Below are positions 1 to 64,000 of a stretch of DNA of 64,000 nt, piece after piece (position 1 is the first letter of the stretch; each line of letters starts with the position of its first letter). The DNA comes from Xanthomonas bonasiae (GTDB lineage: Bacteria > Pseudomonadota > Gammaproteobacteria > Xanthomonadales > Xanthomonadaceae). The translations under genes were made by a program, and so were the position numbers. The stretch covers positions 1 through 64,000 of the forward strand of contig NZ_JAFIWB010000027.1 in NCBI RefSeq assembly GCF_017163705.1, in the 5' to 3' direction. Below the pieces are notes generated by a model, which was given only the letters and a program-made list of their open reading frames with translations, was not told the origin of the DNA and did no database searches.

Positions 1-45
1 CCCCAATCCCCAATCCCCAATCCCAAATCCCAAATCCCGGCCCCT
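1..45. repeat. Tandem heptamer tract (CCCCAAT/CCCAAAT)
   Basis: The window opens with three CCCCAAT units, two CCCAAAT-like units and a CCCGGC end, stopping just before the stop codon of the chloride channel gene. The same heptamer family recurs at 15173-15340, where it forms the arms of an inverted-repeat element, and at 17394-17425. The left side of this copy lies outside the window, so whether it is one arm of a larger element cannot be seen. Confidence 0.75.
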
Positions 46-48
46 AAC

Positions 49-1830
49 TCAATCGTCGACCCGCTCGCCCATCAGCTCGCGCTGGCGCTTGTCCAGTTCC
101 TCGGCGTAGCGCTTGCGCACGAAGCTCTCGGTCAGCACGCCGAGCACCTTGCCGTGGTCGTCGACCACCGCCAGTTCGTCGCTCTGGGTCAGGTCGAACT
201 GGCGCATCGCGGTGACCACGTCGGTCTCGGCGCGTAGTGCCACGTCGCGGTTGCCGGCGTAGTCGGCGATGGCCGCGTCGGCGTTCACGCCGTCGGCGTA
301 GGCGGCGGCCAGCGTCACCAGCCCGGCGTAGTGGCCCTGTTCGTCTTCCAGCACCACGCGCACGCCCGAGCCGAGCGGGAAACGGCGGCGGAACTCGGCC
401 ACCGAGGTGCCGGCGGCGAGCGGGTGCACGTCCTGGCGCATCATCCGCCCGGCGCTCAGGTGCTTGACCCAGCCCACGTCGCGCGCGCTCTTGATGGTCT
501 CGCCGCGCAGGTGCAGGCGCCAGGTCGAGAACGAATAGCCGAACACCTGGCGCACGATGGTGTTGGCCACCAGCACCGCCACCATCACCGCGCTGGCCAG
601 CACGAAATCGTGGGTGCCCTCGAGCACCAGCATCGCCATCGTCATCGGTGCGCCGACCACCGCCGCGGCCAGCGCGGCCATGCCGGCCAGCGAGGCGGCG
701 GTGCCGTCGACCAGGGCCATGCCGGTGCCCAGGTTCAACAGCCCGGCGAACAGGCCGCCGACCAGCGAGCCCATGAACAGCGAGGCGAAGAACAGGCCGC
801 CGCGGAAGCCGAAGCCGAGCGAAATGCCCGAGGCCAGGCACTTGAGCAGCAACAGCACGCCCAGCCATTGCAGCGAGGTCGGGCTGGTCAGGTCCAGGTG
901 CAGCGCGCCGTGCCCGGAGGAGAGCACCTGCGGGGTGATCAGCGCCAGCGGGATCAGCATCAGGCCGCCGGCCACCGGCCGCGCCCAGCGCGGCAGCGGG
1001 CTGCGGTTGACCGCCTGCTCGATCGCGCCGACCAGGCGCATCACCGCCACCGCCAGCAGCGCGCAGATCGCGCCGAGCAGCGCGTACAGCAGGTAGTCGC
1101 GCGCTTCCAGCGCGGATGCCGCCGAGGCCGGCAGCAGGTACGGCTGCACGCCGGCGGCCTGGGCCACGAACACCGCGCCCAGCGAGGCCACCGCCACCGG
1201 CGCCAGCGCCGATGGCGAGTACGCGCCGATCACGATCTCGAACGCGTAGAACGCGCCGGCCAGCGGCGCGCCGAACGCAGCGGCGATGGCCGCGCCGGCA
1301 CCGGCGCCGACCAGGGTGCGGATGTCCGCGCGGCGCAGGCGCAGGATCCGTCCCAGGTGCGAGCCGCTGCCCGCGCCCATCTGCGTGTACGCCGCCTCCA
1401 GCCCGACCGAGGCGCCGCAGCCGTTGGACAGCAGGGTCTGCGCGGACACGATCAGGTTGTCGCGCATCGACATGCGCCCGCCGTACAGCGCATTGGCTTC
1501 GACCGCATCGATCAGCTGGCGCTTGCGCGCGCGCGCGGCCATGCCGAGCAGGCCGACCAGCAGCCCGCCCAGCGGCAGCACCAGCAACTGGCCCAGGCTC
1601 AGTTCGGGCATCGCGCTGAGCCGGGCATCGACGTCCAGGCCGTACAGCCAGGCCTGCGCGCCATGCGCCAGGCCGCTCTGCAGCAGGGTCAACAGGCCGG
1701 CGACCAGGCCGACCAGCAACGCCAGCGCGATGAACCAGACGTCGCTGGCGCGGAAGCGCCGGCGCAGCGCGTCGGCGAGGCTGTGCGAGGCGTCGGCCAG
1801 GCCCAGCCGCGGATGCTGGCGCACGTTCAC
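49..1830 (-). CDS. ClC-family chloride channel/transporter with C-terminal CBS domains
   Basis: Encodes 593 residues from a GTG start. It is an integral membrane protein with many hydrophobic segments and ClC-type landmarks: a GSGSHLG-like selectivity region, GLEAAYTQ in the place of the GxEGP gating-glutamate motif (a Glu is present), and SLGFGFRGGLFF near the second half of the pore. The last ~130 residues are soluble and look like a CBS pair (LAVVDDHGKVLGVLTE). It would move chloride, possibly against protons, across the inner membrane, with the CBS part sensing nucleotide or ionic state. It is followed by a heptamer repeat. The family is clear; ion selectivity and channel versus antiporter mode are not. 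Confidence 0.88.
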   Translation of the reverse strand: MNVRQHPRLGLADASHSLADALRRRFRASDVWFIALALLVGLVAGLLTLLQSGLAHGAQAWLYGLDVDARLSAMPELSLGQLLVLPLGGLLVGLLGMAARARKRQLIDAVEANALYGGRMSMRDNLIVSAQTLLSNGCGASVGLEAAYTQMGAGSGSHLGRILRLRRADIRTLVGAGAGAAIAAAFGAPLAGAFYAFEIVIGAYSPSALAPVAVASLGAVFVAQAAGVQPYLLPASAASALEARDYLLYALLGAICALLAVAVMRLVGAIEQAVNRSPLPRWARPVAGGLMLIPLALITPQVLSSGHGALHLDLTSPTSLQWLGVLLLLKCLASGISLGFGFRGGLFFASLFMGSLVGGLFAGLLNLGTGMALVDGTAASLAGMAALAAAVVGAPMTMAMLVLEGTHDFVLASAVMVAVLVANTIVRQVFGYSFSTWRLHLRGETIKSARDVGWVKHLSAGRMMRQDVHPLAAGTSVAEFRRRFPLGSGVRVVLEDEQGHYAGLVTLAAAYADGVNADAAIADYAGNRDVALRAETDVVTAMRQFDLTQSDELAVVDDHGKVLGVLTESFVRKRYAEELDKRQRELMGERVDD

Positions 1831-1840
1831 GGCCTGCGCC

Positions 1841-2353
1841 TTACTTGACGCGGCGTACCTTGGCCTGGGTGTTGTAGGTGTCCACCTGCATGTACCACAC
1901 GCCGCCGATGCCCGGCTTGATCCGCACCTTGGGCGCGCTGCGGCGCACGCTGCTCAGGCTGGCGGACTCGGTCTGCTCCCATTCCTGGCCGTTGGCCAGC
2001 ACGTAGCGGCGGCCCTTGGAGAAGCCGGTGAACTCGCCGACCAGGGTGCTTTCGATCGGTTCCTGGCTGCCGAAGTCGAAGAAGCCGCGGTTCTTCACGA
2101 TCACTTCCTGGCGGCCTTCTTCCTTGGCCTTCTCCAGCGCCACCGCGGTCTCCTTGGCGACCTTGCCCTGCAGCCAGTCGTTCAGCGCGGTCAGTTCCTG
2201 CGGCGACAGCTTGTCCAGCCCGGCGGCCTTGAATTCCTGCGCCGACATCTGCGTCTGCAGGTCGCCGGCGACGGTGCGCTGGGCGGCGGCGGGGACGGCG
2301 CACACGGCGAGCGCCGCGCACAGGACCAGGGGAGTGAGGCGCGCAAGCAGCAT
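1841..2353 (-). CDS. Small secreted protein of unknown function
   Basis: Encodes 170 residues. The first ~24 form a Sec signal peptide (hydrophobic core ending AVPAAAQ). The mature part has a charged helical segment rich in Lys and Glu (residues ~60-85), then a beta-rich stretch with FTGFSKGRRYVLANGQEW and GGVWYMQVDTYN. It resembles conserved hypothetical periplasmic proteins of Xanthomonadaceae, but I cannot name a function. Its stop lies 10 bp before the start of the chloride channel gene on the same strand, so the two may be cotranscribed. The ATG at 2353 is chosen because it gives a complete signal peptide. Confidence 0.75.
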   Translation of the reverse strand: MLLARLTPLVLCAALAVCAVPAAAQRTVAGDLQTQMSAQEFKAAGLDKLSPQELTALNDWLQGKVAKETAVALEKAKEEGRQEVIVKNRGFFDFGSQEPIESTLVGEFTGFSKGRRYVLANGQEWEQTESASLSSVRRSAPKVRIKPGIGGVWYMQVDTYNTQAKVRRVK

Positions 2354-2541
2354 GGCGGGATCCGGGCAGTGGAGTGCGACGTAGTGTAGTCGCAAGACGT
2401 GGCGCGGGTGCTGGGTGGCGATGCCCGCCAGTGCGCTGCTGCTGCGGTCATGCCCCGCTGTGCGCCATCCCACGGCGATGGCGCGGGTCACTCGCCGACG
2501 CCGCCGCACGCGGTTGGCCGGCGCAGATGCCCGGCCGGCGA

Positions 2542-3663
2542 TCAGCCCGCGCTGGACTCGGTTTCCGCTTGCGGCCGTGCCGGGCGCCGGTACACGAACG
2601 CCGGCGCCGCAGCGGCCGCCTCGCGCTGGGCCAGCGCCTGCACGTCGGCATGCTCGGGCGCGCGCTCGCAGACCGGGTCCAGCGTGGCCGCATCGCCGCT
2701 CAGCGCCAGCGCCTGGCAACGGCAGCCACCCCAGTCGATCTCGCGTTTCGGACAGCCCTGGCACACCTCCGGCATCCATGCGGTGCCGCGGTAGCGGGCG
2801 AACGCCTCGCCGTCCTGCCAGATCGCCGCCAGCGGCCGCTCGCGCAGGTTTTCGAACACCATGTCCGGCAAGGTCTCGGCGGCGTGGCAGGGCAGCACGT
2901 CGCCGCGCGGCGAGATGTTGACGAAGCGCTGGCCCCAGCCGCCCATGCACGCCTTGGGCCGGTGCGCGTAGTAGTCGGGGGTGACGAAATCGATGGTCAG
3001 CCGGTCGCCCAGCCGTTCGCGCGCCGCGGTCACCGCGACCACGGTGGCGTCGATCTGCGCGCGGCTGGGCATCAGCGCGGCGCGATTGCGCAGGCCCCAG
3101 CCGTAGTACTGGGTGTGCGCCACTTCCAGGCGCTCGGCGCCCAGTTCCAGCGCCAGCTCGATCATCGCCGGCACCCGTTCGGCGTTGTGGCGGTGGATCA
3201 CCGCGTTGATCGTCAGCGGCAGGTCGAACGCACGCACCGCGGCGGCGAACGCGCGCTTCTTGGCCAGGCTGTCGCGGTAGCCGGCGATGAAGTCGGCGCC
3301 GGCGGCGTCGGCGTCCTGCACGCTCAGTTGCACGTGTTCCAGCCCGGCGACGGCCAGCTGCGCCAGCATCGGCGCGCCGCCGGCCACGCCGGAGGTGATC
3401 AGGTTGCTGTACAGCCCCAGCGCGCGCGCATGCGCGACCAGCTCGGGCAGGTCCTTGCGCAGCATCGGTTCGCCGCCGGAAAAATGCGCCTGCAGCACGC
3501 CCATCGCCGCGGCCTGGTCCAGCGCCGAGCGCCAGCCGGCGGTGTCCATCTCCTCGCGCAGGCCGGCCAGGGCGATCGGGTTGGAGCAGTACGGGCAGGC
3601 CAGCGGGCAGCGGTGGGTCAGCTCGAGCAGCAGCGACAGCGGCGGCGGCACGGTCGCGTTCAT
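2542..3663 (-). CDS. pqqE: PqqA peptide cyclase PqqE (radical SAM)
   Basis: Encodes 373 residues. PqqE is the radical SAM enzyme that joins a Glu and a Tyr of the PqqA precursor by a carbon-carbon bond, the first step of pyrroloquinoline quinone synthesis. The CxxxCxxC cluster motif is seen near the N-terminus ([12 protein letters not shown]), with FSGGEPMLR as the SAM-contacting GGE motif. The C-terminal SPASM-type cysteines appear in CMGGWG, PCHAAE, CQGCP and GGCRCQ. The length is normal. The ATG overlaps the stop of pqqD by ATGA, which indicates translational coupling at the end of the pqqABCDE operon. Confidence 0.97.
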
Positions 3664-3938
3664 GCGCGCAGCAGACGCTTGCCGTGCAGGTCCGCGGCCA
3701 GCTCGAGCACGTCGCGCTCGACCTCGGCCGGATCGGCGTCGAACTCCGCGGCCAGGTCCGCGGCGATCGCCGCCAGCGAGCGCGTGCCGTCGCAGCGCGC
3801 CACGATCGCATGCGCGATCTCGTCCAGTTCGACCACCCGTTCCGGCGCCAGCAGCACCCATTGCGCGCGGGTGCGGTCGTGCTGCAGGCGCACGCCGGCG
3901 GCCAGCCGCGGGCAGCTGTCGGGCGCCGCTGCGCTCAT
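3660..3938 (-). CDS. pqqD: PQQ biosynthesis peptide chaperone PqqD
   Basis: Encodes 92 residues, normal for PqqD. PqqD binds the PqqA precursor through a winged-helix RiPP-recognition fold and presents it to PqqE. The sequence shows the usual PqqD pattern: [12 protein letters not shown], an acidic [14 protein letters not shown] turn, and a helical C-terminal half with [16 protein letters not shown]. It overlaps pqqC (upstream) and pqqE (downstream) by a few bases each, so the three are probably made from one transcript in coupled fashion. PqqD is separate here rather than fused to PqqC as in some species. Confidence 0.95.
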
Positions 3939-4681
3939 GCCGCCGCCTGCGCGGGCGCGGCGACGAACGCGTCCGGCCAGGCCACGCCGGGTTGCACGTA
4001 GGCGAAGTGCAACGCATCGAGCTGCGACCACAGCACGCCGCACTTGAAGCGCAGCGCGTCCTGCACCAGTTGCTGCTTTTCCACCGTGTCGGCGTGGCGC
4101 TTGACGTAGTCCAGGGCGAAGTCCGAATCGCGCGGCGCCTCGTGCAGGCGGTGCTCGAAATACGCCAGCGCCTCGCGCGAGACGAAATCGTAGTGCTGCA
4201 GCATGCCGGCGACGCGGCGGCCGATGATGCCCGGCGCGAACAGCTCGGTCAGCGACGAGGCGATCGCTTCCAGCAGGCTCTTCTCGCGCACGAAGTGCAG
4301 GTAGGCCTGCACCGCGAAGCGGGTGCCCGGCAGCAGGGCGCGGCCGGATTGCACGAGCGCGCGGTCCAGGCCCAGCGCGTCGGTCAGGTGCAGCCAGCGC
4401 GCGATGCCGCCTTCGCCATCGGCGCTGCCGTCGTGGTCGACGATGCGCTGGCGCCAGATCCGGCGCAGCGCCGGATCGTCCATCCGCGCCAGGATCGCCG
4501 CGTCCTTCAGCGGGATGCAGCGCTGGTATTCGTAGCGGTTCAGCGCCCAGGCCTGGACCTGGCCGCGCTCGAGCCGGCCGCTGTGCAGCAGCGCGTGGAA
4601 CGGGTGCTGGTCGTGGTACAGGCGCGCGCCGATCGCGCGCAGTTCCGCTTCCAATTGCTCGGGGCTCAGCAATGCGCTCAC
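3935..4681 (-). CDS. pqqC: Pyrroloquinoline-quinone synthase PqqC
   Basis: Encodes 248 residues. PqqC is the cofactor-free oxidase that performs the final ring closure and eight-electron oxidation to PQQ. Family signatures are visible: [14 protein letters not shown] near the N-terminus, [18 protein letters not shown], the [15 protein letters not shown] segment, and [14 protein letters not shown] with catalytic-pocket residues. The start is GTG at 4681, 10 bp after the pqqB stop, since no in-frame ATG gives a normal N-terminus. The length matches the family. It overlaps pqqD by ATGA. Confidence 0.96.
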
Positions 4682-4691
4682 AGGCGGGTTC

Positions 4692-5591
4692 TCACAGGGT
4701 GATGTCCATGCCGTCGTGGGCGACGTCCCAGCCGTGCGCGGCCACCGCTGCGCGTTCGGCCGAGCCGGCGTCGAGGATCGGGTTGGTGGTGTTGATGTGG
4801 ATGAAGACCTTGCGCGCCACGTCCAGGTCGGCGAACGCGCGCAGGGTGCCGGCCTCGCCATCGATGCTGAGGTGGCCCATGCGCTGGCCGGTCTTGGCGC
4901 TGACCCCGAGCTGCACCAGTTCGTCGTCGCGCCACAGGGTGCCGTCGAAGAACACCAGTTCGGCGCCGCGCAGGCGCGTGCGCAACGCGTCGGTCATGGT
5001 CGCGCAGCCGGGAATGTAGTGGAAGCGATGGCGGCCGTCGTCGATGGTCAGGCCCAGGGTCTCTTCGTCGGAGCCGGCCAGGTCGCCGCTGTGGCGGCTC
5101 TCCATGAACAACGGCACCTTGCCCGGCACCGCGAACGGCGTCACCTGCAGGCCGAGCAGCGACAGCGGCGTGTCCAGGGCGAAGGCATGGCGCTGCACGT
5201 ACGCCGGGTGCAGCGCGTCGAAGATCGGATTCTGCGCCAGCAGGTCGAGCACGCGGCCGCTGGCATGCAGGTCGAAGCGCTGGCTTTCGCGCATCGACAG
5301 CAGGCCGGCGATATGGTCGATCTCGCCGCTGGTCAGCAGCACGGCCTCGATCGGCGAATGGCGCAGGTCGCGTTGCGGCCACAGCGCGGGGGTGGCCAGC
5401 AGCTGTTGGCGGAAATCGGGGGAAGCGTTGATGAGCAGCCAGCGCTGGTTGTCGGCGCTGACCGCGATGCTGGCCTGGGTGCGACGTTGGGCACCCGCAA
5501 GCTGTTGCCATGCCCGCAGGCTCGCGGGTGTATGGCAGTTCCATTGCGGGTGCCCTCCGCCGGCCGCCGATCCCAATACGATGAGGTGCAT
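4692..5591 (-). CDS. pqqB: PQQ biosynthesis protein PqqB (metallo-beta-lactamase fold)
   Basis: Encodes 299 residues, typical of PqqB. The protein has a metallo-beta-lactamase fold; its proposed role is hydroxylation of the cross-linked Glu-Tyr intermediate. Visible signatures are the N-terminal VLGSAAGGGHPQWNC, LTSGEIDHIAGLL (the DH metal-ligand region) and FIHINTTNPILD near the C-terminus. The ATG at 5591 has a GGAG Shine-Dalgarno sequence just upstream and gives the canonical MHLIVLGSAAGGG start; longer in-frame readings are not needed. It is the second gene of the operon, 63 bp after pqqA. Confidence 0.96.
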   Translation of the reverse strand: MHLIVLGSAAGGGHPQWNCHTPASLRAWQQLAGAQRRTQASIAVSADNQRWLLINASPDFRQQLLATPALWPQRDLRHSPIEAVLLTSGEIDHIAGLLSMRESQRFDLHASGRVLDLLAQNPIFDALHPAYVQRHAFALDTPLSLLGLQVTPFAVPGKVPLFMESRHSGDLAGSDEETLGLTIDDGRHRFHYIPGCATMTDALRTRLRGAELVFFDGTLWRDDELVQLGVSAKTGQRMGHLSIDGEAGTLRAFADLDVARKVFIHINTTNPILDAGSAERAAVAAHGWDVAHDGMDITL

Positions 5592-5654
5592 CCGGTCTCC
5601 GTCTACGGCGCCTGGCCGGTCACGCATCGTCTCGGGAACGGGGCTGACACGCGA

Positions 5655-5735
5655 TCAAAGCTCGCCGGAGGCGTAACAGTTGATTTCCGCACCGACGCAG
5701 ATTTCGCGGATCACGGGCTTGTTCCACTTCTTCAT
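5655..5735 (-). CDS. pqqA: PQQ precursor peptide PqqA
   Basis: A 26-residue ribosomal peptide whose Glu and Tyr side chains become the PQQ skeleton. The core motif ExxxY is present as E-I-N-C-Y, preceded by the usual IREICVG segment. The ATG at 5735 has a good GAGGAA ribosome-binding site 6-7 bases upstream, whereas a longer in-frame reading of 69 residues would not fit the family. It is the first gene of the pqq operon and faces relA across a ~260-bp divergent intergenic region. The Cys between Glu and Tyr is a detail to note, not an obstacle to function. Confidence 0.96.
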   Translation of the reverse strand: MKKWNKPVIREICVGAEINCYASGEL

Positions 5736-5998
5736 GGGCGTTCCTCTTCGGGTGGGATCACAGGGCGACGACGGCGACATCGGTTTCAGCGGAGCGCGGC
5801 GTCGGTTTCGAGAATAGGCCCGCACCCCACGGGGGATGTGAAATTTCCGGTAAGGGCGGGCCAAGTCGCAAGCCGGTCACAGTGAGCTTCTGGTAGGGAT
5901 GCAGCCGCGGCGGTCCGCGCGGCGTGTTGCGCGCAATTGTGGGCGGGCGCGCAAGCGCGCTAGTGTAGGCGGCACCGCTTCGTCACGATCGTCCGTCC
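5736..5998. promoter_or_regulatory. Divergent promoter region pqqA / relA
   Basis: 263 bp between the two outward-facing starts. It must hold the pqq operon promoter (minus strand) and a relA promoter (plus strand). Only short A/T-richer patches are seen (near 5835-5850), with no unambiguous -35/-10 pair or operator. Confidence 0.5.
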
Positions 5999-8155
5999 TT
6001 GAATCACTCTTCCCATCCCGGTCTGGAGGCGCTGCTGCAGCGTCCGGCCGCCGCCGCGCTGGCGCCCGCGCTGCGCGAAGCGCTGTTGCAGGCCTGGCAC
6101 GCACAGCCGGAACAGACCGCGCGCGCGCCGTGGCCGGTGCTGGCCGATACGCTGGACGCGCTTGCGCTGCTGTCCGCCGACGAAGCGGCGCTGCTGGCCG
6201 CGCTGCTGTTCGACCTGCCCGGCTTGCGCGCGCAGCTGGCGCAGTTGCCGGTCGCGCCGCCGGCGCGGGCGCAGGCGGTGGTCGGCCTGCTCGACGGCCA
6301 GGACGCGGCCGACCAGGTCTGGGCGCTGCATGCCGGGCGCGAGGCCGGGCGCAACAGCGAAGGCCTGCGCCGGCTGCTGCTGTCGATCGTGCAGGACCTG
6401 CGCGTGGTGCCGATCCTGCTGGCGCGGCAGCTGGCGAAGATGCGCGTGGCCGACAAGCTGCCCGAGGCGCAGCGCCGCGCGCTGGCGCAGCTGACCCGCG
6501 ACATCCACGCGCCGCTGGCCAACCGGCTGGGCATCTGGCAGCTGAAATGGGAGCTGGAGGACCTGGCGTTCCGCCACCTGGAGCCGGATACCTACCGGCG
6601 CATCGCGCGCGAGGTGGACGAGAGCCGGGTGGCGCGCGAGCGCTATATCGAGGCGGTCAAGAAGATCCTGTCCAAGGCGCTGGGCGAGCAGGGCCTGCAG
6701 GCGGAGATCAGCGGCCGGCCCAAGCACATCTACAGCATCTGGCGGAAGATGCAGAAGAAGCGGCTGGCCTTCGACCAGCTGTACGACCTGCGCGCGGTGC
6801 GGGTGATGGTCGACGACGTCGCCGCCTGCTACGCCGCGCTGGGCGTGGTGCATGCGCTGTGGGCGCCGGTGCCCAGCGAGTTCGACGACTACATCGCCCG
6901 GCCCAAGGCCAACGATTACCGCTCGCTGCACACCGCCGTGGTCGGCCCGGAAGGGCGCACGATCGAGGTGCAGATCCGCACCCACGAGATGCACGCGCAG
7001 GCCGAGCTGGGCGTGGCCGCGCACTGGAAGTACAAGGAAGGCGGCAAGGGCGCGGAGAAGGCGTTCGACCGCAAGATCACCTGGATGCGGCAGCTGCTGG
7101 AACAGTCGCAGGACGGCGAGCAGGGCGGGCTGGCCGGCGCGCTCGACGCCGAGCTGGTCGAGGACCGGGTGTATGCGCTGACCCCGATGGGCGAGGTGAT
7201 CGACCTGCCGCAGGGCGCCACGCCGCTGGATTTCGCCTACCACGTGCACACCATGGTCGGGCACCGCTGCCGCGGCGCCAAGGTCAACAACCGCATCGTG
7301 CCGCTGACCCACAAGCTGCGCAGCGGCGACCGCGTCGAGATCCTGACCGGCAAGGAGGCCGAGCCGCGCCGCGACTGGCTGCTGCCGGCCAACGGCTACC
7401 TGGCCAGCGGCCGCTCGCGCGACAAGGTGCGCGCCTGGTTCCACAAGCTCGACCGCGCGCGCAACGTGCAGGCCGGCAAGGACCTGCTCGAGCGCGAACT
7501 CAAGCGCCTGGGCCTGCAGCACGCCGACCTGTCGCCGGCGGCGAAGAAGTTCCATGCCGACGGCATCGAGGAGCTGTACATCCAGGTCGCGCTGGGCGAC
7601 GTCGGCCCCAGCCAGGTCGGCCGCGCCCTGCACGAGGCCGAACGCGCCGCGGCGCAGCCGGCGGCGCCGGCACTGCCGCGGCCGACCGCACGCCGCAGCG
7701 GATTGGCCAAGTCCAAGTTCACCGTGCAGGGCGTGGGCAACCTGCTGGTGCAGCTGGCGCGCTGCTGCCAGCCGGTCGCCGGCGAGCCGATCGCCGGCTA
7801 CCTGACCCGCACCCGCGGCGTCACCGTGCACCGGGTCGATTGCGCGTCCTTCGCCCGGCTCGCCGCCAGCAACCCGCAACGGGTGCTGCCGGTGGAGTGG
7901 GGCCAGGCCGGCGGCGGCTACGAGGTGGACGTGCTGGTGCGGGCGATGGACCGGCGCTGGCTGCTCAAGGACATCACCAACCTGATCGCGCAGGAGGACG
8001 CGCACGTGCTGGAGATCAACAGCGACAACGTGCGCGACAGCGGCCGCACCCAGTTGCGGCTGCGCCTGAAGGTCGGCGACTACGGGCAGCTGTCCACCTT
8101 GCTCGGCAAGCTCGACGCGCTGCCCGGGGTGGACGAGGCGCGGCGCCTGGGCTGA
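5999..8155 (+). CDS. relA: GTP pyrophosphokinase RelA ((p)ppGpp synthetase I)
   Basis: Encodes 718 residues. It makes (p)ppGpp from GTP/GDP and ATP when uncharged tRNA sits on the ribosome. The order is: a degenerate HD-like hydrolase region (~40-190, lacking a clear HD pair, as in RelA rather than SpoT), the synthetase region around 240-350 (RPKHIYSIWRKM, YDLRAVRVMV, YRSLHTAV), a TGS domain from ~390 (VYALTPMGEVIDLPQGATPL), a conserved-cysteine region (RCCQPVAGEPI) and a C-terminal ACT domain. The best start is a TTG at 5999, because no in-frame ATG gives a full N-terminus; start confidence is moderate. It is divergent from pqqA. Confidence 0.93.
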   Translation: MNHSSHPGLEALLQRPAAAALAPALREALLQAWHAQPEQTARAPWPVLADTLDALALLSADEAALLAALLFDLPGLRAQLAQLPVAPPARAQAVVGLLDGQDAADQVWALHAGREAGRNSEGLRRLLLSIVQDLRVVPILLARQLAKMRVADKLPEAQRRALAQLTRDIHAPLANRLGIWQLKWELEDLAFRHLEPDTYRRIAREVDESRVARERYIEAVKKILSKALGEQGLQAEISGRPKHIYSIWRKMQKKRLAFDQLYDLRAVRVMVDDVAACYAALGVVHALWAPVPSEFDDYIARPKANDYRSLHTAVVGPEGRTIEVQIRTHEMHAQAELGVAAHWKYKEGGKGAEKAFDRKITWMRQLLEQSQDGEQGGLAGALDAELVEDRVYALTPMGEVIDLPQGATPLDFAYHVHTMVGHRCRGAKVNNRIVPLTHKLRSGDRVEILTGKEAEPRRDWLLPANGYLASGRSRDKVRAWFHKLDRARNVQAGKDLLERELKRLGLQHADLSPAAKKFHADGIEELYIQVALGDVGPSQVGRALHEAERAAAQPAAPALPRPTARRSGLAKSKFTVQGVGNLLVQLARCCQPVAGEPIAGYLTRTRGVTVHRVDCASFARLAASNPQRVLPVEWGQAGGGYEVDVLVRAMDRRWLLKDITNLIAQEDAHVLEINSDNVRDSGRTQLRLRLKVGDYGQLSTLLGKLDALPGVDEARRLG

Positions 8156-8217
8156 CCCGGGCCGCGCGCTGCGCGCGCATGCATGGTCTTGCCATGCACG
8201 CACGCTAAGCTTGCGCG

Positions 8218-9747
8218 GTGAGCAAGCCGCCAGATCAGGTCAGGGACGAACGCCGGCGCCCGCAGCGGTCGGTGCCGCTGTGGCGCGACCGCCGTGTCTG
8301 GCGCTGGGCGCTGGCCGTCCTGCTGCTGGCGGCGCTGGCGCTGGTGATGTTCCGCCGCCCGCTGGCCGATCTGCTGTGGCCGGAAACGCGGATCCAGCAA
8401 CTGCTCGACCAGGGCAATGCGGCATTGCGCGCCGGCCGCCTCAGCGCCGCCGACGGCAGCGGCGCGCGCGAGCGCTACGAGGCGGCGCTGGCGCTGGACG
8501 GCGACCGCCTGCAGGCACGGGCCGGGCTGGCCGCGACCGGCCGCGCCGCGCTCGGCCAGGCGCGTGCGGCGCTGGCCGCCGGGCGCTATGCGCAGGTGCG
8601 CTCGGCGTTGGCGCTGGCGCGCGCGCTGCAGGTGCCGCGCGCCGACGCCGATCGTATCGACGCCGCCTTGCGCCAGCGCGAAGCCGCGCATGCCGGGCTC
8701 GACCAACTGTTGCAAAAAGCGGCGCAGGCCCAGCGCGAGGGCCGCCTGGACGGCGCCCCCGACGCAGCGCTGCCGCTGTACCGGCAGGTGCTGGAGTTCG
8801 CCCCGGAACGGACCGCGGCGCTGGAAGGCCGCGAGGATGCCTTGTCGGAATTGCTGCAGCGCGCGCAGGCGGCGCTGGCGCGCGGCGACGTGGCGGCGGC
8901 CGCGGCGCTGGTGGACAGCGCCCGCGACTACGACCCCGGGCACGTCGACCTGCCGGCGGCGCAGGCGGCGCTCAATCGCGCGCTGGAAGCCTTGCAGCGC
9001 GAAATCGATGCAGCGCTGCGCCGGCAGCGGCCGGACGCGGCGGCGCGGGCGCTGGCCAAGCTGCGCGCGGCCGCACCCGATGCCGCTGGCGTGCGCGATG
9101 ACGAGGAGCGCGTGGCCGCGGCGTATGCGGCGCAGGTCACGCGCGCCGCGGCCGATTTCCGTTTCGCCGAGGCCGAGCGCGCGCTGCAGAAGGGGCAGGC
9201 GGTGGCGCCCGACAACCGTGCGCTGGCCGACGCGCGGCAGGCGCTGACGCGCGCGCGGCAGAGCCAGGCCACGCTGCATTCGCCGCTGTCGCCCGCCGCG
9301 CGCGCGCGCCGCCTGCAGACATTGCTGGCGGAACTGCAGGCGGCCGAGGCGCGCGGCGACTGGCTGACCCCGCCCGGCAGCAGCGCCTACGATGCGCTGC
9401 AGGCGGCGCAGGTGCTGGCGCCGCGGGATGCCCGCGTGCGCAGCGCCGAGCAGCGCGTGCTGGCGGCGCTGCGGCGCTGTTTCGACGACGAATTGCGGGG
9501 CAACCGGGTGCTGGCGGCGAGCGCGTGCTACGACGCCTGGCGTGCGCTGGCGCCGGGCGGCAACGGCGTGGCCGCGGCACGCCGGCGCCTGGCGCAGCGC
9601 TGGCTCGCGGTCGGCGACGAGCGCCTGAGCGCCGGCGACGCCGACTTCGCGCGCGAGGCGCTGCGTCGCGCCCGCACGATCGATCCAGGCACGCCGGAGC
9701 TGGCCGCGTTCGAGCGCCGCTTGCGCAGCTTGTCGCCCGGGCGCTGA
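8218..9747 (+). CDS. Membrane-anchored TPR-like repeat protein
   Basis: Encodes 509 residues from a GTG start. A basic cytoplasmic N-terminus (~28 residues) is followed by one membrane segment (~30-45, WALAVLLLAALALVMF) and then a long Ala/Arg-rich helical region with recurring TPR-like pairs (YEAALALDGDRLQARAGLA, LYRQVLEFAPERTAALEG, EALRRARTIDPGTPELAAF). This suggests a protein-interaction scaffold facing the periplasm. No catalytic motif is seen and I cannot give it a gene name. It lies 62 bp after relA on the same strand and ends before a REP-like inverted repeat. Confidence 0.75.
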   Translation: MSKPPDQVRDERRRPQRSVPLWRDRRVWRWALAVLLLAALALVMFRRPLADLLWPETRIQQLLDQGNAALRAGRLSAADGSGARERYEAALALDGDRLQARAGLAATGRAALGQARAALAAGRYAQVRSALALARALQVPRADADRIDAALRQREAAHAGLDQLLQKAAQAQREGRLDGAPDAALPLYRQVLEFAPERTAALEGREDALSELLQRAQAALARGDVAAAAALVDSARDYDPGHVDLPAAQAALNRALEALQREIDAALRRQRPDAAARALAKLRAAAPDAAGVRDDEERVAAAYAAQVTRAAADFRFAEAERALQKGQAVAPDNRALADARQALTRARQSQATLHSPLSPAARARRLQTLLAELQAAEARGDWLTPPGSSAYDALQAAQVLAPRDARVRSAEQRVLAALRRCFDDELRGNRVLAASACYDAWRALAPGGNGVAAARRRLAQRWLAVGDERLSAGDADFAREALRRARTIDPGTPELAAFERRLRSLSPGR

Positions 9748-9828
9748 GTGCCGTTGGGCAGCGGGTTGCTACGTCGGCGAGAGGGGCAGCCGTGTGGCCG
9801 AGCCGTCCCGGCTCCGGATGTGGTTGGT

Positions 9829-9903
9829 CGCGGCTGAAGCCGCTCCTACAGAGGCGTGCCGAGCGCTTGCAGGGTGCACTGTAGGAGCGGCTTCAGCCGC
9901 GAC
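9829..9903. repeat. REP-like inverted pair between convergent genes
   Basis: Two inverted copies of the Xanthomonad REP-like unit face each other: a copy reading CGCGGCTGAAGCCGCTCC near 9829 and its reverse complement ending near 9903. Each unit is itself a small hairpin, and together they can form a longer stem. They sit between two converging genes, so a role as a bidirectional terminator or mRNA stabiliser is plausible. Confidence 0.8.
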
Positions 9904-9987
9904 GCTTTACCGGTAGCGCATCAGGGCGATGGAAGGCTGCTAGCCAGAGCCGCTGCTGTGTCGGACGTCAACGGCTTCACAGCAACC

Positions 9988-12084
9988 CTAGTCGAGAAAC
10001 ACCTGCCGCACCGTGGCGCGCGCCGCGTCCAGCGAAAAGTGGGTGGCGATGTTGCGCAGGCCGTTGGCCGCCAGCGTGTTCCACAGCCCCTCGTCGGTGT
10101 ACAGCTGCGCCAGCGCGGCGACGAACTGCGGCGCGCTGTCGGCGATCAGCACGTCCTCGCCGTGGCGCAGGTGCATGCCTTCCACCGCGCACGGCGTGGC
10201 CACCACCGGTTGCCCGTGCGCCATGCTCAGGTTGACCTTGCCCTTGACCCCGGCGCCGAAGCGCAGCGGCGCCACCGCGATGCGGATCTCGTCCATGTAG
10301 GCGACGATGTCCGGCACGTAGCCGAGCAATTCGACCCCGGGCGTGGCGGCGCCGAGGCGGCGGATGTCGTCGGGCATGTCGGCGCCGATGCAGTGGAAGC
10401 GCAGGTCCGGCAGCAGCGCGCGCAGCGGCGGAAACACCTCCTGCAGGAACCAGCGCACCGCATCCACGTTCGGCGCATGGCGGAAGCCGCCGACGAACAC
10501 CAGATCGCGGCGCTGCGCCCACGGCAGGCCCGGCCCGGCCACTTCGTGCAGATTGGAGATCAACGCGGTGCGCACCTGCGGCGCCTCGCGCTGCAGCTGT
10601 TCGCGCTCGACCCCGCTGACCAGCACGGTGACATCGACCTGGGCCATCACCTCCAGCTCGCGCGCGCGGGTGCGTTCGGCCTCGCGCAGCAGCCGTGCGT
10701 CGCCGGCCAGCTCGGCGCCGCGGCGTTCGCGCAGGTAGTGCAGATCGACGGTATCGAACAGCCGCCGCGCCTGCGGCGCGAAGCGGCGCAGCAGCGGCAG
10801 GCAGGCATGGGCGACGTGGTGGCGCACCAGCAGCACCGCATGGAAGCGTGCGCCGTGCTGCTGCAGGAACCCGCTCACGCTCTTCAGGTAGGGCGCATAC
10901 CACACCTCCACGCCGAGCCGCTGCAGCGCCTCGCTGTGGCGGCTGGCGTACTCGCGGCCGCTGGGTACGAACACCACGTGCGCGCCTTCCTGCAGCAGCA
11001 GGCGGATCAGGTTGAGCTGGCGCAGCGAGGCCGAGTCGCGGTCCGGTTGCGGCAGCGCCTCGTCGAGGATCAGCACCTGGCGCTGCCGCCGGTGCAGTTG
11101 CGCCGGGGTCGGCGTGGTGCCGGGCGGCAATTGCCGCGCCAGCACATCGGCCCATTTGGCCGCGAACACGCCGCGGTTGCGCACCTGGTAGGCCTTGATG
11201 CCGCTGCCGGTATCGGTGCCGTTGCTGGTGCCCTCGTCGTGCACCACCTGGCTCGCCGGCTGCAGCAGGGTGCGCAGCCCGGCCTTGCGCACGGCGAACG
11301 CCAGGTCGGTGTCCTCGTAGTAGGCCGGCAGGTAGCGCGTGTCGAAGCCGCCCAGCGCCAGGAAGCGTTCGCGCTCGATCGCCAGCGCCGCGCCGGCGCC
11401 GTAGTCGATGTCGCGCAGGTAGGCGTAGCGCGGATCGTCCGGCGATTCGAAGCGGCCGTAGCTCCAGGCGCTGCCGTCGGCGAAGACCACGCCGCCGGCT
11501 TCCTGCAGGCGCCCGTCCGGATAAAGCAACTGCGCGGTGACCAGCCCGGCCTGCGGCATCTGGGCGAAGGTGTCCAGCAGCGCATCCAGCCAGCCCGGCT
11601 GCGGCACCGTGTCGTTGTTGAGGAACACCAGGTAGCGGCCGCGCGCGCGCGCCGCGCCCTCGTTGCAGGTGGCGATGAAGCCGCCGTTCTGGCGGCGCAC
11701 GTGGTAGTGCAGGCCCTGGATCTGCGGCAGCCACTGCACGGTCTCATCGCTGCTGCCGTCGTCGATCACCAGGATCTCGCAGGCCGCGGCCGGCGGGTGC
11801 GCGGCGAGCGCGCGCAGGCAGGCGAGGGTATGCGCGACGTGGTTGTAGACCGGGATCACGATGCTGGCCAGCGGTGCGTCGCTGGCCGGCACCGCGAAGG
11901 CGGCGAACGGCTGCGGCGCGACCGCGAACAGCGTGCGCCGCGGAGGCGGCAGCGGCTGCGCATGCACGCGCAGCCGCTGCCAGGTACTGCGCCAGCCGCG
12001 CGAGCGCAGGCTGGCCAGGCCGCGCCGCAGCAGGCCGGCAAAACGGTTCAGGGCGTAGCGCAGGTTCGCCCAGGACATCGACAT
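9988..12084 (-). CDS. Two-domain glycosyltransferase (GT2 then GT4-like)
   Basis: Encodes 698 residues. After a basic helical lead (~55 residues) comes a GT-A, family-2 domain: SIVIPVYNH, EILVIDDGSSDET, FLNNDTVPQPGWLDALL (DxD-like NND) and YYEDTDLAFAVRKAGL. The second half is a GT-B domain like GT4: ILDEALPQPDRDSASLRQ, FVGGFRHAPNVDAVRWF, ELLGYVPDI and APLRFGAGVKGKV. Such fusions build polysaccharide or O-antigen chains with two linkages made by one protein. No other polysaccharide genes are nearby, so the product is unknown. The ATG at 12084 is preferred because GGAG lies 9 bases upstream; a TTG at 12108 would add 8 residues. Confidence 0.85.
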   Translation of the reverse strand: MSMSWANLRYALNRFAGLLRRGLASLRSRGWRSTWQRLRVHAQPLPPPRRTLFAVAPQPFAAFAVPASDAPLASIVIPVYNHVAHTLACLRALAAHPPAAACEILVIDDGSSDETVQWLPQIQGLHYHVRRQNGGFIATCNEGAARARGRYLVFLNNDTVPQPGWLDALLDTFAQMPQAGLVTAQLLYPDGRLQEAGGVVFADGSAWSYGRFESPDDPRYAYLRDIDYGAGAALAIERERFLALGGFDTRYLPAYYEDTDLAFAVRKAGLRTLLQPASQVVHDEGTSNGTDTGSGIKAYQVRNRGVFAAKWADVLARQLPPGTTPTPAQLHRRQRQVLILDEALPQPDRDSASLRQLNLIRLLLQEGAHVVFVPSGREYASRHSEALQRLGVEVWYAPYLKSVSGFLQQHGARFHAVLLVRHHVAHACLPLLRRFAPQARRLFDTVDLHYLRERRGAELAGDARLLREAERTRARELEVMAQVDVTVLVSGVEREQLQREAPQVRTALISNLHEVAGPGLPWAQRRDLVFVGGFRHAPNVDAVRWFLQEVFPPLRALLPDLRFHCIGADMPDDIRRLGAATPGVELLGYVPDIVAYMDEIRIAVAPLRFGAGVKGKVNLSMAHGQPVVATPCAVEGMHLRHGEDVLIADSAPQFVAALAQLYTDEGLWNTLAANGLRNIATHFSLDAARATVRQVFLD

Positions 12085-12177
12085 CCGTTGCAACTCCAGC
12101 TGAAACAAAGGGGACCCCGCGCCGCGCTGCCTGCTGGCCTGCGCTAGACTCGCCGGAATTTACATTCTCGCATCCCC

Positions 12178-14625
12178 GTGCCACGACGCTACGACGACAA
12201 CGACACCGACGATCAGGACACCGACGATCTCGACAGCGGCGCCTCGCCCTGGCGCCGGCGCCTGCTCACCTGGGGCCTGGCCGCCACCGCGCTGGGCCTG
12301 GGCTTCCTGATCCCGTACACGGTCTATCTGAACAAGCAGGTGACGCAGCGCTTCGGCGAACTGCGCTGGCAGATTCCGACCCGGGTCTACGCCCGCCCGC
12401 TGGCGCTGGCGCCGGACACGGCGATGGACGCGCAGACGCTGAAGACCGAACTGGACGCGGCCAGCTACCGCGAGGACGCCGGCGCGCAGCGCCCCGGCAC
12501 CTACCAGCAGGACGGCAGCCGCTTCGTCATCGCCAGCCGCGGCTACGTCGACGTGGACGGCCGGGTCGCGCCCAGGCGCGTGGAAGTGAGCCTGTCCGGC
12601 GGTCGTGTGGCGGCGCTGCGCGATGTGCAGACGCGCAAGTCGCTGACGGCCGCGCGGCTGGATCCGGCCCGCATCGCCACCTTGTACGGGCAGAAACAGG
12701 AAGAGCGCCGGCTGGTGCGGGTGGACGAAGTGCCCGAGCTGCTGGTCACCGGCCTGCAGGCGGTGGAAGACCGCGACTTCAACTACCACCACGGCATCGA
12801 CCTCAGCGGCATGGTGCGCGCGGCCTGGGTGATGGTGCGCTCCGGCGGCAAGAGTCGGCAGGGCGCCAGCACCCTGACCCAGCAGCTGGCGCGCAGCGGC
12901 CTGCTCGGCATCGGCAAGGAACAGACGCTCACCCGCAAGTTCAACGAGATCCTGTACGCACTGATCATGGAAGCGCGTTACGACAAGCGCACCATCCTCG
13001 AGGCCTATCTGAACCAGGTCTACCTGGGCCAGCGCGGCAGCCAGGCGATCCACGGCGTGGCCTCGGGCGCGGAGTTCTGGTTCGGGCGTGAACTGGATTC
13101 GCTGCCGCCGGAGCAGGTGGCGCTGCTGATCGGCCTGGTCAAGGGGCCGTCCTACTACGACCCGCGGCGCTTCCCCGAGCGCGCACTGGACCGGCGCAAC
13201 TTCGTGCTCGGCAAGCTGCGCGAAAGCGAGTTGATCGACGAGCCCACCTACCGCAAGGCGCTGGCCGCGCCGTTGGGGGTGCCGGCCAATCCGGGGTTGG
13301 TCGCGGCCAATCGCTTTCCGGCCTATGTGGATCTGGTGCGCCGCCAGCTGGCGCGCGACTACCCGGAAAGCGCGCTGCAGGGCGCCGGGCTGAGCGTGCT
13401 GACCGGCATGTCGCCGTCGGCGCAGGCCTATGCCGAAGGCGCGGTGACCCGCACCCTCACCGCGCTGGAAACCAACAAGAAGCGGCCGCCGCTGCAGGCC
13501 GGGCTGGTGCTGACCGACACCCACAACGGCGACGTGCTGGCGGTGGTCGGCAGCCGCGACGTGTCGCAGCCCGGCTTCAATCGCGCGATCGAGGCGCAGC
13601 GCCAGGTCGGTTCGCTGCTCAAGCCGTTCGTGTACCTGCTGGCGCTGGCGCAGCCGGACCACTACTCGCTGGCCAGTTGGGTCGACGATTCGCCGGTGAC
13701 GGTGCAGCTCAGCCGCGGCAAGCGCTGGACCCCGGGCAACTCCGACAACCGCAGCCACGGCACGGTGCGCGTGGTCGATGCGCTGGCGCATTCGTACAAC
13801 CAGGCCACGGTGCGGATCGGCATGCAGGTCGGGCCGGAGCGGGTGGCGCAGCTGATCAAGGTGCTGGCCGGGCTCGAGGCCGAGAACAATCCGTCGCTGA
13901 TCCTGGGCGCGACCGACCAGAGCCCGTACGCGATGACCCAGCTGTACCAGTTCCTCGCCTCCGGCGGCGAGATCCAGCCGCTGCATGCGGTGCGCGGCGT
14001 GCTCGATCCGCAGGGCAAGCTGCTCAAGCGCTACGACAAGGCTCCGGCACCGGCGCAGGAAGGCGATTCGGTCGCGGCCAACCTGGTCGGACTGGCGCTG
14101 CAGCAGGTGGTCAGCAACGGCACCGCGCGGCAGCTGCTCGGCGACGGCCTGGGCAAGCTGACCCCGGCCGGCAAGACCGGCACCAGCAACGATGGCGTGG
14201 ACAGCTGGTACGCCGGCTACACCGGCGATCATCTGGCGGTGATCTGGATCGGCAACGACCAGAACAAGCAGACCGGCCTGTACGGCGCCACCGGCGCGAT
14301 GCGGGTGTGGTCGGGCATCTTCGCGCGGTTGCCGAGTTCGCCGTTGAAGGTGCAGGGCAAGGGCATCGACTGGCAATGGATGGATCCGGCCGGCAGCAAC
14401 AGCACCGATCCCAGTTGCCCTGGCGCGCGCCAGTTCCCGTTCGTGGTCGGCTTCGCCCCGGCGTATGCGCCGTGCGCGCCGCCGCAGGCGCTGCCCGAAG
14501 AAGGGCAGGCGCCGTCCGCCGACGGCGAACAGGGCCGTGGCGGCGGCTGGCGCAGCTGGTTCGGCCTGGACAAGAAGAAAGAAGCGCCGCCCGCCGACGC
14601 GGCGTCCACCCCTCCGGCGCAATGA
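12178..14625 (+). CDS. mrcB: Penicillin-binding protein 1B, bifunctional transglycosylase/transpeptidase
   Basis: Encodes 815 residues from a GTG start. PBP1b polymerises and cross-links peptidoglycan at the inner membrane. It has an acidic cytoplasmic tail (~25 residues), one membrane segment (LLTWGLAATALGLGFLIPY), a UB2H-like region, the GT51 domain with catalytic Glu197 in EDRDF and QGASTLTQQLAR, and the transpeptidase domain with Ser479 in SLLK, SYN and KTGTSND. The C-terminus is a Lys/Ala/Pro tail. All catalytic motifs are intact and the length is usual. It is divergent from the glycosyltransferase gene and followed 16 bp later by a small lipoprotein gene, which may be an outer-membrane partner. 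Confidence 0.96.
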   Translation: MPRRYDDNDTDDQDTDDLDSGASPWRRRLLTWGLAATALGLGFLIPYTVYLNKQVTQRFGELRWQIPTRVYARPLALAPDTAMDAQTLKTELDAASYREDAGAQRPGTYQQDGSRFVIASRGYVDVDGRVAPRRVEVSLSGGRVAALRDVQTRKSLTAARLDPARIATLYGQKQEERRLVRVDEVPELLVTGLQAVEDRDFNYHHGIDLSGMVRAAWVMVRSGGKSRQGASTLTQQLARSGLLGIGKEQTLTRKFNEILYALIMEARYDKRTILEAYLNQVYLGQRGSQAIHGVASGAEFWFGRELDSLPPEQVALLIGLVKGPSYYDPRRFPERALDRRNFVLGKLRESELIDEPTYRKALAAPLGVPANPGLVAANRFPAYVDLVRRQLARDYPESALQGAGLSVLTGMSPSAQAYAEGAVTRTLTALETNKKRPPLQAGLVLTDTHNGDVLAVVGSRDVSQPGFNRAIEAQRQVGSLLKPFVYLLALAQPDHYSLASWVDDSPVTVQLSRGKRWTPGNSDNRSHGTVRVVDALAHSYNQATVRIGMQVGPERVAQLIKVLAGLEAENNPSLILGATDQSPYAMTQLYQFLASGGEIQPLHAVRGVLDPQGKLLKRYDKAPAPAQEGDSVAANLVGLALQQVVSNGTARQLLGDGLGKLTPAGKTGTSNDGVDSWYAGYTGDHLAVIWIGNDQNKQTGLYGATGAMRVWSGIFARLPSSPLKVQGKGIDWQWMDPAGSNSTDPSCPGARQFPFVVGFAPAYAPCAPPQALPEEGQAPSADGEQGRGGGWRSWFGLDKKKEAPPADAASTPPAQ

Positions 14626-14641
14626 TCCACGGATGCCTGCC

Positions 14642-15166
14642 ATGACCCGATACACCCCCACCGTCGCCATCGCCGCGCTCAGCCTGCTGCTGGCCTCCTG
14701 CGTCAGCGCACCGCCGCCGCCCCCGCCGCCGCCGGTGGACACCACCACCCCGGCGCAGCGGCTGGCCGCGATCGAGGCCAGCGGCGGCGCCGACGACACC
14801 GAACTGAGCGTGCAGCCGTTGCGCGATCCGCAGGTCGAGGACCTGCGCGACAGCGCCAAGCGCAAGCGCGCGGCCGGCGACCTGGCCGGCGCGGCGGCGG
14901 CGCTGGACCAGGCCCTGCAACTGGTGCCGGAAGACCCGGCGCTGCTGCAGGACCGCGCCGAACTGGCCTTGCTGCTGAAGGACGACGCGGGTGCCGAGGC
15001 CTTCGCCAAGCGCGCCATCGACCTGGGCTCGCAGACCGGCCCGCTGTGCCGGCGCCACTGGGCCACCATCGAGCAGTCGCGGCTGGCCCGCGGGCAGAAG
15101 GAGAACGCGGCGTCCGCGCACGCGCATATCGAAGGCTGCACGGTGGCGGGCATCAAGCGTTATTGA
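14642..15166 (+). CDS. Small outer-membrane-type lipoprotein with TPR-like repeats
   Basis: Encodes 174 residues. The signal ends in a lipobox (LLLASC, Cys20), followed by Ser and a run of eight prolines, the kind of rigid stalk seen in periplasm-spanning lipoproteins. The C-terminal part has two TPR-like helical pairs (AAAALDQALQLVPEDPALL, AEAFAKRAIDLG). Its position directly after mrcB suggests, by inference only, an accessory role for PBP1b comparable to LpoB or a TPR scaffold; it is not recognisably homologous to LpoB. A second ATG lies three codons upstream (14633), and the start is not certain between the two. Confidence 0.75.
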   Translation: MTRYTPTVAIAALSLLLASCVSAPPPPPPPPVDTTTPAQRLAAIEASGGADDTELSVQPLRDPQVEDLRDSAKRKRAAGDLAGAAAALDQALQLVPEDPALLQDRAELALLLKDDAGAEAFAKRAIDLGSQTGPLCRRHWATIEQSRLARGQKENAASAHAHIEGCTVAGIKRY

Positions 15167-15172
15167 TCGGGA

Positions 15173-15340
15173 GCCGGGAATCGGGAATCGGGAATGGAGA
15201 ATCGGTAAAAGCCGCGGCGTTCCTGGCGGGTTGCAATCGCGGCGACGGCTGGCCTTCCTGCCCCGTTGGTGCCCACTGCAACTAGCGGAGTAGCAGCGCC
15301 GCTTTTACCCATTCCCGAATCCCGATTCCCCATTCCCGGC
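15173..15340. mobile_element. MITE-like element with heptamer-rich inverted ends
   Basis: A 168-bp segment bounded by inverted arms of ~40 bp. The left arm begins GCCGGGAATCGGGAATCGGG and runs into TAAAAGC; the right arm, read on the other strand, begins GCCGGGAATGGGGAATCGGG and also runs into TAAAAGC. The arms are built of degenerate heptamers (GGGAATC). The interior (~15213-15298) has no coding capacity. It ends 8 bp before the start codon of the helicase gene, so it may carry that gene's promoter or have displaced it. Related one-sided tracts lie at 1-45 and 17394-17425. Confidence 0.7.
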
Positions 15341-15348
15341 TTCCACCC

Positions 15349-17349
15349 ATGTCCCTCAGCCACGCCAGCACCGAAGCGCTCAGCGAAGGCGGTGCGCTCG
15401 CCCGCCAGCTGGATGCGTTCGTGCCGCGTGCGGCGCAGTTGCGGCTGACCGCGGCGATCGCCGAGGCGTTCGAACAGCGCGACGTGCTGCTCGCCGAGGC
15501 CGGCACCGGCACCGGCAAGACCTATGCGTATCTGGTGCCGGCGCTGCTGTCGGGACTGAAGACCATCGTCTCCACCGGCACCCGCGCGCTGCAGGACCAG
15601 CTCTACCACCGCGACCTGCCGCGGGTGCGCGCGGCGCTGGGCGTGGGCCTCAACAGCGCGCTGCTGAAGGGCCGCGCCAACTATCTGTGCAAGTACCGGC
15701 TGGAGCAGGCCAAGGGCGAGCCGCGCTTCACCTCGCGCGAGCAGATCGCGCAGTTCCAGCGCATCGTCGCCTGGGGCGGGCGCACCCGCTTCGGCGACAT
15801 CGCCGAGCTGGAGGCGCTGCCCGACGATTCGCCGCTGCTGCCGATGGTCACCTCGACCATGGACAACTGCCTGGGCACCGAATGCCCGTTCTGGGGCGAG
15901 TGCTTCGTGGTGCAGGCGCGGCAGCGCGCACAGGCCGCCGACGTGGTGGTGGTCAACCATCACCTGCTGTTGGCCGACCTGGCGCTGAAGCAGGAAGGCT
16001 TCGGCGAGATCCTGCCCGGCGCGCAGGTCTTCGTCATCGACGAGGCGCACCAGCTGCCGGAACTGGCGGCGAACTTCTTCGGCGAAAGCTTCGGCATGCG
16101 TCCGCTGCAGGAGCTGGCGCGCGACTGCCTGGCCGAGAGCCGCCACGTCGCCGGCGCGCTGGCCAGCCTGCAGGCGCCGGTGCAGGCGCTGGAGCAGGCC
16201 TTGCGCGAACTGCGCGCGGCGATGGAAGGGTTGCCCACCCGCGGTACGCAATGGCGGCTGCTGGCCAAGCCGCAGGTACGCGACGGCTTCGATGCGCTGC
16301 TGGCGGAACTGGCGCGCTTGCAGGACAGCCTGGCGGGGCTGCGCGAAGCCTCGCCCGGTTTCGACGCCTGCGCCGCGCGCGCGCAGGAGATGCGCGCGCG
16401 CCTGGGCCATTGGCTCGGCGACGACGCGCCGATCCCCGATTTCGACGCCGAGCCGGCGCCACCGTCCAACGATGTGCTGTGGTACGAACTGAGCGCGCGC
16501 GGCTTCCGTTGCCAGCGCACGCCGCTGGACGTGTCCGGCCCGCTGCGCCTGCACCGCGAAAAGTCGCACGCGGCGTGGGTGTTCACCTCGGCGACGCTGG
16601 CGGTGAAGGGCGATTTCGAGCACATCGCCACCCGCCTGGGGCTGAGCGATCCGATGACCTTGCTGCAGCCCAGTCCGTTCGACTGGGCGCGGCAGGCGCT
16701 GTGCTATCTGCCGGCGCTGCCGGACCCGAACGCGCGCGGCTTCGGCACCGCGCTGATCGCGGCGTTGCATCCGGTGCTGCAGGCCTCGCAGGGCCGCGCC
16801 TTTCTGCTGTTCGCCTCGCACCGTGCGCTGCGCGAGGCCGCCGAAGCGCTGCGCGACGGGCCGTGGCCGCTGTTCGTGCAGGGCGAGGCGCCGCGCGCGA
16901 GCCTGCTGCAGCGCTTCCGCGAATCCGGCAACGGCGTGCTGCTCGGCTCCGCCAGTTTCCGCGAGGGCGTGGACGTGGTCGGCGATGCGCTGAGCGTGGT
17001 GGTGATCGACAAGCTGCCGTTCGCCGCGCCGGACGACCCGGTGTTCGAGGCGCGGCTTGACGCGATCCGCCGCGACGGCGGCAACCCGTTCCGCGACGAA
17101 CAGCTGCCGCAGGCGGTGATCGCGCTGAAGCAGGGCGTGGGCCGGCTGATCCGCAGCGAGACCGACCGCGGCGTGCTGGTGCTGTGCGATCCGCGGCTGC
17201 TGTCCAAGTCCTACGGCCGCACCTTCCTGGAGTCGCTGCCGCCGTTCGCGCGCACCCGCGATGTCGAGGACGTGCGTCAGTTCTTCGGCGCCGGCGCCGC
17301 GCTGCCGGTGGATAATCACGAACACGTCGCCTCGCCGCCGTTCGACTAG
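15349..17349 (+). CDS. yoaA: ATP-dependent DNA helicase, YoaA/DinG family (XPD-like, Fe-S)
   Basis: Encodes 666 residues. It is a superfamily-2 helicase acting 5'-3' on damaged or structured DNA. Walker A is AGTGTGKT (Lys57) and the DEAH box is at 231-234 (VIDEAHQL). Four cysteines suited to an iron-sulfur cluster lie between them (C114, C174, C179, C185). The C-terminal helicase motifs include LLFASHRALREAA, SFREGVDVVGD and GVGRLIRSETDRGVL. This layout fits YoaA better than E. coli DinG, but the two names are often interchanged. The start codon follows the MITE-like element by 8 bp and has no obvious Shine-Dalgarno sequence. Confidence 0.92.
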   Translation: MSLSHASTEALSEGGALARQLDAFVPRAAQLRLTAAIAEAFEQRDVLLAEAGTGTGKTYAYLVPALLSGLKTIVSTGTRALQDQLYHRDLPRVRAALGVGLNSALLKGRANYLCKYRLEQAKGEPRFTSREQIAQFQRIVAWGGRTRFGDIAELEALPDDSPLLPMVTSTMDNCLGTECPFWGECFVVQARQRAQAADVVVVNHHLLLADLALKQEGFGEILPGAQVFVIDEAHQLPELAANFFGESFGMRPLQELARDCLAESRHVAGALASLQAPVQALEQALRELRAAMEGLPTRGTQWRLLAKPQVRDGFDALLAELARLQDSLAGLREASPGFDACAARAQEMRARLGHWLGDDAPIPDFDAEPAPPSNDVLWYELSARGFRCQRTPLDVSGPLRLHREKSHAAWVFTSATLAVKGDFEHIATRLGLSDPMTLLQPSPFDWARQALCYLPALPDPNARGFGTALIAALHPVLQASQGRAFLLFASHRALREAAEALRDGPWPLFVQGEAPRASLLQRFRESGNGVLLGSASFREGVDVVGDALSVVVIDKLPFAAPDDPVFEARLDAIRRDGGNPFRDEQLPQAVIALKQGVGRLIRSETDRGVLVLCDPRLLSKSYGRTFLESLPPFARTRDVEDVRQFFGAGAALPVDNHEHVASPPFD

Positions 17350-17393
17350 CCGGCGCACGGCATCCGCTTTTGCTCCTCGCTTCGCTTTTTCGA

Positions 17394-17425
17394 ATCCCCA
17401 ATCCCGAATCCCCAATCCCGGCCTC
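17394..17425. repeat. Heptamer tract before tsaB
   Basis: Four degenerate heptamers (AATCCCC/AATCCCG) ending CCCGGCCTCCA directly before the tsaB ATG. The right arm of the element at 15173-15340 ends with the same CCCGGCTTCCA before the helicase ATG. No left arm is visible here, so this may be a half or decayed element. Confidence 0.65.
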
Positions 17426-17427
17426 CA

Positions 17428-18129
17428 ATGAAAATTCTCGCTTTCGAAACCGCCACAGAAGCCCTCTCCGTCGCCGTGCATGTCGATGGCGCGGTGCGCG
17501 AGCGGTTCGAGCTGGCGCCGCGCCGGCATGCCGAGCTGGCGCTGCCGTGGGCCGAGCAGTTGCTGGCCGAGGCCGGCATCGCGCGCAGCCAGCTCGATGC
17601 GATCGCCTTCGGCCGCGGCCCCGGCGCGTTCACCGGGGTGCGCCTGGCGATCGCGCTGGCGCAGGGCATCGCGCTGGCGCTGGACCTGCCGGTGCTGCCG
17701 GTGTCCACCTTGCATGCGCTGGCCTTGCGCGCGCCGGACGATGCGCCGCAGGTGCTGGCCGCGATCGACGCGCGCATGGGCGAGATCTATGCGGCGACCT
17801 TCGTGCGCGATGCCGACGGCCTGCACGCGCTGACGCCCGAGCAGGTACTGATCCCGGACGCGTTCGTATTGCCGCAGACGGACGCGCCCTGGCATGGCGT
17901 CGGCACCGGGCTGGCGGCGATCGACAACGCGCTGCAGCGGCGCCTGCACGCGCAGTTGCGCAGCGTCGATGCGCAGGCCCTGCCGCATGCCGCCGACGTG
18001 CTGACCCTGGCGCTGGCGGCCCACGCGCGCGGCGAAGCGATCGCGCCGGAACGCGCCGAACCGGCCTATCTGCGCGACAACGTCGCGCTGACCCTGGCCG
18101 AGCAGCAGGCGCAGCGGGCCGCACGATGA
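17428..18129 (+). CDS. tsaB: tRNA threonylcarbamoyladenosine biosynthesis protein TsaB
   Basis: Encodes 233 residues, normal for TsaB. It is the non-catalytic, ASKHA-fold partner of TsaD in making t6A37 on ANN-decoding tRNAs. Signatures are MKILAFETATEALSVAV at the N-terminus (the E. coli counterpart reads ILAIDTATEACSVAL), the RRHAELALPWAEQLL segment and GRGPGAFTGVRLAIALAQG. It overlaps the next gene by ATGA and probably shares its transcript. It starts right after a heptamer tract, with no clear Shine-Dalgarno sequence. Confidence 0.94.
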   Translation: MKILAFETATEALSVAVHVDGAVRERFELAPRRHAELALPWAEQLLAEAGIARSQLDAIAFGRGPGAFTGVRLAIALAQGIALALDLPVLPVSTLHALALRAPDDAPQVLAAIDARMGEIYAATFVRDADGLHALTPEQVLIPDAFVLPQTDAPWHGVGTGLAAIDNALQRRLHAQLRSVDAQALPHAADVLTLALAAHARGEAIAPERAEPAYLRDNVALTLAEQQAQRAAR

Positions 18130-19043
18130 GCGCGGACGAGCGCGAGCGCGCGCGTTTTCGCGGCTGCCTGCTGGGCCTGGCGGTCGGCGATGCGCTCGGC
18201 ACCACGCTGGAATTCAAGGCGCCGGGCAGCTTCGCGCCGATCGACGACATGGTGGGCGGCGGTCCGTTCGATCTGCAGCCCGGGCAGTGGACCGACGACA
18301 CCTCGATGGCGTTGTGCCTGGCGCACAGCCTGCTGTATCGCGACGGTTTCGACGCCGCGGACCAGATGAACCGCTATTGCAACTGGTACCGCCATGGCTA
18401 CCTGAGCAGCACCGGCACATGTTTCGACATCGGCAACACCGTGCGCCAGGCGCTGGAGCGCTACCTGGACGGCGGCCCGGCCTTCAGCGGCAGCGCCGAC
18501 CCGCGCGCGGCCGGCAACGGCTCGCTGATGCGGCTGGCGCCGGTGGCGATGTACTACGCGCATCGCCCCGAAGGACTGGCCGACCGCGCGGCGGACAGTT
18601 CGCGCACCACCCATGCCGCCGCCGAAGCGCTGGATGCCTGCCGGCTGTTCGCGTTGCAGTTGCGCGCGGCCCTGCTCGGCGGCGATCGCGTGCAGGTGCT
18701 GCAGGCGCCGGATGTGGCCCTGGACACGCCGGCGCTGCGCGCGCTGGCCGTGCGCGACCATGCCGCGGTGCCGGCAACGCAGATTCGCGGCACCGGCTAC
18801 GTGGTCGATGCGTTGTCGGCGGCGCTGTGGTGTTTCGCGACGACCGAGTGCTTCGCCGATGCGGTACTGCGCGCGGCGAATCTCGGCGACGACGCCGATA
18901 CTACCGCGGCGATCTGCGGGCAGTTGGCCGGCGCCTTCTACGGCATCGACGGCATCCCCGCGGCCTGGTGCGAGCGTGTGCAGGACGCGGCGGACATCTT
19001 CGCGCTGGCCGATCGCCTGCATCAGGCCAGCGTGGCGGGATGA
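18126..19043 (+). CDS. ADP-ribosylglycohydrolase (DraG/ARH family)
   Basis: Encodes 305 residues. It would remove ADP-ribose from proteins or small molecules. The family's metal-binding motifs are visible: GLAVGDALGTTLEF at the N-terminus, WTDDTSMALCLA (the DD pair binding the first metals), GNGSLMRLAP in the middle, and NLGDDADTTAAICGQLAGAFYG near the C-terminus (binuclear metal site). The domain fills the whole protein. It is translationally coupled to tsaB by ATGA overlap; no toxin-like ADP-ribosyltransferase lies next to it, so a housekeeping role is as likely as detoxification. Confidence 0.9.
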   Translation: MSADERERARFRGCLLGLAVGDALGTTLEFKAPGSFAPIDDMVGGGPFDLQPGQWTDDTSMALCLAHSLLYRDGFDAADQMNRYCNWYRHGYLSSTGTCFDIGNTVRQALERYLDGGPAFSGSADPRAAGNGSLMRLAPVAMYYAHRPEGLADRAADSSRTTHAAAEALDACRLFALQLRAALLGGDRVQVLQAPDVALDTPALRALAVRDHAAVPATQIRGTGYVVDALSAALWCFATTECFADAVLRAANLGDDADTTAAICGQLAGAFYGIDGIPAAWCERVQDAADIFALADRLHQASVAG

Positions 19044-19106
19044 CCGCATGCGGGGAGGCCGGCGATGGCTCGTCGGTCTCCCCGCGCTGCGGCCGCGCGG
19101 TGGCGG

Positions 19107-22103
19107 TCAGTAGTCGTAACTGACGCTCAGCCGCAGCGAGCGCGGTGCCTGGCTCACGAACGCCGCGCCATAGACCGGATCGCTCACGCCCGGATCGGTT
19201 TCCGAATACGGGTACTTCCACAGCGTGGCCTGGCCGTTGAAGACGTTGAACACGTCCAGGTTGAAGGCCAGCTTGTGGTCGGCGTACGCCGGCCGCCACG
19301 ACACCCCCAGATCGAGCTGCTTCAGCCACGGCAGCCGGCCCTGGCTGCCCGGAGGCGCCGCCTTGCCTTGGTAGTAGTGGTAGGCGATGCCGTAGCCGGA
19401 CGGGTCGCTCTGGTCGGCGCCGTAGGAGCCCAGCGCGCTGAACGGCGAACCGGACACCAGCTTGAGGTTGGCCGACACCAGCCATTCGGGATTGAACTGG
19501 TAATAGCCGTAGAACTTGAACTGATGGGTATGGTCGTTGCTCTGCGGGCCGTTGGTGTGTTCCATCAGCTGCGCGTAGTCCCAGGCCTGGGTGGTGGACA
19601 CCGCGGTCTGGCCGATGCCCGACAGCAACTGGCCTTCGGTGGTGCCGTAGCTGCGCGACCAGGTGTAGTCGAAGCGCCCGTACCAGCGCTGGTCGAACGG
19701 GTGCTCCAGCGACAGGTTGAGCCCGTAGTAGTTGCGCTTGAACTTGGGAAAGCCGAGCTCGGCATTGCTCAGCGGGACGCTGACGTAGTTGCCCGAGGTG
19801 TCCACCAGGGTGAAGGTGTTGGACTTGCCCGGATTGATCAGCCAGCAGCTGACCGGATTGCTGTCCAGGGTCACCGTATGTCCTTGCGCGGCCGCCGCCG
19901 CGAACACCGTGTCGCTGTCGCAGTAGTCGTCCACGCCGCTGCGCAGGACCCGGTAGGTGCCCTTGGCGCCGTAGACCCAGTTGTCGCCCCAGGCCTTGGT
20001 GAAGCCGAGGATGAACTCGTCCTGGAACGAGGGCTTGATGCCCTGCGTGGCCACGGTCTTGGCATCGGGCAGGATGCCGTAGTTGTTGTTGGAGGAGACC
20101 GCGCCGGAGATCTGGGTCAGGTCGGTGGGGTAGCCGTTGGCGTCGATGCCGCCGTAGGTGTAATAGGTGGAGGTCGCCAGGGTCGCGCCGGCGGCATTGA
20201 ATGCCGGGTTCAGCGGCAGCGCCAGGTAGTAGCGGCCGGCGTTGCCGTAGACCTTGAAGCGCGCGTCGCCGTCGACGTCCCAGCTGAAGCCCAGGCGCGG
20301 CGCCCACTGCCCGCTGGTCTGCTTGATGTAGGCGTCGCCGTCGCGGTTGTAGTTGGTGAACTGGTCCAGGCGCAGGCCGAGGCTGAGCAGGAAGCGGTCG
20401 CTGACCTGCCAGTTGTCTTCGATGTACTGCGCGCGCTGCACCGCGCGCACCGAGGCCAGGGCGCTGTAGACGTACCTGCGCACGTAGTAGCCGTCCTCGC
20501 CGTTGGCGTAGCCGCCGGTGGCCGGCACGCCGAGGCCGGTGTTGATCGGTATGTCCGGATTGGATTGGCCGTAGATCCACTGGTACCCATCGCCCGAGGC
20601 CACCGAGCCGCGGTTGAGCGCGCGCGCGTTCTGGTTGTCGATGCCGACGGTGATGCTGTGCGCGCCGATGACGTAGTTCAGGTCCAGCCGCAGGTTGTCG
20701 GTGCGGTTGCCGCGGTCGGGATCGACCAGCAGCGAAGTGGTCTGCGTATTGGTGATCGGGGTGCCGCCGGTGTAGGCCGGGTTCTGGAACGAGGTGCCGC
20801 TGAGGTAGGTCAGCGCGCCGTTGTAGGTGGGGTTGCCGGTGTAGTCGTCGGTGCGCTGCTTGCCATACTGGGCGCTGAAGGTCAGGCGGTCGGTGAGGTA
20901 GCCGGTGTACTTGGCGGTCCACAGGTCGCCGCCGGTCTTGGTGGTGTTGGCGTCGCCGCGCAGGTCGCCGATGTCGTAGCCGCTGTACTCGTAGTACTTG
21001 CCGCGGGTGATGTAGCGGCTGGAGGCGCCGGTGATCTCCAGCAACTGGTTGTCGCTGATGTTCCAGTCGAGCTTGGCGTACCAGCTCGGCCGGCGGTAGT
21101 GGTAGTCGTAGTAATACTCGCCCGGGGTGGTTTCGCGCGCACCGTAGAACCTGTCGCCGTCCTGGCGCTGCAGTTCGTAGGAGCCGAAGAAGAACAGCTT
21201 GTCCTGGATCAGCGGACCGCCCGCGTACAGGCTCTGGGTGCTGAGCGTCGAACCGCTCTTGCTGTCCGGCCGGTACAGGGCGCCGTTGCCGGGCGCGTAG
21301 ACGTCCTTCTGCGAGGAGCGCAGGCCATCGGGTTCCCAGGTGGCCTGGCCGCCGAAATGCCATTCGTTGCTGCCGCGCTTGCCGACCGCGTTGATCACGC
21401 CGCCGTCGGAACGGCCGTACTTGGCGCTGTAGCCGCCGGTGTAGACCTCCAGCTGGTCGATGCTGCCGTAGGGCAGGGTCAGTCCGCCCAGCCCGCGCAG
21501 CGGGTCGGTGGTGTTGAAGCCGTTGATGTAATAGGCGTTCTCCGCAGCCGAGGAGCCGCCGAAGCTGAGCAGTTGCGCGCCGGTCGGGCCGGTATAGGTG
21601 CCGCTGCCGCTGTTGCCGGCCACGCCGGGCGCCAGCTGCGCGATCGCCTCGGCCGAGCGTCCCAGCGGCAATCGCTGCAGCTGTTCGGCGTTGATCACGG
21701 TGCGCGAGTCCACGCTGCTCACGTCGATCGCGGCGGCGGCGCGGTCGGCGCTGACGTTGACCCCGGTCAGGCTGGTGACCGCGGCGAAGGAGACGTCGGT
21801 GACCGCGCCGACGGTGAGGCCGACGCCTTCGCGGCTGCCGAGCACGGCGTCGTCGGCGCCCTTGGCGACGACGGTGTAGGTGCCAAGCGGCAGCTGGCCG
21901 ATGCTGTAGCGGCCGCGCGCATCGACCGCGACTTCGCGGCTGAGGCCGCTGTCGCTGCGCACCTGCACGCGCTGCGCGTTGGCCGGCGCCTGGCCGGCGA
22001 CGGTACCGGTGGTGGACTGGGCCAGGGCGGCGGGCGCAGCGAGGGCGGCGCCCAGCGCCAGCGCGAGCAGGGCGGGCCTGCGAAGGAGGTGGGGCTTTTT
22101 CAT
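19107..22103 (-). CDS. TonB-dependent outer-membrane receptor, Oar-like
   Basis: Encodes 998 residues. A signal peptide (~30 residues, ending PAALAQS) is followed by a carboxypeptidase-regulatory-like beta domain (~35-105, GRYSIGQLPLGTYTVVAKG), then a plug (VINAEQLQRLPLGRSAEAIAQLAPGV, LEVYTGGYSAKYGRSDGGVINAV) and a long 22-strand-type barrel ending with aromatic VSYDY. This architecture is that of Oar-like receptors, numerous in Xanthomonas and used for large substrates such as oligosaccharides or peptides; the ligand is unknown. It reads away from the tonB gene 667 bp away on the same strand. The ATG at 22103 is chosen because it begins a proper signal peptide. Confidence 0.9.
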   Translation of the reverse strand: MKKPHLLRRPALLALALGAALAAPAALAQSTTGTVAGQAPANAQRVQVRSDSGLSREVAVDARGRYSIGQLPLGTYTVVAKGADDAVLGSREGVGLTVGAVTDVSFAAVTSLTGVNVSADRAAAAIDVSSVDSRTVINAEQLQRLPLGRSAEAIAQLAPGVAGNSGSGTYTGPTGAQLLSFGGSSAAENAYYINGFNTTDPLRGLGGLTLPYGSIDQLEVYTGGYSAKYGRSDGGVINAVGKRGSNEWHFGGQATWEPDGLRSSQKDVYAPGNGALYRPDSKSGSTLSTQSLYAGGPLIQDKLFFFGSYELQRQDGDRFYGARETTPGEYYYDYHYRRPSWYAKLDWNISDNQLLEITGASSRYITRGKYYEYSGYDIGDLRGDANTTKTGGDLWTAKYTGYLTDRLTFSAQYGKQRTDDYTGNPTYNGALTYLSGTSFQNPAYTGGTPITNTQTTSLLVDPDRGNRTDNLRLDLNYVIGAHSITVGIDNQNARALNRGSVASGDGYQWIYGQSNPDIPINTGLGVPATGGYANGEDGYYVRRYVYSALASVRAVQRAQYIEDNWQVSDRFLLSLGLRLDQFTNYNRDGDAYIKQTSGQWAPRLGFSWDVDGDARFKVYGNAGRYYLALPLNPAFNAAGATLATSTYYTYGGIDANGYPTDLTQISGAVSSNNNYGILPDAKTVATQGIKPSFQDEFILGFTKAWGDNWVYGAKGTYRVLRSGVDDYCDSDTVFAAAAAQGHTVTLDSNPVSCWLINPGKSNTFTLVDTSGNYVSVPLSNAELGFPKFKRNYYGLNLSLEHPFDQRWYGRFDYTWSRSYGTTEGQLLSGIGQTAVSTTQAWDYAQLMEHTNGPQSNDHTHQFKFYGYYQFNPEWLVSANLKLVSGSPFSALGSYGADQSDPSGYGIAYHYYQGKAAPPGSQGRLPWLKQLDLGVSWRPAYADHKLAFNLDVFNVFNGQATLWKYPYSETDPGVSDPVYGAAFVSQAPRSLRLSVSYDY

Positions 22104-22324
22104 GGAGGAGGCGACTCGGGGTAGTGGGGGGCGGGGACGCGCCGCGCCGGCCTCCGAGTCACTCGTCCTTGGCGATGCGGTGTGCGCGGTAACGTTCCCC
22201 GCCACCATTAACCTTAATGTGACGCCTATTCAGAAATGCCGCGTCGTTATGTCGCTGGCATGAATCGTTATCTCGATGCTTGCCGCAGGCGCGCACGCCC
22301 TGCCACGCGATGCAAATAGCAGCT
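22104..22324. other. Upstream region of the TonB-dependent receptor
   Basis: About 220 bp of non-coding sequence before the receptor start, with an A/T-richer patch near 22205-22250 that could hold the promoter. No operator was recognised. Confidence 0.4.
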
Positions 22325-22746
22325 CCCTTCTCCCATCGGGAGAAGGTGCCCCGCAGGGGCGGATGAGGGTACGGGCGGAGCCTCGAAACGTTCAGTGCCA
22401 CCGGGCGATCCGTGCCGGCCGTACCCTCACCCCAACCCCTCTCCCGGTGGGAGAGGGGCTCGGTTTGTCCCTTCTCCCTCCGGGAGAAGGTGCCCCGCAG
22501 GGGCGGATGAGGGTACGGGCGAAGCCTCGAAACGTTGGGTGTCGCCACGCAGTCCGTGCCGGCCGCACCCTCACCCCAACCCCTCTCCCGGTGGGAGAGG
22601 GGCTCGGTTTGTCCCTTCTCCCATCGGGAGAAGGTGCCCCGCAGGGGCGGATGAGGGTACGGGCGGAGCCTCGAAACGTTCAGTGCCGCCAGGCGGTCCG
22701 TGGCGGCCGTACCCTCACCCCAACCCCTCTCCCGGTGGGAGAGGGG
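22325..22746. repeat. Three tandem copies of a 144-bp hairpin repeat
   Basis: Three copies begin at 22325, 22469 and 22613 with an exact 144-bp period; the last is slightly short. Each unit contains two hairpins, CCTTCTCCC..GGGAGAAGG and CCTCTCCCGGTGGGAGAGG, joined by GATGAGGGTACGGGCG-type and TACCCTCACCCCAACCC-type arms that can also pair, so each unit can fold into a larger cruciform or RNA stem. The array lies 24 bp downstream of the tonB stop. It is a known style of dispersed repeat in Xanthomonas and Pseudomonas. Confidence 0.85.
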
Positions 22747-22770
22747 TCAATTGCTTCAGCCGCCGCTCGC

Positions 22771-23652
22771 TCAGCGGTCGTCGCGCAGGGTGCCGCCGGG
22801 CAGGAACACCCAGGTGCGGGTGACCTGCAGGATGTCGATGTTGTCTTCGGTATGCGGCAGCGGCGGGAACGGTTGCGCCAGCTGCACCACCCGCATCGCC
22901 GCAGCGTCGAGCATCGGCACGCCGCTGGAGCGCAGGATGCGGCTGCTCTCGACGCTGCCGTCGCGGCGCACGCCGACGCTGATCACCACCTGGCCGCCCA
23001 GCCGCTGCCGGCGCGCCTCGTCGGGATAGTTGAGGTTGCCGACGCGCTCGGCACGGTCGACCCAGGCGCGCAGGTAATTGGCGTAGGCGTATTCGCGGGT
23101 GCTGGCGGAGACGAACTTGCGGTTCGGGCGCTTGGCGTACTGCTCCGACCGCAGGTGCACTTCGGCGGCCAGGCGCGCCATCTCCGCGTCGCGCTGCTCG
23201 CGCTGCGCGTCCACCGGCTGGGTCGGGGCGTCGGTGCGCGGCTGGGTCTGCGCTGCCGGCTGCGGCTGTTCGCCGCGCGCGCTGCTGACCACGCGCGGGG
23301 TCGGCTCCGGTGCCGCCGCCGCGGTCTGCGCGCGCAGCGCCTGCGGCGCCAGGCCGTCGTGCTGCTGCGGCACGATCCCGGGCTGGCTGTCGCGCGGGCG
23401 CTGCGCCTTGTCGTGGTCGCCGCCGCCCTGCTGGTTGGCCTGGGCCAGGAAGTCGGCCTGCTTCGGCGTCAGCGGGGTGCTGGTCTGGCTGAAGATCACG
23501 TCCAGGGTCGGCACCAGCGGCGCGTCGTCGTCGATCGCGAAGCCCACCCCCAGGATCAGCAGGCCGTGCACGATCAGCGACAGCACCAGGGTGGCGCCGA
23601 GCCTGTCACGCTCGCCGATGCGCGGCGCGGGCGTCGCGGCGGCCGCGCTCAT
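22771..23652 (-). CDS. TonB-family energy transducer, Pil-Chp-linked
   Basis: Encodes 293 residues. The N-terminal membrane anchor (~20-40, LGATLVLSLIVHGLLILGVGF) carries the conserved Ser/His of TonB (SLIVH). The middle is a Gln/Pro/Ala-rich periplasm-spanning linker, and the C-terminal TonB domain includes YPDEARRQRLGGQVVISVGVRRDGSV and SSGVPMLDAAAMRVVQLAQPF. Its place between gshB and a TonB receptor, upstream of pilG, matches P. aeruginosa tonB3 (PA0406), which is needed for normal twitching motility. It overlaps the end of gshB (ATGA). It could serve either the neighbouring receptor or pilus function. Confidence 0.9.
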   Translation of the reverse strand: MSAAAATPAPRIGERDRLGATLVLSLIVHGLLILGVGFAIDDDAPLVPTLDVIFSQTSTPLTPKQADFLAQANQQGGGDHDKAQRPRDSQPGIVPQQHDGLAPQALRAQTAAAAPEPTPRVVSSARGEQPQPAAQTQPRTDAPTQPVDAQREQRDAEMARLAAEVHLRSEQYAKRPNRKFVSASTREYAYANYLRAWVDRAERVGNLNYPDEARRQRLGGQVVISVGVRRDGSVESSRILRSSGVPMLDAAAMRVVQLAQPFPPLPHTEDNIDILQVTRTWVFLPGGTLRDDR

Positions 23653-24599
23653 CGCGCCGGGTAGGCCTCGATCGCGTCGAACAGCAGCCCGGCGATGTTC
23701 AGCCCGAACTGCGCGTCCAGTTCGCGCACGCAGGTCGGGCTGGTGACGTTGACCTCGGTCAGGAAATCGCCGATCACGTCCAGGCCGACGAAGCGCATGC
23801 CGCGCCGTTTCATCTCCGGGCCGACCTGGGCGGCGATCCAGCGGTCGCGCTCGCTCAGCGGGCGGCCTTCGCCGCGGCCGCCGGCGGCCAGGTTGCCGCG
23901 GAATTCGTCGCCCTGCGGGATCCGCGCCAGGCAGTAGTCCACCGGTACTCCGTCCACCAGCAGGATGCGCTTGTCGCCGGCGCTGATGTCGGGAATGAAC
24001 CGCTGCGCCAGGGCCAGGGTACGGCCGCCGTCGGTCAGCGTCTCCAGGATCACGTTGAGGTTGGGGTCGCCGGTGCCGCTGCGGAAGATCGAGCGCCCGC
24101 CCATGCCATCCAGCGGCTTCAGCACCGCCTGGCCGTGCTCGAGCACGAACGCCTTCAGCGCGGCCGCGTCGCGGCTGACCAGGGTCGGCGGGCAGCATTG
24201 CGGGAACAGCTGCGCGGCCAGCTTCTCGTTGAAGTCGCGCAGGCCCTGCGGGTCGTTGACCACCTGCGCGCCGGCGCGCTGGGCCACGCTCAGCACGTGG
24301 GTGTCGTACAGGAATTCCGAATCGAACGGCGGGTCCTTGCGCATCAGCACCACCTGCCCGGTGCCGAACGCCAGCTCGGCGAACGCGCCAAGTTCGAACC
24401 AGCCGGTCTTGTCGTCGCGCACCTGCAGCGGCGCCGCCTGGGCCAGCGCGCGGCCCTCGCGCAGCGACAGCCCGCCGGGGCGCACGTAGTGCAACCGATG
24501 CCCGCGGCGCTGCGCTTCCAGCAACATCGCGAAGGTAGTGTCTTTGGCAATCTTGATGCTGGCGATGGGATCCATCACCACGATGACATCGAACGACAT
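23649..24599 (-). CDS. gshB: Glutathione synthetase GshB
   Basis: Encodes 316 residues, the standard length. It joins gamma-glutamylcysteine and glycine with ATP to make glutathione in the cytosol. Family features are FDVIVVMDPIASIKIAKDTTFAMLLEA at the N-terminus, VLMRKDPPFDSEF, ATP-grasp elements VLKPLDGMGGRSIFR and ILLVDGVPVDYCLARIP, and LDVIGDFLTEVNVTSPT near the end. The ATG at 24599 gives the canonical MSFDVIVVMDP start. It is divergent from pilG across 244 bp, the same order as in Pseudomonas. Confidence 0.97.
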   Translation of the reverse strand: MSFDVIVVMDPIASIKIAKDTTFAMLLEAQRRGHRLHYVRPGGLSLREGRALAQAAPLQVRDDKTGWFELGAFAELAFGTGQVVLMRKDPPFDSEFLYDTHVLSVAQRAGAQVVNDPQGLRDFNEKLAAQLFPQCCPPTLVSRDAAALKAFVLEHGQAVLKPLDGMGGRSIFRSGTGDPNLNVILETLTDGGRTLALAQRFIPDISAGDKRILLVDGVPVDYCLARIPQGDEFRGNLAAGGRGEGRPLSERDRWIAAQVGPEMKRRGMRFVGLDVIGDFLTEVNVTSPTCVRELDAQFGLNIAGLLFDAIEAYPAR

Positions 24600-24843
24600 G
24601 GCGTTACCCGGGGGACTGAGCGGAGGATGGTAGCGGGTCGGCGGCAGGGGTGCGCAAGGGCCGTGGCACGGGGCCATGCGCTGCCCTGCGGCGGCAATCA
24701 AACTGTGACATAGTTAGCGCTGGAAAGTGATCCAAAGCAGAGCCGTGGCGGCGGCCTTGACAGTCCGAGCGGGTCTTGGGATACATGTCGTTTCGCAGCG
24801 ACGTCGGAACCGATGAAGCGTCGCGCGCCTGGGGGGCAAGTGA
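24600..24843. promoter_or_regulatory. Divergent promoter region gshB / pilG
   Basis: 244 bp between outward-facing genes, which should contain the promoter of the Pil-Chp operon. A/T-richer sequence is present at about 24698-24735 and 24778-24795; no clear -35/-10 pair or operator could be picked out by eye. Confidence 0.45.
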
Positions 24844-25245
24844 ATGAGTGAAAACACGACTGCGGGTGGGGAACTCGCAGGACTGAGGGTCATGGTGATC
24901 GATGACTCGAAGACGATCCGTCGTACTGCCGAAACGCTGTTGAAGCGCGAGGGGTGTGAGGTGGTCACTGCCACCGACGGCTTCGAGGCCTTGGCCAAGA
25001 TCGCCGATCAGCAACCGCAGATCATCTTCGTGGACATCATGATGCCGCGGCTGGACGGCTATCAGACCTGCGCGCTGATCAAGGGCAACCAGCTGTTCAA
25101 GGCGACGCCGGTGATCATGCTGTCCTCCAAGGACGGCCTGTTCGACAAGGCGCGCGGGCGCATCGTCGGTTCCGAGCAGTACCTCACCAAACCCTTCACA
25201 CGCGAAGAACTGCTGGGCGCGATCCGTACATACGTCAACGCCTGA
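24844..25245 (+). CDS. pilG: Twitching motility response regulator PilG
   Basis: Encodes 133 residues, a stand-alone CheY-like receiver. PilG is phosphorylated by ChpA and promotes type IV pilus extension and cAMP signalling in Pseudomonas. The acidic pocket is seen in VMVIDDSK, the phospho-Asp in IIFVDIMMPRLDGYQ, the Ser switch in IMLSSKDG and the Lys in LTKPFTREEL. The protein is nearly line-by-line PilG (KTIRRTAETLLKREGCEVVTA). It is the first gene of the cluster, 17 bp before pilH. Confidence 0.97.
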   Translation: MSENTTAGGELAGLRVMVIDDSKTIRRTAETLLKREGCEVVTATDGFEALAKIADQQPQIIFVDIMMPRLDGYQTCALIKGNQLFKATPVIMLSSKDGLFDKARGRIVGSEQYLTKPFTREELLGAIRTYVNA

Positions 25246-25262
25246 CCAGGGGGAAAGGCACC

Positions 25263-25625
25263 ATGGCTCGAATCTTGTTGATCGAGGACTCACCGACCGA
25301 CCGGGCGGTGTTTACGCAGTGGCTGGAAAAAGCCGGGCACGAGGTGCTCGCCACCGACAACGCCGAGGACGGGCTGAAGATCGTCCGCGAGCAGGCGCCC
25401 AGCCTGGTGCTGATGGACGTGGTGCTGCCGGGGATGAGCGGCTTCCAGGCCACCCGCGCGCTGTCGCGCGACGAGGCCACCCGGCACATCCCGGTGCTGA
25501 TCATCAGCACCAAGAGCATGGAGACCGACAAGGTCTGGGGCATGCGCCAGGGCGCCACCGACTACATCGTCAAGCCGCCGCGCGAAGACGAGCTGATCGC
25601 CCGCATCAACCAGCTGGTCGGCTGA
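25263..25625 (+). CDS. pilH: Twitching motility response regulator PilH
   Basis: Encodes 120 residues, a second single-domain CheY-like receiver. In Pseudomonas PilH opposes PilG, favouring pilus retraction or draining phosphate. The signature MARILLIEDSPTDRAVFTQWLEKAGHEV, the Asp in LVLMDVVLPGMSGFQATR and the TDKVWGMRQGATDYIVKPP segment identify it. The receiver residues D-D/E pair, D, T/S (LIIST) and K are intact. A Shine-Dalgarno GGGGGAAAGG precedes the ATG. Confidence 0.97.
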   Translation: MARILLIEDSPTDRAVFTQWLEKAGHEVLATDNAEDGLKIVREQAPSLVLMDVVLPGMSGFQATRALSRDEATRHIPVLIISTKSMETDKVWGMRQGATDYIVKPPREDELIARINQLVG

Positions 25626-25626
25626 C

Positions 25627-26157
25627 GTGCGTTCGCCCTTCGACATCCTCGAGGCCTACGAGCGGCGCAGCCTGGCGCACGCGGTGCAGATGCCCGAGCG
25701 CGAATTCGACGAGGACATCTGGCGCGGGGTCGGCTTCCGCGTCGGCAACCGCCATCTGGTGTCCGACTTCCGCGAGGTGGTGGAAATCGTGCGCATGCCG
25801 CCGATCACCCCGGTGCCGGGCGCGCAGCCGTGGCTGCTGGGCGTGGGCAACCTGCGCGGCAACCTGTTCCCGGTGGTCGATTTGAAGCAGTTCATGGAAG
25901 GCCAGCGCACCTCGCTGCTGGAAGGCCAGCGCGTGCTGATCATGCGCCAGAGCGGCGGCGACGTGGCGTTGACCATCGACGAACTGTTCGGCCAGCGCAG
26001 CTTCGCCGAATCGCAGGCGGTGGAACCCGGCGACCTGGCGCAGGGCCGCTACGCGCACTTCGTCGACCGCGCGTTCCGCGGCGACACCCACGACTGGGGC
26101 GTGTTCTCGCTGTCGCTGCTGTCGCGCACACCCGAATTCCGTCAAGCCGCCGCCTGA
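25627..26157 (+). CDS. pilI: CheW-like adaptor PilI
   Basis: Encodes 176 residues from a GTG start immediately after the pilH stop. It is a CheW-type coupling protein that links the receptor PilJ to the kinase ChpA. The CheW fold is indicated by GVGFRVGNRHLVSDFREVVEIVRMP, PWLLGVGNLRGNLFPVVDLKQFM and VLIMRQSGGDVALTIDELFG. It lies between pilH and pilJ as in other Pil-Chp clusters. Confidence 0.95.
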   Translation: MRSPFDILEAYERRSLAHAVQMPEREFDEDIWRGVGFRVGNRHLVSDFREVVEIVRMPPITPVPGAQPWLLGVGNLRGNLFPVVDLKQFMEGQRTSLLEGQRVLIMRQSGGDVALTIDELFGQRSFAESQAVEPGDLAQGRYAHFVDRAFRGDTHDWGVFSLSLLSRTPEFRQAAA

Positions 26158-26197
26158 GCGCGCGGCCTGCCTTCGCATCGAAGATCGAGGTCGAATC

Positions 26198-28234
26198 ATG
26201 AGTACTGCACCGGACGCCCCCAAGGCCAGCAAGCTTGGCAGCGTGGGGACGAGTTTCTGGCTGGGCCTGTTGGCGCTGTCGCTGATCGTGTTCGGCGCCA
26301 ATACCGGCGTGGCCACCTGGCAGGGCAACCGCCTGGCCGGCGCCAGCACCGGTGCGGCCGATCTGCAGGTGCTGTCGCAGCAGCTGGCCAACCAGGCGCG
26401 CGACGCGGTGTCCGGCAACGCCGCCACCTACAAGGAATTCAAGCAGACCAAGTCGCGGGTGGAGAGCACCGTCGCCGGGCTCAACGCGCGCTACGCCAAC
26501 GAGACCGGCATCGCCGGCCCGCTGGCCGAACTCAACCGCACCTGGACCCCGCTGGGCAAGAACGCGCAGCAGGTGGTGGACAGCGAACCGGCGGTGCTGG
26601 CGCTGGCCGGCAATGCCGAGCGTTTCGTCGGCGGCGTGCCGCAGCTGCAGGCGCAGTTGAACGAGGTGGTGCGCGCGATGACCGTCGGCGGCGCCCCCGC
26701 CGCGCAGATCTACAACACCCTGCAGCAGGTGGTGGTGGCCGGCACCATGGCCCGCCGCGTCACCGAGATGCGGGCCGGCGGCAGCGGTGCGGCCAGCGCC
26801 GGCGATGCGCTGGCGCGCGACTCGGTGGTGTTCGGGCAGATGCTCGAAGGCCTGCGCAACGGCAACGAGGAACTGGGCATCGCGCCGGTGCGCAACGCCG
26901 CCGCGCTGGCCGCGCTGGAGCAGTCGCAGGCGCAGTGGGCGGAAATGAAGAAGGACCTGGACGCGTTGCTGGCCAGCTCGCGCAGCCTGTTCGCCGCGCA
27001 GTCCTCGGCCGCGGCGCTGACCGCCGGCTCGGACAAGATGCTCGACGACAGCAAGAAGCTGTTCGACGCCTTCTCTGCGTTCGGCTCCACCCGCGACACC
27101 CGCCTGTTCCCGAACTTCTGGCTGGGCGTGGTGTCCGGCCTGCTGGCGCTGCTGTCGATCATCGGCTTCGTCTGGACCTCGGTGCGCAGCCGCACCCGCG
27201 ACCAGGAAATCCGCTACCAGACCCAGGTCGAATACAACAGCCGCAACCAGCAGGCGATCATGCGCCTGCTCGACGAAATCAGTTCGCTCGGCGAAGGCGA
27301 CCTGACCGTCAAGGCCTCGGTCACCGAGGACATGACCGGCGCCATCGCCGACGCGATCAACTACGCGGTCGACGAACTGCGCCACCTGGTGACCACGATC
27401 AACGACACCTCGGCCAAGGTCGCCATCTCCACCGAGGAAACCCAGGCCACCGCGCTGCAGCTGGCCGAGGCCGCCGGCCACCAGGCCGAGCAGATTGGTT
27501 CGGCGTCCGAGCGCATCAACGAAATCGCGGCCAGCATCGAACAGGTCTCGCGCAACTCCAGCGAGTCGGCCGAAGTGGCGCAGCGCTCGGTGGTGATCGC
27601 CGCCGAGGGCGCCGGCGTGGTCCGCGAGACCATCCAGGGCATGGACCAGATCCGCGACCAGATCCAGGAAACCTCCAAGCGCATCAAGCGTCTGGGCGAA
27701 TCGACCCAGGAGATCGGCTCGATCGTCGAACTGATCAACGACATTTCCGAGCAGACCAACATCCTGGCGCTCAACGCCGCGGTGCAGGCCGCCTCGGCGG
27801 GCGAGGCCGGCCGCGGTTTCGCGCTGGTCGCCGACGAAGTGCAGCGCCTGGCCGAACGCACCTCCGGCGCCACGCGCCGCATCGAAGGCCTGGTGCAGAC
27901 CATTCAGGCCGATACCAACGAAGCGGTCAGCTCGATGGAGCAGACCACTTCCGAAGTGGTGTCCGGCGCGCGCCTGGCCGAAGACGCCGGCACCGCGCTG
28001 ACCGAGATCGAGCGCGTCTCCAACGCGCTCAACAACCTGATCAAGAACATCTCCATCGCCGCGCACCAGCAGTCCGCCGCGGCGACCGACATCACCCAGA
28101 CGATGGACGTGATCCGCCGCATCACCGGACAGACCTCGCAGGGTGCCGGCCAGACCGCCGAATCGATCGGACGGCTGGCGCAGCTGGCGGCGGACCTGCG
28201 GCGCTCGGTCGCCGACTTCAAGCTGCCGGCGTGA
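26198..28234 (+). CDS. pilJ: Type IV pilus methyl-accepting chemoreceptor PilJ
   Basis: Encodes 678 residues. It is the membrane chemoreceptor that feeds ChpA. The first membrane segment is at ~18-40, a helical periplasmic region of ~265 residues follows, and the second membrane segment is at ~304-328 (FWLGVVSGLLALLSIIGFVW). Then come a HAMP-like linker and the cytoplasmic coiled-coil hairpin with its conserved tip, centred on EQTNILALNAAVQAASAGEA. Length and layout are those of Pseudomonas PilJ. The usual next gene, pilK, is not here. Confidence 0.96.
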   Translation: MSTAPDAPKASKLGSVGTSFWLGLLALSLIVFGANTGVATWQGNRLAGASTGAADLQVLSQQLANQARDAVSGNAATYKEFKQTKSRVESTVAGLNARYANETGIAGPLAELNRTWTPLGKNAQQVVDSEPAVLALAGNAERFVGGVPQLQAQLNEVVRAMTVGGAPAAQIYNTLQQVVVAGTMARRVTEMRAGGSGAASAGDALARDSVVFGQMLEGLRNGNEELGIAPVRNAAALAALEQSQAQWAEMKKDLDALLASSRSLFAAQSSAAALTAGSDKMLDDSKKLFDAFSAFGSTRDTRLFPNFWLGVVSGLLALLSIIGFVWTSVRSRTRDQEIRYQTQVEYNSRNQQAIMRLLDEISSLGEGDLTVKASVTEDMTGAIADAINYAVDELRHLVTTINDTSAKVAISTEETQATALQLAEAAGHQAEQIGSASERINEIAASIEQVSRNSSESAEVAQRSVVIAAEGAGVVRETIQGMDQIRDQIQETSKRIKRLGESTQEIGSIVELINDISEQTNILALNAAVQAASAGEAGRGFALVADEVQRLAERTSGATRRIEGLVQTIQADTNEAVSSMEQTTSEVVSGARLAEDAGTALTEIERVSNALNNLIKNISIAAHQQSAAATDITQTMDVIRRITGQTSQGAGQTAESIGRLAQLAADLRRSVADFKLPA

Positions 28235-28266
28235 GCGGATCGGAACAGGGTGGAAGGACAGTGCAC

Positions 28267-28350
28267 ATGACGTACCGCGAAAACTCCCTGCATCCCGCCG
28301 CCGCGCTGGCGCGGCACGGCGCGCGGCCGTCCGCGGAGACGCGGCGATGA
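28267..28350 (+). CDS. Possible 27-residue leader ORF coupled to chpA
   Basis: A short ORF begins with ATG at 28267 behind a strong GGAAGGA ribosome-binding site and ends TGA at 28348-28350, overlapping the chpA ATG (28347) by ATGA. The peptide is basic (MTYRENSLHPAAAL start, Arg-rich end). It occupies the place where Pseudomonas has pilK, between pilJ and chpA. It could couple ribosomes into chpA, be a translated leader, or be a chance ORF. No family was recognised. Confidence 0.35.
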   Translation: MTYRENSLHPAAALARHGARPSAETRR

Positions 28351-31300
28351 GCGCGCTGCGCGATGCGATGAGCCACGCCGCCCTGGGCTGGGTCAAGCCG
28401 GAGCTGGACGAGACCCTGCGCCAGGTGCGCGGGGAGATCGAATACTTCGTCGAAGACCCGGCCGACACCAGCCGCATGCGCTTTTGCGCCGGCTACCTGC
28501 ACCAGGTGCAGGGCACCTTGCGCATGGTCGAGCTGTACGCGCCGGCGATGGTCGCCGAGGAACTGGAACTGCTGGCCATCGCCGTGCAGAACGGCCAGGT
28601 GCCCGACCGCGACGAGGCCTGCGCCACGCTGATGCGCGGCACCGTGCTGCTGCCCGACTACCTGGAGCGCCTGCAGGACGGCCATCGCGACATCCCGATC
28701 GTGCTGCTGCCGCTGCTCAACGAGATCCGCGCCTCGCGCGGCGAGCCCGGCTTGAGCGAAGGCGCGCTGTTCGCGCTGTCGCCCGACGCCAGCGCCGCCA
28801 CCGAGGCCGAGCTGGACCATGCCCGCGGCAGCCTCAGCGGCCGCAACCGCGAACTGCTCGACACTGTCGGCACCGCGATCAAGGAAGAACTGCTGCGGGT
28901 CAAGGACGCGCTCGACCTGCACCTGCGCACCGGTGGCGACGTGGCCGCGCTGCAGACCCAGGTGGACGAACTGGGCAGCGTCGCCGATACCCTCGGGGTG
29001 ATGGGCCTGGGCGTGGCCCGCGGCGTGGTGGTGCAGCAGCGCGATGCGCTGCGCAGCATCGTCGACGGCGAGCGCCAGGCCGACGAGGGGCTGTTGCTGG
29101 ATATCGCCGGCGCGCTGCTGTACGTGGATGCCTCGCTTGACGACCAGGTCGCCTATCTCGGCGCCAGCGCCGGCATCCACGACGATGCCAGCGCCGCCGA
29201 GGCGCGGCGCACGGTGGAAGTGCTGGCGCACGAGGCGATCGCCAATTTCGCCGCCGCGCGCGAGCACTTCGTCGCCTTCATCGAGACCAACTGGGAACAC
29301 GAGCGCCTGACCGAAGTGCCGCGCCTGCTCGGCGAGGTCGCCGGTGCGCTGCGCATGCTGGAACTGCCGCAGCCGGCCGATTACCTGGAAGGCGTGCGCC
29401 GCTACGTCGCCACCGAGCTGATCGGCAAGCGCCGCGTGCCCAGCGGGCGCCAGCTGGACACGCTGGCCGATGCGATGGCCAGCCTGGAGTACTACCTGGA
29501 AGCGCTGCGCGAGCGCCGCCCGGGCCGCGAGGAAATCCTCGACATCACCCGCACCAGCCTGGAAACGCTGCGCTACTGGCCGCTGCCCAGCGATGCGCCG
29601 GCGCCGCAGGGCGCGGTGCCGCAGGTGGCCGATGCGCCGTTGCTCGCGCCCGTGGCGGAGCTGGGCATCGCGTCGGCCGACGCCATTGCCGACGTGCCGA
29701 GCGCGGCGTCCGCGCCGCCGCCGGTGCCGTCCTGGGAGTTGGCACCGGTCGCGGATGCGCCGATCGTCGCGAGCACGCCGCCGCCGCTGCCGGGCGAGTC
29801 GCCGCAGGCGCCGCAGTGGACCTTGCACGACGCTGCCGAGGCCGCCGCGAACGCCGCGGCTGCCGAGCGTGCCGACGCCGACGCCGACGCCGAGCCGTCC
29901 GCCGCGGCGGTCAGCGCTGCGGGCAACGACGATGCGCCCGTCGTCGTGTCGTCGCCGATCAGTTTCGATCCGGTCGCCGCCGAGCAGGAAGAATGGTCGG
30001 CCACTGTCGAGCCGCTGCAGATCAGCACCGACACGCTGGCGTTGGAAGGCGATGCGTTGCGTTGGGAAAGCGCCGAAGCGGCGCCCGAGCAGGCCGTCGC
30101 GCATGCCGATGCCGCGCCCGCGAGCGACGAAGCGGCACCGGCCAGCTATGGGTTCGACCCGGTGGCTGCCGAATACGCGGAATTCGAATCGGTTGCCGGG
30201 CACGACGATCCGGCCCTGGTCATCGTCGACACCCCGGCCGCCGCGCCCACCGACAACGTCCACGACGATGTGCTGGTGATCGAACTGGAGGATGCGCCGG
30301 CCTTCGCCGAGACCGCGTCCGACGAGGTCCACGGCATCGTCTGGAACGACACGCCGGCAACCCTGGCCGACGACGACAGCGACGCTGTCGCCGAGCCCGG
30401 CACGCCTACCATCGACCTTTCGTCGAGCGAGACCGTGTTCGCGGCCGAGGCCGAGAGCGCCGAAGCGCCGCACGCGCAGGCCGACGAGGCGGAGCATGCC
30501 GACGCCGCTGCAGGCGCCGAACAGAGTCCGTTCGTCGACCTGACCTGGCCGGAGCCGACCCCGGAGCCGGAAGCACCGGCGCCCGGCGTGCACAAGGCCA
30601 GCATCCAGCCGATCGAGCTGGACGCCGCTTCGGCGGCATTCCTCGCCGAACTCGACGCCGCTGCCGCACAGTTCGATGTCGCCGCGCCCGCCGGTGCGAC
30701 CGAGGCCACTGCCGACCACGCGCAAGCGCCGACCGATGCGGTCGCGGCACCCGAGGCGCCCGCGCCGGCCGCCATCGACGGTGGCTTCGTCGACGACGGC
30801 GGCGAGATCGACGCCGACATCCGCGAGGTGTTCCTCGAGGAATTCGACGAGGAGCTGGTCAACCTCGGTACGCTGCTGCCGGCATGGCGCGCGTCACCGA
30901 ATCACCTGGAAAGCCTGCGTCCGATCCGTCGCGTGTTCCACACCCTCAAGGGCAGTGGCCGGCTGGTCGGCGCGCGCGTGCTCGGCGAGTTCAGCTGGAA
31001 GATCGAGGGCATGCTCAATCGCGTGCTCGATGGCAGCCGCGCGGCCAGCCCGGCCGTGGTGACCATGGTCGAACTGGCCTACGAGGTGTTGCCGCAGCTC
31101 AACGCCGCCTTGCGCGGGCACGGCGTCATCCATGCCGATCTGGACGCGATCCAGGCGGTCGCCGACCGCATCGCGGCAGGCGAGGACGCCTACTATTTCG
31201 CCGCCGCGCCGGCACCGGCGGTTGCCGCGCCGCGCGCCGGCACGCCGGCCTCGGTGGACAGCGTATTGCGCGAGATCCTCGAAGCCGAGGTCGGCACGCA

Positions 31301-34300
31301 TCTGGAGACGGTCCGCGACTGGCTGCAGCATGCGCCGCAGCCGGCCACCGAGGCGCTGCTGCGCGCGGTGCACACGATGAGCGGCGCGTTCGCGATGACC
31401 GACGTGCCGGAAATCACCGACGTCACCGGCCCGGCCGAGAGCTATGTCAAGCGGCTGCTGGCCGCCGCGATGGTGCCCGGCGCCGACGGCGTGCGTGCGC
31501 TCGACGATGCCGCGCAGGCCATCGCCGCCACCATCGAGGAACTGCAGGCGCCGTCGCCGGTGATCCCGCCGTTCACCGAGCTGGCGCAGCGGCTGCAGGC
31601 CTTGGTCGCCACGCTGCCGGAAGTGCAGTGGCCTTCGGTCGCGCACGACGAAGAGGACGAGGACGAACCGCAGCCGCACGCCGATGCCGGGCTGGATGCG
31701 CAGTTGCTGCAGGCGGTGGAACTCACTTCGGCCGACGACCTGTCGGCGTACCTGGGCGATGCCAGGCACCTCGACGCGGCCGGCACGGACGATCATGCCG
31801 CCGCCGATCATGTCGCCGAAAGTGCCGCTACCGATGCCTTCGTTGCGCACGCAGTCGATGCGCCGTCGGCGTTCGATGCGGCGCAGTCGCACGCGACTGG
31901 CGAAGACTCCGCCGACGGCGTGGTATCGACGGCGCCTGCGCTCGACGACCACGATGCGTCCGCCAACGAGGAAGACGGCATCGCCGCAGCCGGCGTTGCG
32001 CAGGAGGCGGAGGCCGCAGAGGGATCGGACGTGATCGCCGAGGCTCCGGCCGACAGCGAGCCTGCTGCGATCGGCGCCGACGAACAGGCACTGCTGGCGC
32101 AGGACGGCAAGCTCGACGAATTGACCGTCGACGCGCCGCTGGCCGAGGAGCGCGTGCCGGCGGACAGCGAATTGCCGCCGCCCGTGGAAGCGCCGGTCGA
32201 GACGCAGGAGCAGGGCGTAGCGGCCGACGATGGCGCGACGCACGACGACACCCATCACGGCGAGCATCGGGAAGACCCGCAAGGCGCGCACGACCAGGCC
32301 GGGCACGCCGAAGGTGAGCCGGTTGCGGACGCGCACGACCAGGGCGAACACGACCAGGAGCGCGATCCGCAGGGCTATGCGTTCTATGCAGAGCCGGTGC
32401 AGCCGTCCACGCAGTGGCACGGCAGCGAGCCGGTGTCGGCGAACGACGATGCCGAACCGCTGCTTGCGGCGGACGACGCTGCGGCGCATGCCGACACCGC
32501 CGCGCACGCGCACGACAACGTGGATGCTGCAGCGCAATCGCAGCACGAGACCGTCGATCAAGGCGCCGATGGCGACGCCGCGCAGACCGATATCGAAACG
32601 CATCCGGCTGACGCCGAAGCGAACGATGCGCACGACCGCGCGTCTTCGTCGCACGATGAAGACGCCGCACATGCCGCATCCGAACTCGCCGATACCGATG
32701 CCGAAGCAGCGCTTGGCACGACGACTGATGCTGAAGCAGCGCATTCGACCGAAACGGCCGACGCGCCAGCGTCCGATGCCGGGTACGAAGGCGATGCCAG
32801 CTTTGACGCGGCGCCGGTCGAAGCGTCGTATGCCCATGAAGCGCACGCCGAAGAGCAGCATTCGACCGATCAGGAGCATGCGTCAGCGGCCGATGCCGCG
32901 CATGAGGGCGATGCTGGTGCCGACGCACCGCCGGCCGAAGCAGCGTATGCCGATGAGGCGCACGTCGACGCAACGCAAGCGACCGACTCTGCCGACGCCG
33001 CGCCGGACCATGCGGAGCATGCGGGCGATCCGGGAGACGTCGCGGATGCGCAGGCCGAGCCTGCATACGCGGAAGCCGCCGAGCCGACCGAAACCGAAAC
33101 CGGCGACGAGCATCACCCGCCAGCCGCCGCATCCGACGAACCGGCGTTCGCCGAAACCTCCCAGCACGACACCGCCTCGGCCGAATCCAGCGACCTGGCC
33201 GCGGTCGATCTCGGCCCGCTGGACTTCGCCGATCTGGACCGCGAACTGGTCGATATCTTCGTCGAGGAAGGCAAGGACCTGCTCGACCATTGCGACCGCC
33301 TGATCGCCGAACTGCGCGCCGCGCCGCAGGACCGCGACGCGCTCGCCGGCCTGCAGCGCGACCTGCATACGCTCAAGGGCGGCGCGCGCATGGCCGGGGT
33401 CAACCCGATCGGCGACCTCGGCCACGGCATCGAATCGCTGCTGGAGGCGGTGGCCGCCAACCGCACCGAACTCGATCGCAGCGACGTGCAATTGCTCGAG
33501 CGCGGGTTCGACCGCCTGCATCAGTTGCTCACCCTCACCGGCAACCACCGCGCCGTGGCGATGCCGCTCGATCTGATCGGCCGCTTCGACGCGCGCACCC
33601 ACGGCCGCAGCCTGCCGCTCGCCGCCGACGGCATCGATGCCGCCGCCGAAACTGCAACCGATGCCGACGTGGCGGCGATGATCCAGGCCGCGGTCGATCC
33701 GGCCTCGGTGCCCGCACCGGCACCGGCGCCGCTGTCGGCACCGCTGCCGGTGGACGGCACGCTCGACGAGGAGTCGATGATCGCGCGGCCGATGCAGGAA
33801 CAGGTGCGCGTGCGCGCCGACCTGCTGGACCGCCTGGTCAACCACGCCGGCGAAGTGGCGATCTACCGCTCGCGGCTGGAGCAGCAGCTCGGCGCGTTCC
33901 GCGGCGCGATGTCCGAACTGGACCGCACCAATGCGCGACTGCGCGACCAGCTGCGCCGCCTGGACCTGGAAACCGAAGCGCAGATCGTCGCCCGTTACCA
34001 GCGCGAACAGGACCAGAGCGAGCAGAGCTTCGATCCGCTGGAACTGGACCGGTTCTCCACGCTGCAGCAGCTCAGCCGCGCGCTGAACGAATCGGCGGCC
34101 GACCTGGGCGGCCTGCAAGGCGTGCTCGACGACCTGGCGCGCCAGTACGACGGTTTGCTGCAACAGCAGTCGCGCGTGAGTTCGGAGCTGCAGGACGGGC
34201 TGATGCGCGCGCGCATGGTGCCGTTCGACGGCCTGGTGCCGCGGCTGCGCCGGGTGGTGCGGCAGGCCGCCAGCGAAACCGGCAAGCAGGTGCACCTGAC

Positions 34301-35603
34301 CCTGGAAGGCACCCACGGCGAACTCGACCGCAACGTGCTCGACCGCATGATCGCGCCGCTGGAGCATATGCTGCGCAACTCGGTCGCGCACGGCCTGGAA
34401 ACGCCGGAACAGCGTCGCGCCGCGGGCAAGGCGGAAGAGGGCAGCATCGCCATCCGCCTGCGCCGCGAAGGCTCGGAAATCGTGCTGGAAGTGGCCGACG
34501 ACGGCGCCGGCCTCAACCGCGATGCGATCCGTCACCGCGCCGAACAGCGCGGCCTGATCGCGATCGGCGCCGCGCTGTCCGACGAAGAGCTGGATTCGCT
34601 GATCTTCGCCCCCGGCTTCAGCACCTACGACCAGGTCAGCCAGCTGGCCGGCCGCGGCGTGGGCATGGACGTGGTGCGCAACGAAGTACGCCAGCTCGGC
34701 GGCTCGGTGGACATCCATTCGGTATGGGGCCAGGGCGTCACCTTCACCCTGCGCCTGCCGCAGACCCTGGCGGTGACCCAGGCGGTGTTCGTGCAGATCG
34801 GCGAGACCACCTTCGCCGTGCCGGTGGCCTCGGTCAGCGGCATCGGCCGCATCAGCCGCGAGCGTTTCGAAGCGGCCGACGGCGGCTACCACTACAGCGG
34901 CGAGGAATTCGCCCTGCACGACCTCGGCTCGCTGGTCGGCCAGGCGCCGGCACGCGCCGAAGGGCAGGCGCAGGTGCCGCTGCTGCTGGTGCGCGCCGGC
35001 GACCTGCGCGCCGCGGTGGCGATCGACCAGGTGCTCGGCAACCGCGAAATCGTGGTCAAGCCGGTCGGCCTGCAGATCGCCTCGGTACCAGGCATCTACG
35101 GCGCCACCATCACCGGCGATGGCCGCGTGGTGGTGATCCTGGACGTCGCCCCGCTGGTGCGCCGCTACCTGGCGCAGCCGGCGCGGCCGGTGGTGGAAGC
35201 GGCGCCGGCCGAACAGCGGCGAGTGCCGTTGGTGATGGTGGTCGACGATTCGCTGACCATGCGCAAGGTCACCGGCCGCGTGCTGGAACGCCACAACTTC
35301 GACGTGATCGTCGCCCGCGACGGCATCGAGGCGCTGGAGCGCCTGGAAGAACGCGTCCCCGACCTGATGCTGCTGGATATCGAGATGCCGCGCATGGATG
35401 GCTACGAACTGGCGACCGCGATGCGCGCCGACCCCCGCTACAAATCCGTGCCGATCGTGATGATCACCTCGCGCAGCGGCGAGAAGCACCGCCAGCGCGC
35501 CTTCGAGATCGGCGTGCAGCGCTACCTAGGCAAGCCTTACCAAGAGTTGGATCTGATGCGCAACGTGTACGACCTGCTGGGGATCGCCCGTGTTCGCGAG
35601 TGA
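28347..35603 (+). CDS. chpA: Hybrid chemotaxis histidine kinase ChpA (multi-Hpt CheA with receiver)
   Basis: Encodes 2418 residues, the central kinase of the pilus chemosensory system. The N-terminal half has several histidine-phosphotransfer-like domains: a weak one near His52 (YLHQVQGTLRM), a canonical one at His865 (FHTLKGSGR), a degenerate one near His1009 (VHTMSGAFAM) and a canonical one at His1674 (LHTLKGGARM). A ~500-residue acidic Ala/Asp/His-rich linker separates the last two. The CheA core follows: dimerisation helix (RADLLDRLVNHAGEVAIYRS), ATPase N box (HMLRNSVAHGLE) and G box (DDGAGLN), CheW-like domain (VFVQIGETTFAVPVASV), and a receiver with phospho-Asp2344. The ATG at 28347 is preceded by GGAGA; upstream in-frame codons overlap pilJ. 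Confidence 0.93.
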   Translation: MSALRDAMSHAALGWVKPELDETLRQVRGEIEYFVEDPADTSRMRFCAGYLHQVQGTLRMVELYAPAMVAEELELLAIAVQNGQVPDRDEACATLMRGTVLLPDYLERLQDGHRDIPIVLLPLLNEIRASRGEPGLSEGALFALSPDASAATEAELDHARGSLSGRNRELLDTVGTAIKEELLRVKDALDLHLRTGGDVAALQTQVDELGSVADTLGVMGLGVARGVVVQQRDALRSIVDGERQADEGLLLDIAGALLYVDASLDDQVAYLGASAGIHDDASAAEARRTVEVLAHEAIANFAAAREHFVAFIETNWEHERLTEVPRLLGEVAGALRMLELPQPADYLEGVRRYVATELIGKRRVPSGRQLDTLADAMASLEYYLEALRERRPGREEILDITRTSLETLRYWPLPSDAPAPQGAVPQVADAPLLAPVAELGIASADAIADVPSAASAPPPVPSWELAPVADAPIVASTPPPLPGESPQAPQWTLHDAAEAAANAAAAERADADADAEPSAAAVSAAGNDDAPVVVSSPISFDPVAAEQEEWSATVEPLQISTDTLALEGDALRWESAEAAPEQAVAHADAAPASDEAAPASYGFDPVAAEYAEFESVAGHDDPALVIVDTPAAAPTDNVHDDVLVIELEDAPAFAETASDEVHGIVWNDTPATLADDDSDAVAEPGTPTIDLSSSETVFAAEAESAEAPHAQADEAEHADAAAGAEQSPFVDLTWPEPTPEPEAPAPGVHKASIQPIELDAASAAFLAELDAAAAQFDVAAPAGATEATADHAQAPTDAVAAPEAPAPAAIDGGFVDDGGEIDADIREVFLEEFDEELVNLGTLLPAWRASPNHLESLRPIRRVFHTLKGSGRLVGARVLGEFSWKIEGMLNRVLDGSRAASPAVVTMVELAYEVLPQLNAALRGHGVIHADLDAIQAVADRIAAGEDAYYFAAAPAPAVAAPRAGTPASVDSVLREILEAEVGTHLETVRDWLQHAPQPATEALLRAVHTMSGAFAMTDVPEITDVTGPAESYVKRLLAAAMVPGADGVRALDDAAQAIAATIEELQAPSPVIPPFTELAQRLQALVATLPEVQWPSVAHDEEDEDEPQPHADAGLDAQLLQAVELTSADDLSAYLGDARHLDAAGTDDHAAADHVAESAATDAFVAHAVDAPSAFDAAQSHATGEDSADGVVSTAPALDDHDASANEEDGIAAAGVAQEAEAAEGSDVIAEAPADSEPAAIGADEQALLAQDGKLDELTVDAPLAEERVPADSELPPPVEAPVETQEQGVAADDGATHDDTHHGEHREDPQGAHDQAGHAEGEPVADAHDQGEHDQERDPQGYAFYAEPVQPSTQWHGSEPVSANDDAEPLLAADDAAAHADTAAHAHDNVDAAAQSQHETVDQGADGDAAQTDIETHPADAEANDAHDRASSSHDEDAAHAASELADTDAEAALGTTTDAEAAHSTETADAPASDAGYEGDASFDAAPVEASYAHEAHAEEQHSTDQEHASAADAAHEGDAGADAPPAEAAYADEAHVDATQATDSADAAPDHAEHAGDPGDVADAQAEPAYAEAAEPTETETGDEHHPPAAASDEPAFAETSQHDTASAESSDLAAVDLGPLDFADLDRELVDIFVEEGKDLLDHCDRLIAELRAAPQDRDALAGLQRDLHTLKGGARMAGVNPIGDLGHGIESLLEAVAANRTELDRSDVQLLERGFDRLHQLLTLTGNHRAVAMPLDLIGRFDARTHGRSLPLAADGIDAAAETATDADVAAMIQAAVDPASVPAPAPAPLSAPLPVDGTLDEESMIARPMQEQVRVRADLLDRLVNHAGEVAIYRSRLEQQLGAFRGAMSELDRTNARLRDQLRRLDLETEAQIVARYQREQDQSEQSFDPLELDRFSTLQQLSRALNESAADLGGLQGVLDDLARQYDGLLQQQSRVSSELQDGLMRARMVPFDGLVPRLRRVVRQAASETGKQVHLTLEGTHGELDRNVLDRMIAPLEHMLRNSVAHGLETPEQRRAAGKAEEGSIAIRLRREGSEIVLEVADDGAGLNRDAIRHRAEQRGLIAIGAALSDEELDSLIFAPGFSTYDQVSQLAGRGVGMDVVRNEVRQLGGSVDIHSVWGQGVTFTLRLPQTLAVTQAVFVQIGETTFAVPVASVSGIGRISRERFEAADGGYHYSGEEFALHDLGSLVGQAPARAEGQAQVPLLLVRAGDLRAAVAIDQVLGNREIVVKPVGLQIASVPGIYGATITGDGRVVVILDVAPLVRRYLAQPARPVVEAAPAEQRRVPLVMVVDDSLTMRKVTGRVLERHNFDVIVARDGIEALERLEERVPDLMLLDIEMPRMDGYELATAMRADPRYKSVPIVMITSRSGEKHRQRAFEIGVQRYLGKPYQELDLMRNVYDLLGIARVRE

Positions 35604-36948
35604 CGGCACCGCCAGCGGCACCCCGGTCGCGTTGCTGGCGCGTCCCGGTCAGGCGCGCGAGCGCCTGCGCGAGGCGCTGCACCAGGTCGGCGCGGCGATC
35701 GTGCTCGAAGACGATCCCGGCGCGATCGATGCGCAGACCCTGGCCGACGCCGCGCCCGACGCGGTGTTGATCGCGCTGGAACCGGCGATCGAGGACGCAT
35801 TGGAACGGCTCGATGCGGCACTGGACTTGCCCGGCCTCACCGTGATCTTCGACGAGGCCGAACTGGCCGCGCGCCGCGAGGGTTGGGAAGCGCAGCGCTG
35901 GGCGCGGCACTTGGCGGCTAAGCTACAAGGCCACCAGGACGTGCTGCCGCCCGGGCGCGAAACCGACACCGGCCTGCAGCCCGAACCGGGCCTGCCGGCG
36001 ACCCCGGCGCAACTGCACGAAGGCGCGCCGATCGGCTTCCACGTCGAGGAAGCGGCCAGCTTCGCCACCACCGTGCCGGGCGACAGCTTCTATGCCTGGC
36101 AGCCGCCGGCCGATGCCGCGCCCGGGTTCGAGGACATGCAGTTCTCGCGCGATCAGATCGCTGCCGGCGATGTGGCCGCGCCTGTAACGGCGTCGGAACC
36201 GGCGACTGCGACCGAGGCGGCATCCGCTGCGCCGACCAGCGCGCCGCCACCGCTGCCGGCCAGCGCCTGGTCGCTGGTGGACGACGACGCGCCGCTGGTG
36301 GTGCAGGCGCGTGCGCCGCTGAGCCAGATGCAGATTTCCACCGAAGGCCTGTCGCTGGTCGCGCTGGAGTCCGAGGAGGAGTCCACCATCGACAATGCCG
36401 CCGCCGCTGCAGTGACGGTCGCGCAGGGCGCGGTGCTGGTGATGGCCGGTATCGGTGGTCCCGATGCCATCCGTCGCCTGCTTGCCGCATTGCCGGCGGG
36501 CTTCCCGCAGCCGCTGCTGGTGCAACTGCGCCTGGACGGCGGCCGCTACGGCAACCTGGTCAAGCAGATCGCGCGCGTGTCCGCGTTGCCGGTGCTGCTG
36601 GCCGAAGCCGGCCAGGCGGTCGGCGTCGGCAACGTCTACATCCTGCCCGACGATGTCGGCGTGCGCAGCGGCGAAACCGCCGGCCTGCGTTTCGTCGCCC
36701 AGCAGGCCGGCGCCTCGGTGGTCGGCGGCTTGCCCGCCGCGCACAGTGCCGTGCTGCTGCTCAGCGGCAGCGACCCGCAGCAGGTCGACGACGTGCTCGC
36801 ACTCGCCGCACAAGGCGCCTGGGTCGCCGGCCAGACCGGCGACGGCTGCTACGACCCGGCCGCCGCCGCGCAACTGATTGGCCGCGGCCACCCCAGCGGC
36901 GACCCGGTGCAGCTGGCGCAGGCCTTGTCCGCGCGGTGGGGCGGCTGA
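35590..36948 (+). CDS. ChpB-like CheB-type methylesterase homologue, catalytically degenerate
   Basis: Encodes 452 residues from a GTG start overlapping the end of chpA. The N-terminal ~115 residues look like a decayed receiver-like domain with no clear phospho-site, followed by a Pro/Ala-rich linker. The C-terminal ~170 residues follow the CheB methylesterase pattern (GGPDAIRRLLAALPAGFPQP, GNVYILPDD). The nucleophile in the CheB motif GASTGGP is replaced: here AGIGGP has Gly287 in the Ser place. The catalytic His in QHM is Leu313 (VQLRL). The protein therefore probably does not hydrolyse methyl-glutamate but may still bind PilJ or ChpA. Its position matches Pseudomonas chpB. Confidence 0.7.
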   Translation: MFASDGTASGTPVALLARPGQARERLREALHQVGAAIVLEDDPGAIDAQTLADAAPDAVLIALEPAIEDALERLDAALDLPGLTVIFDEAELAARREGWEAQRWARHLAAKLQGHQDVLPPGRETDTGLQPEPGLPATPAQLHEGAPIGFHVEEAASFATTVPGDSFYAWQPPADAAPGFEDMQFSRDQIAAGDVAAPVTASEPATATEAASAAPTSAPPPLPASAWSLVDDDAPLVVQARAPLSQMQISTEGLSLVALESEEESTIDNAAAAAVTVAQGAVLVMAGIGGPDAIRRLLAALPAGFPQPLLVQLRLDGGRYGNLVKQIARVSALPVLLAEAGQAVGVGNVYILPDDVGVRSGETAGLRFVAQQAGASVVGGLPAAHSAVLLLSGSDPQQVDDVLALAAQGAWVAGQTGDGCYDPAAAAQLIGRGHPSGDPVQLAQALSARWGG

Positions 36949-36992
36949 GCCGTCGCCCGCGCGTTTTTCCCGGTTCCAGGACGACGTAATCC

Positions 36993-37469
36993 ATGAGCAG
37001 CTACGCCAGCAACGACGAAATCCGCGGTGTCCTGATCCAGGCCGGCAGCGAGCGGGCGCTGCTGCCCAACGCCACCGTCGCCGAAGTGATGTCGCGCGTG
37101 CCGGTCGAACCGCTGCCCGACGCCCCGCACTGGCTGCTCGGCCAGATCGCCTGGTACGGCTGGAAAGTCCCGCTGCTCTCGTTCGCCCGCCTGACCGGCC
37201 TGGGCAGCGAGAACGTCGCCTCCAACAACAAGATCGTTGTGCTGAAGGCGCTGGGCGGCAACCCGGACCTGCCGTACTTCGCCCTGATCACCCAATCCTT
37301 CCCGCAGCTGATCTCGGTCCCGCGCGACGGCCTGCTTGCCGACGCCTCCGAAGAAACGTTGCCCGCTGGCGTGCATATGCGCGTGTTGCTGGGCGAGCAG
37401 AGTGCGTTGTTGCCGGATATGGAGGCGATCGAGGGGATGATTGGGGAGCGGTTTTCGGCTGTTGGTTGA
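36993..37469 (+). CDS. chpC: CheW-like adaptor ChpC
   Basis: Encodes 158 residues, a second CheW-type protein closing the Pil-Chp cluster. Recognisable segments are RGVLIQAGSERALLPNATVAEV and PHWLLGQIAWYGWKVPLLSF (CheW core), followed by NNKIVVLKALGG and SFPQLISVPRDGL. In Pseudomonas ChpC probably couples other receptors to ChpA. It lies 44 bp after the ChpB-like gene and is the last gene before composition changes at the RHS locus. Confidence 0.9.
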   Translation: MSSYASNDEIRGVLIQAGSERALLPNATVAEVMSRVPVEPLPDAPHWLLGQIAWYGWKVPLLSFARLTGLGSENVASNNKIVVLKALGGNPDLPYFALITQSFPQLISVPRDGLLADASEETLPAGVHMRVLLGEQSALLPDMEAIEGMIGERFSAVG

Positions 37470-37655
37470 GTGAGCTTCTAGTTCTGACAAAACGAGTCGC
37501 ACCTGTACATCAAATCGGCCTACAGCGATGCCAGGACTCTGGCGCAGGGCGCAGATTCGGTTGAGATGGCGGAGGTGCGCTGCGCTAACCGGCGTGTTTC
37601 TTTTGGCTCAGTCGCTGCGTCTGGGTATCGGCAGCTTATTCATCAGGAAGAATGA

Positions 37656-40600
37656 ATGGAACGCTTCTTTGCCTCGGCTAGGATTGCAAGACCGTTGTGC
37701 CATTTTTTTGGATTGTTTTGTTTGGCATGGTTGACGCTAGACAATACAGCCCTGGCGGCGGGGTCGGCGCGTCAGCAGAATCCTGCATGCGGCTACAACG
37801 CGTGCGATGAGGCTTCTGCGTATGCGGAGTGTAGCGACGAACTATCTTTGGCCAAGAAGGATTCAGGGCTGCAGCCCTGGGTGCAGGGTCTGATCTGCTA
37901 TAACGGCCATGGGCGTAATTCTTACAATATTGTTCACTCGGATCCGTTGGGGCTCGATGCGGGCCTTAACGACTATCAGAATGGATTCGCTTATGTGGCA
38001 GGAACGGCGCCGCTCAATCCTGGGTCGGTCCTGGGTGTGCCTCGCTGTCGGGAGCAGTGCTTCGGCGATCCGATCAATGCAGGTGTCGGCAATAAGTTCG
38101 AGACGCATGTCGAGTACCGGGGGGAAGGGGTTTTCCCGCTGTCCTTGGCATTGACCTATAACAGCTCGCGCGGGATTAGCTATTACCCTGAAGAGTTGAA
38201 GGTGTTCGGTCGAAATCGTACACATAGCTATTTGCGCCGCATCAACTATTTCGATACGTCTTCTGGCCCTGTCGTCTATGTTTCGCGCCCTGGCGGCGAG
38301 GCGCTGCGCTTCACTCAGTCTGGCTCGGGCTGGGTGCCGGATGTACCGGGCGATGGGCAGCTTTCCAGGTCGGTAGATGGCGGAGGAGCCATCACGGGTT
38401 GGCAGTTGCGTGAAAACAAGGGGGGTGTGGAGATTTTTGATGTAAAAGGGCAGTTGTCTGAAATCCAGGATGTGTCTGGATTCAGGCAAGTGCTCGCTTA
38501 CGACGATGCGGGACGCCTTGCTTCTGTAAGGGATGCGGTCGGTCGAGCAATGCGATTCGAATACGGTGCCGACGGGCTGGTTAGTGGCGTGTGGTTGCCT
38601 GATGGGCAGCAGCTACGCTTTTACTACACGGCGAGCAAAGATCTGGAGCGGGTAAGTTATCCGGATGGGCACGAAGTGAAGTATCTGTACGACGAACCCG
38701 ACCATATCAGTGGCTATGCGCCGGCTGGAATGTATACGGGATTCATCGACGAGCAGCAGCGGCGTTACTCGACGACAAGTTATGCAAAGTCGCTCTATGG
38801 AAGCGATGCGAAGGCACTGGGGACATATCTTGGCGATGCCGTGGATCGACACATGGCGGACTATGCCTTCGCCGATGGCGAAACCTATACGACCGCTGCG
38901 GCCATTACATCTAGTCTAGGTAGTGTCAAGACGATCAGTTTTGCCTTGGTCGACGGTATCGTGTCGCCGGTCTCGATCGTGCAATCGTGCGATAGCTGTA
39001 CGCCGCAAGACGTGTCTTATGAATATGCTGCCGACGGACAGGTCTCTAGCATCACGAGATCAGGCGTCATCACGAGTTATGTCTATAACGCCAGGGGTTT
39101 GTTGGATGCCCGTGTAGAGGCGTCCAATGATGCAGCGGGCAAGAAACGGACCACTCAGACCGATTGGAATCCAGATTTCGCCGTCCCGCTAGAGCGCCGA
39201 ATCTACAATGCGGCAGGTGCGTTGACCGAAAAGTCAACATGGACCTACAACGTTCGCGGCCAAGCGCTGACAGCGTCCCGTACAGATCCCGCAGCCGGCA
39301 CGGTCCGCACGTCCACCACGACGTACTGCGAACAGGCCGATCTCGATGCAGGGGCTTGTCCGTTGCTGGGTTTGGTGACCACGGTCGATGGCCCGCGTAG
39401 CGATGTCATGGATCGTCTCGCCTACACGTACTATTCCGCCGACGACAGCACCTGCACCAGCGCGCCGACCATCTGCCCGCACCGCAAGGGCGACCTGTGG
39501 AAAGTCACCAGCGCTTTGGGCCAGGTGACCGAGTATCTGTCCTACGACGGCGCCGGTCGTGTGCTGTCGGTGAAGGACGCCAACGGCACCATCACCGACT
39601 ACAGCTACCACCCGCGCGGCTGGCTGACCGCCAGCAAGGTCCGCGGCGCCGACGACACCAGCGAGAGCGACGACCACATCACCCGCATCGACTACTGGCC
39701 GACCGGCCTGGTCAAGCAGGTGACCCAGCCGGATGGCGCCTTCACCGCTTTCACCTACGACGCGGCGCACCGCCTGACCGATATTGCCGACAACGCCGGC
39801 AACACGCTGCACTACACGCTGGACAACGCCGGCAACCGGGTCAAGGAAGACACCAAGGACGCGGCGGGCACGCTCAAGCGCACCCTGTCGCGGGTCTACA
39901 ACCAGCTCGGCCAGCTGGCCACGCAGGCCACCGCCAGCGGCGACCCGACCGACTTCGGCTACGACGCCAACGGCAACACCACGGCGGTCACCGATGCGCT
40001 GGGGCACAAGACCCAGAACGACTACGACCCGCTCAACCGCCTGGCGCGCACGCTCCAGGACGTGGGCGGCATCGCGGCCGAAACCAAATTCGGCTACGAC
40101 GCGCTGGACAACCTGACCAAGGTCACCGACCCCAAGGGCCTGGACACCACCTACGCCTACAACGGCCTGGGCGACCTGACCAAGCTGACCAGCCCGGACA
40201 CCGGCACGACGACCTACACCTACGACAGCGCCGGCAACCGCGCCACGCAGACCGATGCGCGCAACATCAAGACCACCTACAGCTACGACGCGCTGAACCG
40301 GCTGACCAAGGTCGCCTATCCGACCATCAGCCTCAACGTCACCTACACCTACGACGTCAGCCAGACCACCTGCGCCAGCGGCGAGACCTACGCCATCGGC
40401 CGCCTGTCGCGCATGCAGGACAGTAGCGGCACCACCGACTACTGCTACGACCGCTTCGGCGACCTGGTGCGCAAGGTCCAGACCATCAACGGCAAGGTGT
40501 TCGTGCTGCGCTATGCCTACACCAAGGCCGGCCAGCTGAGCCGCCTGACTTACCCCGACGGCGCAGCGGTGGACTACGTGCGCAACGCCCAGGGTCAAAC

Positions 40601-42092
40601 TACGGAAGTGGGCGTAACCCCGGCCGGCGGCACCCGGCAAGTGCTTCTGGGCAACGCCACCTACTATCCGTTCGGCCCGGTGGCGAGCTGGTCGTACGGC
40701 AACGGCCGCCCGATGCAACGCGTGCTGGACCAGGACTACCGCCCGCTGGCGGTCAGCGACACCCGCAGCGATGGCCTGAGCACCGGCTTCGCCTTCGACC
40801 CGGCCGGCAACCTCAGCGCCCTGACCGCCGCCGGCAACACAGCTCCGGTGGTCAGCCTGGACTACGATGCCCTTGGCCGGTTGACCGCGTTCAAGGACGG
40901 CCCGACCGGCACGGTGATCGATGGCTACAGCTACGACGCCACCGGCAACCGGCTCAGCGCCAAGGTCAACACCAGCACGCAGAGCTACACCTACCCGACC
41001 ACCAACCACCGCCTGAGCGCGGTGGCCGGCACCGCGCGCACCTACGACGCGATCGGCAACACGCTGTCCATCGGCGGCACGGCGCAGGAGTTTGCCTACG
41101 ATGCCACGGGCCGGATGAGCCAGGCCAAGCGTGCGGGCACGGTCGTGATGAAGTACGGCTACAACGGCCGCGGCGAGCAGGTGCGTCGGGTGGACAAGAC
41201 CAACACCTACACGCTGTACGACGAGAGCGGGCACTGGCTGGGCAACTACGACGCCAACGGTGCCGCGCTGCAGCAGGCGATCTGGCTGGACGACTTGCCG
41301 GTAGGCGTGCTGGCCAGTAACAGCCTGCGCTACGTGCAGCCGGACCACCTGGGCAGCCCACGCGCGGTGATCGACCCGACCCGCGACGTAGCGATCTGGA
41401 CCTGGGACTTGAAGGGCGAAGCCTTCGGCAACACCCCACCCGACCAGGACCCGGACAAGGACGGCACCGCGTTCGTGTTCGATATGCGCTTCCCGGGGCA
41501 ACGCTACGACTCTGCTACTGGGTTCAACCAGAACTACTTCCGGGATTACGATCCCGGCACCGGGCGGTATGGGCAGGCCGATCCAATAGGCTTGCGAGCT
41601 GGCCCCAGTATTTATGCGTATACGAATGCTGATCCAGCGGCCTCGCTTGATCCGTATGGACTTCAAGTCAGAGCTCCGAGTGCGCATACCTGGAGAAAAA
41701 ATGCAGGGAATTATTCAAGTATAAGGTCCGACATTCCGTATACTCCTCCGGGCGTAAATATACCGTTGAGTTTCTCAGTGCATGACGCTACTTCAAGCTA
41801 TTTGGAGTCTGCTGCAATAAGTTTGGTCCCGTGGGACTATACGATGTATTGCATCGACGTCTGGTGCATGCGTCGAAAGTCAGAGGACCAATGTTCTATA
41901 TCTGATCAATGGGAAAGAGAGGGGCAGATTGGTGGTTATCAAACTCTCATAAATGTTATGCGTAGAGGATGCCAGTGTAGGAAGGCACTGTTTGGAGATC
42001 AGTTGCCAAGGACTGGGCCTGACCAAGCGGAATTCATGGACGCGTTGGAGATCGCAGCTAGGCTGCGAGAGCTTCAGATGATGAGGAGGTAA
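37656..42092 (+). CDS. RHS-repeat polymorphic toxin with signal peptide and variable C-terminal tip
   Basis: Encodes 1478 residues. An N-terminal signal peptide (~35 residues, ALAAG) is followed by a Cys-containing region, a DUF6531-like segment (FGDPINAGVGNKFETHVEY) and many RHS/YD repeats (YDANGNTTAVTDALG, YTYDSAGNRATQTD). The RHS core ends with the DPIGLRAGPSIYAYTNADP and LDPYGL signature (Asp1332-Leu1336), after which RHS proteins release their toxin. The tip is 142 residues, AT-rich at the DNA level, with five Cys and no fold I recognise. The repeat core shell would encapsulate the tip. A ribosome-binding site AGGAAG precedes the ATG. Composition differs between the first third, the core and the tip. 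The neighbour downstream is the probable immunity gene. Confidence 0.88.
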   Translation: MERFFASARIARPLCHFFGLFCLAWLTLDNTALAAGSARQQNPACGYNACDEASAYAECSDELSLAKKDSGLQPWVQGLICYNGHGRNSYNIVHSDPLGLDAGLNDYQNGFAYVAGTAPLNPGSVLGVPRCREQCFGDPINAGVGNKFETHVEYRGEGVFPLSLALTYNSSRGISYYPEELKVFGRNRTHSYLRRINYFDTSSGPVVYVSRPGGEALRFTQSGSGWVPDVPGDGQLSRSVDGGGAITGWQLRENKGGVEIFDVKGQLSEIQDVSGFRQVLAYDDAGRLASVRDAVGRAMRFEYGADGLVSGVWLPDGQQLRFYYTASKDLERVSYPDGHEVKYLYDEPDHISGYAPAGMYTGFIDEQQRRYSTTSYAKSLYGSDAKALGTYLGDAVDRHMADYAFADGETYTTAAAITSSLGSVKTISFALVDGIVSPVSIVQSCDSCTPQDVSYEYAADGQVSSITRSGVITSYVYNARGLLDARVEASNDAAGKKRTTQTDWNPDFAVPLERRIYNAAGALTEKSTWTYNVRGQALTASRTDPAAGTVRTSTTTYCEQADLDAGACPLLGLVTTVDGPRSDVMDRLAYTYYSADDSTCTSAPTICPHRKGDLWKVTSALGQVTEYLSYDGAGRVLSVKDANGTITDYSYHPRGWLTASKVRGADDTSESDDHITRIDYWPTGLVKQVTQPDGAFTAFTYDAAHRLTDIADNAGNTLHYTLDNAGNRVKEDTKDAAGTLKRTLSRVYNQLGQLATQATASGDPTDFGYDANGNTTAVTDALGHKTQNDYDPLNRLARTLQDVGGIAAETKFGYDALDNLTKVTDPKGLDTTYAYNGLGDLTKLTSPDTGTTTYTYDSAGNRATQTDARNIKTTYSYDALNRLTKVAYPTISLNVTYTYDVSQTTCASGETYAIGRLSRMQDSSGTTDYCYDRFGDLVRKVQTINGKVFVLRYAYTKAGQLSRLTYPDGAAVDYVRNAQGQTTEVGVTPAGGTRQVLLGNATYYPFGPVASWSYGNGRPMQRVLDQDYRPLAVSDTRSDGLSTGFAFDPAGNLSALTAAGNTAPVVSLDYDALGRLTAFKDGPTGTVIDGYSYDATGNRLSAKVNTSTQSYTYPTTNHRLSAVAGTARTYDAIGNTLSIGGTAQEFAYDATGRMSQAKRAGTVVMKYGYNGRGEQVRRVDKTNTYTLYDESGHWLGNYDANGAALQQAIWLDDLPVGVLASNSLRYVQPDHLGSPRAVIDPTRDVAIWTWDLKGEAFGNTPPDQDPDKDGTAFVFDMRFPGQRYDSATGFNQNYFRDYDPGTGRYGQADPIGLRAGPSIYAYTNADPAASLDPYGLQVRAPSAHTWRKNAGNYSSIRSDIPYTPPGVNIPLSFSVHDATSSYLESAAISLVPWDYTMYCIDVWCMRRKSEDQCSISDQWEREGQIGGYQTLINVMRRGCQCRKALFGDQLPRTGPDQAEFMDALEIAARLRELQMMRR

Positions 42093-42095
42093 TTC

Positions 42096-42629
42096 ATGAA
42101 ATTTTTTCTTATCATTTTATCTTTTTTGGGCCTTCTTTCTTGCGGCGCTAGTGCTGGATCTTCGGAATCGATTGGGTATATTGTCCCTGCATGTGAACAG
42201 GTAGGGGCGTCTGTTGAAACAAAAAAATGGTCAACCTCTCAATATTTATTTGAATCATCTAAGGCTAAGCAAGTTTGTGCGCAGACTATTTCTTCTGGTG
42301 TGAAAATTGGTACTCCATTGCGCATTGTTCCTTACAAAAGTGGATTGATTGATGTTGAGTTCGAGTGCAGTCATCAGGATTCAATAAGTTTTTTTAAAAA
42401 AAATGCAGGTAAAGAAGTATTTTTTGTTGCGGGAAATGAAGCGGTTGTAAAAGCTAGGGTTCCCGAGAATCCTACTGATGACCGATGCGCCTTGTTGGGG
42501 CAGACAGATCTTAAGGAGTCTGTCTCAATTTGTGAGGCATTCGCGCATTCGCTAAATAAGGATAAGGGTAAGTGTGTGGAGCTTTGCTCTCAATATGATT
42601 CAGGTTGGGCATGTGTTGTGCATAACTAA
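42096..42629 (+). CDS. Cys-rich lipoprotein, candidate immunity protein for the RHS tip
   Basis: Encodes 177 residues, strongly AT-rich compared with its surroundings. The signal peptide (MKFFLIILSFLGLLSC) ends in a probable lipobox with Cys16, and the mature part holds eight more cysteines, suggesting disulfides in the periplasm. It starts 3 bp after the RHS stop and shares the low-GC composition of the toxin tip, which is the usual arrangement of toxin and cognate immunity acquired together. No family was recognised. A periplasmic immunity protein would imply a toxin acting in the periplasm or on the membrane. It could instead be an accessory lipoprotein for RHS export. Confidence 0.65.
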   Translation: MKFFLIILSFLGLLSCGASAGSSESIGYIVPACEQVGASVETKKWSTSQYLFESSKAKQVCAQTISSGVKIGTPLRIVPYKSGLIDVEFECSHQDSISFFKKNAGKEVFFVAGNEAVVKARVPENPTDDRCALLGQTDLKESVSICEAFAHSLNKDKGKCVELCSQYDSGWACVVHN

Positions 42630-42773
42630 AATTTGCCTAATGCATGGGTGATGCGATAAATCTCCAATCAAGGGGCATGCCTTCAATCCCACCCCGCTCT
42701 GTCGCATGATGCAAGGCCAACCGCGCATGCTCTTCGCGCGGCGCCCATCCTTCCCCGCGCCGGAGCTACCCCC

Positions 42774-43823
42774 ATGCACGAACGCCGCCACTTCCTGAAG
42801 ACCGCCGCCTTCGGCGCCCTCGCCACCGGCCTGGCTGCTGCGTTGCCGCGCGCACGGGCTGCCGCCAGCAACGGCGTCGCACCACTGCCGCGCGGCGCGG
42901 CGCGGGTGATCTCGACCTGGGACTTCGGGATCGCGGCGAACCAGGCGGCGTGGCAGGTGCTGGCGCGCGGCGGCGCGGCGCTGGATGCGGTGGAGGCCGG
43001 GGTGCGGGTGCCGGAGGCCGATCCGGACAATCCGACGGTGGGGTTGGGCGGCTATCCCGACCGCGATGGGCGGGTCACGCTCGATGCCTGCATCATGGAT
43101 CACACCGGTGGCTGCGGTTCGGTGGCCGCGCTGGAGGACATCGTGCATGCGATCTCGGTGGCGCGGCGGGTGATGGAGAAGACGCCGCACGTGATGCTGG
43201 TCGGCGACGGGGCGCTGCAGTTCGCGCTGGCGCAGGGCTTCGAGCGCACCAACTTGCTGACGCCGTCCTCGGAGAAGGCGTGGAAGGAGTGGTTGAAGAC
43301 ATCCGAGTACAAGCCGGAAGTGAACATCGAGAACCGCGCCTACCAGAAGGGCACGCTGCCCGGCGGCAAGGACAACCACGACACCATCGGCATGCTGGCG
43401 CTGGACGCGCTCGGCAATCTGTCCGGGGCCTGCACCACCAGCGGCATGGCGTGGAAGATGCACGGGCGGGTCGGCGACAGTCCGATCATCGGCGCCGGTC
43501 TTTACGTCGACAACGAAGTGGGCGGCGCGACCTCGACCGGCGTCGGCGAGGAGGTGATCCGCAACGTCGGCAGTTTTGCGGTGGTGGAGATGATGCGCCA
43601 GGGCAAGAGTCCGGCCGAGGCCTGCCGCGAGGTGGTGATGCGCATCGTGCGGCGCAAGCCGCAGTTGACCCGCGACCTGCAGGTCGGGTTCCTGGCGATG
43701 AACAAGCGTGGCGAGGTCGGTGCGTTCGCGATCCAGCCCGGTTTCAGTTACGCGGTCTGCGATGCGCAGCGGCAGGATCTGTTGCTGCCGGGGCAGAGCC
43801 ATTTCGCGAAGCCGGCCGCATGA
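42774..43823 (+). CDS. N4-(beta-N-acetylglucosaminyl)-L-asparaginase (glycosylasparaginase)
   Basis: Encodes 349 residues. It splits the Asn-GlcNAc bond of glycoprotein remnants. The N-terminus carries a twin-arginine-like signal (ERRHFLKTAAFGAL), so the enzyme is probably periplasmic. It is an Ntn hydrolase made as a precursor that cuts itself before the catalytic Thr204 in NHDTIGMLALDA; the GACTTSGMAWKMHGRVGDSPIIGAGLYVD region matches the family's substrate pocket. The ATG has a GGAG site. It overlaps cutC by ATGA. Together with the sialidase-like gene beyond, this hints at host glycan use, but no glycosidases of the usual N-glycan cluster are present. Confidence 0.92.
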   Translation: MHERRHFLKTAAFGALATGLAAALPRARAAASNGVAPLPRGAARVISTWDFGIAANQAAWQVLARGGAALDAVEAGVRVPEADPDNPTVGLGGYPDRDGRVTLDACIMDHTGGCGSVAALEDIVHAISVARRVMEKTPHVMLVGDGALQFALAQGFERTNLLTPSSEKAWKEWLKTSEYKPEVNIENRAYQKGTLPGGKDNHDTIGMLALDALGNLSGACTTSGMAWKMHGRVGDSPIIGAGLYVDNEVGGATSTGVGEEVIRNVGSFAVVEMMRQGKSPAEACREVVMRIVRRKPQLTRDLQVGFLAMNKRGEVGAFAIQPGFSYAVCDAQRQDLLLPGQSHFAKPAA

Positions 43824-44557
43824 GCCAGGTCGTGCGGATGGGACTCGAAGTGGCTGCCGATTCGATCGGTTCGGCGCTGGCGGCGCAGGCCGGCGGGGCG
43901 ATGCGGGTGGAGCTGTGCGGCGGCCTGGATGGCGGCGGGCTGACGCCGTCGTTCGGCACGCTGGCGGTGCTGCGCGATCGCTTGACCATTCCGCTGTATG
44001 TGCTGATCCGCCCGCGGGTCGGCGATTTCGTATTCGACGACGCGGAAGTGGAGGCGATGCGCCGCGACGTGGAGCAGTGCGTGCGGTTGGGGTGCGACGG
44101 GGTGGTGCTGGGTGCGCTGGATCCGGCCGGCGAGGTCGATATGGCGACGATGCGGGTGTTGATCGCGGCGGCTGGATCGCTCGGGGTCACGTTCCACCGC
44201 GCCATCGATGTCAGCGCCGATCCGCGGCGTGCGTTGGAGGATGCGATCGCGCTGGGGTGCGAGCGGGTGCTGACGTCGGGTGCGCGCGAGACGGCGGAGG
44301 AGGGCGCTGCGCTGATCGCCGAGCTGGTCCGGCAGGCAGGCACGCGCTTGAGCGTGATGCCGGGATCGGGAGTGTCCGATACCAATCTGGCGCGGCTGCG
44401 TGCGCTGACCGGCGCGCGCGAGTTCCATGGTTCGGCGCGCGGGCCGCTGGCGTCGCGCGCACTGACGCCGCATGCGCATGTGCGCAGCCTGGGTGGGGAT
44501 CGCATGCAGACCGATGTGGAGCGGGTGCGGCGGATGGTGGCGTTGTTGGCGGCGTAA
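43820..44557 (+). CDS. cutC: CutC family protein
   Basis: Encodes 245 residues, a TIM-barrel protein named for copper homeostasis in E. coli, though that role is disputed. Signature segments are the N-terminal LEVAADSIGSALAAQAGGAMRVELCGGLDGGGLTPS, IPLYVLIRPRVGDFVFDDAE, DGVVLGALDPAGEVD, VTFHRAIDVSADPRRALED and VLTSGARETAEEG. It is translationally coupled to the glycosylasparaginase, so it may help handle sugar or amino-acid products rather than copper. It is followed by a REP-like array. Confidence 0.92.
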   Translation: MSQVVRMGLEVAADSIGSALAAQAGGAMRVELCGGLDGGGLTPSFGTLAVLRDRLTIPLYVLIRPRVGDFVFDDAEVEAMRRDVEQCVRLGCDGVVLGALDPAGEVDMATMRVLIAAAGSLGVTFHRAIDVSADPRRALEDAIALGCERVLTSGARETAEEGAALIAELVRQAGTRLSVMPGSGVSDTNLARLRALTGAREFHGSARGPLASRALTPHAHVRSLGGDRMQTDVERVRRMVALLAA

Positions 44558-45314
44558 TGGGGTACCGGCGGTGTGTGGGAGGCGACTCGTCTGCCGCGAC
44601 TGGATGGGGCGGAGCGATCCTGATTTCCGCCGATGATGCGGATTGCGGTCAGCGTCTGCGATATGGCAGGAGGAGGAGCTTCGGTCCCGACAGATCAACA
44701 AATCGATGGGGTGACAGGCTCCGTTCGTCGCGACTGAAGTCGCTCCCACAGGGGCTTGCGGCCGGGCTGCCGGGTGCGCTTTGGCAGGAGCATCAGCCCT
44801 AACCGGCCGCCGAAGTTTGCTGCCTCATCGTGTTCTGTGTCGCGGTTGAAACCGCTCCTACAGGGAAGTGTGCGATTGATTGGCTGGGTGCACTGTAGGA
44901 GGGGCTTCAGCCCGGACAGATTGCCAAATCGTTGGGGTGACAGGCTTCGTTCGTCGCGACTGAAGTCGCTCCCACAGGGGCTTGCGGCCGGGCTGCCGGG
45001 TGCGCTGTGGGAGGAACATCAGCCTTAATCGGTTGCCGAAGTCAGCTATTTCTCGTGGTCTGTGTCGCGGTTGAAACCGCTCCTACAAAGAGGCTTGCGG
45101 TTAGCTGGCTGGGTGCACTGTGGGTGGGACTTCAGTCCCGGGGGCTGCCGAAGTCCGCTACTTCGTCGTGGCCTGTGTCGCGGCTGAAGCCGCTCCTACA
45201 GGAAGCCCGCGCCGCGTTCGCTGGTCGCTGGTCGCTGCGGCGTCGGATCGCCCATTCGCATGAGGTACGAATAGCGCTTCGCGCAACCAGCGCCTCATGC
45301 CGGGACGCGCAACC
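44558..45314. repeat. Tandem REP-like hairpin array between convergent genes
   Basis: No gene is seen in these 757 bp. There are at least seven copies of the REP-like hairpin (TCGCGACTGAAGTCGCTCC and variants) near 44728, 44840, 44894, 44954, 45065, 45118 and 45178, in alternating orientation. They are packaged in a longer unit repeated with a ~225-bp period: anchors GTGACAGGCT at 44711 and 44937, and CGCGGTTGAAACC at 44841 and 45066. A partial third unit ends near 45200. The array separates the convergent cutC and sialidase-like genes and may act as a terminator for both. Confidence 0.8.
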
Positions 45315-46406
45315 TCACTCCTTGCCGCCCGGCTTCGCCGCGGCCACGCTCAATCGCTTCGGGTCCAGCACCACGTGCTTGATGCGGGTGCGTTTCCAGG
45401 TGTAGCTGATGTGCACCAGGCCGTCGCGGGTCTGGATGACCGCCGGATAGGAGAATTCGTCCTTGGCGCTGTCTTCCAGGGTCAGCACGCGGGTCCAGTG
45501 GCTGCCGTCGGCGGACAGGGCGACCGCCAGGGTGCCGCGGCCGTCCCACCAGTCCTTGCCGGCTTCGGTGGGGTTGTAGACCAGCAGCGAGCGGCCGTCC
45601 GCCAGGACCACGGCGTCGGTGCCGGAGTTGGGGTTGGCCAGGTCGAGCAGGGTCATCGGTCCCCAGCTGCGGCCGTGGTCGTGCGACCAGGTGCTGAACA
45701 CGTGGTTCTGCTGGCTGCGGCCGATCGCCTGCACGCGGCCGTCGGTGTGCACCAGCACGCTGGGCTGGATCGCGCCGATCCGCGCCGGGTCGTTCAGCGA
45801 CGGGCCGCGGGTCCAGTGCGCGCCGTTGTCGTCGGACCACTCCATGTGCGCGACCCAGCCGGCGTCTTCGCTGCTGCTGGGGCTGAGGATGCGGCCGTCG
45901 GCCAGTTGCACCGGCTTGTTCTTGATCGGGCCGAGGATGCCCTCGGGCAGGCGCTCGGGCGCAGACCAGCGCACGCCGCCATCGCGGGAAGTAATCTGCA
46001 TGCCCCACCAGCGCTTCGGGTCCGGACCGACCTTGTAGAACAGCCGCAGCGGTCCCTTGGCCGGCTGGAACAGCACAGGGTTCCATGCCGGCAACGGCGC
46101 GCCCTTTGGCTGCTTGCCGTCGGCCACGCGTTGCGCCGGCTGCCAGCCGTGCGCGTCGCGCCGTGCGACCCAGATGCCGACGTCGTCGGCGCCCTCGTGG
46201 CGCCCGCCGAACCACGCGGCGAGCAGGCCGTCGCGGGTTTCCAGCAGGGTCGAGGCATGGCACTGCGCGGTCGGCGCCGCGGTGTTGACGAATTCGCTGT
46301 AGACGATCGGCGAGGGCAGGCCGAGCGGCGGTGCGGTCGGCGCGGGCGCGGCGATCGCGCGCACGGCGAACAGCGAAAGGAGTGGGAGCAGCGTGGGGTA
46401 CATCAT
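45315..46406 (-). CDS. Secreted BNR-repeat sialidase-like protein
   Basis: Encodes 363 residues with a signal peptide (~20 residues, AVRAIAA). The mature protein is a six-bladed-propeller type with at least four Asp-box motifs: SRDGGVRW, SDDNGAHW, SHDHGRSW and SADGSHW. It matches BNR/sialidase-like exo-glycosidase families of plant-associated bacteria; the substrate need not be sialic acid. The N-terminal HASTLLETRDGLLAAWFGGRHEG fits the family. The start is one of two adjacent ATG codons (46406 or 46403). It is convergent with cutC and lies near the glycosylasparaginase, suggesting a shared theme of extracellular glycan breakdown. Confidence 0.82.
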   Translation of the reverse strand: MMYPTLLPLLSLFAVRAIAAPAPTAPPLGLPSPIVYSEFVNTAAPTAQCHASTLLETRDGLLAAWFGGRHEGADDVGIWVARRDAHGWQPAQRVADGKQPKGAPLPAWNPVLFQPAKGPLRLFYKVGPDPKRWWGMQITSRDGGVRWSAPERLPEGILGPIKNKPVQLADGRILSPSSSEDAGWVAHMEWSDDNGAHWTRGPSLNDPARIGAIQPSVLVHTDGRVQAIGRSQQNHVFSTWSHDHGRSWGPMTLLDLANPNSGTDAVVLADGRSLLVYNPTEAGKDWWDGRGTLAVALSADGSHWTRVLTLEDSAKDEFSYPAVIQTRDGLVHISYTWKRTRIKHVVLDPKRLSVAAAKPGGKE

Positions 46407-46851
46407 GGTGGTCCGGTCCTGTGCCGGTTAAAGAGATACCTATTTATCATCAATTAAATACCACATGCTGACTGTGTCGGCAGCAAACGGGTATCCGACA
46501 CCATCGAGGACCTGCGAGCCGAACCGCCCGCTCTCGCCGATCCGCTGGCTGGCTGCCCTTGGCCTGACCGCGCTGGCCGCGCCGCGCGCGCTGGCGGATA
46601 GCTTCTCCCGAGGGAAGCCGTCGTCGCAGCAGTTCGGGGTCCAGGTCGCGCAGGCCGACGCGATCGGGCATACGAAGATCGATCACTTCCCGCGGTCATG
46701 GCCTCGCGCGTGCGCCTGAACCTCACTGCCCAGCGCCGACGCGTCGCACATCCGCGCGTTCCAGTTGTTCGACGTGGGCGCTGCCGCGCGCTGAATCCGC
46801 CCGTCTGCGCCACGCACAGGCCGCGCCTGGGCGCCCGCGGGGCGCGGACTT
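46407..46851. other. Non-coding stretch upstream of the sialidase-like gene
   Basis: An A/T-rich patch at 46434-46468 (TATTTATCATCAATTAAAT) is the likely promoter of the minus-strand sialidase-like gene. The rest, to the reb promoter at 46852, has short open frames on both strands with no recognisable family or good start signal; a decayed gene is possible but not demonstrated. Confidence 0.45.
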
Positions 46852-46881
46852 TTTCACATCGCGGCGAAGGCTGCGTTTAGG
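46852..46881 (+). promoter_or_regulatory. Predicted ECF-type promoter 1 of the reb region
   Basis: TTTCACA at 46852-46858 and CGTTTAGG at 46874-46881, separated by exactly 15 bases. The same two boxes and spacing occur at 50662 and 53102, upstream of two reb units. The -10 CGTT core is usual for ECF sigma factors. It lies 95 bp before the ATG at 46977 and ~500 bp before the amidohydrolase gene. Confidence 0.6.
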
Positions 46882-46976
46882 ACAGTGTCGCCGAGCATCG
46901 CGCGATGCCTGCAGTGCGCTGCGCGGACGAGGCATGCGCGAGTCGATGGCGATACGTTTCCGAACGGAGCATCGCC

Positions 46977-47339
46977 ATGGTCAGCAGGGCAGGTGGACGC
47001 CGATCCCGTTTCCGGTCGGCATGGACGCGTTGCAGGGTCCGGCGCCGTGCGCGCCTGCGCCAGGCATGGTGCGTGGCGCTGGCGTGCATCGCGGTCATGC
47101 TGGCGCCCTCCTGGGATACGCGTGCGCAGTCGCTGTCGGCCATGGCCGAGGCTTGCCGCGATCCATTGCGGACCGTCCGCGAGCAGTCGATCACCCCTCA
47201 GCCTCCCGGCGCGTCGCTGGCGCCGACCAGGCGCGACGATTCGATCGATGCACCGCAACGCGTCGCGCTCGCCGCCGGCCGTCCGCGCTCGCGCTGCGCT
47301 GCGGACCCGGAGCGATCCGGCTTTCATTCTCGTCCCTAG
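46977..47339 (+). CDS. Possible small membrane or secreted protein, first ORF after reb promoter 1
   Basis: Encodes 120 residues if real. A strongly basic, Arg-rich N-terminus is followed by one hydrophobic segment (AWCVALACIAVMLAP) ending near TRAQS, then an Arg/Pro-rich tail without a recognisable fold. A GGAG site lies 9 bases before the ATG, and the distance from the predicted promoter is similar to that at the first rebB. It ends 38 bp before the amidohydrolase ATG. Against it: unusual composition for a mature protein and no family. It may instead be an untranslated leader. Confidence 0.35.
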   Translation: MVSRAGGRRSRFRSAWTRCRVRRRARLRQAWCVALACIAVMLAPSWDTRAQSLSAMAEACRDPLRTVREQSITPQPPGASLAPTRRDDSIDAPQRVALAAGRPRSRCAADPERSGFHSRP

Positions 47340-47377
47340 GCGGCGGATGCCGCCCGTCTCTTCCTAAAGGATCCGCC

Positions 47378-49579
47378 ATGGCCTATTTCAAGCTCGCCGA
47401 ACAAACCCAGCTGACCCGCTACGTCTGCGATTACCACAGCCACTTCACCGGCATCCTGCCGACGCAGCGTAAGCGGCTCGACGATGAAGGCGCATCGCTG
47501 GCGCAGTTGCTGGCGCAGAGGTTCTATCCCGGCGATGCGCATCGGCTTGCCAAGGGCGAGCTGAAATTGTTCGACTACGCGTTGTCGCTGATGATCGACA
47601 GCAAAAGCAATCCGTTCGCGCGGTTGCTGGCAAAGCAAAACCGCGCCGATTACGAGCGCGCCGAATGCGTGGCAGAGAACCTGTATATCGCCTGCCAGGT
47701 GTTGGCGGCGAACGCGGGCTATCTGCCTGAAGAGCTAGCCCTGCCGCCGCAGTCGCCAGCCCTGTATTCGCTGGTCGGCCGCGAGATCGTCGCGCCGGCG
47801 CTGGCGTCCGCGGCGGGTCCCGATGTCCGCTTGCGCGAATTGGTGCGCTACTTCAACAACAAGCTCTACAGCGCCAACAAGTACACCCCGTTCGACGACG
47901 CCTACAAGTTGCGCGGCCATTTCGTAAAGCAACTGTGCCAAGGCGATCCGGCCAAGTACGACACCTGGAACGAAGCGCAGAAGAATGACTACCAGGCGTG
48001 GGCGAACGCCACGTTCGACTACCTGCGCGAGGACGGTGTGCTGTTGACCCAAAGCGCCGCCACCGAGGACGAGATTCCGCAATTGGCCAGGTTGGCGCAG
48101 GCGTATAACACCGCAAAGGGCACCGACTACCGCTTGCTGGTGCACACGCCGCACCATTACATGGCAAAGGGCGAACTGGCCAGCTATCTGGACGCCAAGG
48201 TCAGGCCGTTGCTGGTCGGCGAGGGTAGCCCCGTCGTCGTCGGGCTGGACCTGCTTGGCGCGGAGAACAAGGTCGGCAACTACGCCGAATTGTTCAAATG
48301 GTTGCAGGCCAATGTCGAAGCACTGGGCGCCAACTTCGGCGACGACGGCGAAGGCAAGCGTGCGCGTCGCATGATCGTGCATATCCACTGCGGCGAAGGC
48401 AGCGGCTTCGGCGCGGAGAACCGTTCGGTCATCGGCTATTACTTCCACGAAGCCGGCGATCCGGATCCGGCGTTCTACGCGGCATTGTCCGCACATGTGC
48501 TCGACGCATGCGGCGCAGCGTACGCCAAGCGCAGCAATACGGTGCGCGGAACGCGCGGTACCGCCATCCCTCAGGCGCTGTTCGAGGAATTGTTCGCCAA
48601 TACCGCATTCAGCCATGCCGGGCACGTGCTGCGTCGCTTCGACATCAATGCGCCGCTGTCGCGCGAACTGGCCGGCTACAACGCCAAGCGCAACGTGATG
48701 GCCTTGAGCGAGGCGCTGGACCTGATCCAGGTGCCGTTCAAGGAAGACTACTACCGCAACCTGGTGGAAGAAAACCCGCTGTACGCGTTCCGTCTCGGCC
48801 ACGACTACTACTACCGTAGCTATATGGTGTCGCGCTACCCGTGGCTGGCCTTCGACACCAACTTGGGCAGCAATGCGATCACCGGCGCCTCGGCGCAGTT
48901 CGATTCGGTGCATGGCTACCGGCTCAATCGCGGCTACCGGCATCTGGACGGCTACATCGATACCGACGTGCTGAATGAGGCCGGAAACGCCGTGTTGAGC
49001 ATGGACGCGCGCAGCCTCAGCAGCAGCCAGATCGCCAGGTTCATTGAACTCAGTCGGTCTAAAGATGATCTTCCGACAACGCTGCAAAAAAATCGTGATT
49101 TCCTGCTGCAGCAACTCAAGGGCGCGCTGGGACCGATCAAGGCTGCGATACCGGAGGAGGCGCTGTTCGCAACCTATTGCTTGCTGACCGAATACTGCGC
49201 CGGCGAACAGGATGTCGCCGCCTTGCGCTACCAAGCGATGGTGCGCGTCCTGCAGGTGTTTCAGAACTGGCGCTCGTACCTGCTCGGTGCCGACGGCCAG
49301 GGCGTGGAGCATACCGGCGTGCAACATGAATTCCTGCGTATGCTGGTGCTGCTTGTCTACAAGATGCTGTTGATCAACCAGGGCGAAATTCCAGTGGCAG
49401 TGCTGCAGGCGCTGGCCGCGCTGTTGCAACAGCTGGCACGGGGCTACTGGACGGCGACGATTGGCCCGCTGGACGACCTTCAGGACGCTGCCGATCCGCT
49501 GGGCCTGGAATCGCTGGATGGCTTCAAGGGTCCCGCCTCGGTGGTCGTGGTGCGGCGCACGCCGCCAGCCCAGCCGTGA
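47378..49579 (+). CDS. Large adenosine-deaminase-like amidohydrolase in the reb locus
   Basis: Encodes 733 residues, more than twice the size of an ordinary adenosine deaminase. Elements of the deaminase TIM barrel are visible: H20-S-H22 in CDYHSHFTG (metal HxH), MIVHIHCGEGSG with His337 and Glu340 (the HAGE-type catalytic motif), candidate third His in HAGH (413/416) or RLGHD (475), and WLAFDTNLGSN with Asp493 (the NTDDP-like strand). The extra length is helical insertions and a C-terminal ~200-residue helical domain. A good AAAGGAT site precedes the ATG. Size and layout recall RdrB of the RADAR defence system, but no RdrA ATPase is here. The substrate is unknown; a role with R-bodies is inferred from position and promoter. 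Confidence 0.65.
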   Translation: MAYFKLAEQTQLTRYVCDYHSHFTGILPTQRKRLDDEGASLAQLLAQRFYPGDAHRLAKGELKLFDYALSLMIDSKSNPFARLLAKQNRADYERAECVAENLYIACQVLAANAGYLPEELALPPQSPALYSLVGREIVAPALASAAGPDVRLRELVRYFNNKLYSANKYTPFDDAYKLRGHFVKQLCQGDPAKYDTWNEAQKNDYQAWANATFDYLREDGVLLTQSAATEDEIPQLARLAQAYNTAKGTDYRLLVHTPHHYMAKGELASYLDAKVRPLLVGEGSPVVVGLDLLGAENKVGNYAELFKWLQANVEALGANFGDDGEGKRARRMIVHIHCGEGSGFGAENRSVIGYYFHEAGDPDPAFYAALSAHVLDACGAAYAKRSNTVRGTRGTAIPQALFEELFANTAFSHAGHVLRRFDINAPLSRELAGYNAKRNVMALSEALDLIQVPFKEDYYRNLVEENPLYAFRLGHDYYYRSYMVSRYPWLAFDTNLGSNAITGASAQFDSVHGYRLNRGYRHLDGYIDTDVLNEAGNAVLSMDARSLSSSQIARFIELSRSKDDLPTTLQKNRDFLLQQLKGALGPIKAAIPEEALFATYCLLTEYCAGEQDVAALRYQAMVRVLQVFQNWRSYLLGADGQGVEHTGVQHEFLRMLVLLVYKMLLINQGEIPVAVLQALAALLQQLARGYWTATIGPLDDLQDAADPLGLESLDGFKGPASVVVVRRTPPAQP

Positions 49580-49602
49580 CCTCCGGGCAAGGGGACATCG
49601 CG

Positions 49603-49833
49603 ATGGACGAGATCACCGAGTACCTGTGGCAAGAGCAACTCGCGCAACCGCCAGCCGTGGCGGCGGACACGCCGCCGGCGGACGCCGCAGCGACTACGCC
49701 GCCGCAGTCGTCGGCGCAGTCGTCGGCGCCGGAGCGGGAGCAGCCCTATCAGCCCAACCTGGAACAGTTGCTGCGTGCATTGAGCAACCCCGAAGTGCGC
49801 GAGGCCCTGGTCAAGCTGCTGCAGCCTCGCTGA
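49603..49833 (+). CDS. Small Pro/Ala-rich protein following the amidohydrolase
   Basis: Encodes 76 residues: an acidic N-terminal helix (MDEITEYLWQEQLAQ), a disordered Pro/Ala/Ser middle and a C-terminal helix (NLEQLLRALSNPEVREALVKLL). No family is recognised. The ATG at 49603 has an AGGGGA site; a GTG at 49576 overlapping the previous stop would add 9 residues. It forms one transcription unit with the amidohydrolase, since a terminator hairpin follows at 49857. The pattern of short helix, linker and helix suggests an adaptor or assembly helper. Confidence 0.65.
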   Translation: MDEITEYLWQEQLAQPPAVAADTPPADAAATTPPQSSAQSSAPEREQPYQPNLEQLLRALSNPEVREALVKLLQPR

Positions 49834-49856
49834 TCCACGCCGACACGTTCCGATCC

Positions 49857-49892
49857 GGGCCTGACTGCATGCGCAGCAGGCCCTTCTTTTTG
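49857..49892 (+). terminator. Rho-independent terminator after the amidohydrolase unit
   Basis: A stem GGGCCTG ... CAGGCCC with a short loop is followed by TTCTTTTT. It closes the unit that begins at reb promoter 1. Confidence 0.8.
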
Positions 49893-50081
49893 CGTGCGCG
49901 CGCGACAGGAAACTTGGTCGCTGCGGCGCACGCGCGTATGCATTCGTAGACAAAGCAACACGGCGTGCCGCATGTGGCGCGGCCGGCCGCCAATGCGGCG
50001 TGGCGTTGTCACCCAGGGAACAGCTATTGCCTGCAAGCCCCGCAGAGACTCGTTGCACAAGGGACTTCGGGAGTGTGTGCG

Positions 50082-50645
50082 ATGGATGTGGCAACGGGGA
50101 AAGAGGAAGGGGATGCCGGCCGTTTCGCCAGGGCCGACGAGATGTTCACGCGGGCATGGCGCAACGCTCTGCCGGATCTGCGCCGGCGTGCGTTGCGGCT
50201 GGCCAACGGTCGCCTGGATGCTGCGGAAGACCTGCTGTCGGATACCGCGGTGAAGGCGCTGCTGTTCATGCGCCGCTCGCCGGAGGCGATGACCGATCCG
50301 CAGGGATTCCTGTTCGTGGTGTTGCGCCACGTGTTTCTGGACGCGGTCAGGCGTCGTCGCAGCGGCGAGCCGCTGGACCGGCAACACGAGGCGCACGACG
50401 TGGACACCGTGGCCGACCAGGGCATGACCGCGCTGCAGCGCGCCGAGTTGAGCGATCAGATGGAGCGCGTGGTCGCCGCGGTGGCGGCGCTGACCCGCGA
50501 ACAGCGGCGCCTGTTCGGCTACCGCTTCGTCGAGGAGTTGCCGTATCCGGTGATCGCCAATCTGCTCAGCATCAACCAGCCGCTGGTGCGCAAGCGCGTG
50601 GAGTTGCTGCGCAAGCGCCTGCGCCTCGCGCTGGTGGCGGAGTGA
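50082..50645 (+). CDS. ECF-like sigma-70 family factor of the reb locus
   Basis: Encodes 187 residues. Region 2 is seen in DLRRRALRLANGRLDAAEDLLSDT and FLFVVLRHVFLDAVRRRR (core binding and -10 recognition), and region 4 in LTREQRRLFGYRFVEELPYPVIANLL followed by the recognition helix NQPLVRKRVELLRKRL. No anti-sigma gene is adjacent. The ATG at 50082 has GGGAG upstream; a longer reading from 49965 lacks support. The first rebB follows, and three copies of a matching promoter (TTTCACA-N15-CGTTT) flank the locus, making this sigma the likely activator. Reb clusters in other bacteria also often contain sigma factors. Confidence 0.85.
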   Translation: MDVATGKEEGDAGRFARADEMFTRAWRNALPDLRRRALRLANGRLDAAEDLLSDTAVKALLFMRRSPEAMTDPQGFLFVVLRHVFLDAVRRRRSGEPLDRQHEAHDVDTVADQGMTALQRAELSDQMERVVAAVAALTREQRRLFGYRFVEELPYPVIANLLSINQPLVRKRVELLRKRLRLALVAE

Positions 50646-50661
50646 GCACGCGCGGCCAGGG

Positions 50662-50691
50662 TTTCACAAACCGCCCACGGCGGCGTTTTCA
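50662..50691 (+). promoter_or_regulatory. Predicted ECF-type promoter 2, upstream of the first rebB
   Basis: TTTCACA at 50662-50668, 15 bases, then CGTTTTCA at 50684-50691. Over the 32 bases from the preceding GG to the final A it agrees with promoter 3 at 26 positions. It lies 17 bp after the sigma gene stop and 113 bp before the rebB ATG at 50805. Confidence 0.7.
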
Positions 50692-50804
50692 TTCAACGCC
50701 GGGCCGGCGCGGGCTGCGGCATCGCGGGCACTGCGGCTGACCCACGGCTCCGTCCGTGACGACCGCAGCGCCTCCCGGCAGGCGACTTACGAAGGAACAG
50801 GTTC

Positions 50805-51038
50805 ATGGCAGACAACACGCTCGTCAATTCGCAGATCACCGATGCGGTCACCCAGACCAACGTCAAGGTGGTGGCCGAGGCGCCCGCCCAGGCGATCGCC
50901 TCGCTGTACCAGGTCTCCAGCCACTCCACCGGGCTGGCGTTGCAGAACGCGGTGTACAGCCAACAGGCGCTCAACCAGATCTCCACCGCGGTGGTGTCCA
51001 AGGCGGTGGCGCTGATCATGGCGATCGGCGAGAAGTGA
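50805..51038 (+). CDS. R-body protein, RebB family (short)
   Basis: Encodes 77 residues. The RebB pattern is clear: NSQITDAVTQTNVKVVAEAPAQAIASLYQ, then a Ser/His-rich turn and NAVYSQQALNQISTAVVSKAV. RebB-type proteins polymerise into coiled ribbons (R-bodies) that extend suddenly, for example on pH change, and in Caedibacter are toxic to sensitive paramecia. This copy lacks the C-terminal extension of the two later paralogues and may be a structural or nucleating subunit. An AAGGA site precedes the ATG, and ECF-type promoter 2 lies upstream. Confidence 0.9.
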   Translation: MADNTLVNSQITDAVTQTNVKVVAEAPAQAIASLYQVSSHSTGLALQNAVYSQQALNQISTAVVSKAVALIMAIGEK

Positions 51039-51097
51039 CGCGGCCCGCATAGCGCCGGGCGCTGCCGCGGCGTCGTTCTATCCTTCAGGAGAGTGGC

Positions 51098-51994
51098 ATG
51101 TGGCCTTTCAACAGCAAGACCAACCCGCCGCCAGCGGCCGCCGCAGCGCCGGCGCCCGCGGTAGCGCTGCCGGCGCCGGGTGCTGCGGCGGTATCCGGCG
51201 CACCGACGGCGAGCGCTGCGGCGGCAGACGGGCCCGTGCCGACAGCGGACGGCGCGGCGCCATCGGCCCCCGCATCCGCGCCCGCGCCCACCGTTGCCGC
51301 TGCCGCTGAGGCGGTGCCTGCCAGTGTACCGACGGCTGCGCCGACGGGAAGCGCTGGCGGCACCGAGGCAGGCAGTCCCGATGCGGCATCCGCATCGACC
51401 GCCACCGACGCCGCGGCGGCCAGTGCCGGCGGCGCTGCGGCGGCCCCGCCCAGCGATGGCGATGCTGTGTCGCCTTCGCCTTCGCCGGCAGCACCGACCT
51501 CGCCTCCACCGCCACCCTCAATGCTGAGGACGCTCAACGCACGCATGATGGATCAGGCGGCTGCAGCGACACCGGCCAGCGACGCGCTCAACAGCAAGAT
51601 CGTGCAGGCGGTGCGGCTCACCAATGCCGAAACGATGGCGTACGCGCCGTCGCAGATCGTGATCGGTTCGGACATGCTGATCAGCCAGGCGGCCGGCCTG
51701 GTCGCGCAGTCCGCGGCGGTCTATTTCGACGGCGTCAGCAAGATGGCGCTGGCCAGCCAGGGCGTGCTGATCAAGCAGATGACCGAGAACCTGGCAGAGA
51801 ACAAGCTCGAGCAGGCCGCCGAGGATGCGCTGGGCGTGCTGGCGACCGATGTGCTGGTCGGTGCGGCCGCGGCGGTGGCGGCCGCGGCCGGCGCGCTGGA
51901 AGCGGAGTCGGCCAGTTTCGCCATCGACAAGATCGACCAGAGCATCGCCAAGTACGCCGACCTGATGCGCGGGCGCAAGTCGGCCAGCAGCTGA
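51098..51994 (+). CDS. RebB-like domain on a long Pro/Ala linker
   Basis: Encodes 298 residues. About 140 N-terminal residues are almost only Ala, Pro, Ser, Gly, Thr and Asp (low complexity). A RebB-like region begins near residue 165 (NSKIVQAVRLTNAETMAYAPSQ), matching the ITDAVTQxNVKV pattern of the short Reb proteins, and continues in long helices (KMALASQGVLIKQMTENLAENKLEQAAEDALGVLA) with an Ala-rich hydrophobic stretch ([19 protein letters not shown]). It may anchor, cap or organise the R-body ribbon. It sits 59 bp after the first rebB with a CAGGAGAG site, clearly in the same operon. The exact role is unknown. Confidence 0.75.
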   Translation: MWPFNSKTNPPPAAAAAPAPAVALPAPGAAAVSGAPTASAAAADGPVPTADGAAPSAPASAPAPTVAAAAEAVPASVPTAAPTGSAGGTEAGSPDAASASTATDAAAASAGGAAAAPPSDGDAVSPSPSPAAPTSPPPPPSMLRTLNARMMDQAAAATPASDALNSKIVQAVRLTNAETMAYAPSQIVIGSDMLISQAAGLVAQSAAVYFDGVSKMALASQGVLIKQMTENLAENKLEQAAEDALGVLATDVLVGAAAAVAAAAGALEAESASFAIDKIDQSIAKYADLMRGRKSASS

Positions 51995-52034
51995 GCGCGC
52001 GCACCGCGCGAGACACCCGCCATCGGGAGCCACC

Positions 52035-52604
52035 ATGCAGGACACCCCAGAATCCGAACTCGATCCGTTGTACGGCTTCGCCCAGCGCTGGCTGGGGCGC
52101 GAACTGAGCCCGATCGAACGCGTGCAGTTGCAGGCTTTCGCGCAGTCGGCCAATGCCGCGCAGAGCAAGCCGTCGGCCAAGGCGCGGGAGATGTCGAAAT
52201 CGCTGATCGACGCGGAGCGCCAGCGCGTGGACGGCTTGATCGCGCAGATGATGCACGGCATGCAGGACGCCGCGCGCGGCGTCGAGCTGGCCGACGGCGC
52301 CAGCGGCCACGCGGTGCTCGATGCGGTCGCCGCCGCGCCGTCGCTGGACGCGTTGCGTCCGGGCCGGCTGCGCCCGCTGCAGAGCGGCGAGACCAGCGGC
52401 AACCAGCTGCTGGTGGCGCAGATCGCCGATCGCCTGGGCAACCTGGTGCGCAAGGAAGTGCAGGCCTGCTTCGATCGCGAGTTCGGCAACCTGGCGCAAC
52501 AGATGCAGGCGGTGGTGGACGCGGCGCGCGCGGTCGGATTGGTCGATGCGCCGCCGTCGGCAGAGGCGGGTGAAAGTACCCCGGCAACGCCCGCTTCGGG
52601 CTGA
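52035..52604 (+). CDS. Reb-operon helical protein of unknown function
   Basis: Encodes 189 residues, mostly alpha-helical with charged heptads: PLYGFAQRWLGRELSPIERVQLQAFAQSA at the N-terminus, a Lys/Glu-rich middle (KAREMSKSLIDAERQRVDGLI) and a C-terminal helix (QIADRLGNLVRKEVQACFDREFGNLAQQMQAVV). No signal peptide or membrane segment. The family was not recognised. A GGGAG site precedes the ATG and it lies 40 bp after the RebB-linker gene, so it belongs to the same operon and probably helps R-body assembly or regulation. Confidence 0.75.
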   Translation: MQDTPESELDPLYGFAQRWLGRELSPIERVQLQAFAQSANAAQSKPSAKAREMSKSLIDAERQRVDGLIAQMMHGMQDAARGVELADGASGHAVLDAVAAAPSLDALRPGRLRPLQSGETSGNQLLVAQIADRLGNLVRKEVQACFDREFGNLAQQMQAVVDAARAVGLVDAPPSAEAGESTPATPASG

Positions 52605-53101
52605 TCCATCCGAACGCGCATGGCCGTGCATGTCCGCTTCGTCGGCGGATGTGCGCGGCCGGGCGTGTTTGCGTACCTGCGGTGCGGTGGTGCGGTGGTG
52701 CGGCGGCGGCAATGCTGCGGTATGTGCTGCGTAATTCGTGCCGGATGCGCGTGCGCACATAGCTGCCGCAGCAGTGGCGATACGGCGATGGGACCGATCG
52801 ATGATGCACAGGTCGGCATTGCATGGGCTACCGAATGCGATACCTCGGTAGCCGTCTGTGGGCCATCGCATGCGCCTGTAGTAGGTAGCCGCTGCCATGA
52901 CGCCAAGCGCACGTGGCGATACCCGCCGTCGCGAGACAGGCGATGCAGCGGCAAGGGTGGCGGTACCGCAGGCCATGCAGTTCGCTCGCACTAGCGCCGC
53001 CGTCGCCGTCGCCGATCCGGCGCGACGGCGCAAGTGTTTGCCGGCGACCCTGCCGGCCTGCGCCAAACCCGGTGGAACAGCGAGACAAGTGCGGCGCCTG
53101 G
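52605..53101. other. Non-coding stretch before the second reb unit
   Basis: About 500 bp without a convincing gene. It contains a GGTGCGGT microsatellite run (about 52680-52712) and an imperfect GGCTACC/GGTAGCC inverted pair near 52828-52855. The second reb promoter begins at its right end. Confidence 0.5.
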
Positions 53102-53131
53102 TTTCACAGTCCGTGCACTGCGCCGTTTTCA
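53102..53131 (+). promoter_or_regulatory. Predicted ECF-type promoter 3, upstream of the paired rebB genes
   Basis: TTTCACA at 53102-53108, 15 bases, then CGTTTTCA at 53124-53131, 44 bp before the rebB ATG at 53176. It is the closest match to promoter 2, sharing both complete boxes and the spacing. Confidence 0.7.
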
Positions 53132-53175
53132 GTGATCGTACGGCGTGGGCCGTACGCCAACCCAGGAGCGAACAC

Positions 53176-53496
53176 ATGGCATTTCCAACCGCCGTCAACG
53201 ACCAGATCACCGATGCGGTCACCCAGTCCAACGTCAAGGTCATCGGCGAAGCGCCGGCCTTTGCGATGGCGTCGATCTACCAGAGCATGGCGCACTCGAC
53301 CGGCATCCTGTTCGAGAACGCCGTCTCGGCGCAGCAGCAGCAGAACACGCTGGCGCAGGCCGCGGCCAACCAGGGCGTGATGCAGATCTACAGCCTGGAT
53401 ACCACCGCCGCCGCCGGCGCCACCGAGAAGGTCGCGCAGACCGGTGTCTCCGACAACCTCACCAGCCTGCTGACCGTGCTCAACGCGTTCAAGTAA
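53176..53496 (+). CDS. R-body protein, RebB family (paralogue 1 of tandem pair)
   Basis: Encodes 106 residues with the full RebB pattern: NDQITDAVTQSNVKVIGEAP, FAMASIYQSMAHSTGILFENAV, a QQQQNTLAQAA segment and a C-terminal extension (GVMQIYSLDTTAAAGATEK, SDNLTSLLTVLNAFK). It is expected to be a main structural subunit of the R-body ribbon. CAGGAG precedes the ATG. It is very similar to the next gene, the product of tandem duplication, and is driven by ECF-type promoter 3. Confidence 0.93.
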   Translation: MAFPTAVNDQITDAVTQSNVKVIGEAPAFAMASIYQSMAHSTGILFENAVSAQQQQNTLAQAAANQGVMQIYSLDTTAAAGATEKVAQTGVSDNLTSLLTVLNAFK

Positions 53497-53582
53497 GCGT
53501 CGGCCCGCTTGCCGTCGCCATAGCGCGGCGACGGTAGCGCGGGGCGCGAGTCTGCTATTCCTTTCCTATCGAGGAGCGTTTC

Positions 53583-53933
53583 ATGGCTTATCCCACCGCA
53601 GTCAACAACCAGATCACCGATGCCGTCACCCAGTCCAACGTCAAGGTCATCGGCGAGGCGCCGGCCTTCGCCATGGGCTCGATCTACCAGAGCCTGGCCC
53701 ATTCCAGCGGCATCCTGTACGAGAACGCGGTCGCTTCCCAGCAGCAGCAGAACACGCTGGCGCAGGCGGCCAACAACCAGGGCGTGATGCAGATCTACAG
53801 CCTGGACACCACCGCCGCGGCGGGGGCGTCGGAGAAGATCGCGCAGACCGGCGTGTCCGACAACCTCACCAGCCTGATGACCGTGCTGCAGGCGTTCAAG
53901 GGCGGCGGCGTCGCGGGTTTGAACAACCCCTGA
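53583..53933 (+). CDS. R-body protein, RebB family (paralogue 2 of tandem pair)
   Basis: Encodes 116 residues. It differs from the preceding paralogue at scattered conservative positions (for example MGSIYQSLAHSSGILYENAV) and by a Gly-rich tail (GGGVAGLNNP). R-bodies are usually built from more than one Reb subunit, so the pair may copolymerise. It lies 86 bp downstream with a strong GAGGAGCG site and no separate promoter box, so it is probably cotranscribed with paralogue 1. Confidence 0.93.
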   Translation: MAYPTAVNNQITDAVTQSNVKVIGEAPAFAMGSIYQSLAHSSGILYENAVASQQQQNTLAQAANNQGVMQIYSLDTTAAAGASEKIAQTGVSDNLTSLMTVLQAFKGGGVAGLNNP

Positions 53934-54161
53934 CGCCGGCGCGTCCAGGACGGCGCCACGACGCGGTCGCGCCGTTCCTTTGCCGGTCTCGTCCACTTCG
54001 GTCCGCAGGCGTGCGGATCGGAGCGGCGATGCCGCCGCGGCGCGTACCGCGCCGCCTTCCACCACGCCCTGCCCTCGACCGGTGCGCGCCTTGGCTGCCC
54101 GCCGCGGCAGGATGCGTTCGACGCCAGGCGTTGCGCAATGCGGCGCCTGAGAAGGGGGAGT

Positions 54162-55022
54162 ATGGACTTTCCTGCAGTGGCCACCCTGGAGGCCTCAGAC
54201 ATCGTCGCTGCGGCCCATGTCGGCAACGACCTGCAAACGCCCGCGGCCCATACCGGCCATCGGACACTGCTGGAGCGCTCGATGCTGTTCCACGACCTGC
54301 CTGCCGCGTTGCTCGACCACCTGCTCGCACATGCCAGCGAATGCGATCTGGCGCCGGGCAGCGTGCTGTTCTTCAAGCACGACCCGAGCAGCTTCGTCGG
54401 CGTGGTGGTGCGCGGGCGCCTGTACAAGGTGCTGTACGGCGCGGACGGACAGGAACTGATCGTCGGCACCATCGAGCCGGGCGGCCTGGTGGACGAAGCC
54501 GCGCTGCTCGAGCCGCACGGGCGCAGCTTCACCGCGATCGCATTCGGCGCCAGCACCGTGCTCAAGCTGTCGCGCCGGCACTTCGCGCCCCTGATGGAAT
54601 CGCCGTTGCTGCAGCAGCGCATCGAAGCGCTGCTGCGCGTGCGCCTGCGACAGGCCCTGGACAGCCTGGAAAGCATGTGCCTGCACCGGCTGGAAGTGCG
54701 CCTGGCGCGCTACGTACTGCGCCAGCTGGAGGTGCAGGAGTGGCAGCGCGGCGGCAGCTGCGCGATCGTGCTGCCGCCCAACCAGAGCATCCTGGCGGCG
54801 ATGCTCAACGTCAGCCGCTCCAAGCTCAATGCCCAGCTGCAGCAATGGAAGCGCAACGGCCTGGTCAGCCGCCGCCGCAACCTGCTGCGCATCCACGACC
54901 TCGACGCGCTGTGCGCCAAGGCCTACCTGCACGCCAACGCACCGCTGCGCACGCTGGCCTGGCACGGCGAGGACGGACTGCGACCGGCGCCGTGCCTGCC
55001 GTTGCTTCCGTGCAGTGGCTAG
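54162..55022 (+). CDS. Crp/Fnr-family transcription regulator at the end of the reb locus
   Basis: Encodes 286 residues. A ~40-residue lead is followed by a cyclic-nucleotide-binding-fold domain (MLFHDLPAALLDHLLAHA, APGSVLFFKHDPSSFVGVVVRGRLYKVL, GTIEPGGLVDEAALL), a dimer helix and a C-terminal winged helix (LPPNQSILAAMLNVSRSKLNAQLQQWKRNGLV). The cAMP-contact residues of Crp are not clearly kept, and the Cys set of Fnr is absent, so the signal is unknown. The ATG at 54162 has AAGGGGGAG upstream; one at 54138 would add 8 residues. Its place after the rebB pair suggests it tunes reb expression, but it lacks the ECF promoter box. Confidence 0.85.
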   Translation: MDFPAVATLEASDIVAAAHVGNDLQTPAAHTGHRTLLERSMLFHDLPAALLDHLLAHASECDLAPGSVLFFKHDPSSFVGVVVRGRLYKVLYGADGQELIVGTIEPGGLVDEAALLEPHGRSFTAIAFGASTVLKLSRRHFAPLMESPLLQQRIEALLRVRLRQALDSLESMCLHRLEVRLARYVLRQLEVQEWQRGGSCAIVLPPNQSILAAMLNVSRSKLNAQLQQWKRNGLVSRRRNLLRIHDLDALCAKAYLHANAPLRTLAWHGEDGLRPAPCLPLLPCSG

Positions 55023-55043
55023 CGCATCGCCGAATTCACAGTA

Positions 55044-55075
55044 CCCCTGTAGGAGCGGCTTCAGCCGCGACAGGA
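55044..55075. repeat. REP-like hairpin between convergent genes
   Basis: A single copy of TGTAGGAGCGGCTTCAGCCG lies between the Crp-like regulator gene and the converging acyltransferase gene. The same unit occurs at 9829-9903 and in the array at 44558-45314, each time between convergent gene ends. Confidence 0.8.
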
Positions 55076-55188
55076 TGCCCCAGGAACAGGGATGGCAACC
55101 GCCCTGCGCAAGCAGGGTTACCTATTCTTCGGCACCCTCGCACCGCCCAGGAGAGCACCGGATAAGAAAAATCCCCGAGTAGGGTGCG

Positions 55189-56322
55189 TCATTTCGCAAT
55201 ATGACCCGAGCGCGCAGGCTTCTCCCTCATCCCGAAAGCAAGGCGCAATACGGCAAACCTCCGCAGGCACCCCTCGTAAAGCACAAGGCACGCGCCCATG
55301 CTGAGAAGCAGGATGGCGAAGTATTTCATCCACGGGCCCCACGCGCATTGGATGACGTAATAGCCGATCGCGACAATGATCGTCTGATGCATGATGTAGA
55401 ACGGATAGCTGGCGTCCTTCGCCCAGGCAAGGACGCGGTTCGTGCGGGAGAGATAGCGGTAGCCGTAGCCGAGGAACACCATGAGCCATAGCCAGGTGAA
55501 GAGGTTGGAGCCGACCCTGTCGATCAGGGAGTCGTGCAGGATGATGCCCGTGGTGAACAGCGAGATCAGCAGGAAGAACGCCGCCAGTCCCATGACGAGC
55601 GACCATCGGCGGAAATCGGATAGCCACTTCCAGACGCCGGGCATGGAGGCCATGAAGTATCCGTACGCCGTCAGCAGCAAATAATGGTTGAAGATGTACC
55701 AATCGCTGACGAGATTGTGCGTCTCCGGGAACCGCAGCTTCAGCAGGGCTTCGTTGATGCCCAGCGGGATCCCCAACAGGAAAAGCCATTTTCCCGGCGC
55801 AATGTGTTTTGCGGTTCGCTTCCACCACAGCATTGCGGGGAGCAGCAACACCACGTACACGTACAGGTAAAGAATGAACCACAGGTGGTGCCAGCTGAAA
55901 TCGCCGGCCGGATAGAAATGGAATTGCAGAACGCGCGTCAGGTAGAAATCCAGATACCCGCCAGTCCATTGTCCATGCAGCAGCCGCTCGTAGTAGATCT
56001 GCGGCGGGACGACCAGGAACATGCCGACGATCAGGGGCAGCAGCAGTTTTTGCGTCCGTTCTCGCAGGAACAGCCCGGTACTGCGCCGCTGCAGCGCGAA
56101 CCACATGCCGGCCCCGGCAATGACGAACAGCAGCGGCATGCGCAAACGATGGGCGATATCCATCGGCCACTCGAGAGAGGGAATGGTCTGGCTGTTGACG
56201 ACATGCCAGCCCCAGCCGACGAAGATCATCCCCGTATGGAAGAAGAACAGCACGAAGATGGCGATGACGCGTAACCAGTCCAGGAAGTCGTAGCGTTCCT
56301 GCGGTTGTGTGGTGGCAAGCAT
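55189..56322 (-). CDS. Acyltransferase-3 family membrane protein
   Basis: Encodes 377 residues with about ten membrane segments. It belongs to the acyltransferase-3 (OafA/OpgC-like) family, which transfers acyl groups to surface sugars or glucans. Family features are the N-terminal RYDFLDWLRVIAIFVLFFFHTGM (the catalytic-type His), RMPLLFVIAGAGMWFAL (RxxxFF-like loop) and SYPFYIMHQTIIV near the C-terminus. It is followed upstream on the same strand by the LytTR regulator pair (104 bp gap), so that pair may control it. The substrate is unknown. Confidence 0.88.
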   Translation of the reverse strand: MLATTQPQERYDFLDWLRVIAIFVLFFFHTGMIFVGWGWHVVNSQTIPSLEWPMDIAHRLRMPLLFVIAGAGMWFALQRRSTGLFLRERTQKLLLPLIVGMFLVVPPQIYYERLLHGQWTGGYLDFYLTRVLQFHFYPAGDFSWHHLWFILYLYVYVVLLLPAMLWWKRTAKHIAPGKWLFLLGIPLGINEALLKLRFPETHNLVSDWYIFNHYLLLTAYGYFMASMPGVWKWLSDFRRWSLVMGLAAFFLLISLFTTGIILHDSLIDRVGSNLFTWLWLMVFLGYGYRYLSRTNRVLAWAKDASYPFYIMHQTIIVAIGYYVIQCAWGPWMKYFAILLLSMGACLVLYEGCLRRFAVLRLAFGMREKPARSGHIAK

Positions 56323-56425
56323 CGGTTGGGTCTCCCGTATCCGCGATATCGGGGAGCCTGAGCGATCGGCAGCTGGCCGGCAGCGGATTTGGGGTGGGCG
56401 GAGGCCGGCCGTGGCAAAGCGGACG

Positions 56426-57166
56426 CTACCAGCCCATGCGCGCGAACAAGGCGTCGCGATACCGTCGGCTGAGCCGCAGGGTGCGGCCGTTGCGGAGATG
56501 GAGTTCGTAGTCGCCCTTGAACAGCGGCGTGAGCGATCCGATGCAGGCGACGTTCGCCGCGGCCGACCGATGGATGCGGACGAAGCGCTGTTCGCCCAGC
56601 TGCGCCAGCAGATCCTGCAGGGTCCTGCGCATCAGGTAGGTACGCGCGGCGGTATGCACATGCACGTAGTTGTCGTCGGCTTCCAGCCACTCGATCGATG
56701 CGGTTTCGATCAGGTGCAGCCGTTCGCCATCGGGCACGAGCAGGCGCTCGCACTCCGGGGCGCGTGCCCGCCCGATCGCGACCGCCGCCGCACCGGACTC
56801 GTGCGCGTCCAGCCGCTCGCGCACGCGTTGCACGGTGCGCGCGAGCCGATCCCGGTCGTAGGGCTTGAGCAGGTAGTCGATCGCGTTGAGGTCGAACGCC
56901 TTTACGGCATGCGCATCGAAGGCGGTCACGAACACGATCAGCGGCGCGCTCGAGGGGTCGAGCTGCGCCGCGACCTGCAGTCCCGACAGCGTCGGCATAC
57001 GCACATCCAGAAACGCCACGTGCGGCCGGAGTTGCCTGATGCAGTGCGCCGCCGACAATCCGTCCCCGGCCGACCCGACCACGGCGATGCCCGGTTGCTC
57101 CGCCAGCCAGCGTTCGAGCTTCTCGCGCGCGGGCGCCTCGTCGTCGGCGATCACGGCGCGGATCAT
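56426..57166 (-). CDS. LytTR-family response regulator
   Basis: Encodes 246 residues: a receiver domain with phospho-Asp54 in FLDVRMP, the switch Thr in FVTAFDAH and Lys in LLKPYDRD, then a linker and a LytTR DNA-binding domain (~140-245, HLIETASIEWLEADDNYVHVHTAARTYLMRRTL, RFVRIHRSAAANVACI). The start ATG overlaps the kinase stop by ATGA. LytTR regulators often control surface polysaccharides, membrane proteins or virulence factors; the acyltransferase gene downstream is the likely nearby target. Confidence 0.93.
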   Translation of the reverse strand: MIRAVIADDEAPAREKLERWLAEQPGIAVVGSAGDGLSAAHCIRQLRPHVAFLDVRMPTLSGLQVAAQLDPSSAPLIVFVTAFDAHAVKAFDLNAIDYLLKPYDRDRLARTVQRVRERLDAHESGAAAVAIGRARAPECERLLVPDGERLHLIETASIEWLEADDNYVHVHTAARTYLMRRTLQDLLAQLGEQRFVRIHRSAAANVACIGSLTPLFKGDYELHLRNGRTLRLSRRYRDALFARMGW

Positions 57167-58272
57167 CGCGTGGCCTCCGCCAGCGGGATCGAGACGCGCG
57201 CGGCGACACCGCCACCTTCGTTGCGGACGACCAGGGACGCAGCATCGCCATAAATGATGCCTAGCCGCTCCCGGCAGTTGCGCAATCCCAACCCGTCATG
57301 CATCTCCAGCGCCGGCAGCATGGAACCAGAATTGCGCACTTCGATTTCCAGCGAGCCGCCTTCATGCCGCGCACTGATCGTGATGTCCACGCACGACAGC
57401 GTCGGCTCGACGGCGTGTTTGAACGCATTCTCCAGCAAGGGTTGCAGCAGGAGTGCGGGAACGCTGGCATCGAGCAGTGCGGCATCGACCCGCCACGTCA
57501 GGGTCACCCGATCCCGGAACCGTTCGCGCATGATGTCCGCGTATAGCTCGAGCGTGCGCAGCTCCACAGCGAGCGGCGTCATCGCGTTCTCGACTGTCCC
57601 AAGGCTGGTGCGCAGCAGGTCGCCGAGTGCCGCCAACAGACGGTCGGCCCGCGCCACGTCCATATGCATCACCGAAGAGACGGTATTGAGTGCGTTGAAC
57701 AGGAAGTGCGGCCGCAGCTGACCCTGAAGGTGCGCCAGCTGCGCCTCGGCCAGCGCCTTCTGCGTTTGCAGCAAGCGATTGCGCTGCAGTTGCCACTGGT
57801 CATTGGACTCGAGTCCAAACAGGATCCCCAGCCATAGGCCAACGAACACGCTCAGCTTGGCGTTCTCGTACACGAACAGGTAGCGCCAGCTCGGGTGCGC
57901 GTAGGTGAGGCCCACTGCGGCATAGACACCATGCCGTATCGCATACACCGCCACGATGAAGGTGACGGCGACCACCGGCAACCAGCGCAGGTAGCGGCCG
58001 AACCAGGTCAGGGGCTTGTCCAGATCGGGAGCATAACGTCCGCGCACCCGGGCGGCGAGCCACATCCAGCCGGTTGCAACCAGTGCGGAACTTCCTTCCC
58101 ATAGCACCGGTTCCCACCAGCGGGTGAGCGGATTGCGTAGGCCCTCCTGCACGGACACGCCGATCATGAGCAGACAAAACGCCGTCCACAACACGATCAA
58201 CGCTTTCGGAGTGGACATCGCACCGCTGGCCGCGAGCGCGCCTGCCTGTGGTGGGCGAGATGGCGGGTTCAT
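57163..58272 (-). CDS. LytS-type sensor histidine kinase
   Basis: Encodes 369 residues. Four membrane segments occupy the N-terminal ~155 residues (from ~23, with no large periplasmic domain), followed by a coiled-coil and a His-kinase domain of the LytS class: phospho-His189 in LRPHFLFNALNTV, N box LLQPLLENAFKHA and G box GLGLRNCRERLG. It phosphorylates the adjacent LytTR regulator. The signal is unknown; the membrane bundle itself may sense lipid or voltage state. The ATG at 58272 is chosen; an ATG at 58218 is also possible. Confidence 0.92.
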   Translation of the reverse strand: MNPPSRPPQAGALAASGAMSTPKALIVLWTAFCLLMIGVSVQEGLRNPLTRWWEPVLWEGSSALVATGWMWLAARVRGRYAPDLDKPLTWFGRYLRWLPVVAVTFIVAVYAIRHGVYAAVGLTYAHPSWRYLFVYENAKLSVFVGLWLGILFGLESNDQWQLQRNRLLQTQKALAEAQLAHLQGQLRPHFLFNALNTVSSVMHMDVARADRLLAALGDLLRTSLGTVENAMTPLAVELRTLELYADIMRERFRDRVTLTWRVDAALLDASVPALLLQPLLENAFKHAVEPTLSCVDITISARHEGGSLEIEVRNSGSMLPALEMHDGLGLRNCRERLGIIYGDAASLVVRNEGGGVAARVSIPLAEATR

Positions 58273-58559
58273 GATGGGCAAGTGTACCCACGGCAATGCA
58301 GGTGGGCGTGGCTTGTGGGGCAAGCGGGACCTACGAGGGGCGAATGGGCCGATAGCAGGGACAAGCCCCGCCAACGCCGAGCGATCCGTATCCGGCTTCG
58401 CCGCTTGCGCGCTGTTCGGGTACGCGGTCTACGGCATCACGGTGTGCGCGAGTGCTTTGTCGCGGCCGGTCCTGTGCTGGCAGTTGACCGCATCGCCGTG
58501 CGGATCGGCATCGGCTTGGGTATGGCCAAGCCGGTTATGCCGGATCGCTCCTCAGGGGG

Positions 58560-59939
58560 CTAGTCCAACGCCTCGCCAGCCGGAACACGCAGCGCGCGGC
58601 CACGCAGCTTCAAACCGATCGCCACGCAGCAGCCCAGCGCCAGCCAGGCCAGGCCGCCGTACTTGGCGTAGCGGTCGGCGCTGTACAGCACGTAGGCCAG
58701 GATCACGAAGCCCACCAGCGGCACCAGCCCGTGCAGCACGAACCGACCCTGGCGGCGGAAATGCCAGGCCACCGCCACGTGCAGCAGCAGGAAGGCGAAC
58801 AGCGCGCCGAAGTTGCACACGGAGGTCAGCAGCGCGATCTTGCCCAGGAACGCCAGCCCCAGCACCAGGCTCAGCGCGGCCACCAGCACGATCGCGCGCT
58901 GCGGCACCCGCGTGACCGGATGGATGCTGCGCAGGAAACGCGGCAACTGGCCGTCGCGCGCCATCGCGAACAGCAGCCGCGACGTGGCCGCCTGCGCCAC
59001 CAGCGAATTGGCCACCGCGGCGCTGATCGCCAGGGTCAGCGCGATGACGATCTGCAGCCAGGGGCCGGCCACCAGCCGGCCCACTTCGAAGAAGGCGTTG
59101 TTGGAGGCCGCCTCGTCGGGGAAACGCACCAGGTCCGGCAGCAGCAGCGCCGCCAGCCAGGTCTGCAGCACGAACAGCGCGGCCACCAGCGCCAGCGACA
59201 GCAGCGTGGCCTGGCCCACCGCCCGCGCGCCGCCGCGGCTTTCCTCGGCCAGGGTGGAGATGGCGTCGAAGCCCAGGAACGACATCACCGCCACCGACAG
59301 CGCGCTGAAGATCATCGGCACCGAAAACACCGCGGGGTTGTAGAACGGCCGCAGGTTCCAGCTGGCGCCGTTGTTGCCGCGCTGGATCGCCACCACCGCC
59401 AGCACCACGAACAGCGCCAGCACCACCAGCTGCGCATACAGGAACAGCCGGTTGGCATGGGCGGTGACCTGGATCCCGCGCAGGTTGATGACCGTGTTGA
59501 GCACCACGAAGAACACGATCCACACCTGCTGCGACAGCGCCGGGACCACCGCGGCCATCGCGTTGGCACCGACCACGTACAGCAGCGTGGGGATCAGCAT
59601 GTAGTCCAGCAGGATCGCCCAGCCGGCCAGGAACCCCAGCGAGCCGTTCAGGCCACGCCCCACGTAGGCATAGACCGAACCGGCCACCGGGAACGCCTGC
59701 GACATCTGCTGGTAGCTGGAGGCGGTGAACAGCATCGCCACGAAGCCCAGCAGATAGGTCAGCGGCACCATGCCGTGGCTGATGTCGAAGACGCCGCCGA
59801 AGATCGAGAACGGCGCGGTCGGCACCATGAACACCAGCCCGTAGATCAGCAGGTCCTTCATGTCCAGGCGGCGCTGCAGTTCCTGGGTGTAGCCCAGGCC
59901 TTCCAGGGTGTTGGCGTCCGTGGGGCGGGTGTCGGTCAT
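58560..59939 (-). CDS. APC-family amino-acid permease
   Basis: Encodes 459 residues with twelve membrane segments. It is a secondary amino-acid or polyamine importer of the APC superfamily: MKDLLIYGLVFMVPTAPFSIFG, FPVAGSVYAYVGRGLN, GFDAISTLAEESRGGARAVG and ARDGQLPRFLRSIHP are typical. It faces the LuxR solo gene divergently. A 22-bp box 117 bp upstream of its start (60057-60078) nearly repeats the one before the iminopeptidase gene, so the LuxR-type protein probably controls it. An amino-acid transporter is a recorded neighbour of such LuxR solo-pip loci. Confidence 0.9.
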   Translation of the reverse strand: MTDTRPTDANTLEGLGYTQELQRRLDMKDLLIYGLVFMVPTAPFSIFGGVFDISHGMVPLTYLLGFVAMLFTASSYQQMSQAFPVAGSVYAYVGRGLNGSLGFLAGWAILLDYMLIPTLLYVVGANAMAAVVPALSQQVWIVFFVVLNTVINLRGIQVTAHANRLFLYAQLVVLALFVVLAVVAIQRGNNGASWNLRPFYNPAVFSVPMIFSALSVAVMSFLGFDAISTLAEESRGGARAVGQATLLSLALVAALFVLQTWLAALLLPDLVRFPDEAASNNAFFEVGRLVAGPWLQIVIALTLAISAAVANSLVAQAATSRLLFAMARDGQLPRFLRSIHPVTRVPQRAIVLVAALSLVLGLAFLGKIALLTSVCNFGALFAFLLLHVAVAWHFRRQGRFVLHGLVPLVGFVILAYVLYSADRYAKYGGLAWLALGCCVAIGLKLRGRALRVPAGEALD

Positions 59940-60056
59940 GGGGAGCCACGCTGGCGGGAGAGGGGAGGGCGGCGCAACGGATTGTCCGCCAGCGCGGGGG
60001 CTGGCAGCGGAGCGGATCGGCGACCTTCGACCTTAGGCGCCGCCGTCGGCTCCGAT

Positions 60057-60078
60057 CCAGTGGCAAAAATGCTAGGTT
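60057..60078 (-). promoter_or_regulatory. Predicted LuxR-solo operator before the permease gene
   Basis: Read on the minus strand it is AACCTAGCATTTTTGCCA followed by CTGG. It matches the box at 60980-61001 at 18 of 22 positions and holds a small dyad GCA-N4-TGC. It lies 117 bp upstream of the permease ATG and also just before the LuxR-type gene, so it could act on both. Confidence 0.6.
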
Positions 60079-60122
60079 TCGATCTGCCGTCGCGCCGACG
60101 ACGGCGCCCCTCTCCCCGGACG

Positions 60123-60899
60123 ATGGCCATGCGCGACGACCTGGCCCTGCTGGACGCCGACCTGCAAGGATTGCCGACCCTGGACGCCTGCCTGGACCGC
60201 GTCCTGGATGCCGCGCGCGCGCTCGGCGTGCGCGCGCTGGTCTACGACTACGCACCGGTGCCGCTGGGCCTGGACGGGGAACTGATCACGCCCTCGGTCT
60301 TCGTCCAGCGCAATGCGCCGGCCGACATGCAGCAGGTGTGGTGCGAACACGGCTACTACCAGCACGACCCGGTGCAGCAGCGGGCCTGCCGCCGCAGCGC
60401 GCCGTTCCTGTGGTCGTACCGGCCACTGCCGCCGGGTCCGCGCCGCGAATACCTGGGCGACCTGCACCGCCCGGTCACCCGCTACCTGTGCGAGCGCGGC
60501 ATGGGCGCCGGCCTGACCGTGCCGCTGCACCTGCCCGGCGGCGCGCTGGCCACCTTCACCGGCGTGGTCGATGGCGACCTGCCGCCGGAGACCGCGCTGC
60601 AGCAGGCCGAGCGCAGCCAGGGCGCGTTCCTGCTGCTGGCGCATGCCTTCCAGGCGCGCGCCCAGGACCTGCTCGACGCCCGCCAGCGCCGCTGTGCGCA
60701 GATCGTGCTGACCCGGCGCGAACGCGAATGCCTGCAGCACTCCGCGCGCGGCCTCACCGCCAAGGCCATCGCCGCCGCGCTCAACCGCTCGGTGGCCACC
60801 GTCAACCTGCATCTGAATTCGGCGGCGCGCAAGCTGGGCGCCCGCAATCGGGTGGATGCGGTGGTGCGCGGCCTGCACTACCGGCTGCTGGAGCCTTAG
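60123..60899 (+). CDS. LuxR solo of the plant-signal-responsive (OryR/XccR) type
   Basis: Encodes 258 residues: an N-terminal autoinducer-binding domain and a C-terminal LuxR helix-turn-helix ([44 protein letters not shown]). Numbered against TraR, the usual Trp57 and Tyr61 of the ligand pocket are Met69 and Trp73 here, while Asp70, Pro71 and Trp85 are kept (Asp82, Pro83, Trp97). Exactly this M/W pair marks LuxR solos of plant-associated bacteria that answer to plant compounds rather than acyl-homoserine lactones. No luxI gene is present. The iminopeptidase gene follows directly, as in OryR/XccR loci. The start may be 60123 or 60129. Confidence 0.92.
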
Positions 60900-60979
60900 G
60901 CGCCGGGGTTGCGTTTCCCGCTGCATGCCGCGGCGGCCTGCGTGCGCGCAGCGGGCACAGGTCGGTCGCGAGCGGCGAA

Positions 60980-61001
60980 AACCTCGCATTTCTGCCAGTG
61001 C
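60980..61001 (+). promoter_or_regulatory. Predicted LuxR-solo operator before pip
   Basis: AACCTCGCATTTCTGCCA followed by GTGC, 55 bp upstream of the pip ATG. It nearly repeats the minus-strand box at 60057-60078, including the GCA-N4-TGC core. The pip promoter of Xanthomonas is known to carry a lux-type box bound by the adjacent LuxR solo, which fits. Confidence 0.65.
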
Positions 61002-61056
61002 CGCGCATGCCGGCGACCGGCTAGGCTGCGGCTCCGCACGCAGCGAAGAGCACGCC

Positions 61057-61947
61057 ATGCAGGTTCGAGAGGGCTACGCCGACTTCCAGGGGCACCGCAC
61101 CTGGTACCGCGTCACCGGCGCGCTGGACAGCGGCCGGCTGCCGCTGGTGGTCGTCCACGGCGGCCCGGGCTGCACCCACGACTACGTGGACAGCTTCAAG
61201 GACCTGGCGGCCGGCGGCCGCGCGGTGGTGCATTACGACCAGCTGGGCAATGGCCGCTCCACCCATCTGCCCGAGGCCGATCCCGGCTTCTGGACCGTGC
61301 AGCTGTTCCTGGCCGAACTGGACAACCTGCTGCGCCACCTGCGCATCGCCGACTACGCGCTGCTCGGCCAGTCCTGGGGCGGCATGCTCGGCGCCGAGCA
61401 TGCGGTGCGCCGTCCGGCCGGGTTGCGTGCGCTGGTCATCGCCAACTCGCCGGCCTCGATGCCGTTGTGGCGTGCCGCCGCGCTGCGCCTGCGTGCCGCA
61501 CTGCCCGAGCCGGTGCGCGCCGCCCTGGACCGCCACGAGGCCGACGGCGACCTCGACCATCCCGACTACCGCGCCGCCTCCGACGTGTTCTACGCGCGCC
61601 ACGTGTGCCGCGTGCAGCCGATGCCGGAAGCGGTGGCGCGCACCTTCGCCGCGATCGAGGCCGATCCGACCGTCTACCATGCGATGAACGGCCCCACCGA
61701 GTTCCACGTCATCGGCAGCCTGCGCGAGTGGAGCATCGTCGAGCGCCTGCCGGCGATCGACGTGCCGACCCTGCTGCTGTCCGGCCGCCACGACGAAGCC
61801 ACGCCGGAGACCGTGCAGCCCTACGCCGACATGATCCCGGAGGCGCGCTGGCACCTGTTCGAGCACTCCAGCCATATGCCGCATGTGGAAGAGCGGGAGG
61901 CTTGCATGCAGGTGGTGGGGGCGTTCCTGGCCGAGCACGATCGGTAG
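61057..61947 (+). CDS. pip: Proline iminopeptidase
   Basis: Encodes 296 residues of the alpha/beta-hydrolase fold. It releases N-terminal proline from small peptides. HGGPG (from His34) forms the oxyanion hole, Ser106 in GQSWGG is the nucleophile, the acid is in SGRHDE and the catalytic His in [11 protein letters not shown]. The length fits. It lies directly downstream of the LuxR solo gene. In Xanthomonas the gene is a virulence-linked target of XccR/OryR-type regulators, activated during growth in the plant. The operator at 60980-61001 precedes it. Confidence 0.93.
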
Positions 61948-62015
61948 GGCGTGAACCCAGCGGGTCGTTCGGTGTCGGGTGGAGGCGGTAGCCGATGCTG
62001 GCGTGAGGAAGAAGG

Positions 62016-62405
62016 CTAATCGCTGGCGACGAAACTGGAAAATGTCCATTTCCCGTCGATGAGTTTGAAGCCGGCACGGTAATTACTACCGGCGTGTGGA
62101 GGGCACTCCACGTAGTCGGTCGCAAGACGCTGGCAATGGCCGGCGGTGCTTTGCGCCAAATGGCGAAGGTACGCGGGCTCCCGGGTCCAGAGCGCGATCG
62201 CCTCGTCGGGTCCTCCATCTCCGCCGAAGCTCGAAACAAAGTCGGGCGACATGGACTTGCGCAGCGTTTCCGGCGCTCCGGAGGCGGCAGCGCCATGCAC
62301 GGCAGCGACCAAGCGAGTCGCCGCCTGGGGAACCTTGGTCTTGCCGGCCTGGGCTGCAGCGTCACCACAGCCAAGCATCAGGAGCACTGCGATCGCGCGA
62401 TGCAT
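62016..62405 (-). CDS. Small secreted protein of unknown function
   Basis: Encodes 129 residues. A signal peptide (MHRAIAVLLMLGCGDAAAQ) may be of Sec type, or of lipoprotein type if the Cys after LMLG is used. The mature part is helical at first (PQAATRLVAAVHGAAASGAPETLRKSM), then beta-rich with a final YRAGFKLIDGKWTFSSFVASD that resembles SnoaL/NTF2-like or lumazine-binding-like tails. The family is not recognised. It lies in a row of small minus-strand genes below a probable type IV effector gene, where immunity genes would be expected, but this is only positional. An upstream reading from 62486 would run into the next gene. Confidence 0.7.
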   Translation of the reverse strand: MHRAIAVLLMLGCGDAAAQAGKTKVPQAATRLVAAVHGAAASGAPETLRKSMSPDFVSSFGGDGGPDEAIALWTREPAYLRHLAQSTAGHCQRLATDYVECPPHAGSNYRAGFKLIDGKWTFSSFVASD

Positions 62406-62470
62406 GGTTGGACACCTGAGTTCTGCCTTGCCGCCAATCGGCTTCGGCGTGGATGCATTGCTGGGAGCAC

Positions 62471-62965
62471 TTAGAGCTGTTGCCATGACAACAACGCCCT
62501 GTCGGATTTCACCTCGAGCGTGAAGCCAAAGGGGAAGGCCGGGCTTGCCTCCTTGTCCACTTCGAACTCCACGCTACCCGGAGCGGGGCGGCTGGTGGTG
62601 AACTGCCCGGCACCGAGAATGCGCGAAGCCTCATTTGCCTGGATGGGCGACCAGTAGTTCGACGTGGCAAGCATCAGCGCTGCAACCGCTGTGCGAGTAT
62701 CTGTGGACTCGGGAAAGGACACCTTGACGCTGCTGCCAAGATCCATGCATCCAGCATGCGAAATTTGCACCGTCCTGCCTGAGGCATCCTTCCAGGCAAC
62801 GCGGTGGTTGTTTGCATCCAGAACGCCGCCAGGATTGGCTTTCGCTTTGGAGACCAGCTCCTGCAAGACGGCTGCCTGGTCGAAATCACAGGTGTCGCCC
62901 GCCGATGCTTTCGCGGCGGGGATCAGCAGCGTGATGAGCAATGCTGAGGTTGCGATATGGTTCAT
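62471..62965 (-). CDS. Small secreted protein of unknown function
   Basis: Encodes 164 residues. The signal peptide (MNHIATSALLITLLIPAAKASA) is followed by a mature domain with a Cys pair (TCDFDQAAVLQELVSKAK and HAGCMDLGSSVKVSF) and a beta-rich end (SVEFEVDKEASPAFPFGFTLEVKSDRALLSWQQL). No family was recognised. It ends 66 bp upstream of the previous small secreted protein gene on the same strand, and both may belong to one unit. ATG choices at 62965 or 62980 differ by five residues. Confidence 0.72.
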   Translation of the reverse strand: MNHIATSALLITLLIPAAKASAGDTCDFDQAAVLQELVSKAKANPGGVLDANNHRVAWKDASGRTVQISHAGCMDLGSSVKVSFPESTDTRTAVAALMLATSNYWSPIQANEASRILGAGQFTTSRPAPGSVEFEVDKEASPAFPFGFTLEVKSDRALLSWQQL

Positions 62966-63026
62966 GGGCACCGGATGCATGGTTGAGCCGCGCCGCAAGG
63001 CGGCTGCGGCTTGAGTGGCTGGGTCG

Positions 63027-63260
63027 TCAGTCGAGGCCTGCCCCTAACAGCCTGCCAATACGTCTGGATGTGACCACCATGATGATGCCGATAAACAGGT
63101 ACCAACCATCGACCGCAAAGAGATGCGCCGTCGTGGTTCTGGTGGGCAGGCCTGCAAGCTTCTCAACGCCATAGACGATAAAGCTAAGTACCATCAAGCC
63201 AGCTAGGCCGGCGCCAACGATCCTGATCAGCAGGGTGGCTAATTTTTGATGCTCGGTCAT
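63027..63260 (-). CDS. Small two-helix membrane protein
   Basis: Encodes 77 residues with two membrane segments (LLIRIVGAGLAGLMVLSFIVYGV and YLFIGIIMVVTSRRIGRLL). No family was recognised. The ATG at 63260 is placed behind GGAGCGAGAG. It lies 61 bp upstream of the secreted-protein gene and 67 bp downstream of the DUF2251-like gene on the same strand, possibly one operon. Confidence 0.6.
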   Translation of the reverse strand: MTEHQKLATLLIRIVGAGLAGLMVLSFIVYGVEKLAGLPTRTTTAHLFAVDGWYLFIGIIMVVTSRRIGRLLGAGLD

Positions 63261-63327
63261 CTCTCGCTCCATGACAGCCAGGCTGCAATTCGACTATGGC
63301 GTCCTGCTATATGGCTTTGTGTGCGCA

Positions 63328-63735
63328 TCACGCAAACAACTGCACAGCGTCATCGCTCCACTCGTGACCGTGCAGCGCCCAAGGAGTGCGTTCCGACGGC
63401 GGCGGGAACCCGGTACGGCAATAGCCGCGCTTGGCTTCGAAATCGAAGATCGCATGCGGATAGCCGTTGATCAGCAGCACGACCTTTTTGCTGTCCTGGG
63501 ACCAGCCGATCTTCACTTCGGAAGGCGTCTCTTTGTCGGCGACGTCGGCAGCGTTGTAGATGTGTAGCGCGTCCTGGATAGGGTTGTCATCCGCGGACGG
63601 GTCGAGCGCATAGAAATAGCCGGTGTCGCCGTCGTCCTCGAAGACGGCGACGAACGGCTCTTCGGGCGCTTGCGCCTCGACGACCAGGGCGGTGCCGACG
63701 ATCAACTCGCTTTCGGCGGTGAGGGTGATTGGCAT
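63328..63735 (-). CDS. DUF2251-like small cytosolic protein
   Basis: Encodes 135 residues, acidic and without a signal peptide. Segments VAVFEDDGDTGYFYALDPS, DALHIYNAADVADKETPSEVKIGWSQDSKKVVLLINGYPHAIFDFEAKRGYCRTGFPP resemble a small family of unknown function (DUF2251) whose members can act as immunity-type or regulatory proteins; the function is not established. It is the first gene after the truncated effector gene, 54 bp downstream on the same strand, the usual place of an immunity gene for type IV effectors. The ATG at 63735 is chosen over 63765 because the longer N-terminus is not family-like. Confidence 0.65.
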   Translation of the reverse strand: MPITLTAESELIVGTALVVEAQAPEEPFVAVFEDDGDTGYFYALDPSADDNPIQDALHIYNAADVADKETPSEVKIGWSQDSKKVVLLINGYPHAIFDFEAKRGYCRTGFPPPSERTPWALHGHEWSDDAVQLFA

Positions 63736-63789
63736 GTTCGTTCGCTCATGGTGGACAGTGTGCACCGCTGCTCGGCACCTGTCTGGTAG

Positions 63790-63999
63790 TTAGACCACCG
63801 GTCCTCCACGACCGAGGCCGTCTTGATTTCGCTGCGTCGCTTCCTGCGCAAGCTGCTGTTCTTGGTGCTTGTTGAACGCCAGCGATTGCTGCGACGTTTC
63901 TTGCAGTGAGGGGGCGGGTTCACTGGTGTTGACCGAAGCCCTGAATCCCGGCGTGGTCCCCGTCACCCATAACGTGTCCCCTGCCAGTCGAACGCCATC
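63790..63999 (-). CDS. C-terminal end of a probable type IV secretion effector (partial)
   Basis: Open to the window edge; 69 residues ending in TAA at 63790-63792. The piece begins in a beta-strand motif (LAGDTLWVTGTTPGF), then ASVNTSEPAPSLQETSQQSL, then a Gln/Glu/Asn-rich tail (HQEQQLAQEATQRNQD) and GLGRGGPVV. This matches the end of the XVIPCD signal domain of Xanthomonadales bacterial-killing T4SS effectors: a short beta motif, V-x-T/S with Gln-Ser, and a glutamine-rich tail. The effector domain lies outside the window. The genes downstream would then be candidates for immunity. Confidence 0.6.
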   Translation of the reverse strand, partial: DGVRLAGDTLWVTGTTPGFRASVNTSEPAPSLQETSQQSLAFNKHQEQQLAQEATQRNQDGLGRGGPVV

Positions 64000-64000
64000 G

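Follow-up and report, generated by a model that had tools for sequence, protein, structure and literature searches.

The R-body (reb) genes of Xanthomonas bonasiae are accompanied by two short DNA signals, which would wire the locus as a switch in two steps. Three copies of a promoter-like box, TTTCACA-N15-CGTTT, lie in the stretch of 64,000 nucleotides analysed here (the window, from contig NZ_JAFIWB010000027.1), and a palindrome lies ahead of the gene of an ECF-type sigma factor. We hold it highly probable, from comparison of sequences, that the boxes are read by this sigma factor and that its gene is switched on at the palindrome by a Crp/FNR-like regulator encoded behind the reb genes.

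The reb locus and its three boxes

R-bodies are protein ribbons wound into coils, which spring open and may do harm to other cells; known carriers are the killer symbionts of Paramecium, a plant symbiont and Pseudomonas aeruginosa. Like group 2 reb loci, the Xanthomonas locus has RebB-domain genes with a tandem pair (three genes with PF11747), together with an associated sigma gene and a gene for a cyclic-nucleotide-binding regulator; R-body production by it is predicted from the genes. Its features, all on the + strand, are as follows, the homologue counts referring to reb loci among the best 80 of 526 RebB matches.

46852..46878, +, box 1, upstream of the enzyme unit; TTTCACA-N15-CGTTT
46977..47336, +, possible small ORF (120 aa), maybe a mere leader; tblastn matches of 63-84% (matched part) in four other Xanthomonas loci
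47378..49579, +, putative metal-dependent hydrolase, 733 aa; adenosine-deaminase-like motifs HxH, HxHCGE and FDTN
49603..49833, +, 76-aa ORF past the enzyme gene; matches in the Xanthomonas genomes G012, G004 and G001; sub-threshold DUF1641 match
49857..49895, +, hairpin with T-tract, probable terminator; RNA fold -21.8 kcal/mol, z -4.0; aligned in eight Xanthomonas
50007..50022, +, palindrome TGTCACCCAGGGAACA (TGTCAC-CCAG-GGAACA), predicted Crp/FNR-like operator; tight form once in its own genome
50044..50051, +, candidate -10 region of the sigma gene, AGAGACTC, about 30 bp past the palindrome centre
50082..50645, +, reb sigma factor, 187 aa, ECF-type; Sigma70_r2 4.4e-7 and Sigma70_r4_2 7e-7 (Pfam), TIGR02937 1.6e-17
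50662..50688, +, box 2, predicted promoter of the first reb unit (motif scan; Xanthomonas alignment)
50805..51038, +, rebB-type gene 1 (77 aa), PF11747 4.6e-27
51098..51994, +, accessory reb-cluster protein with low-complexity N-terminus; no Pfam match; homologue in 59/78 reb loci
52035..52604, +, accessory reb-cluster protein; no Pfam match; homologue in 34/78 reb loci
53102..53128, +, box 3, predicted promoter of the tandem reb unit (motif scan; Xanthomonas alignment)
53176..53496, +, rebB-type gene 2, PF11747 5.6e-29
53583..53933, +, rebB-type gene 3, PF11747 1.8e-28
54162..55022, +, Crp/FNR-like regulator; HTH_Crp_2 7.6e-14, cNMP_binding 9.2e-14

The initial annotation had described the three boxes from the window and had named a whole-genome scan as the check on them. 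In the 5,383,649 bases (89 contigs) of the organism's own genome these three are the only matches to TTTCACA-N15-CGTTT, all of them at the reb locus, and the reversed pattern, as a control, has none there; 100 dinucleotide shuffles of the window gave no match, against three in the window itself. The earlier count of 26 identical positions out of 32 for boxes 2 and 3 was reproduced exactly; boxes 1 and 2 share 20, and boxes 1 and 3 share 17. The spacer of box 2 folds as a short hairpin, which is also in the list of the terminator scan.

Boxes 2 and 3 stand upstream of reb units, as had been claimed. Box 1 had been placed upstream of an amidohydrolase unit; the gene at 47378 starts 500 bp past it, and its product gave no match in Pfam or NCBIfam. 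That a box lies ahead of this unit holds good, and a box is found at the corresponding place in all five other Xanthomonas loci with the enzyme gene (G012, G004, G015, G001 and G011, the last with TTCACG). The accompanying label of a deaminase-like enzyme describes motifs, with neither a family nor a fold match behind it. HxH, HxxE-type His/Glu and Asp motifs are marks of the adenosine deaminase/amidohydrolase superfamily, and H20/H22, H337/E340 and D493 are invariant in an alignment of eight sequences, while the HxH is lost in the homologues of two loci (L123 and L101). An AlphaFold2 model made with eight sequences is of low confidence (mean pLDDT 60.9, pTM 0.57), and a Foldseek search of the PDB with it gave nothing at E <= 0.001 and only weak TIM-barrel or amidohydrolase rows, so that membership of the superfamily was borne out by neither profile nor fold. 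Homologues of the enzyme occur in 14/78 reb loci from the best 80 of 526 RebB matches, which marks it as recurrent cargo of reb clusters. The small ORF before it (46977..47336) has no Pfam match, and a longer form from 46905 none in NCBIfam. Past the unit, the hairpin at 49857..49895 is a probable terminator that would part it from the sigma gene; the terminator scan does not list it.

The sigma factor and the box across reb loci

The initial annotation had named an ECF-like sigma gene at 50082 and a CGTT -10 core in the boxes, and had taken the two to point to one dedicated regulon. The product of the gene has sigma2 and sigma4 domains only and scores above the cut-off of TIGR02937, as expected of ECF (group IV) factors, and the -10 element fits, with CGT[TC] at fixed spacing in 116/138 reb units of the best 80 of 526 RebB matches. 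An AAC-type -35 is usual for ECF sigma factors; here most sites have TTCACA or TTCACG, nearest to the ECF41 type. The neighbouring genes, scanned against Pfam and NCBIfam, include no recognised anti-sigma family, the 76-aa ORF at 49603 having no family assignment. Across 26 genomes the reb sigma factors stand apart from other ECFs (E values of 4.6e-57 or better vs 7.7e-17 or worse), and the window's sigma factor very probably belongs to a distinct family that travels with R-body loci.

Conservation in relatives had been named as a further check. Of 20 genomes searched, eight have an orthologue of the sigma gene, and all eight keep the box at the reb locus; a slightly wider form, BTCACR-N15-CGTY, precedes reb genes in other classes as well. 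Neither this check nor the whole-genome scan refuted the claim. The 78 distinct loci used for the wider form come from the best 80 of 526 RebB matches. The set is biased towards near relatives, so that the counts taken from it are not independent; three loci (L100, L108 and L149) also belong to the genus genome set. Within it, the consensus precedes 116/138 reb units at 77 named loci of alpha-, beta- and gammaproteobacteria, and 22/138 lack it; reb genes less than 150 bp from the start of a locus or on the minus strand were excluded from these 138 leaders. Spacers of 10 to 20 bases other than 15 occur in 0-3 reb units each (three at 16 bases; none at 13, 14, 17 or 18), and the exact core TTCACA-N15-CGT was found in shuffled leaders at a mean of 0.125/138, with a maximum of 2.

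This pattern bears on two other readings, each of which we regard as extremely improbable. In the first, the boxes would be functionless remnants of a duplication of the reb unit, as the 26 shared positions of boxes 2 and 3 and the homology of the genes behind them might suggest; against this, conservation across the 116 sites (best 80 of 526) lies in the two elements, with hardly any in the 15-base spacer, and the box also precedes unrelated genes, namely the sigma gene, the Crp gene and the enzyme gene. In the second, the box region would belong to transcription terminators: ahead of CGTTTTC, a CCGCC/GGCGG stem lies in the spacer of box 2, and a GC hairpin with a T-run precedes box 1; the terminator scan lists the two at 50671-50683 and 46831-46847. 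The box 3 spacer, however, is absent from that list, the spacers of other species share little sequence, and the boxes lie 57-190 bp upstream of the assigned reb starts.

As promoters, the boxes keep company with the reb sigma gene. In a table of 77 loci from the best 80 of 526 RebB matches (L155 was left out, its reb gene being at a contig edge), 62 have both sigma gene and box, two have the sigma gene only (L160 and L165, whose examined reb unit lacks the box), three have the box only and ten have neither (Fisher 1.6e-8). L126, in which the sigma gene is split over two frames, is counted there as having both, and stands outside the sigma alignment and the palindrome count given below. L145 and L163 were considered as sigma loci and rejected, their matches being weak (scores 32-36) and their genomes having no sigma factor of the reb family; they are entered as sigma-less.

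A different sigma factor, such as the housekeeping one or an ECF with genome-wide duties, might also read the boxes. It would account for the three boxed loci in which no reb sigma gene was found (L115, L131 and L159), and for one box that persists in G013, at a partly decayed reb locus without a sigma orthologue. The three exceptions are, however, all on short contigs (12.7, 4.0 and 4.8 kb), ten reb loci of genomes without a reb sigma factor (best 80 of 526) have no box, and the box sequence is nearly absent from the rest of the genome; we consider such a sigma factor very unlikely, though the least so of the alternatives weighed here.

Further evidence concerns the -10 element, whose last base (CGTT or CGTC) tracks the clade of the sigma factor and not the host: Lysobacteraceae that carry the other sigma clade have CGTC in place of CGTT. 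Residue V80 of the window's sigma factor is V in 28/28 CGTT rows and a different residue in 25/26 CGTC rows. Covariation at the level of residues was dropped as an argument, since the sigma tree shows just two changes and an independent-pairs test has no power. In sets of loci fetched later, with the motif already fixed, 11/11 Pseudomonas loci have both the box and the sigma family, and the box stands before the reb genes in 3/3 plasmid loci with the sigma gene; in a plasmid locus without it (L242), a box with one mismatch lies about 120 bp upstream of the reb gene. Because box and sigma gene co-occur, the Pseudomonas loci agree and the box is kept at reb loci, it is most likely that the reb sigma factor reads the box, as the initial annotation had proposed; the -10 base that follows the sigma clade and the two later sets add to its support.

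The palindrome and the Crp/FNR-like regulator

The sigma gene had been said to lack a box of its own and to be switched on, probably, by another signal. A scan of the 350 bp upstream found no box, and the second part of the claim gains support from the palindrome at 50007-50022, the presence of which goes with that of a Crp-like gene. TGTYACN4GTRACA, within one mismatch, precedes the sigma gene in 28/29 rows with a Crp gene vs 4/27 without (Fisher 1.4e-10), the pattern having been derived from 16 of the same upstream regions that were then counted; in the later-fetched sets it was found in 8/8 and 3/3. The four rows with the palindrome and without a strong Crp match are L114, L127, L140 and L142, of which the last two have weak matches. 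The tight form has three off-locus sites among 21 genomes; a looser form matches twice in the window, on both strands of one site, a count reached by 21/100 shuffles and so at chance level. A (C)AGACTC block is present in the upstream regions of Xanthomonas and Lysobacter, and it is from this block that the candidate -10 region at 50044..50051 is proposed. A GACAA block, found in Xanthomonas before the sigma gene and box 3, was tried as a regulator site and rejected: few other loci had it, and the neighbouring palindrome held.

The product of the gene at 54162 has the cNMP-binding and HTH_Crp domains of a Crp/FNR regulator. Class II activation by such regulators uses a site of the type TGTNAC-N4-GTNACA near the -10; here too the palindrome lies about 30 bp upstream of the candidate -10, with the difference that the target is a sigma gene. 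TCACA is the half-site of E. coli CRP, and with a Crp-family gene in the cluster the boxes themselves, which contain this TCACA, could be taken for Crp operators and not sigma promoters. That is very unlikely: the box is non-palindromic and has a further element, CGTY, after a spacer of exactly 15 bases, it occurs at loci with no Crp match in the fetched stretch (e.g. Roseibium and Pannonibacter), and it is the separate, true palindrome that tracks the Crp gene.

With the boxes taken as sigma promoters, the proposed circuit would run as follows. The Crp/FNR-like regulator would bind the palindrome in class II position and activate the sigma gene, and the sigma holoenzyme would then start transcription at the boxes. 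Transcription of the reb genes would run on into the regulator gene, closing a positive loop: that gene lies on the same strand as rebB3, 228 bp downstream, it has no box of its own (a consensus scan of the + strand of this stretch gives boxes 1-3 only), and the terminator scan lists no + strand terminator-like site between the two. The predicted output is the coordinated synthesis of Reb ribbon proteins, accessory proteins and the enzyme. The sigma box stands on 10/11 Crp genes away from a reb operon and on 0/17 behind one; Crp genes without a box include those of Ruegeria and of two loci with weak Crp matches. At 17 loci the box precedes the sigma gene itself.

We lean slightly towards a wider reading, in which a single portable switch with mutual feedback would serve the R-body loci of alpha-, beta- and gammaproteobacteria. 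A Crp/FNR-like regulator would activate the sigma gene through TGTYAC-N4-GTRACA, and the sigma factor would activate the reb genes, the cargo and the regulator, reaching the last either from a box of its own or by transcription that continues out of the reb operon. Loci of the other sigma clade mostly have no strong Crp match, and there the sigma factor would be self-activating.

Relation to known systems and meaning for R-body control

In the available text of two papers on P. aeruginosa PA14, the rebP1 promoter requires both the sigma factor FecI2 and RcgA (2021; PMC8322103), and PA14_27700, named rcgA there, is of the Crp/FNR type and adjoins an ECF gene (PMC3406104). PA14 thus resembles the window in having a Crp/FNR-type gene and a FecI-like sigma gene beside its reb genes (PMC8322103; PMC3406104). 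It differs in that the Xanthomonas Crp gene lies behind the reb genes and the Xanthomonas enzyme unit has its own box. The available text on PA14 describes neither a promoter element nor an operator, nor how the parts are wired. The arrangement to be expected of RcgA and FecI2, with a sigma box before the reb genes and a Crp palindrome before the sigma gene, is present in the window and in 8/11 Pseudomonas-group loci with a reb sigma gene, all eight in the order Crp-sigma-reb. The need for the regulators comes from PA14 genetics, as far as that paper's available text goes (PMC8322103), and the DNA signals were read in other Pseudomonas-group loci; dependence of the Xanthomonas reb promoters on both regulators is predicted by analogy.

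Raymann et al. (2013; PMC3583457), in the available text, placed a sigma gene (HP2.3) and a cyclic-nucleotide-binding regulator gene (HP2.4) beside group 2 reb genes and proposed them as possible regulators. That synteny is an association, for which the same text gives neither DNA signals nor a direction of control nor feedback; the Xanthomonas analysis adds the DNA signals and a predicted direction of control with feedback. ECF41 promoters, as given in the available text of PMC3426412, have TGTCACA-n16-CGTC and serve COE genes; the reb box is alike in a -35 ending in TCACA, a -10 of CGTC and a close spacer, and differs as BTCACR-N15-CGTY with a spacer of 15, not 16. The 187-aa reb sigma factor, moreover, ends just past region 4 without a large C-terminal extension, and no COE gene (decarboxylase, oxidoreductase or epimerase) is a target, the boxes preceding reb, Crp and sigma genes and an enzyme gene without a family match. 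A search of open-licence main texts found no description of either DNA signal at reb loci. As far as the available texts go, sigma and Crp-type genes beside reb genes were already known (2013, PMC3583457), as was the need for both in PA14 (2021, PMC8322103), and the two DNA signals are probably new.

These two short signals turn an association of genes into a testable wiring diagram, and they predict members of the regulon from sequence alone, including cargo genes of unknown function. If the circuit is true, its loop could be bistable, and such a predicted feedback switch would explain rare-cell expression in P. aeruginosa, where the fraction of PA14 cells with rebP1 expression is as low as about 0.26%. 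Bacteria that carry R-body genes seem often to share one conserved two-step DNA switch.

The box at the R-body locus

The locus of R-body (RebB) genes carries TTTCACA-N15-CGTTT at 46852, 50662 and 53102, all on the forward strand, as the initial annotation had claimed, and no match appeared in 100 shuffles of the window. A recount gave the same agreement between boxes 2 and 3, identity at 26 of 32 positions. A whole-genome scan, the check proposed at that stage, confined the exact motif to these three sites in 5.38 Mb, with no match for the reversed pattern. The looser TTCACA-N15-CGTT occurs five times, three in the window and two elsewhere, against four for its reversed control, so the two off-locus matches are at chance level. 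Confidence is lowest for box 1, which lies 500 bp ahead of the enzyme gene and has different flanks.

Features of the locus
47378, + strand: 733-aa protein, ahead of the sigma gene and with its own box
between the 733-aa gene and the sigma gene: 76-aa ORF
before the sigma gene: probable terminator (RNA fold -21.8 kcal/mol, z -4.0)
50007-50022: palindrome TGTCACCCAGGGAACA
50082: sigma gene (ECF-type)
50805: rebB 1
between rebB 1 and rebB 2: two accessory proteins
53176 and 53583: rebB 2 and rebB 3
54162: Crp/FNR-like regulator

Several near-identical short repeats seen by eye at 44700-45200 (gtcgcgactgaagtcgctcccacag / gcggttgaaaccgctcctacag) make up an interspersed element family adjoining the locus. 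A BNR-repeat sialidase-like protein (PF13088, 7e-94) is encoded at 45315-46406 on the minus strand; counting the own one, 14 Xanthomonas reb stretches were compared and 10 contain a match, including stretches where the sigma gene is lost. The 1478-aa ORF at 37656-42092 resembles an RHS/YD-repeat protein on visual inspection.

The best 80 of 526 matches to a RebB alignment yielded 78 named loci. When any spacer of 5 to 30 bases was allowed, exact TTCACA...CGT was found in these loci 74 times at 15, at most five times at any other length and never at 13, 14, 16, 17 or 18 (shuffle expectation, a mean of 0.125 of 138 leaders). The consensus BTCACR-N15-CGTY lies within 220 bp ahead of 116 of 138 reb units, with 0-3 for each other spacer from 10 to 20, and a median of 77 bp from the reb start; only its two elements are well conserved, the 15-base spacer not.

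Homologues of the 733-aa protein occur in 14 of the 78 loci (Lysobacter, Luteimonas, Dyella, Pseudomonas mangiferae, Azoarcus and one Lysobacteraceae), in every case between the first reb and the later ones, and the protein is thus a recurrent part of the cluster. Of its description as deaminase-like there stands a resemblance of motifs to adenosine deaminase; that identity, however, found no support in family or fold searches, and the HxH motif is lost in two homologues (one or both histidines gone in L101 and L123, Lysobacter antibioticus records), possibly inactive relatives.

Sigma family and box in related genomes

Within the genus a sigma orthologue (at least 84% identity) is present in 8 of 20 genomes searched, own included, and RebB in 14. 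The conservation sought in related reb loci is found: all eight sigma carriers have three consensus boxes in the fetched stretch, though orthology to box 1 is uncertain for the first in G018, and the enzyme gene is absent from G005 and G018. A scan of the own genome and 99 relatives for the exact motif gave 23 matches, of which 19 fall at reb loci and 4 outside them; its reversed control gave 18 over the same 100 genomes, with none inside the genus. The six genus genomes that have no rebs lack the exact motif. Four others have rebs and lack the sigma orthologue: a box persists in G013, and no consensus match was found in G003, G008 or G019. Their loci form a natural series of decay, the box being intact in G013 (L093), TTCCACA in G019 (L094), TTCCGCA in G008 (L095) and not found in G003 (L096), with a partial second RebB match in the first three and a single match in the last. 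G006 and G016 encode a far sigma (31-34% identity); their boxes, of the form TTCACR-N15-CGTC, stand ahead of the sigma gene, of both reb units and of one cargo gene. L097 (G006:C1:1611000-1620000), a second, unlinked reb remnant in that far-sigma genome with a TTCACA-N15-CGTC box at 3524, is possibly a distant regulon member.

Profile A2, built from 24 reb sigmas, separates the family (4.6e-57 or better) from other ECFs (7.7e-17 or worse) in 26 genomes. Among 77 loci (L155 left out), 62 have sigma and box, 2 sigma without box, 3 box without sigma and 10 neither (Fisher 1.6e-8), a co-occurrence that supports the earlier suggestion that this sigma would read the boxes. The last -10 base in 56 sigma rows is T only in 28, C only in 26, mixed in 1, with no box in 1. 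It tracks the sigma clade, L149, L144 and L168 (Xanthomonas and Luteimonas with an alpha-like sigma) having CGTC and their relatives CGTT; there are only two changes on the sigma tree, so the match is claimed at clade level and no finer.

Among 298 later-fetched genomes from the genus to which G470 belongs (the Pseudomonas gingeri record containing L141), the sigma profile matched in 11, and in all 11 loci TTCACA-N15-CGTT lies in the stretch from the sigma stop to the following reb. The reb sigma and the box are both absent from five Pseudomonas loci (L141, L145, L158, L163 and L164; P. gingeri, P. bananamidigenes, P. fuscovaginae and two others), which are presumably under a different control. 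RebB matched 12 plasmid records, and six of these were examined. Those of Ruegeria pomeroyi, Burkholderia pyrrocinia and B. arboris have the sigma by profile and a box before the first and later reb units; the Azospirillum, Eleftheria and Bealeia loci have no sigma match in the fetched stretch and no consensus box before the rebs, Azospirillum having a one-mismatch box.

The closest known promoter to the reb box is that of ECF41, TGTCACA-n16-CGTC (PMC3426412); ECF41 sigmas have an extension that the reb sigma lacks, which rules out membership.

The palindrome and the Crp-like regulator

The initial annotation had guessed that another signal switches on the sigma gene, and a side-by-side print of 16 upstream regions, in which a palindrome was first spotted, offers a candidate. 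Of 56 rows, 29 have a strong Crp match in the locus, and in 28 of these TGTYAC-N4-GTRACA (at most one mismatch) stands ahead of the sigma gene, where shuffles predict 0.03; among the other 27 rows it does so in 4 (Fisher 1.4e-10). This association is in keeping with that guess; the palindrome usually lies 70-77 bp upstream of the assigned start. The looser palindrome is not beyond chance in the window alone. The tight form TGTCACCYNRGKRACA has its single site in the own genome at 50007-50022, and among 21 genomes searched it stands at the matching place in the remaining sigma carriers (G001, G004, G005, G011 and G012), with one site elsewhere in each of G001, G007 and G008. In the later Pseudomonas set the palindrome is present in 8 of 8 loci with an adjacent Crp gene and in none of the three without a Crp match; all three sigma-carrying plasmid loci have a perfect TGTTAC-N4-GTAACA. 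Many loci have a CAGACTC-like block about 30 bp after the palindrome's centre, a spacing that would be near that expected for class II activation.

Feinbaum et al. (PMC3406104) described PA14_27700 as Crp/FNR-type and touched on an anti-sigma idea; the palindrome would favour an ordinary DNA-binding activator.

A possible feedback loop

Of the 28 loci where Crp matches strongly, 17 have the Crp gene on the same strand behind a reb unit, at 168-455 bp and never with its own box (0/17); in the other 11 it lies elsewhere, with a sigma box before it in 10. There are therefore two possible routes from sigma to regulator gene, which would be transcribed from its own promoter or by transcription running on from the reb operon. 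In all eight later Pseudomonas loci with an adjacent Crp gene, a sigma box stands close to the 5' end of that gene's frame; on the B. pyrrocinia plasmid it is just inside the annotated gene and on that of B. arboris just ahead of the frame. Against feedback count L140 and L142, which have weak Crp matches and no such box, and the Ruegeria plasmid, where the best candidate has three mismatches. The window has the read-through layout, its Crp gene behind rebB 3; the terminator scan listed no terminator-like site between them on the + strand, but part of the intergenic stretch folds strongly, so read-through from the reb operon is no more than a possibility. Ahead of the sigma gene itself a box occurs in 17 of the 26 rows of C type, the other sigma clade, and in none of the 28 of T type.

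A further + strand box in Paraburkholderia, Burkholderia and Dyella (L103 9787, L116 9795, L121 9958, L119 10023, L117 9547) faces away from the Crp gene toward another gene, a candidate regulon member.

Raymann et al. 2013 (PMC3583457) reported that 'Group 2' rebs such as these have a sigma gene and a cyclic-nucleotide-binding regulator as neighbours. The R-body genes, these neighbours and the requirement for both in PA14 are already known; as far as our searches of the open-licence literature reach, the box, the palindrome, their conservation over three classes and the implied loop are new. A mutual or self-activating loop would fit two published findings: both RcgA and FecI2 are required for rebP1, which is active in 0.26% of PA14 cells (PMC8322103), and auto-regulation is described for the alternative sigma factors studied in PA14, which include FecI2 (PMC4362757).
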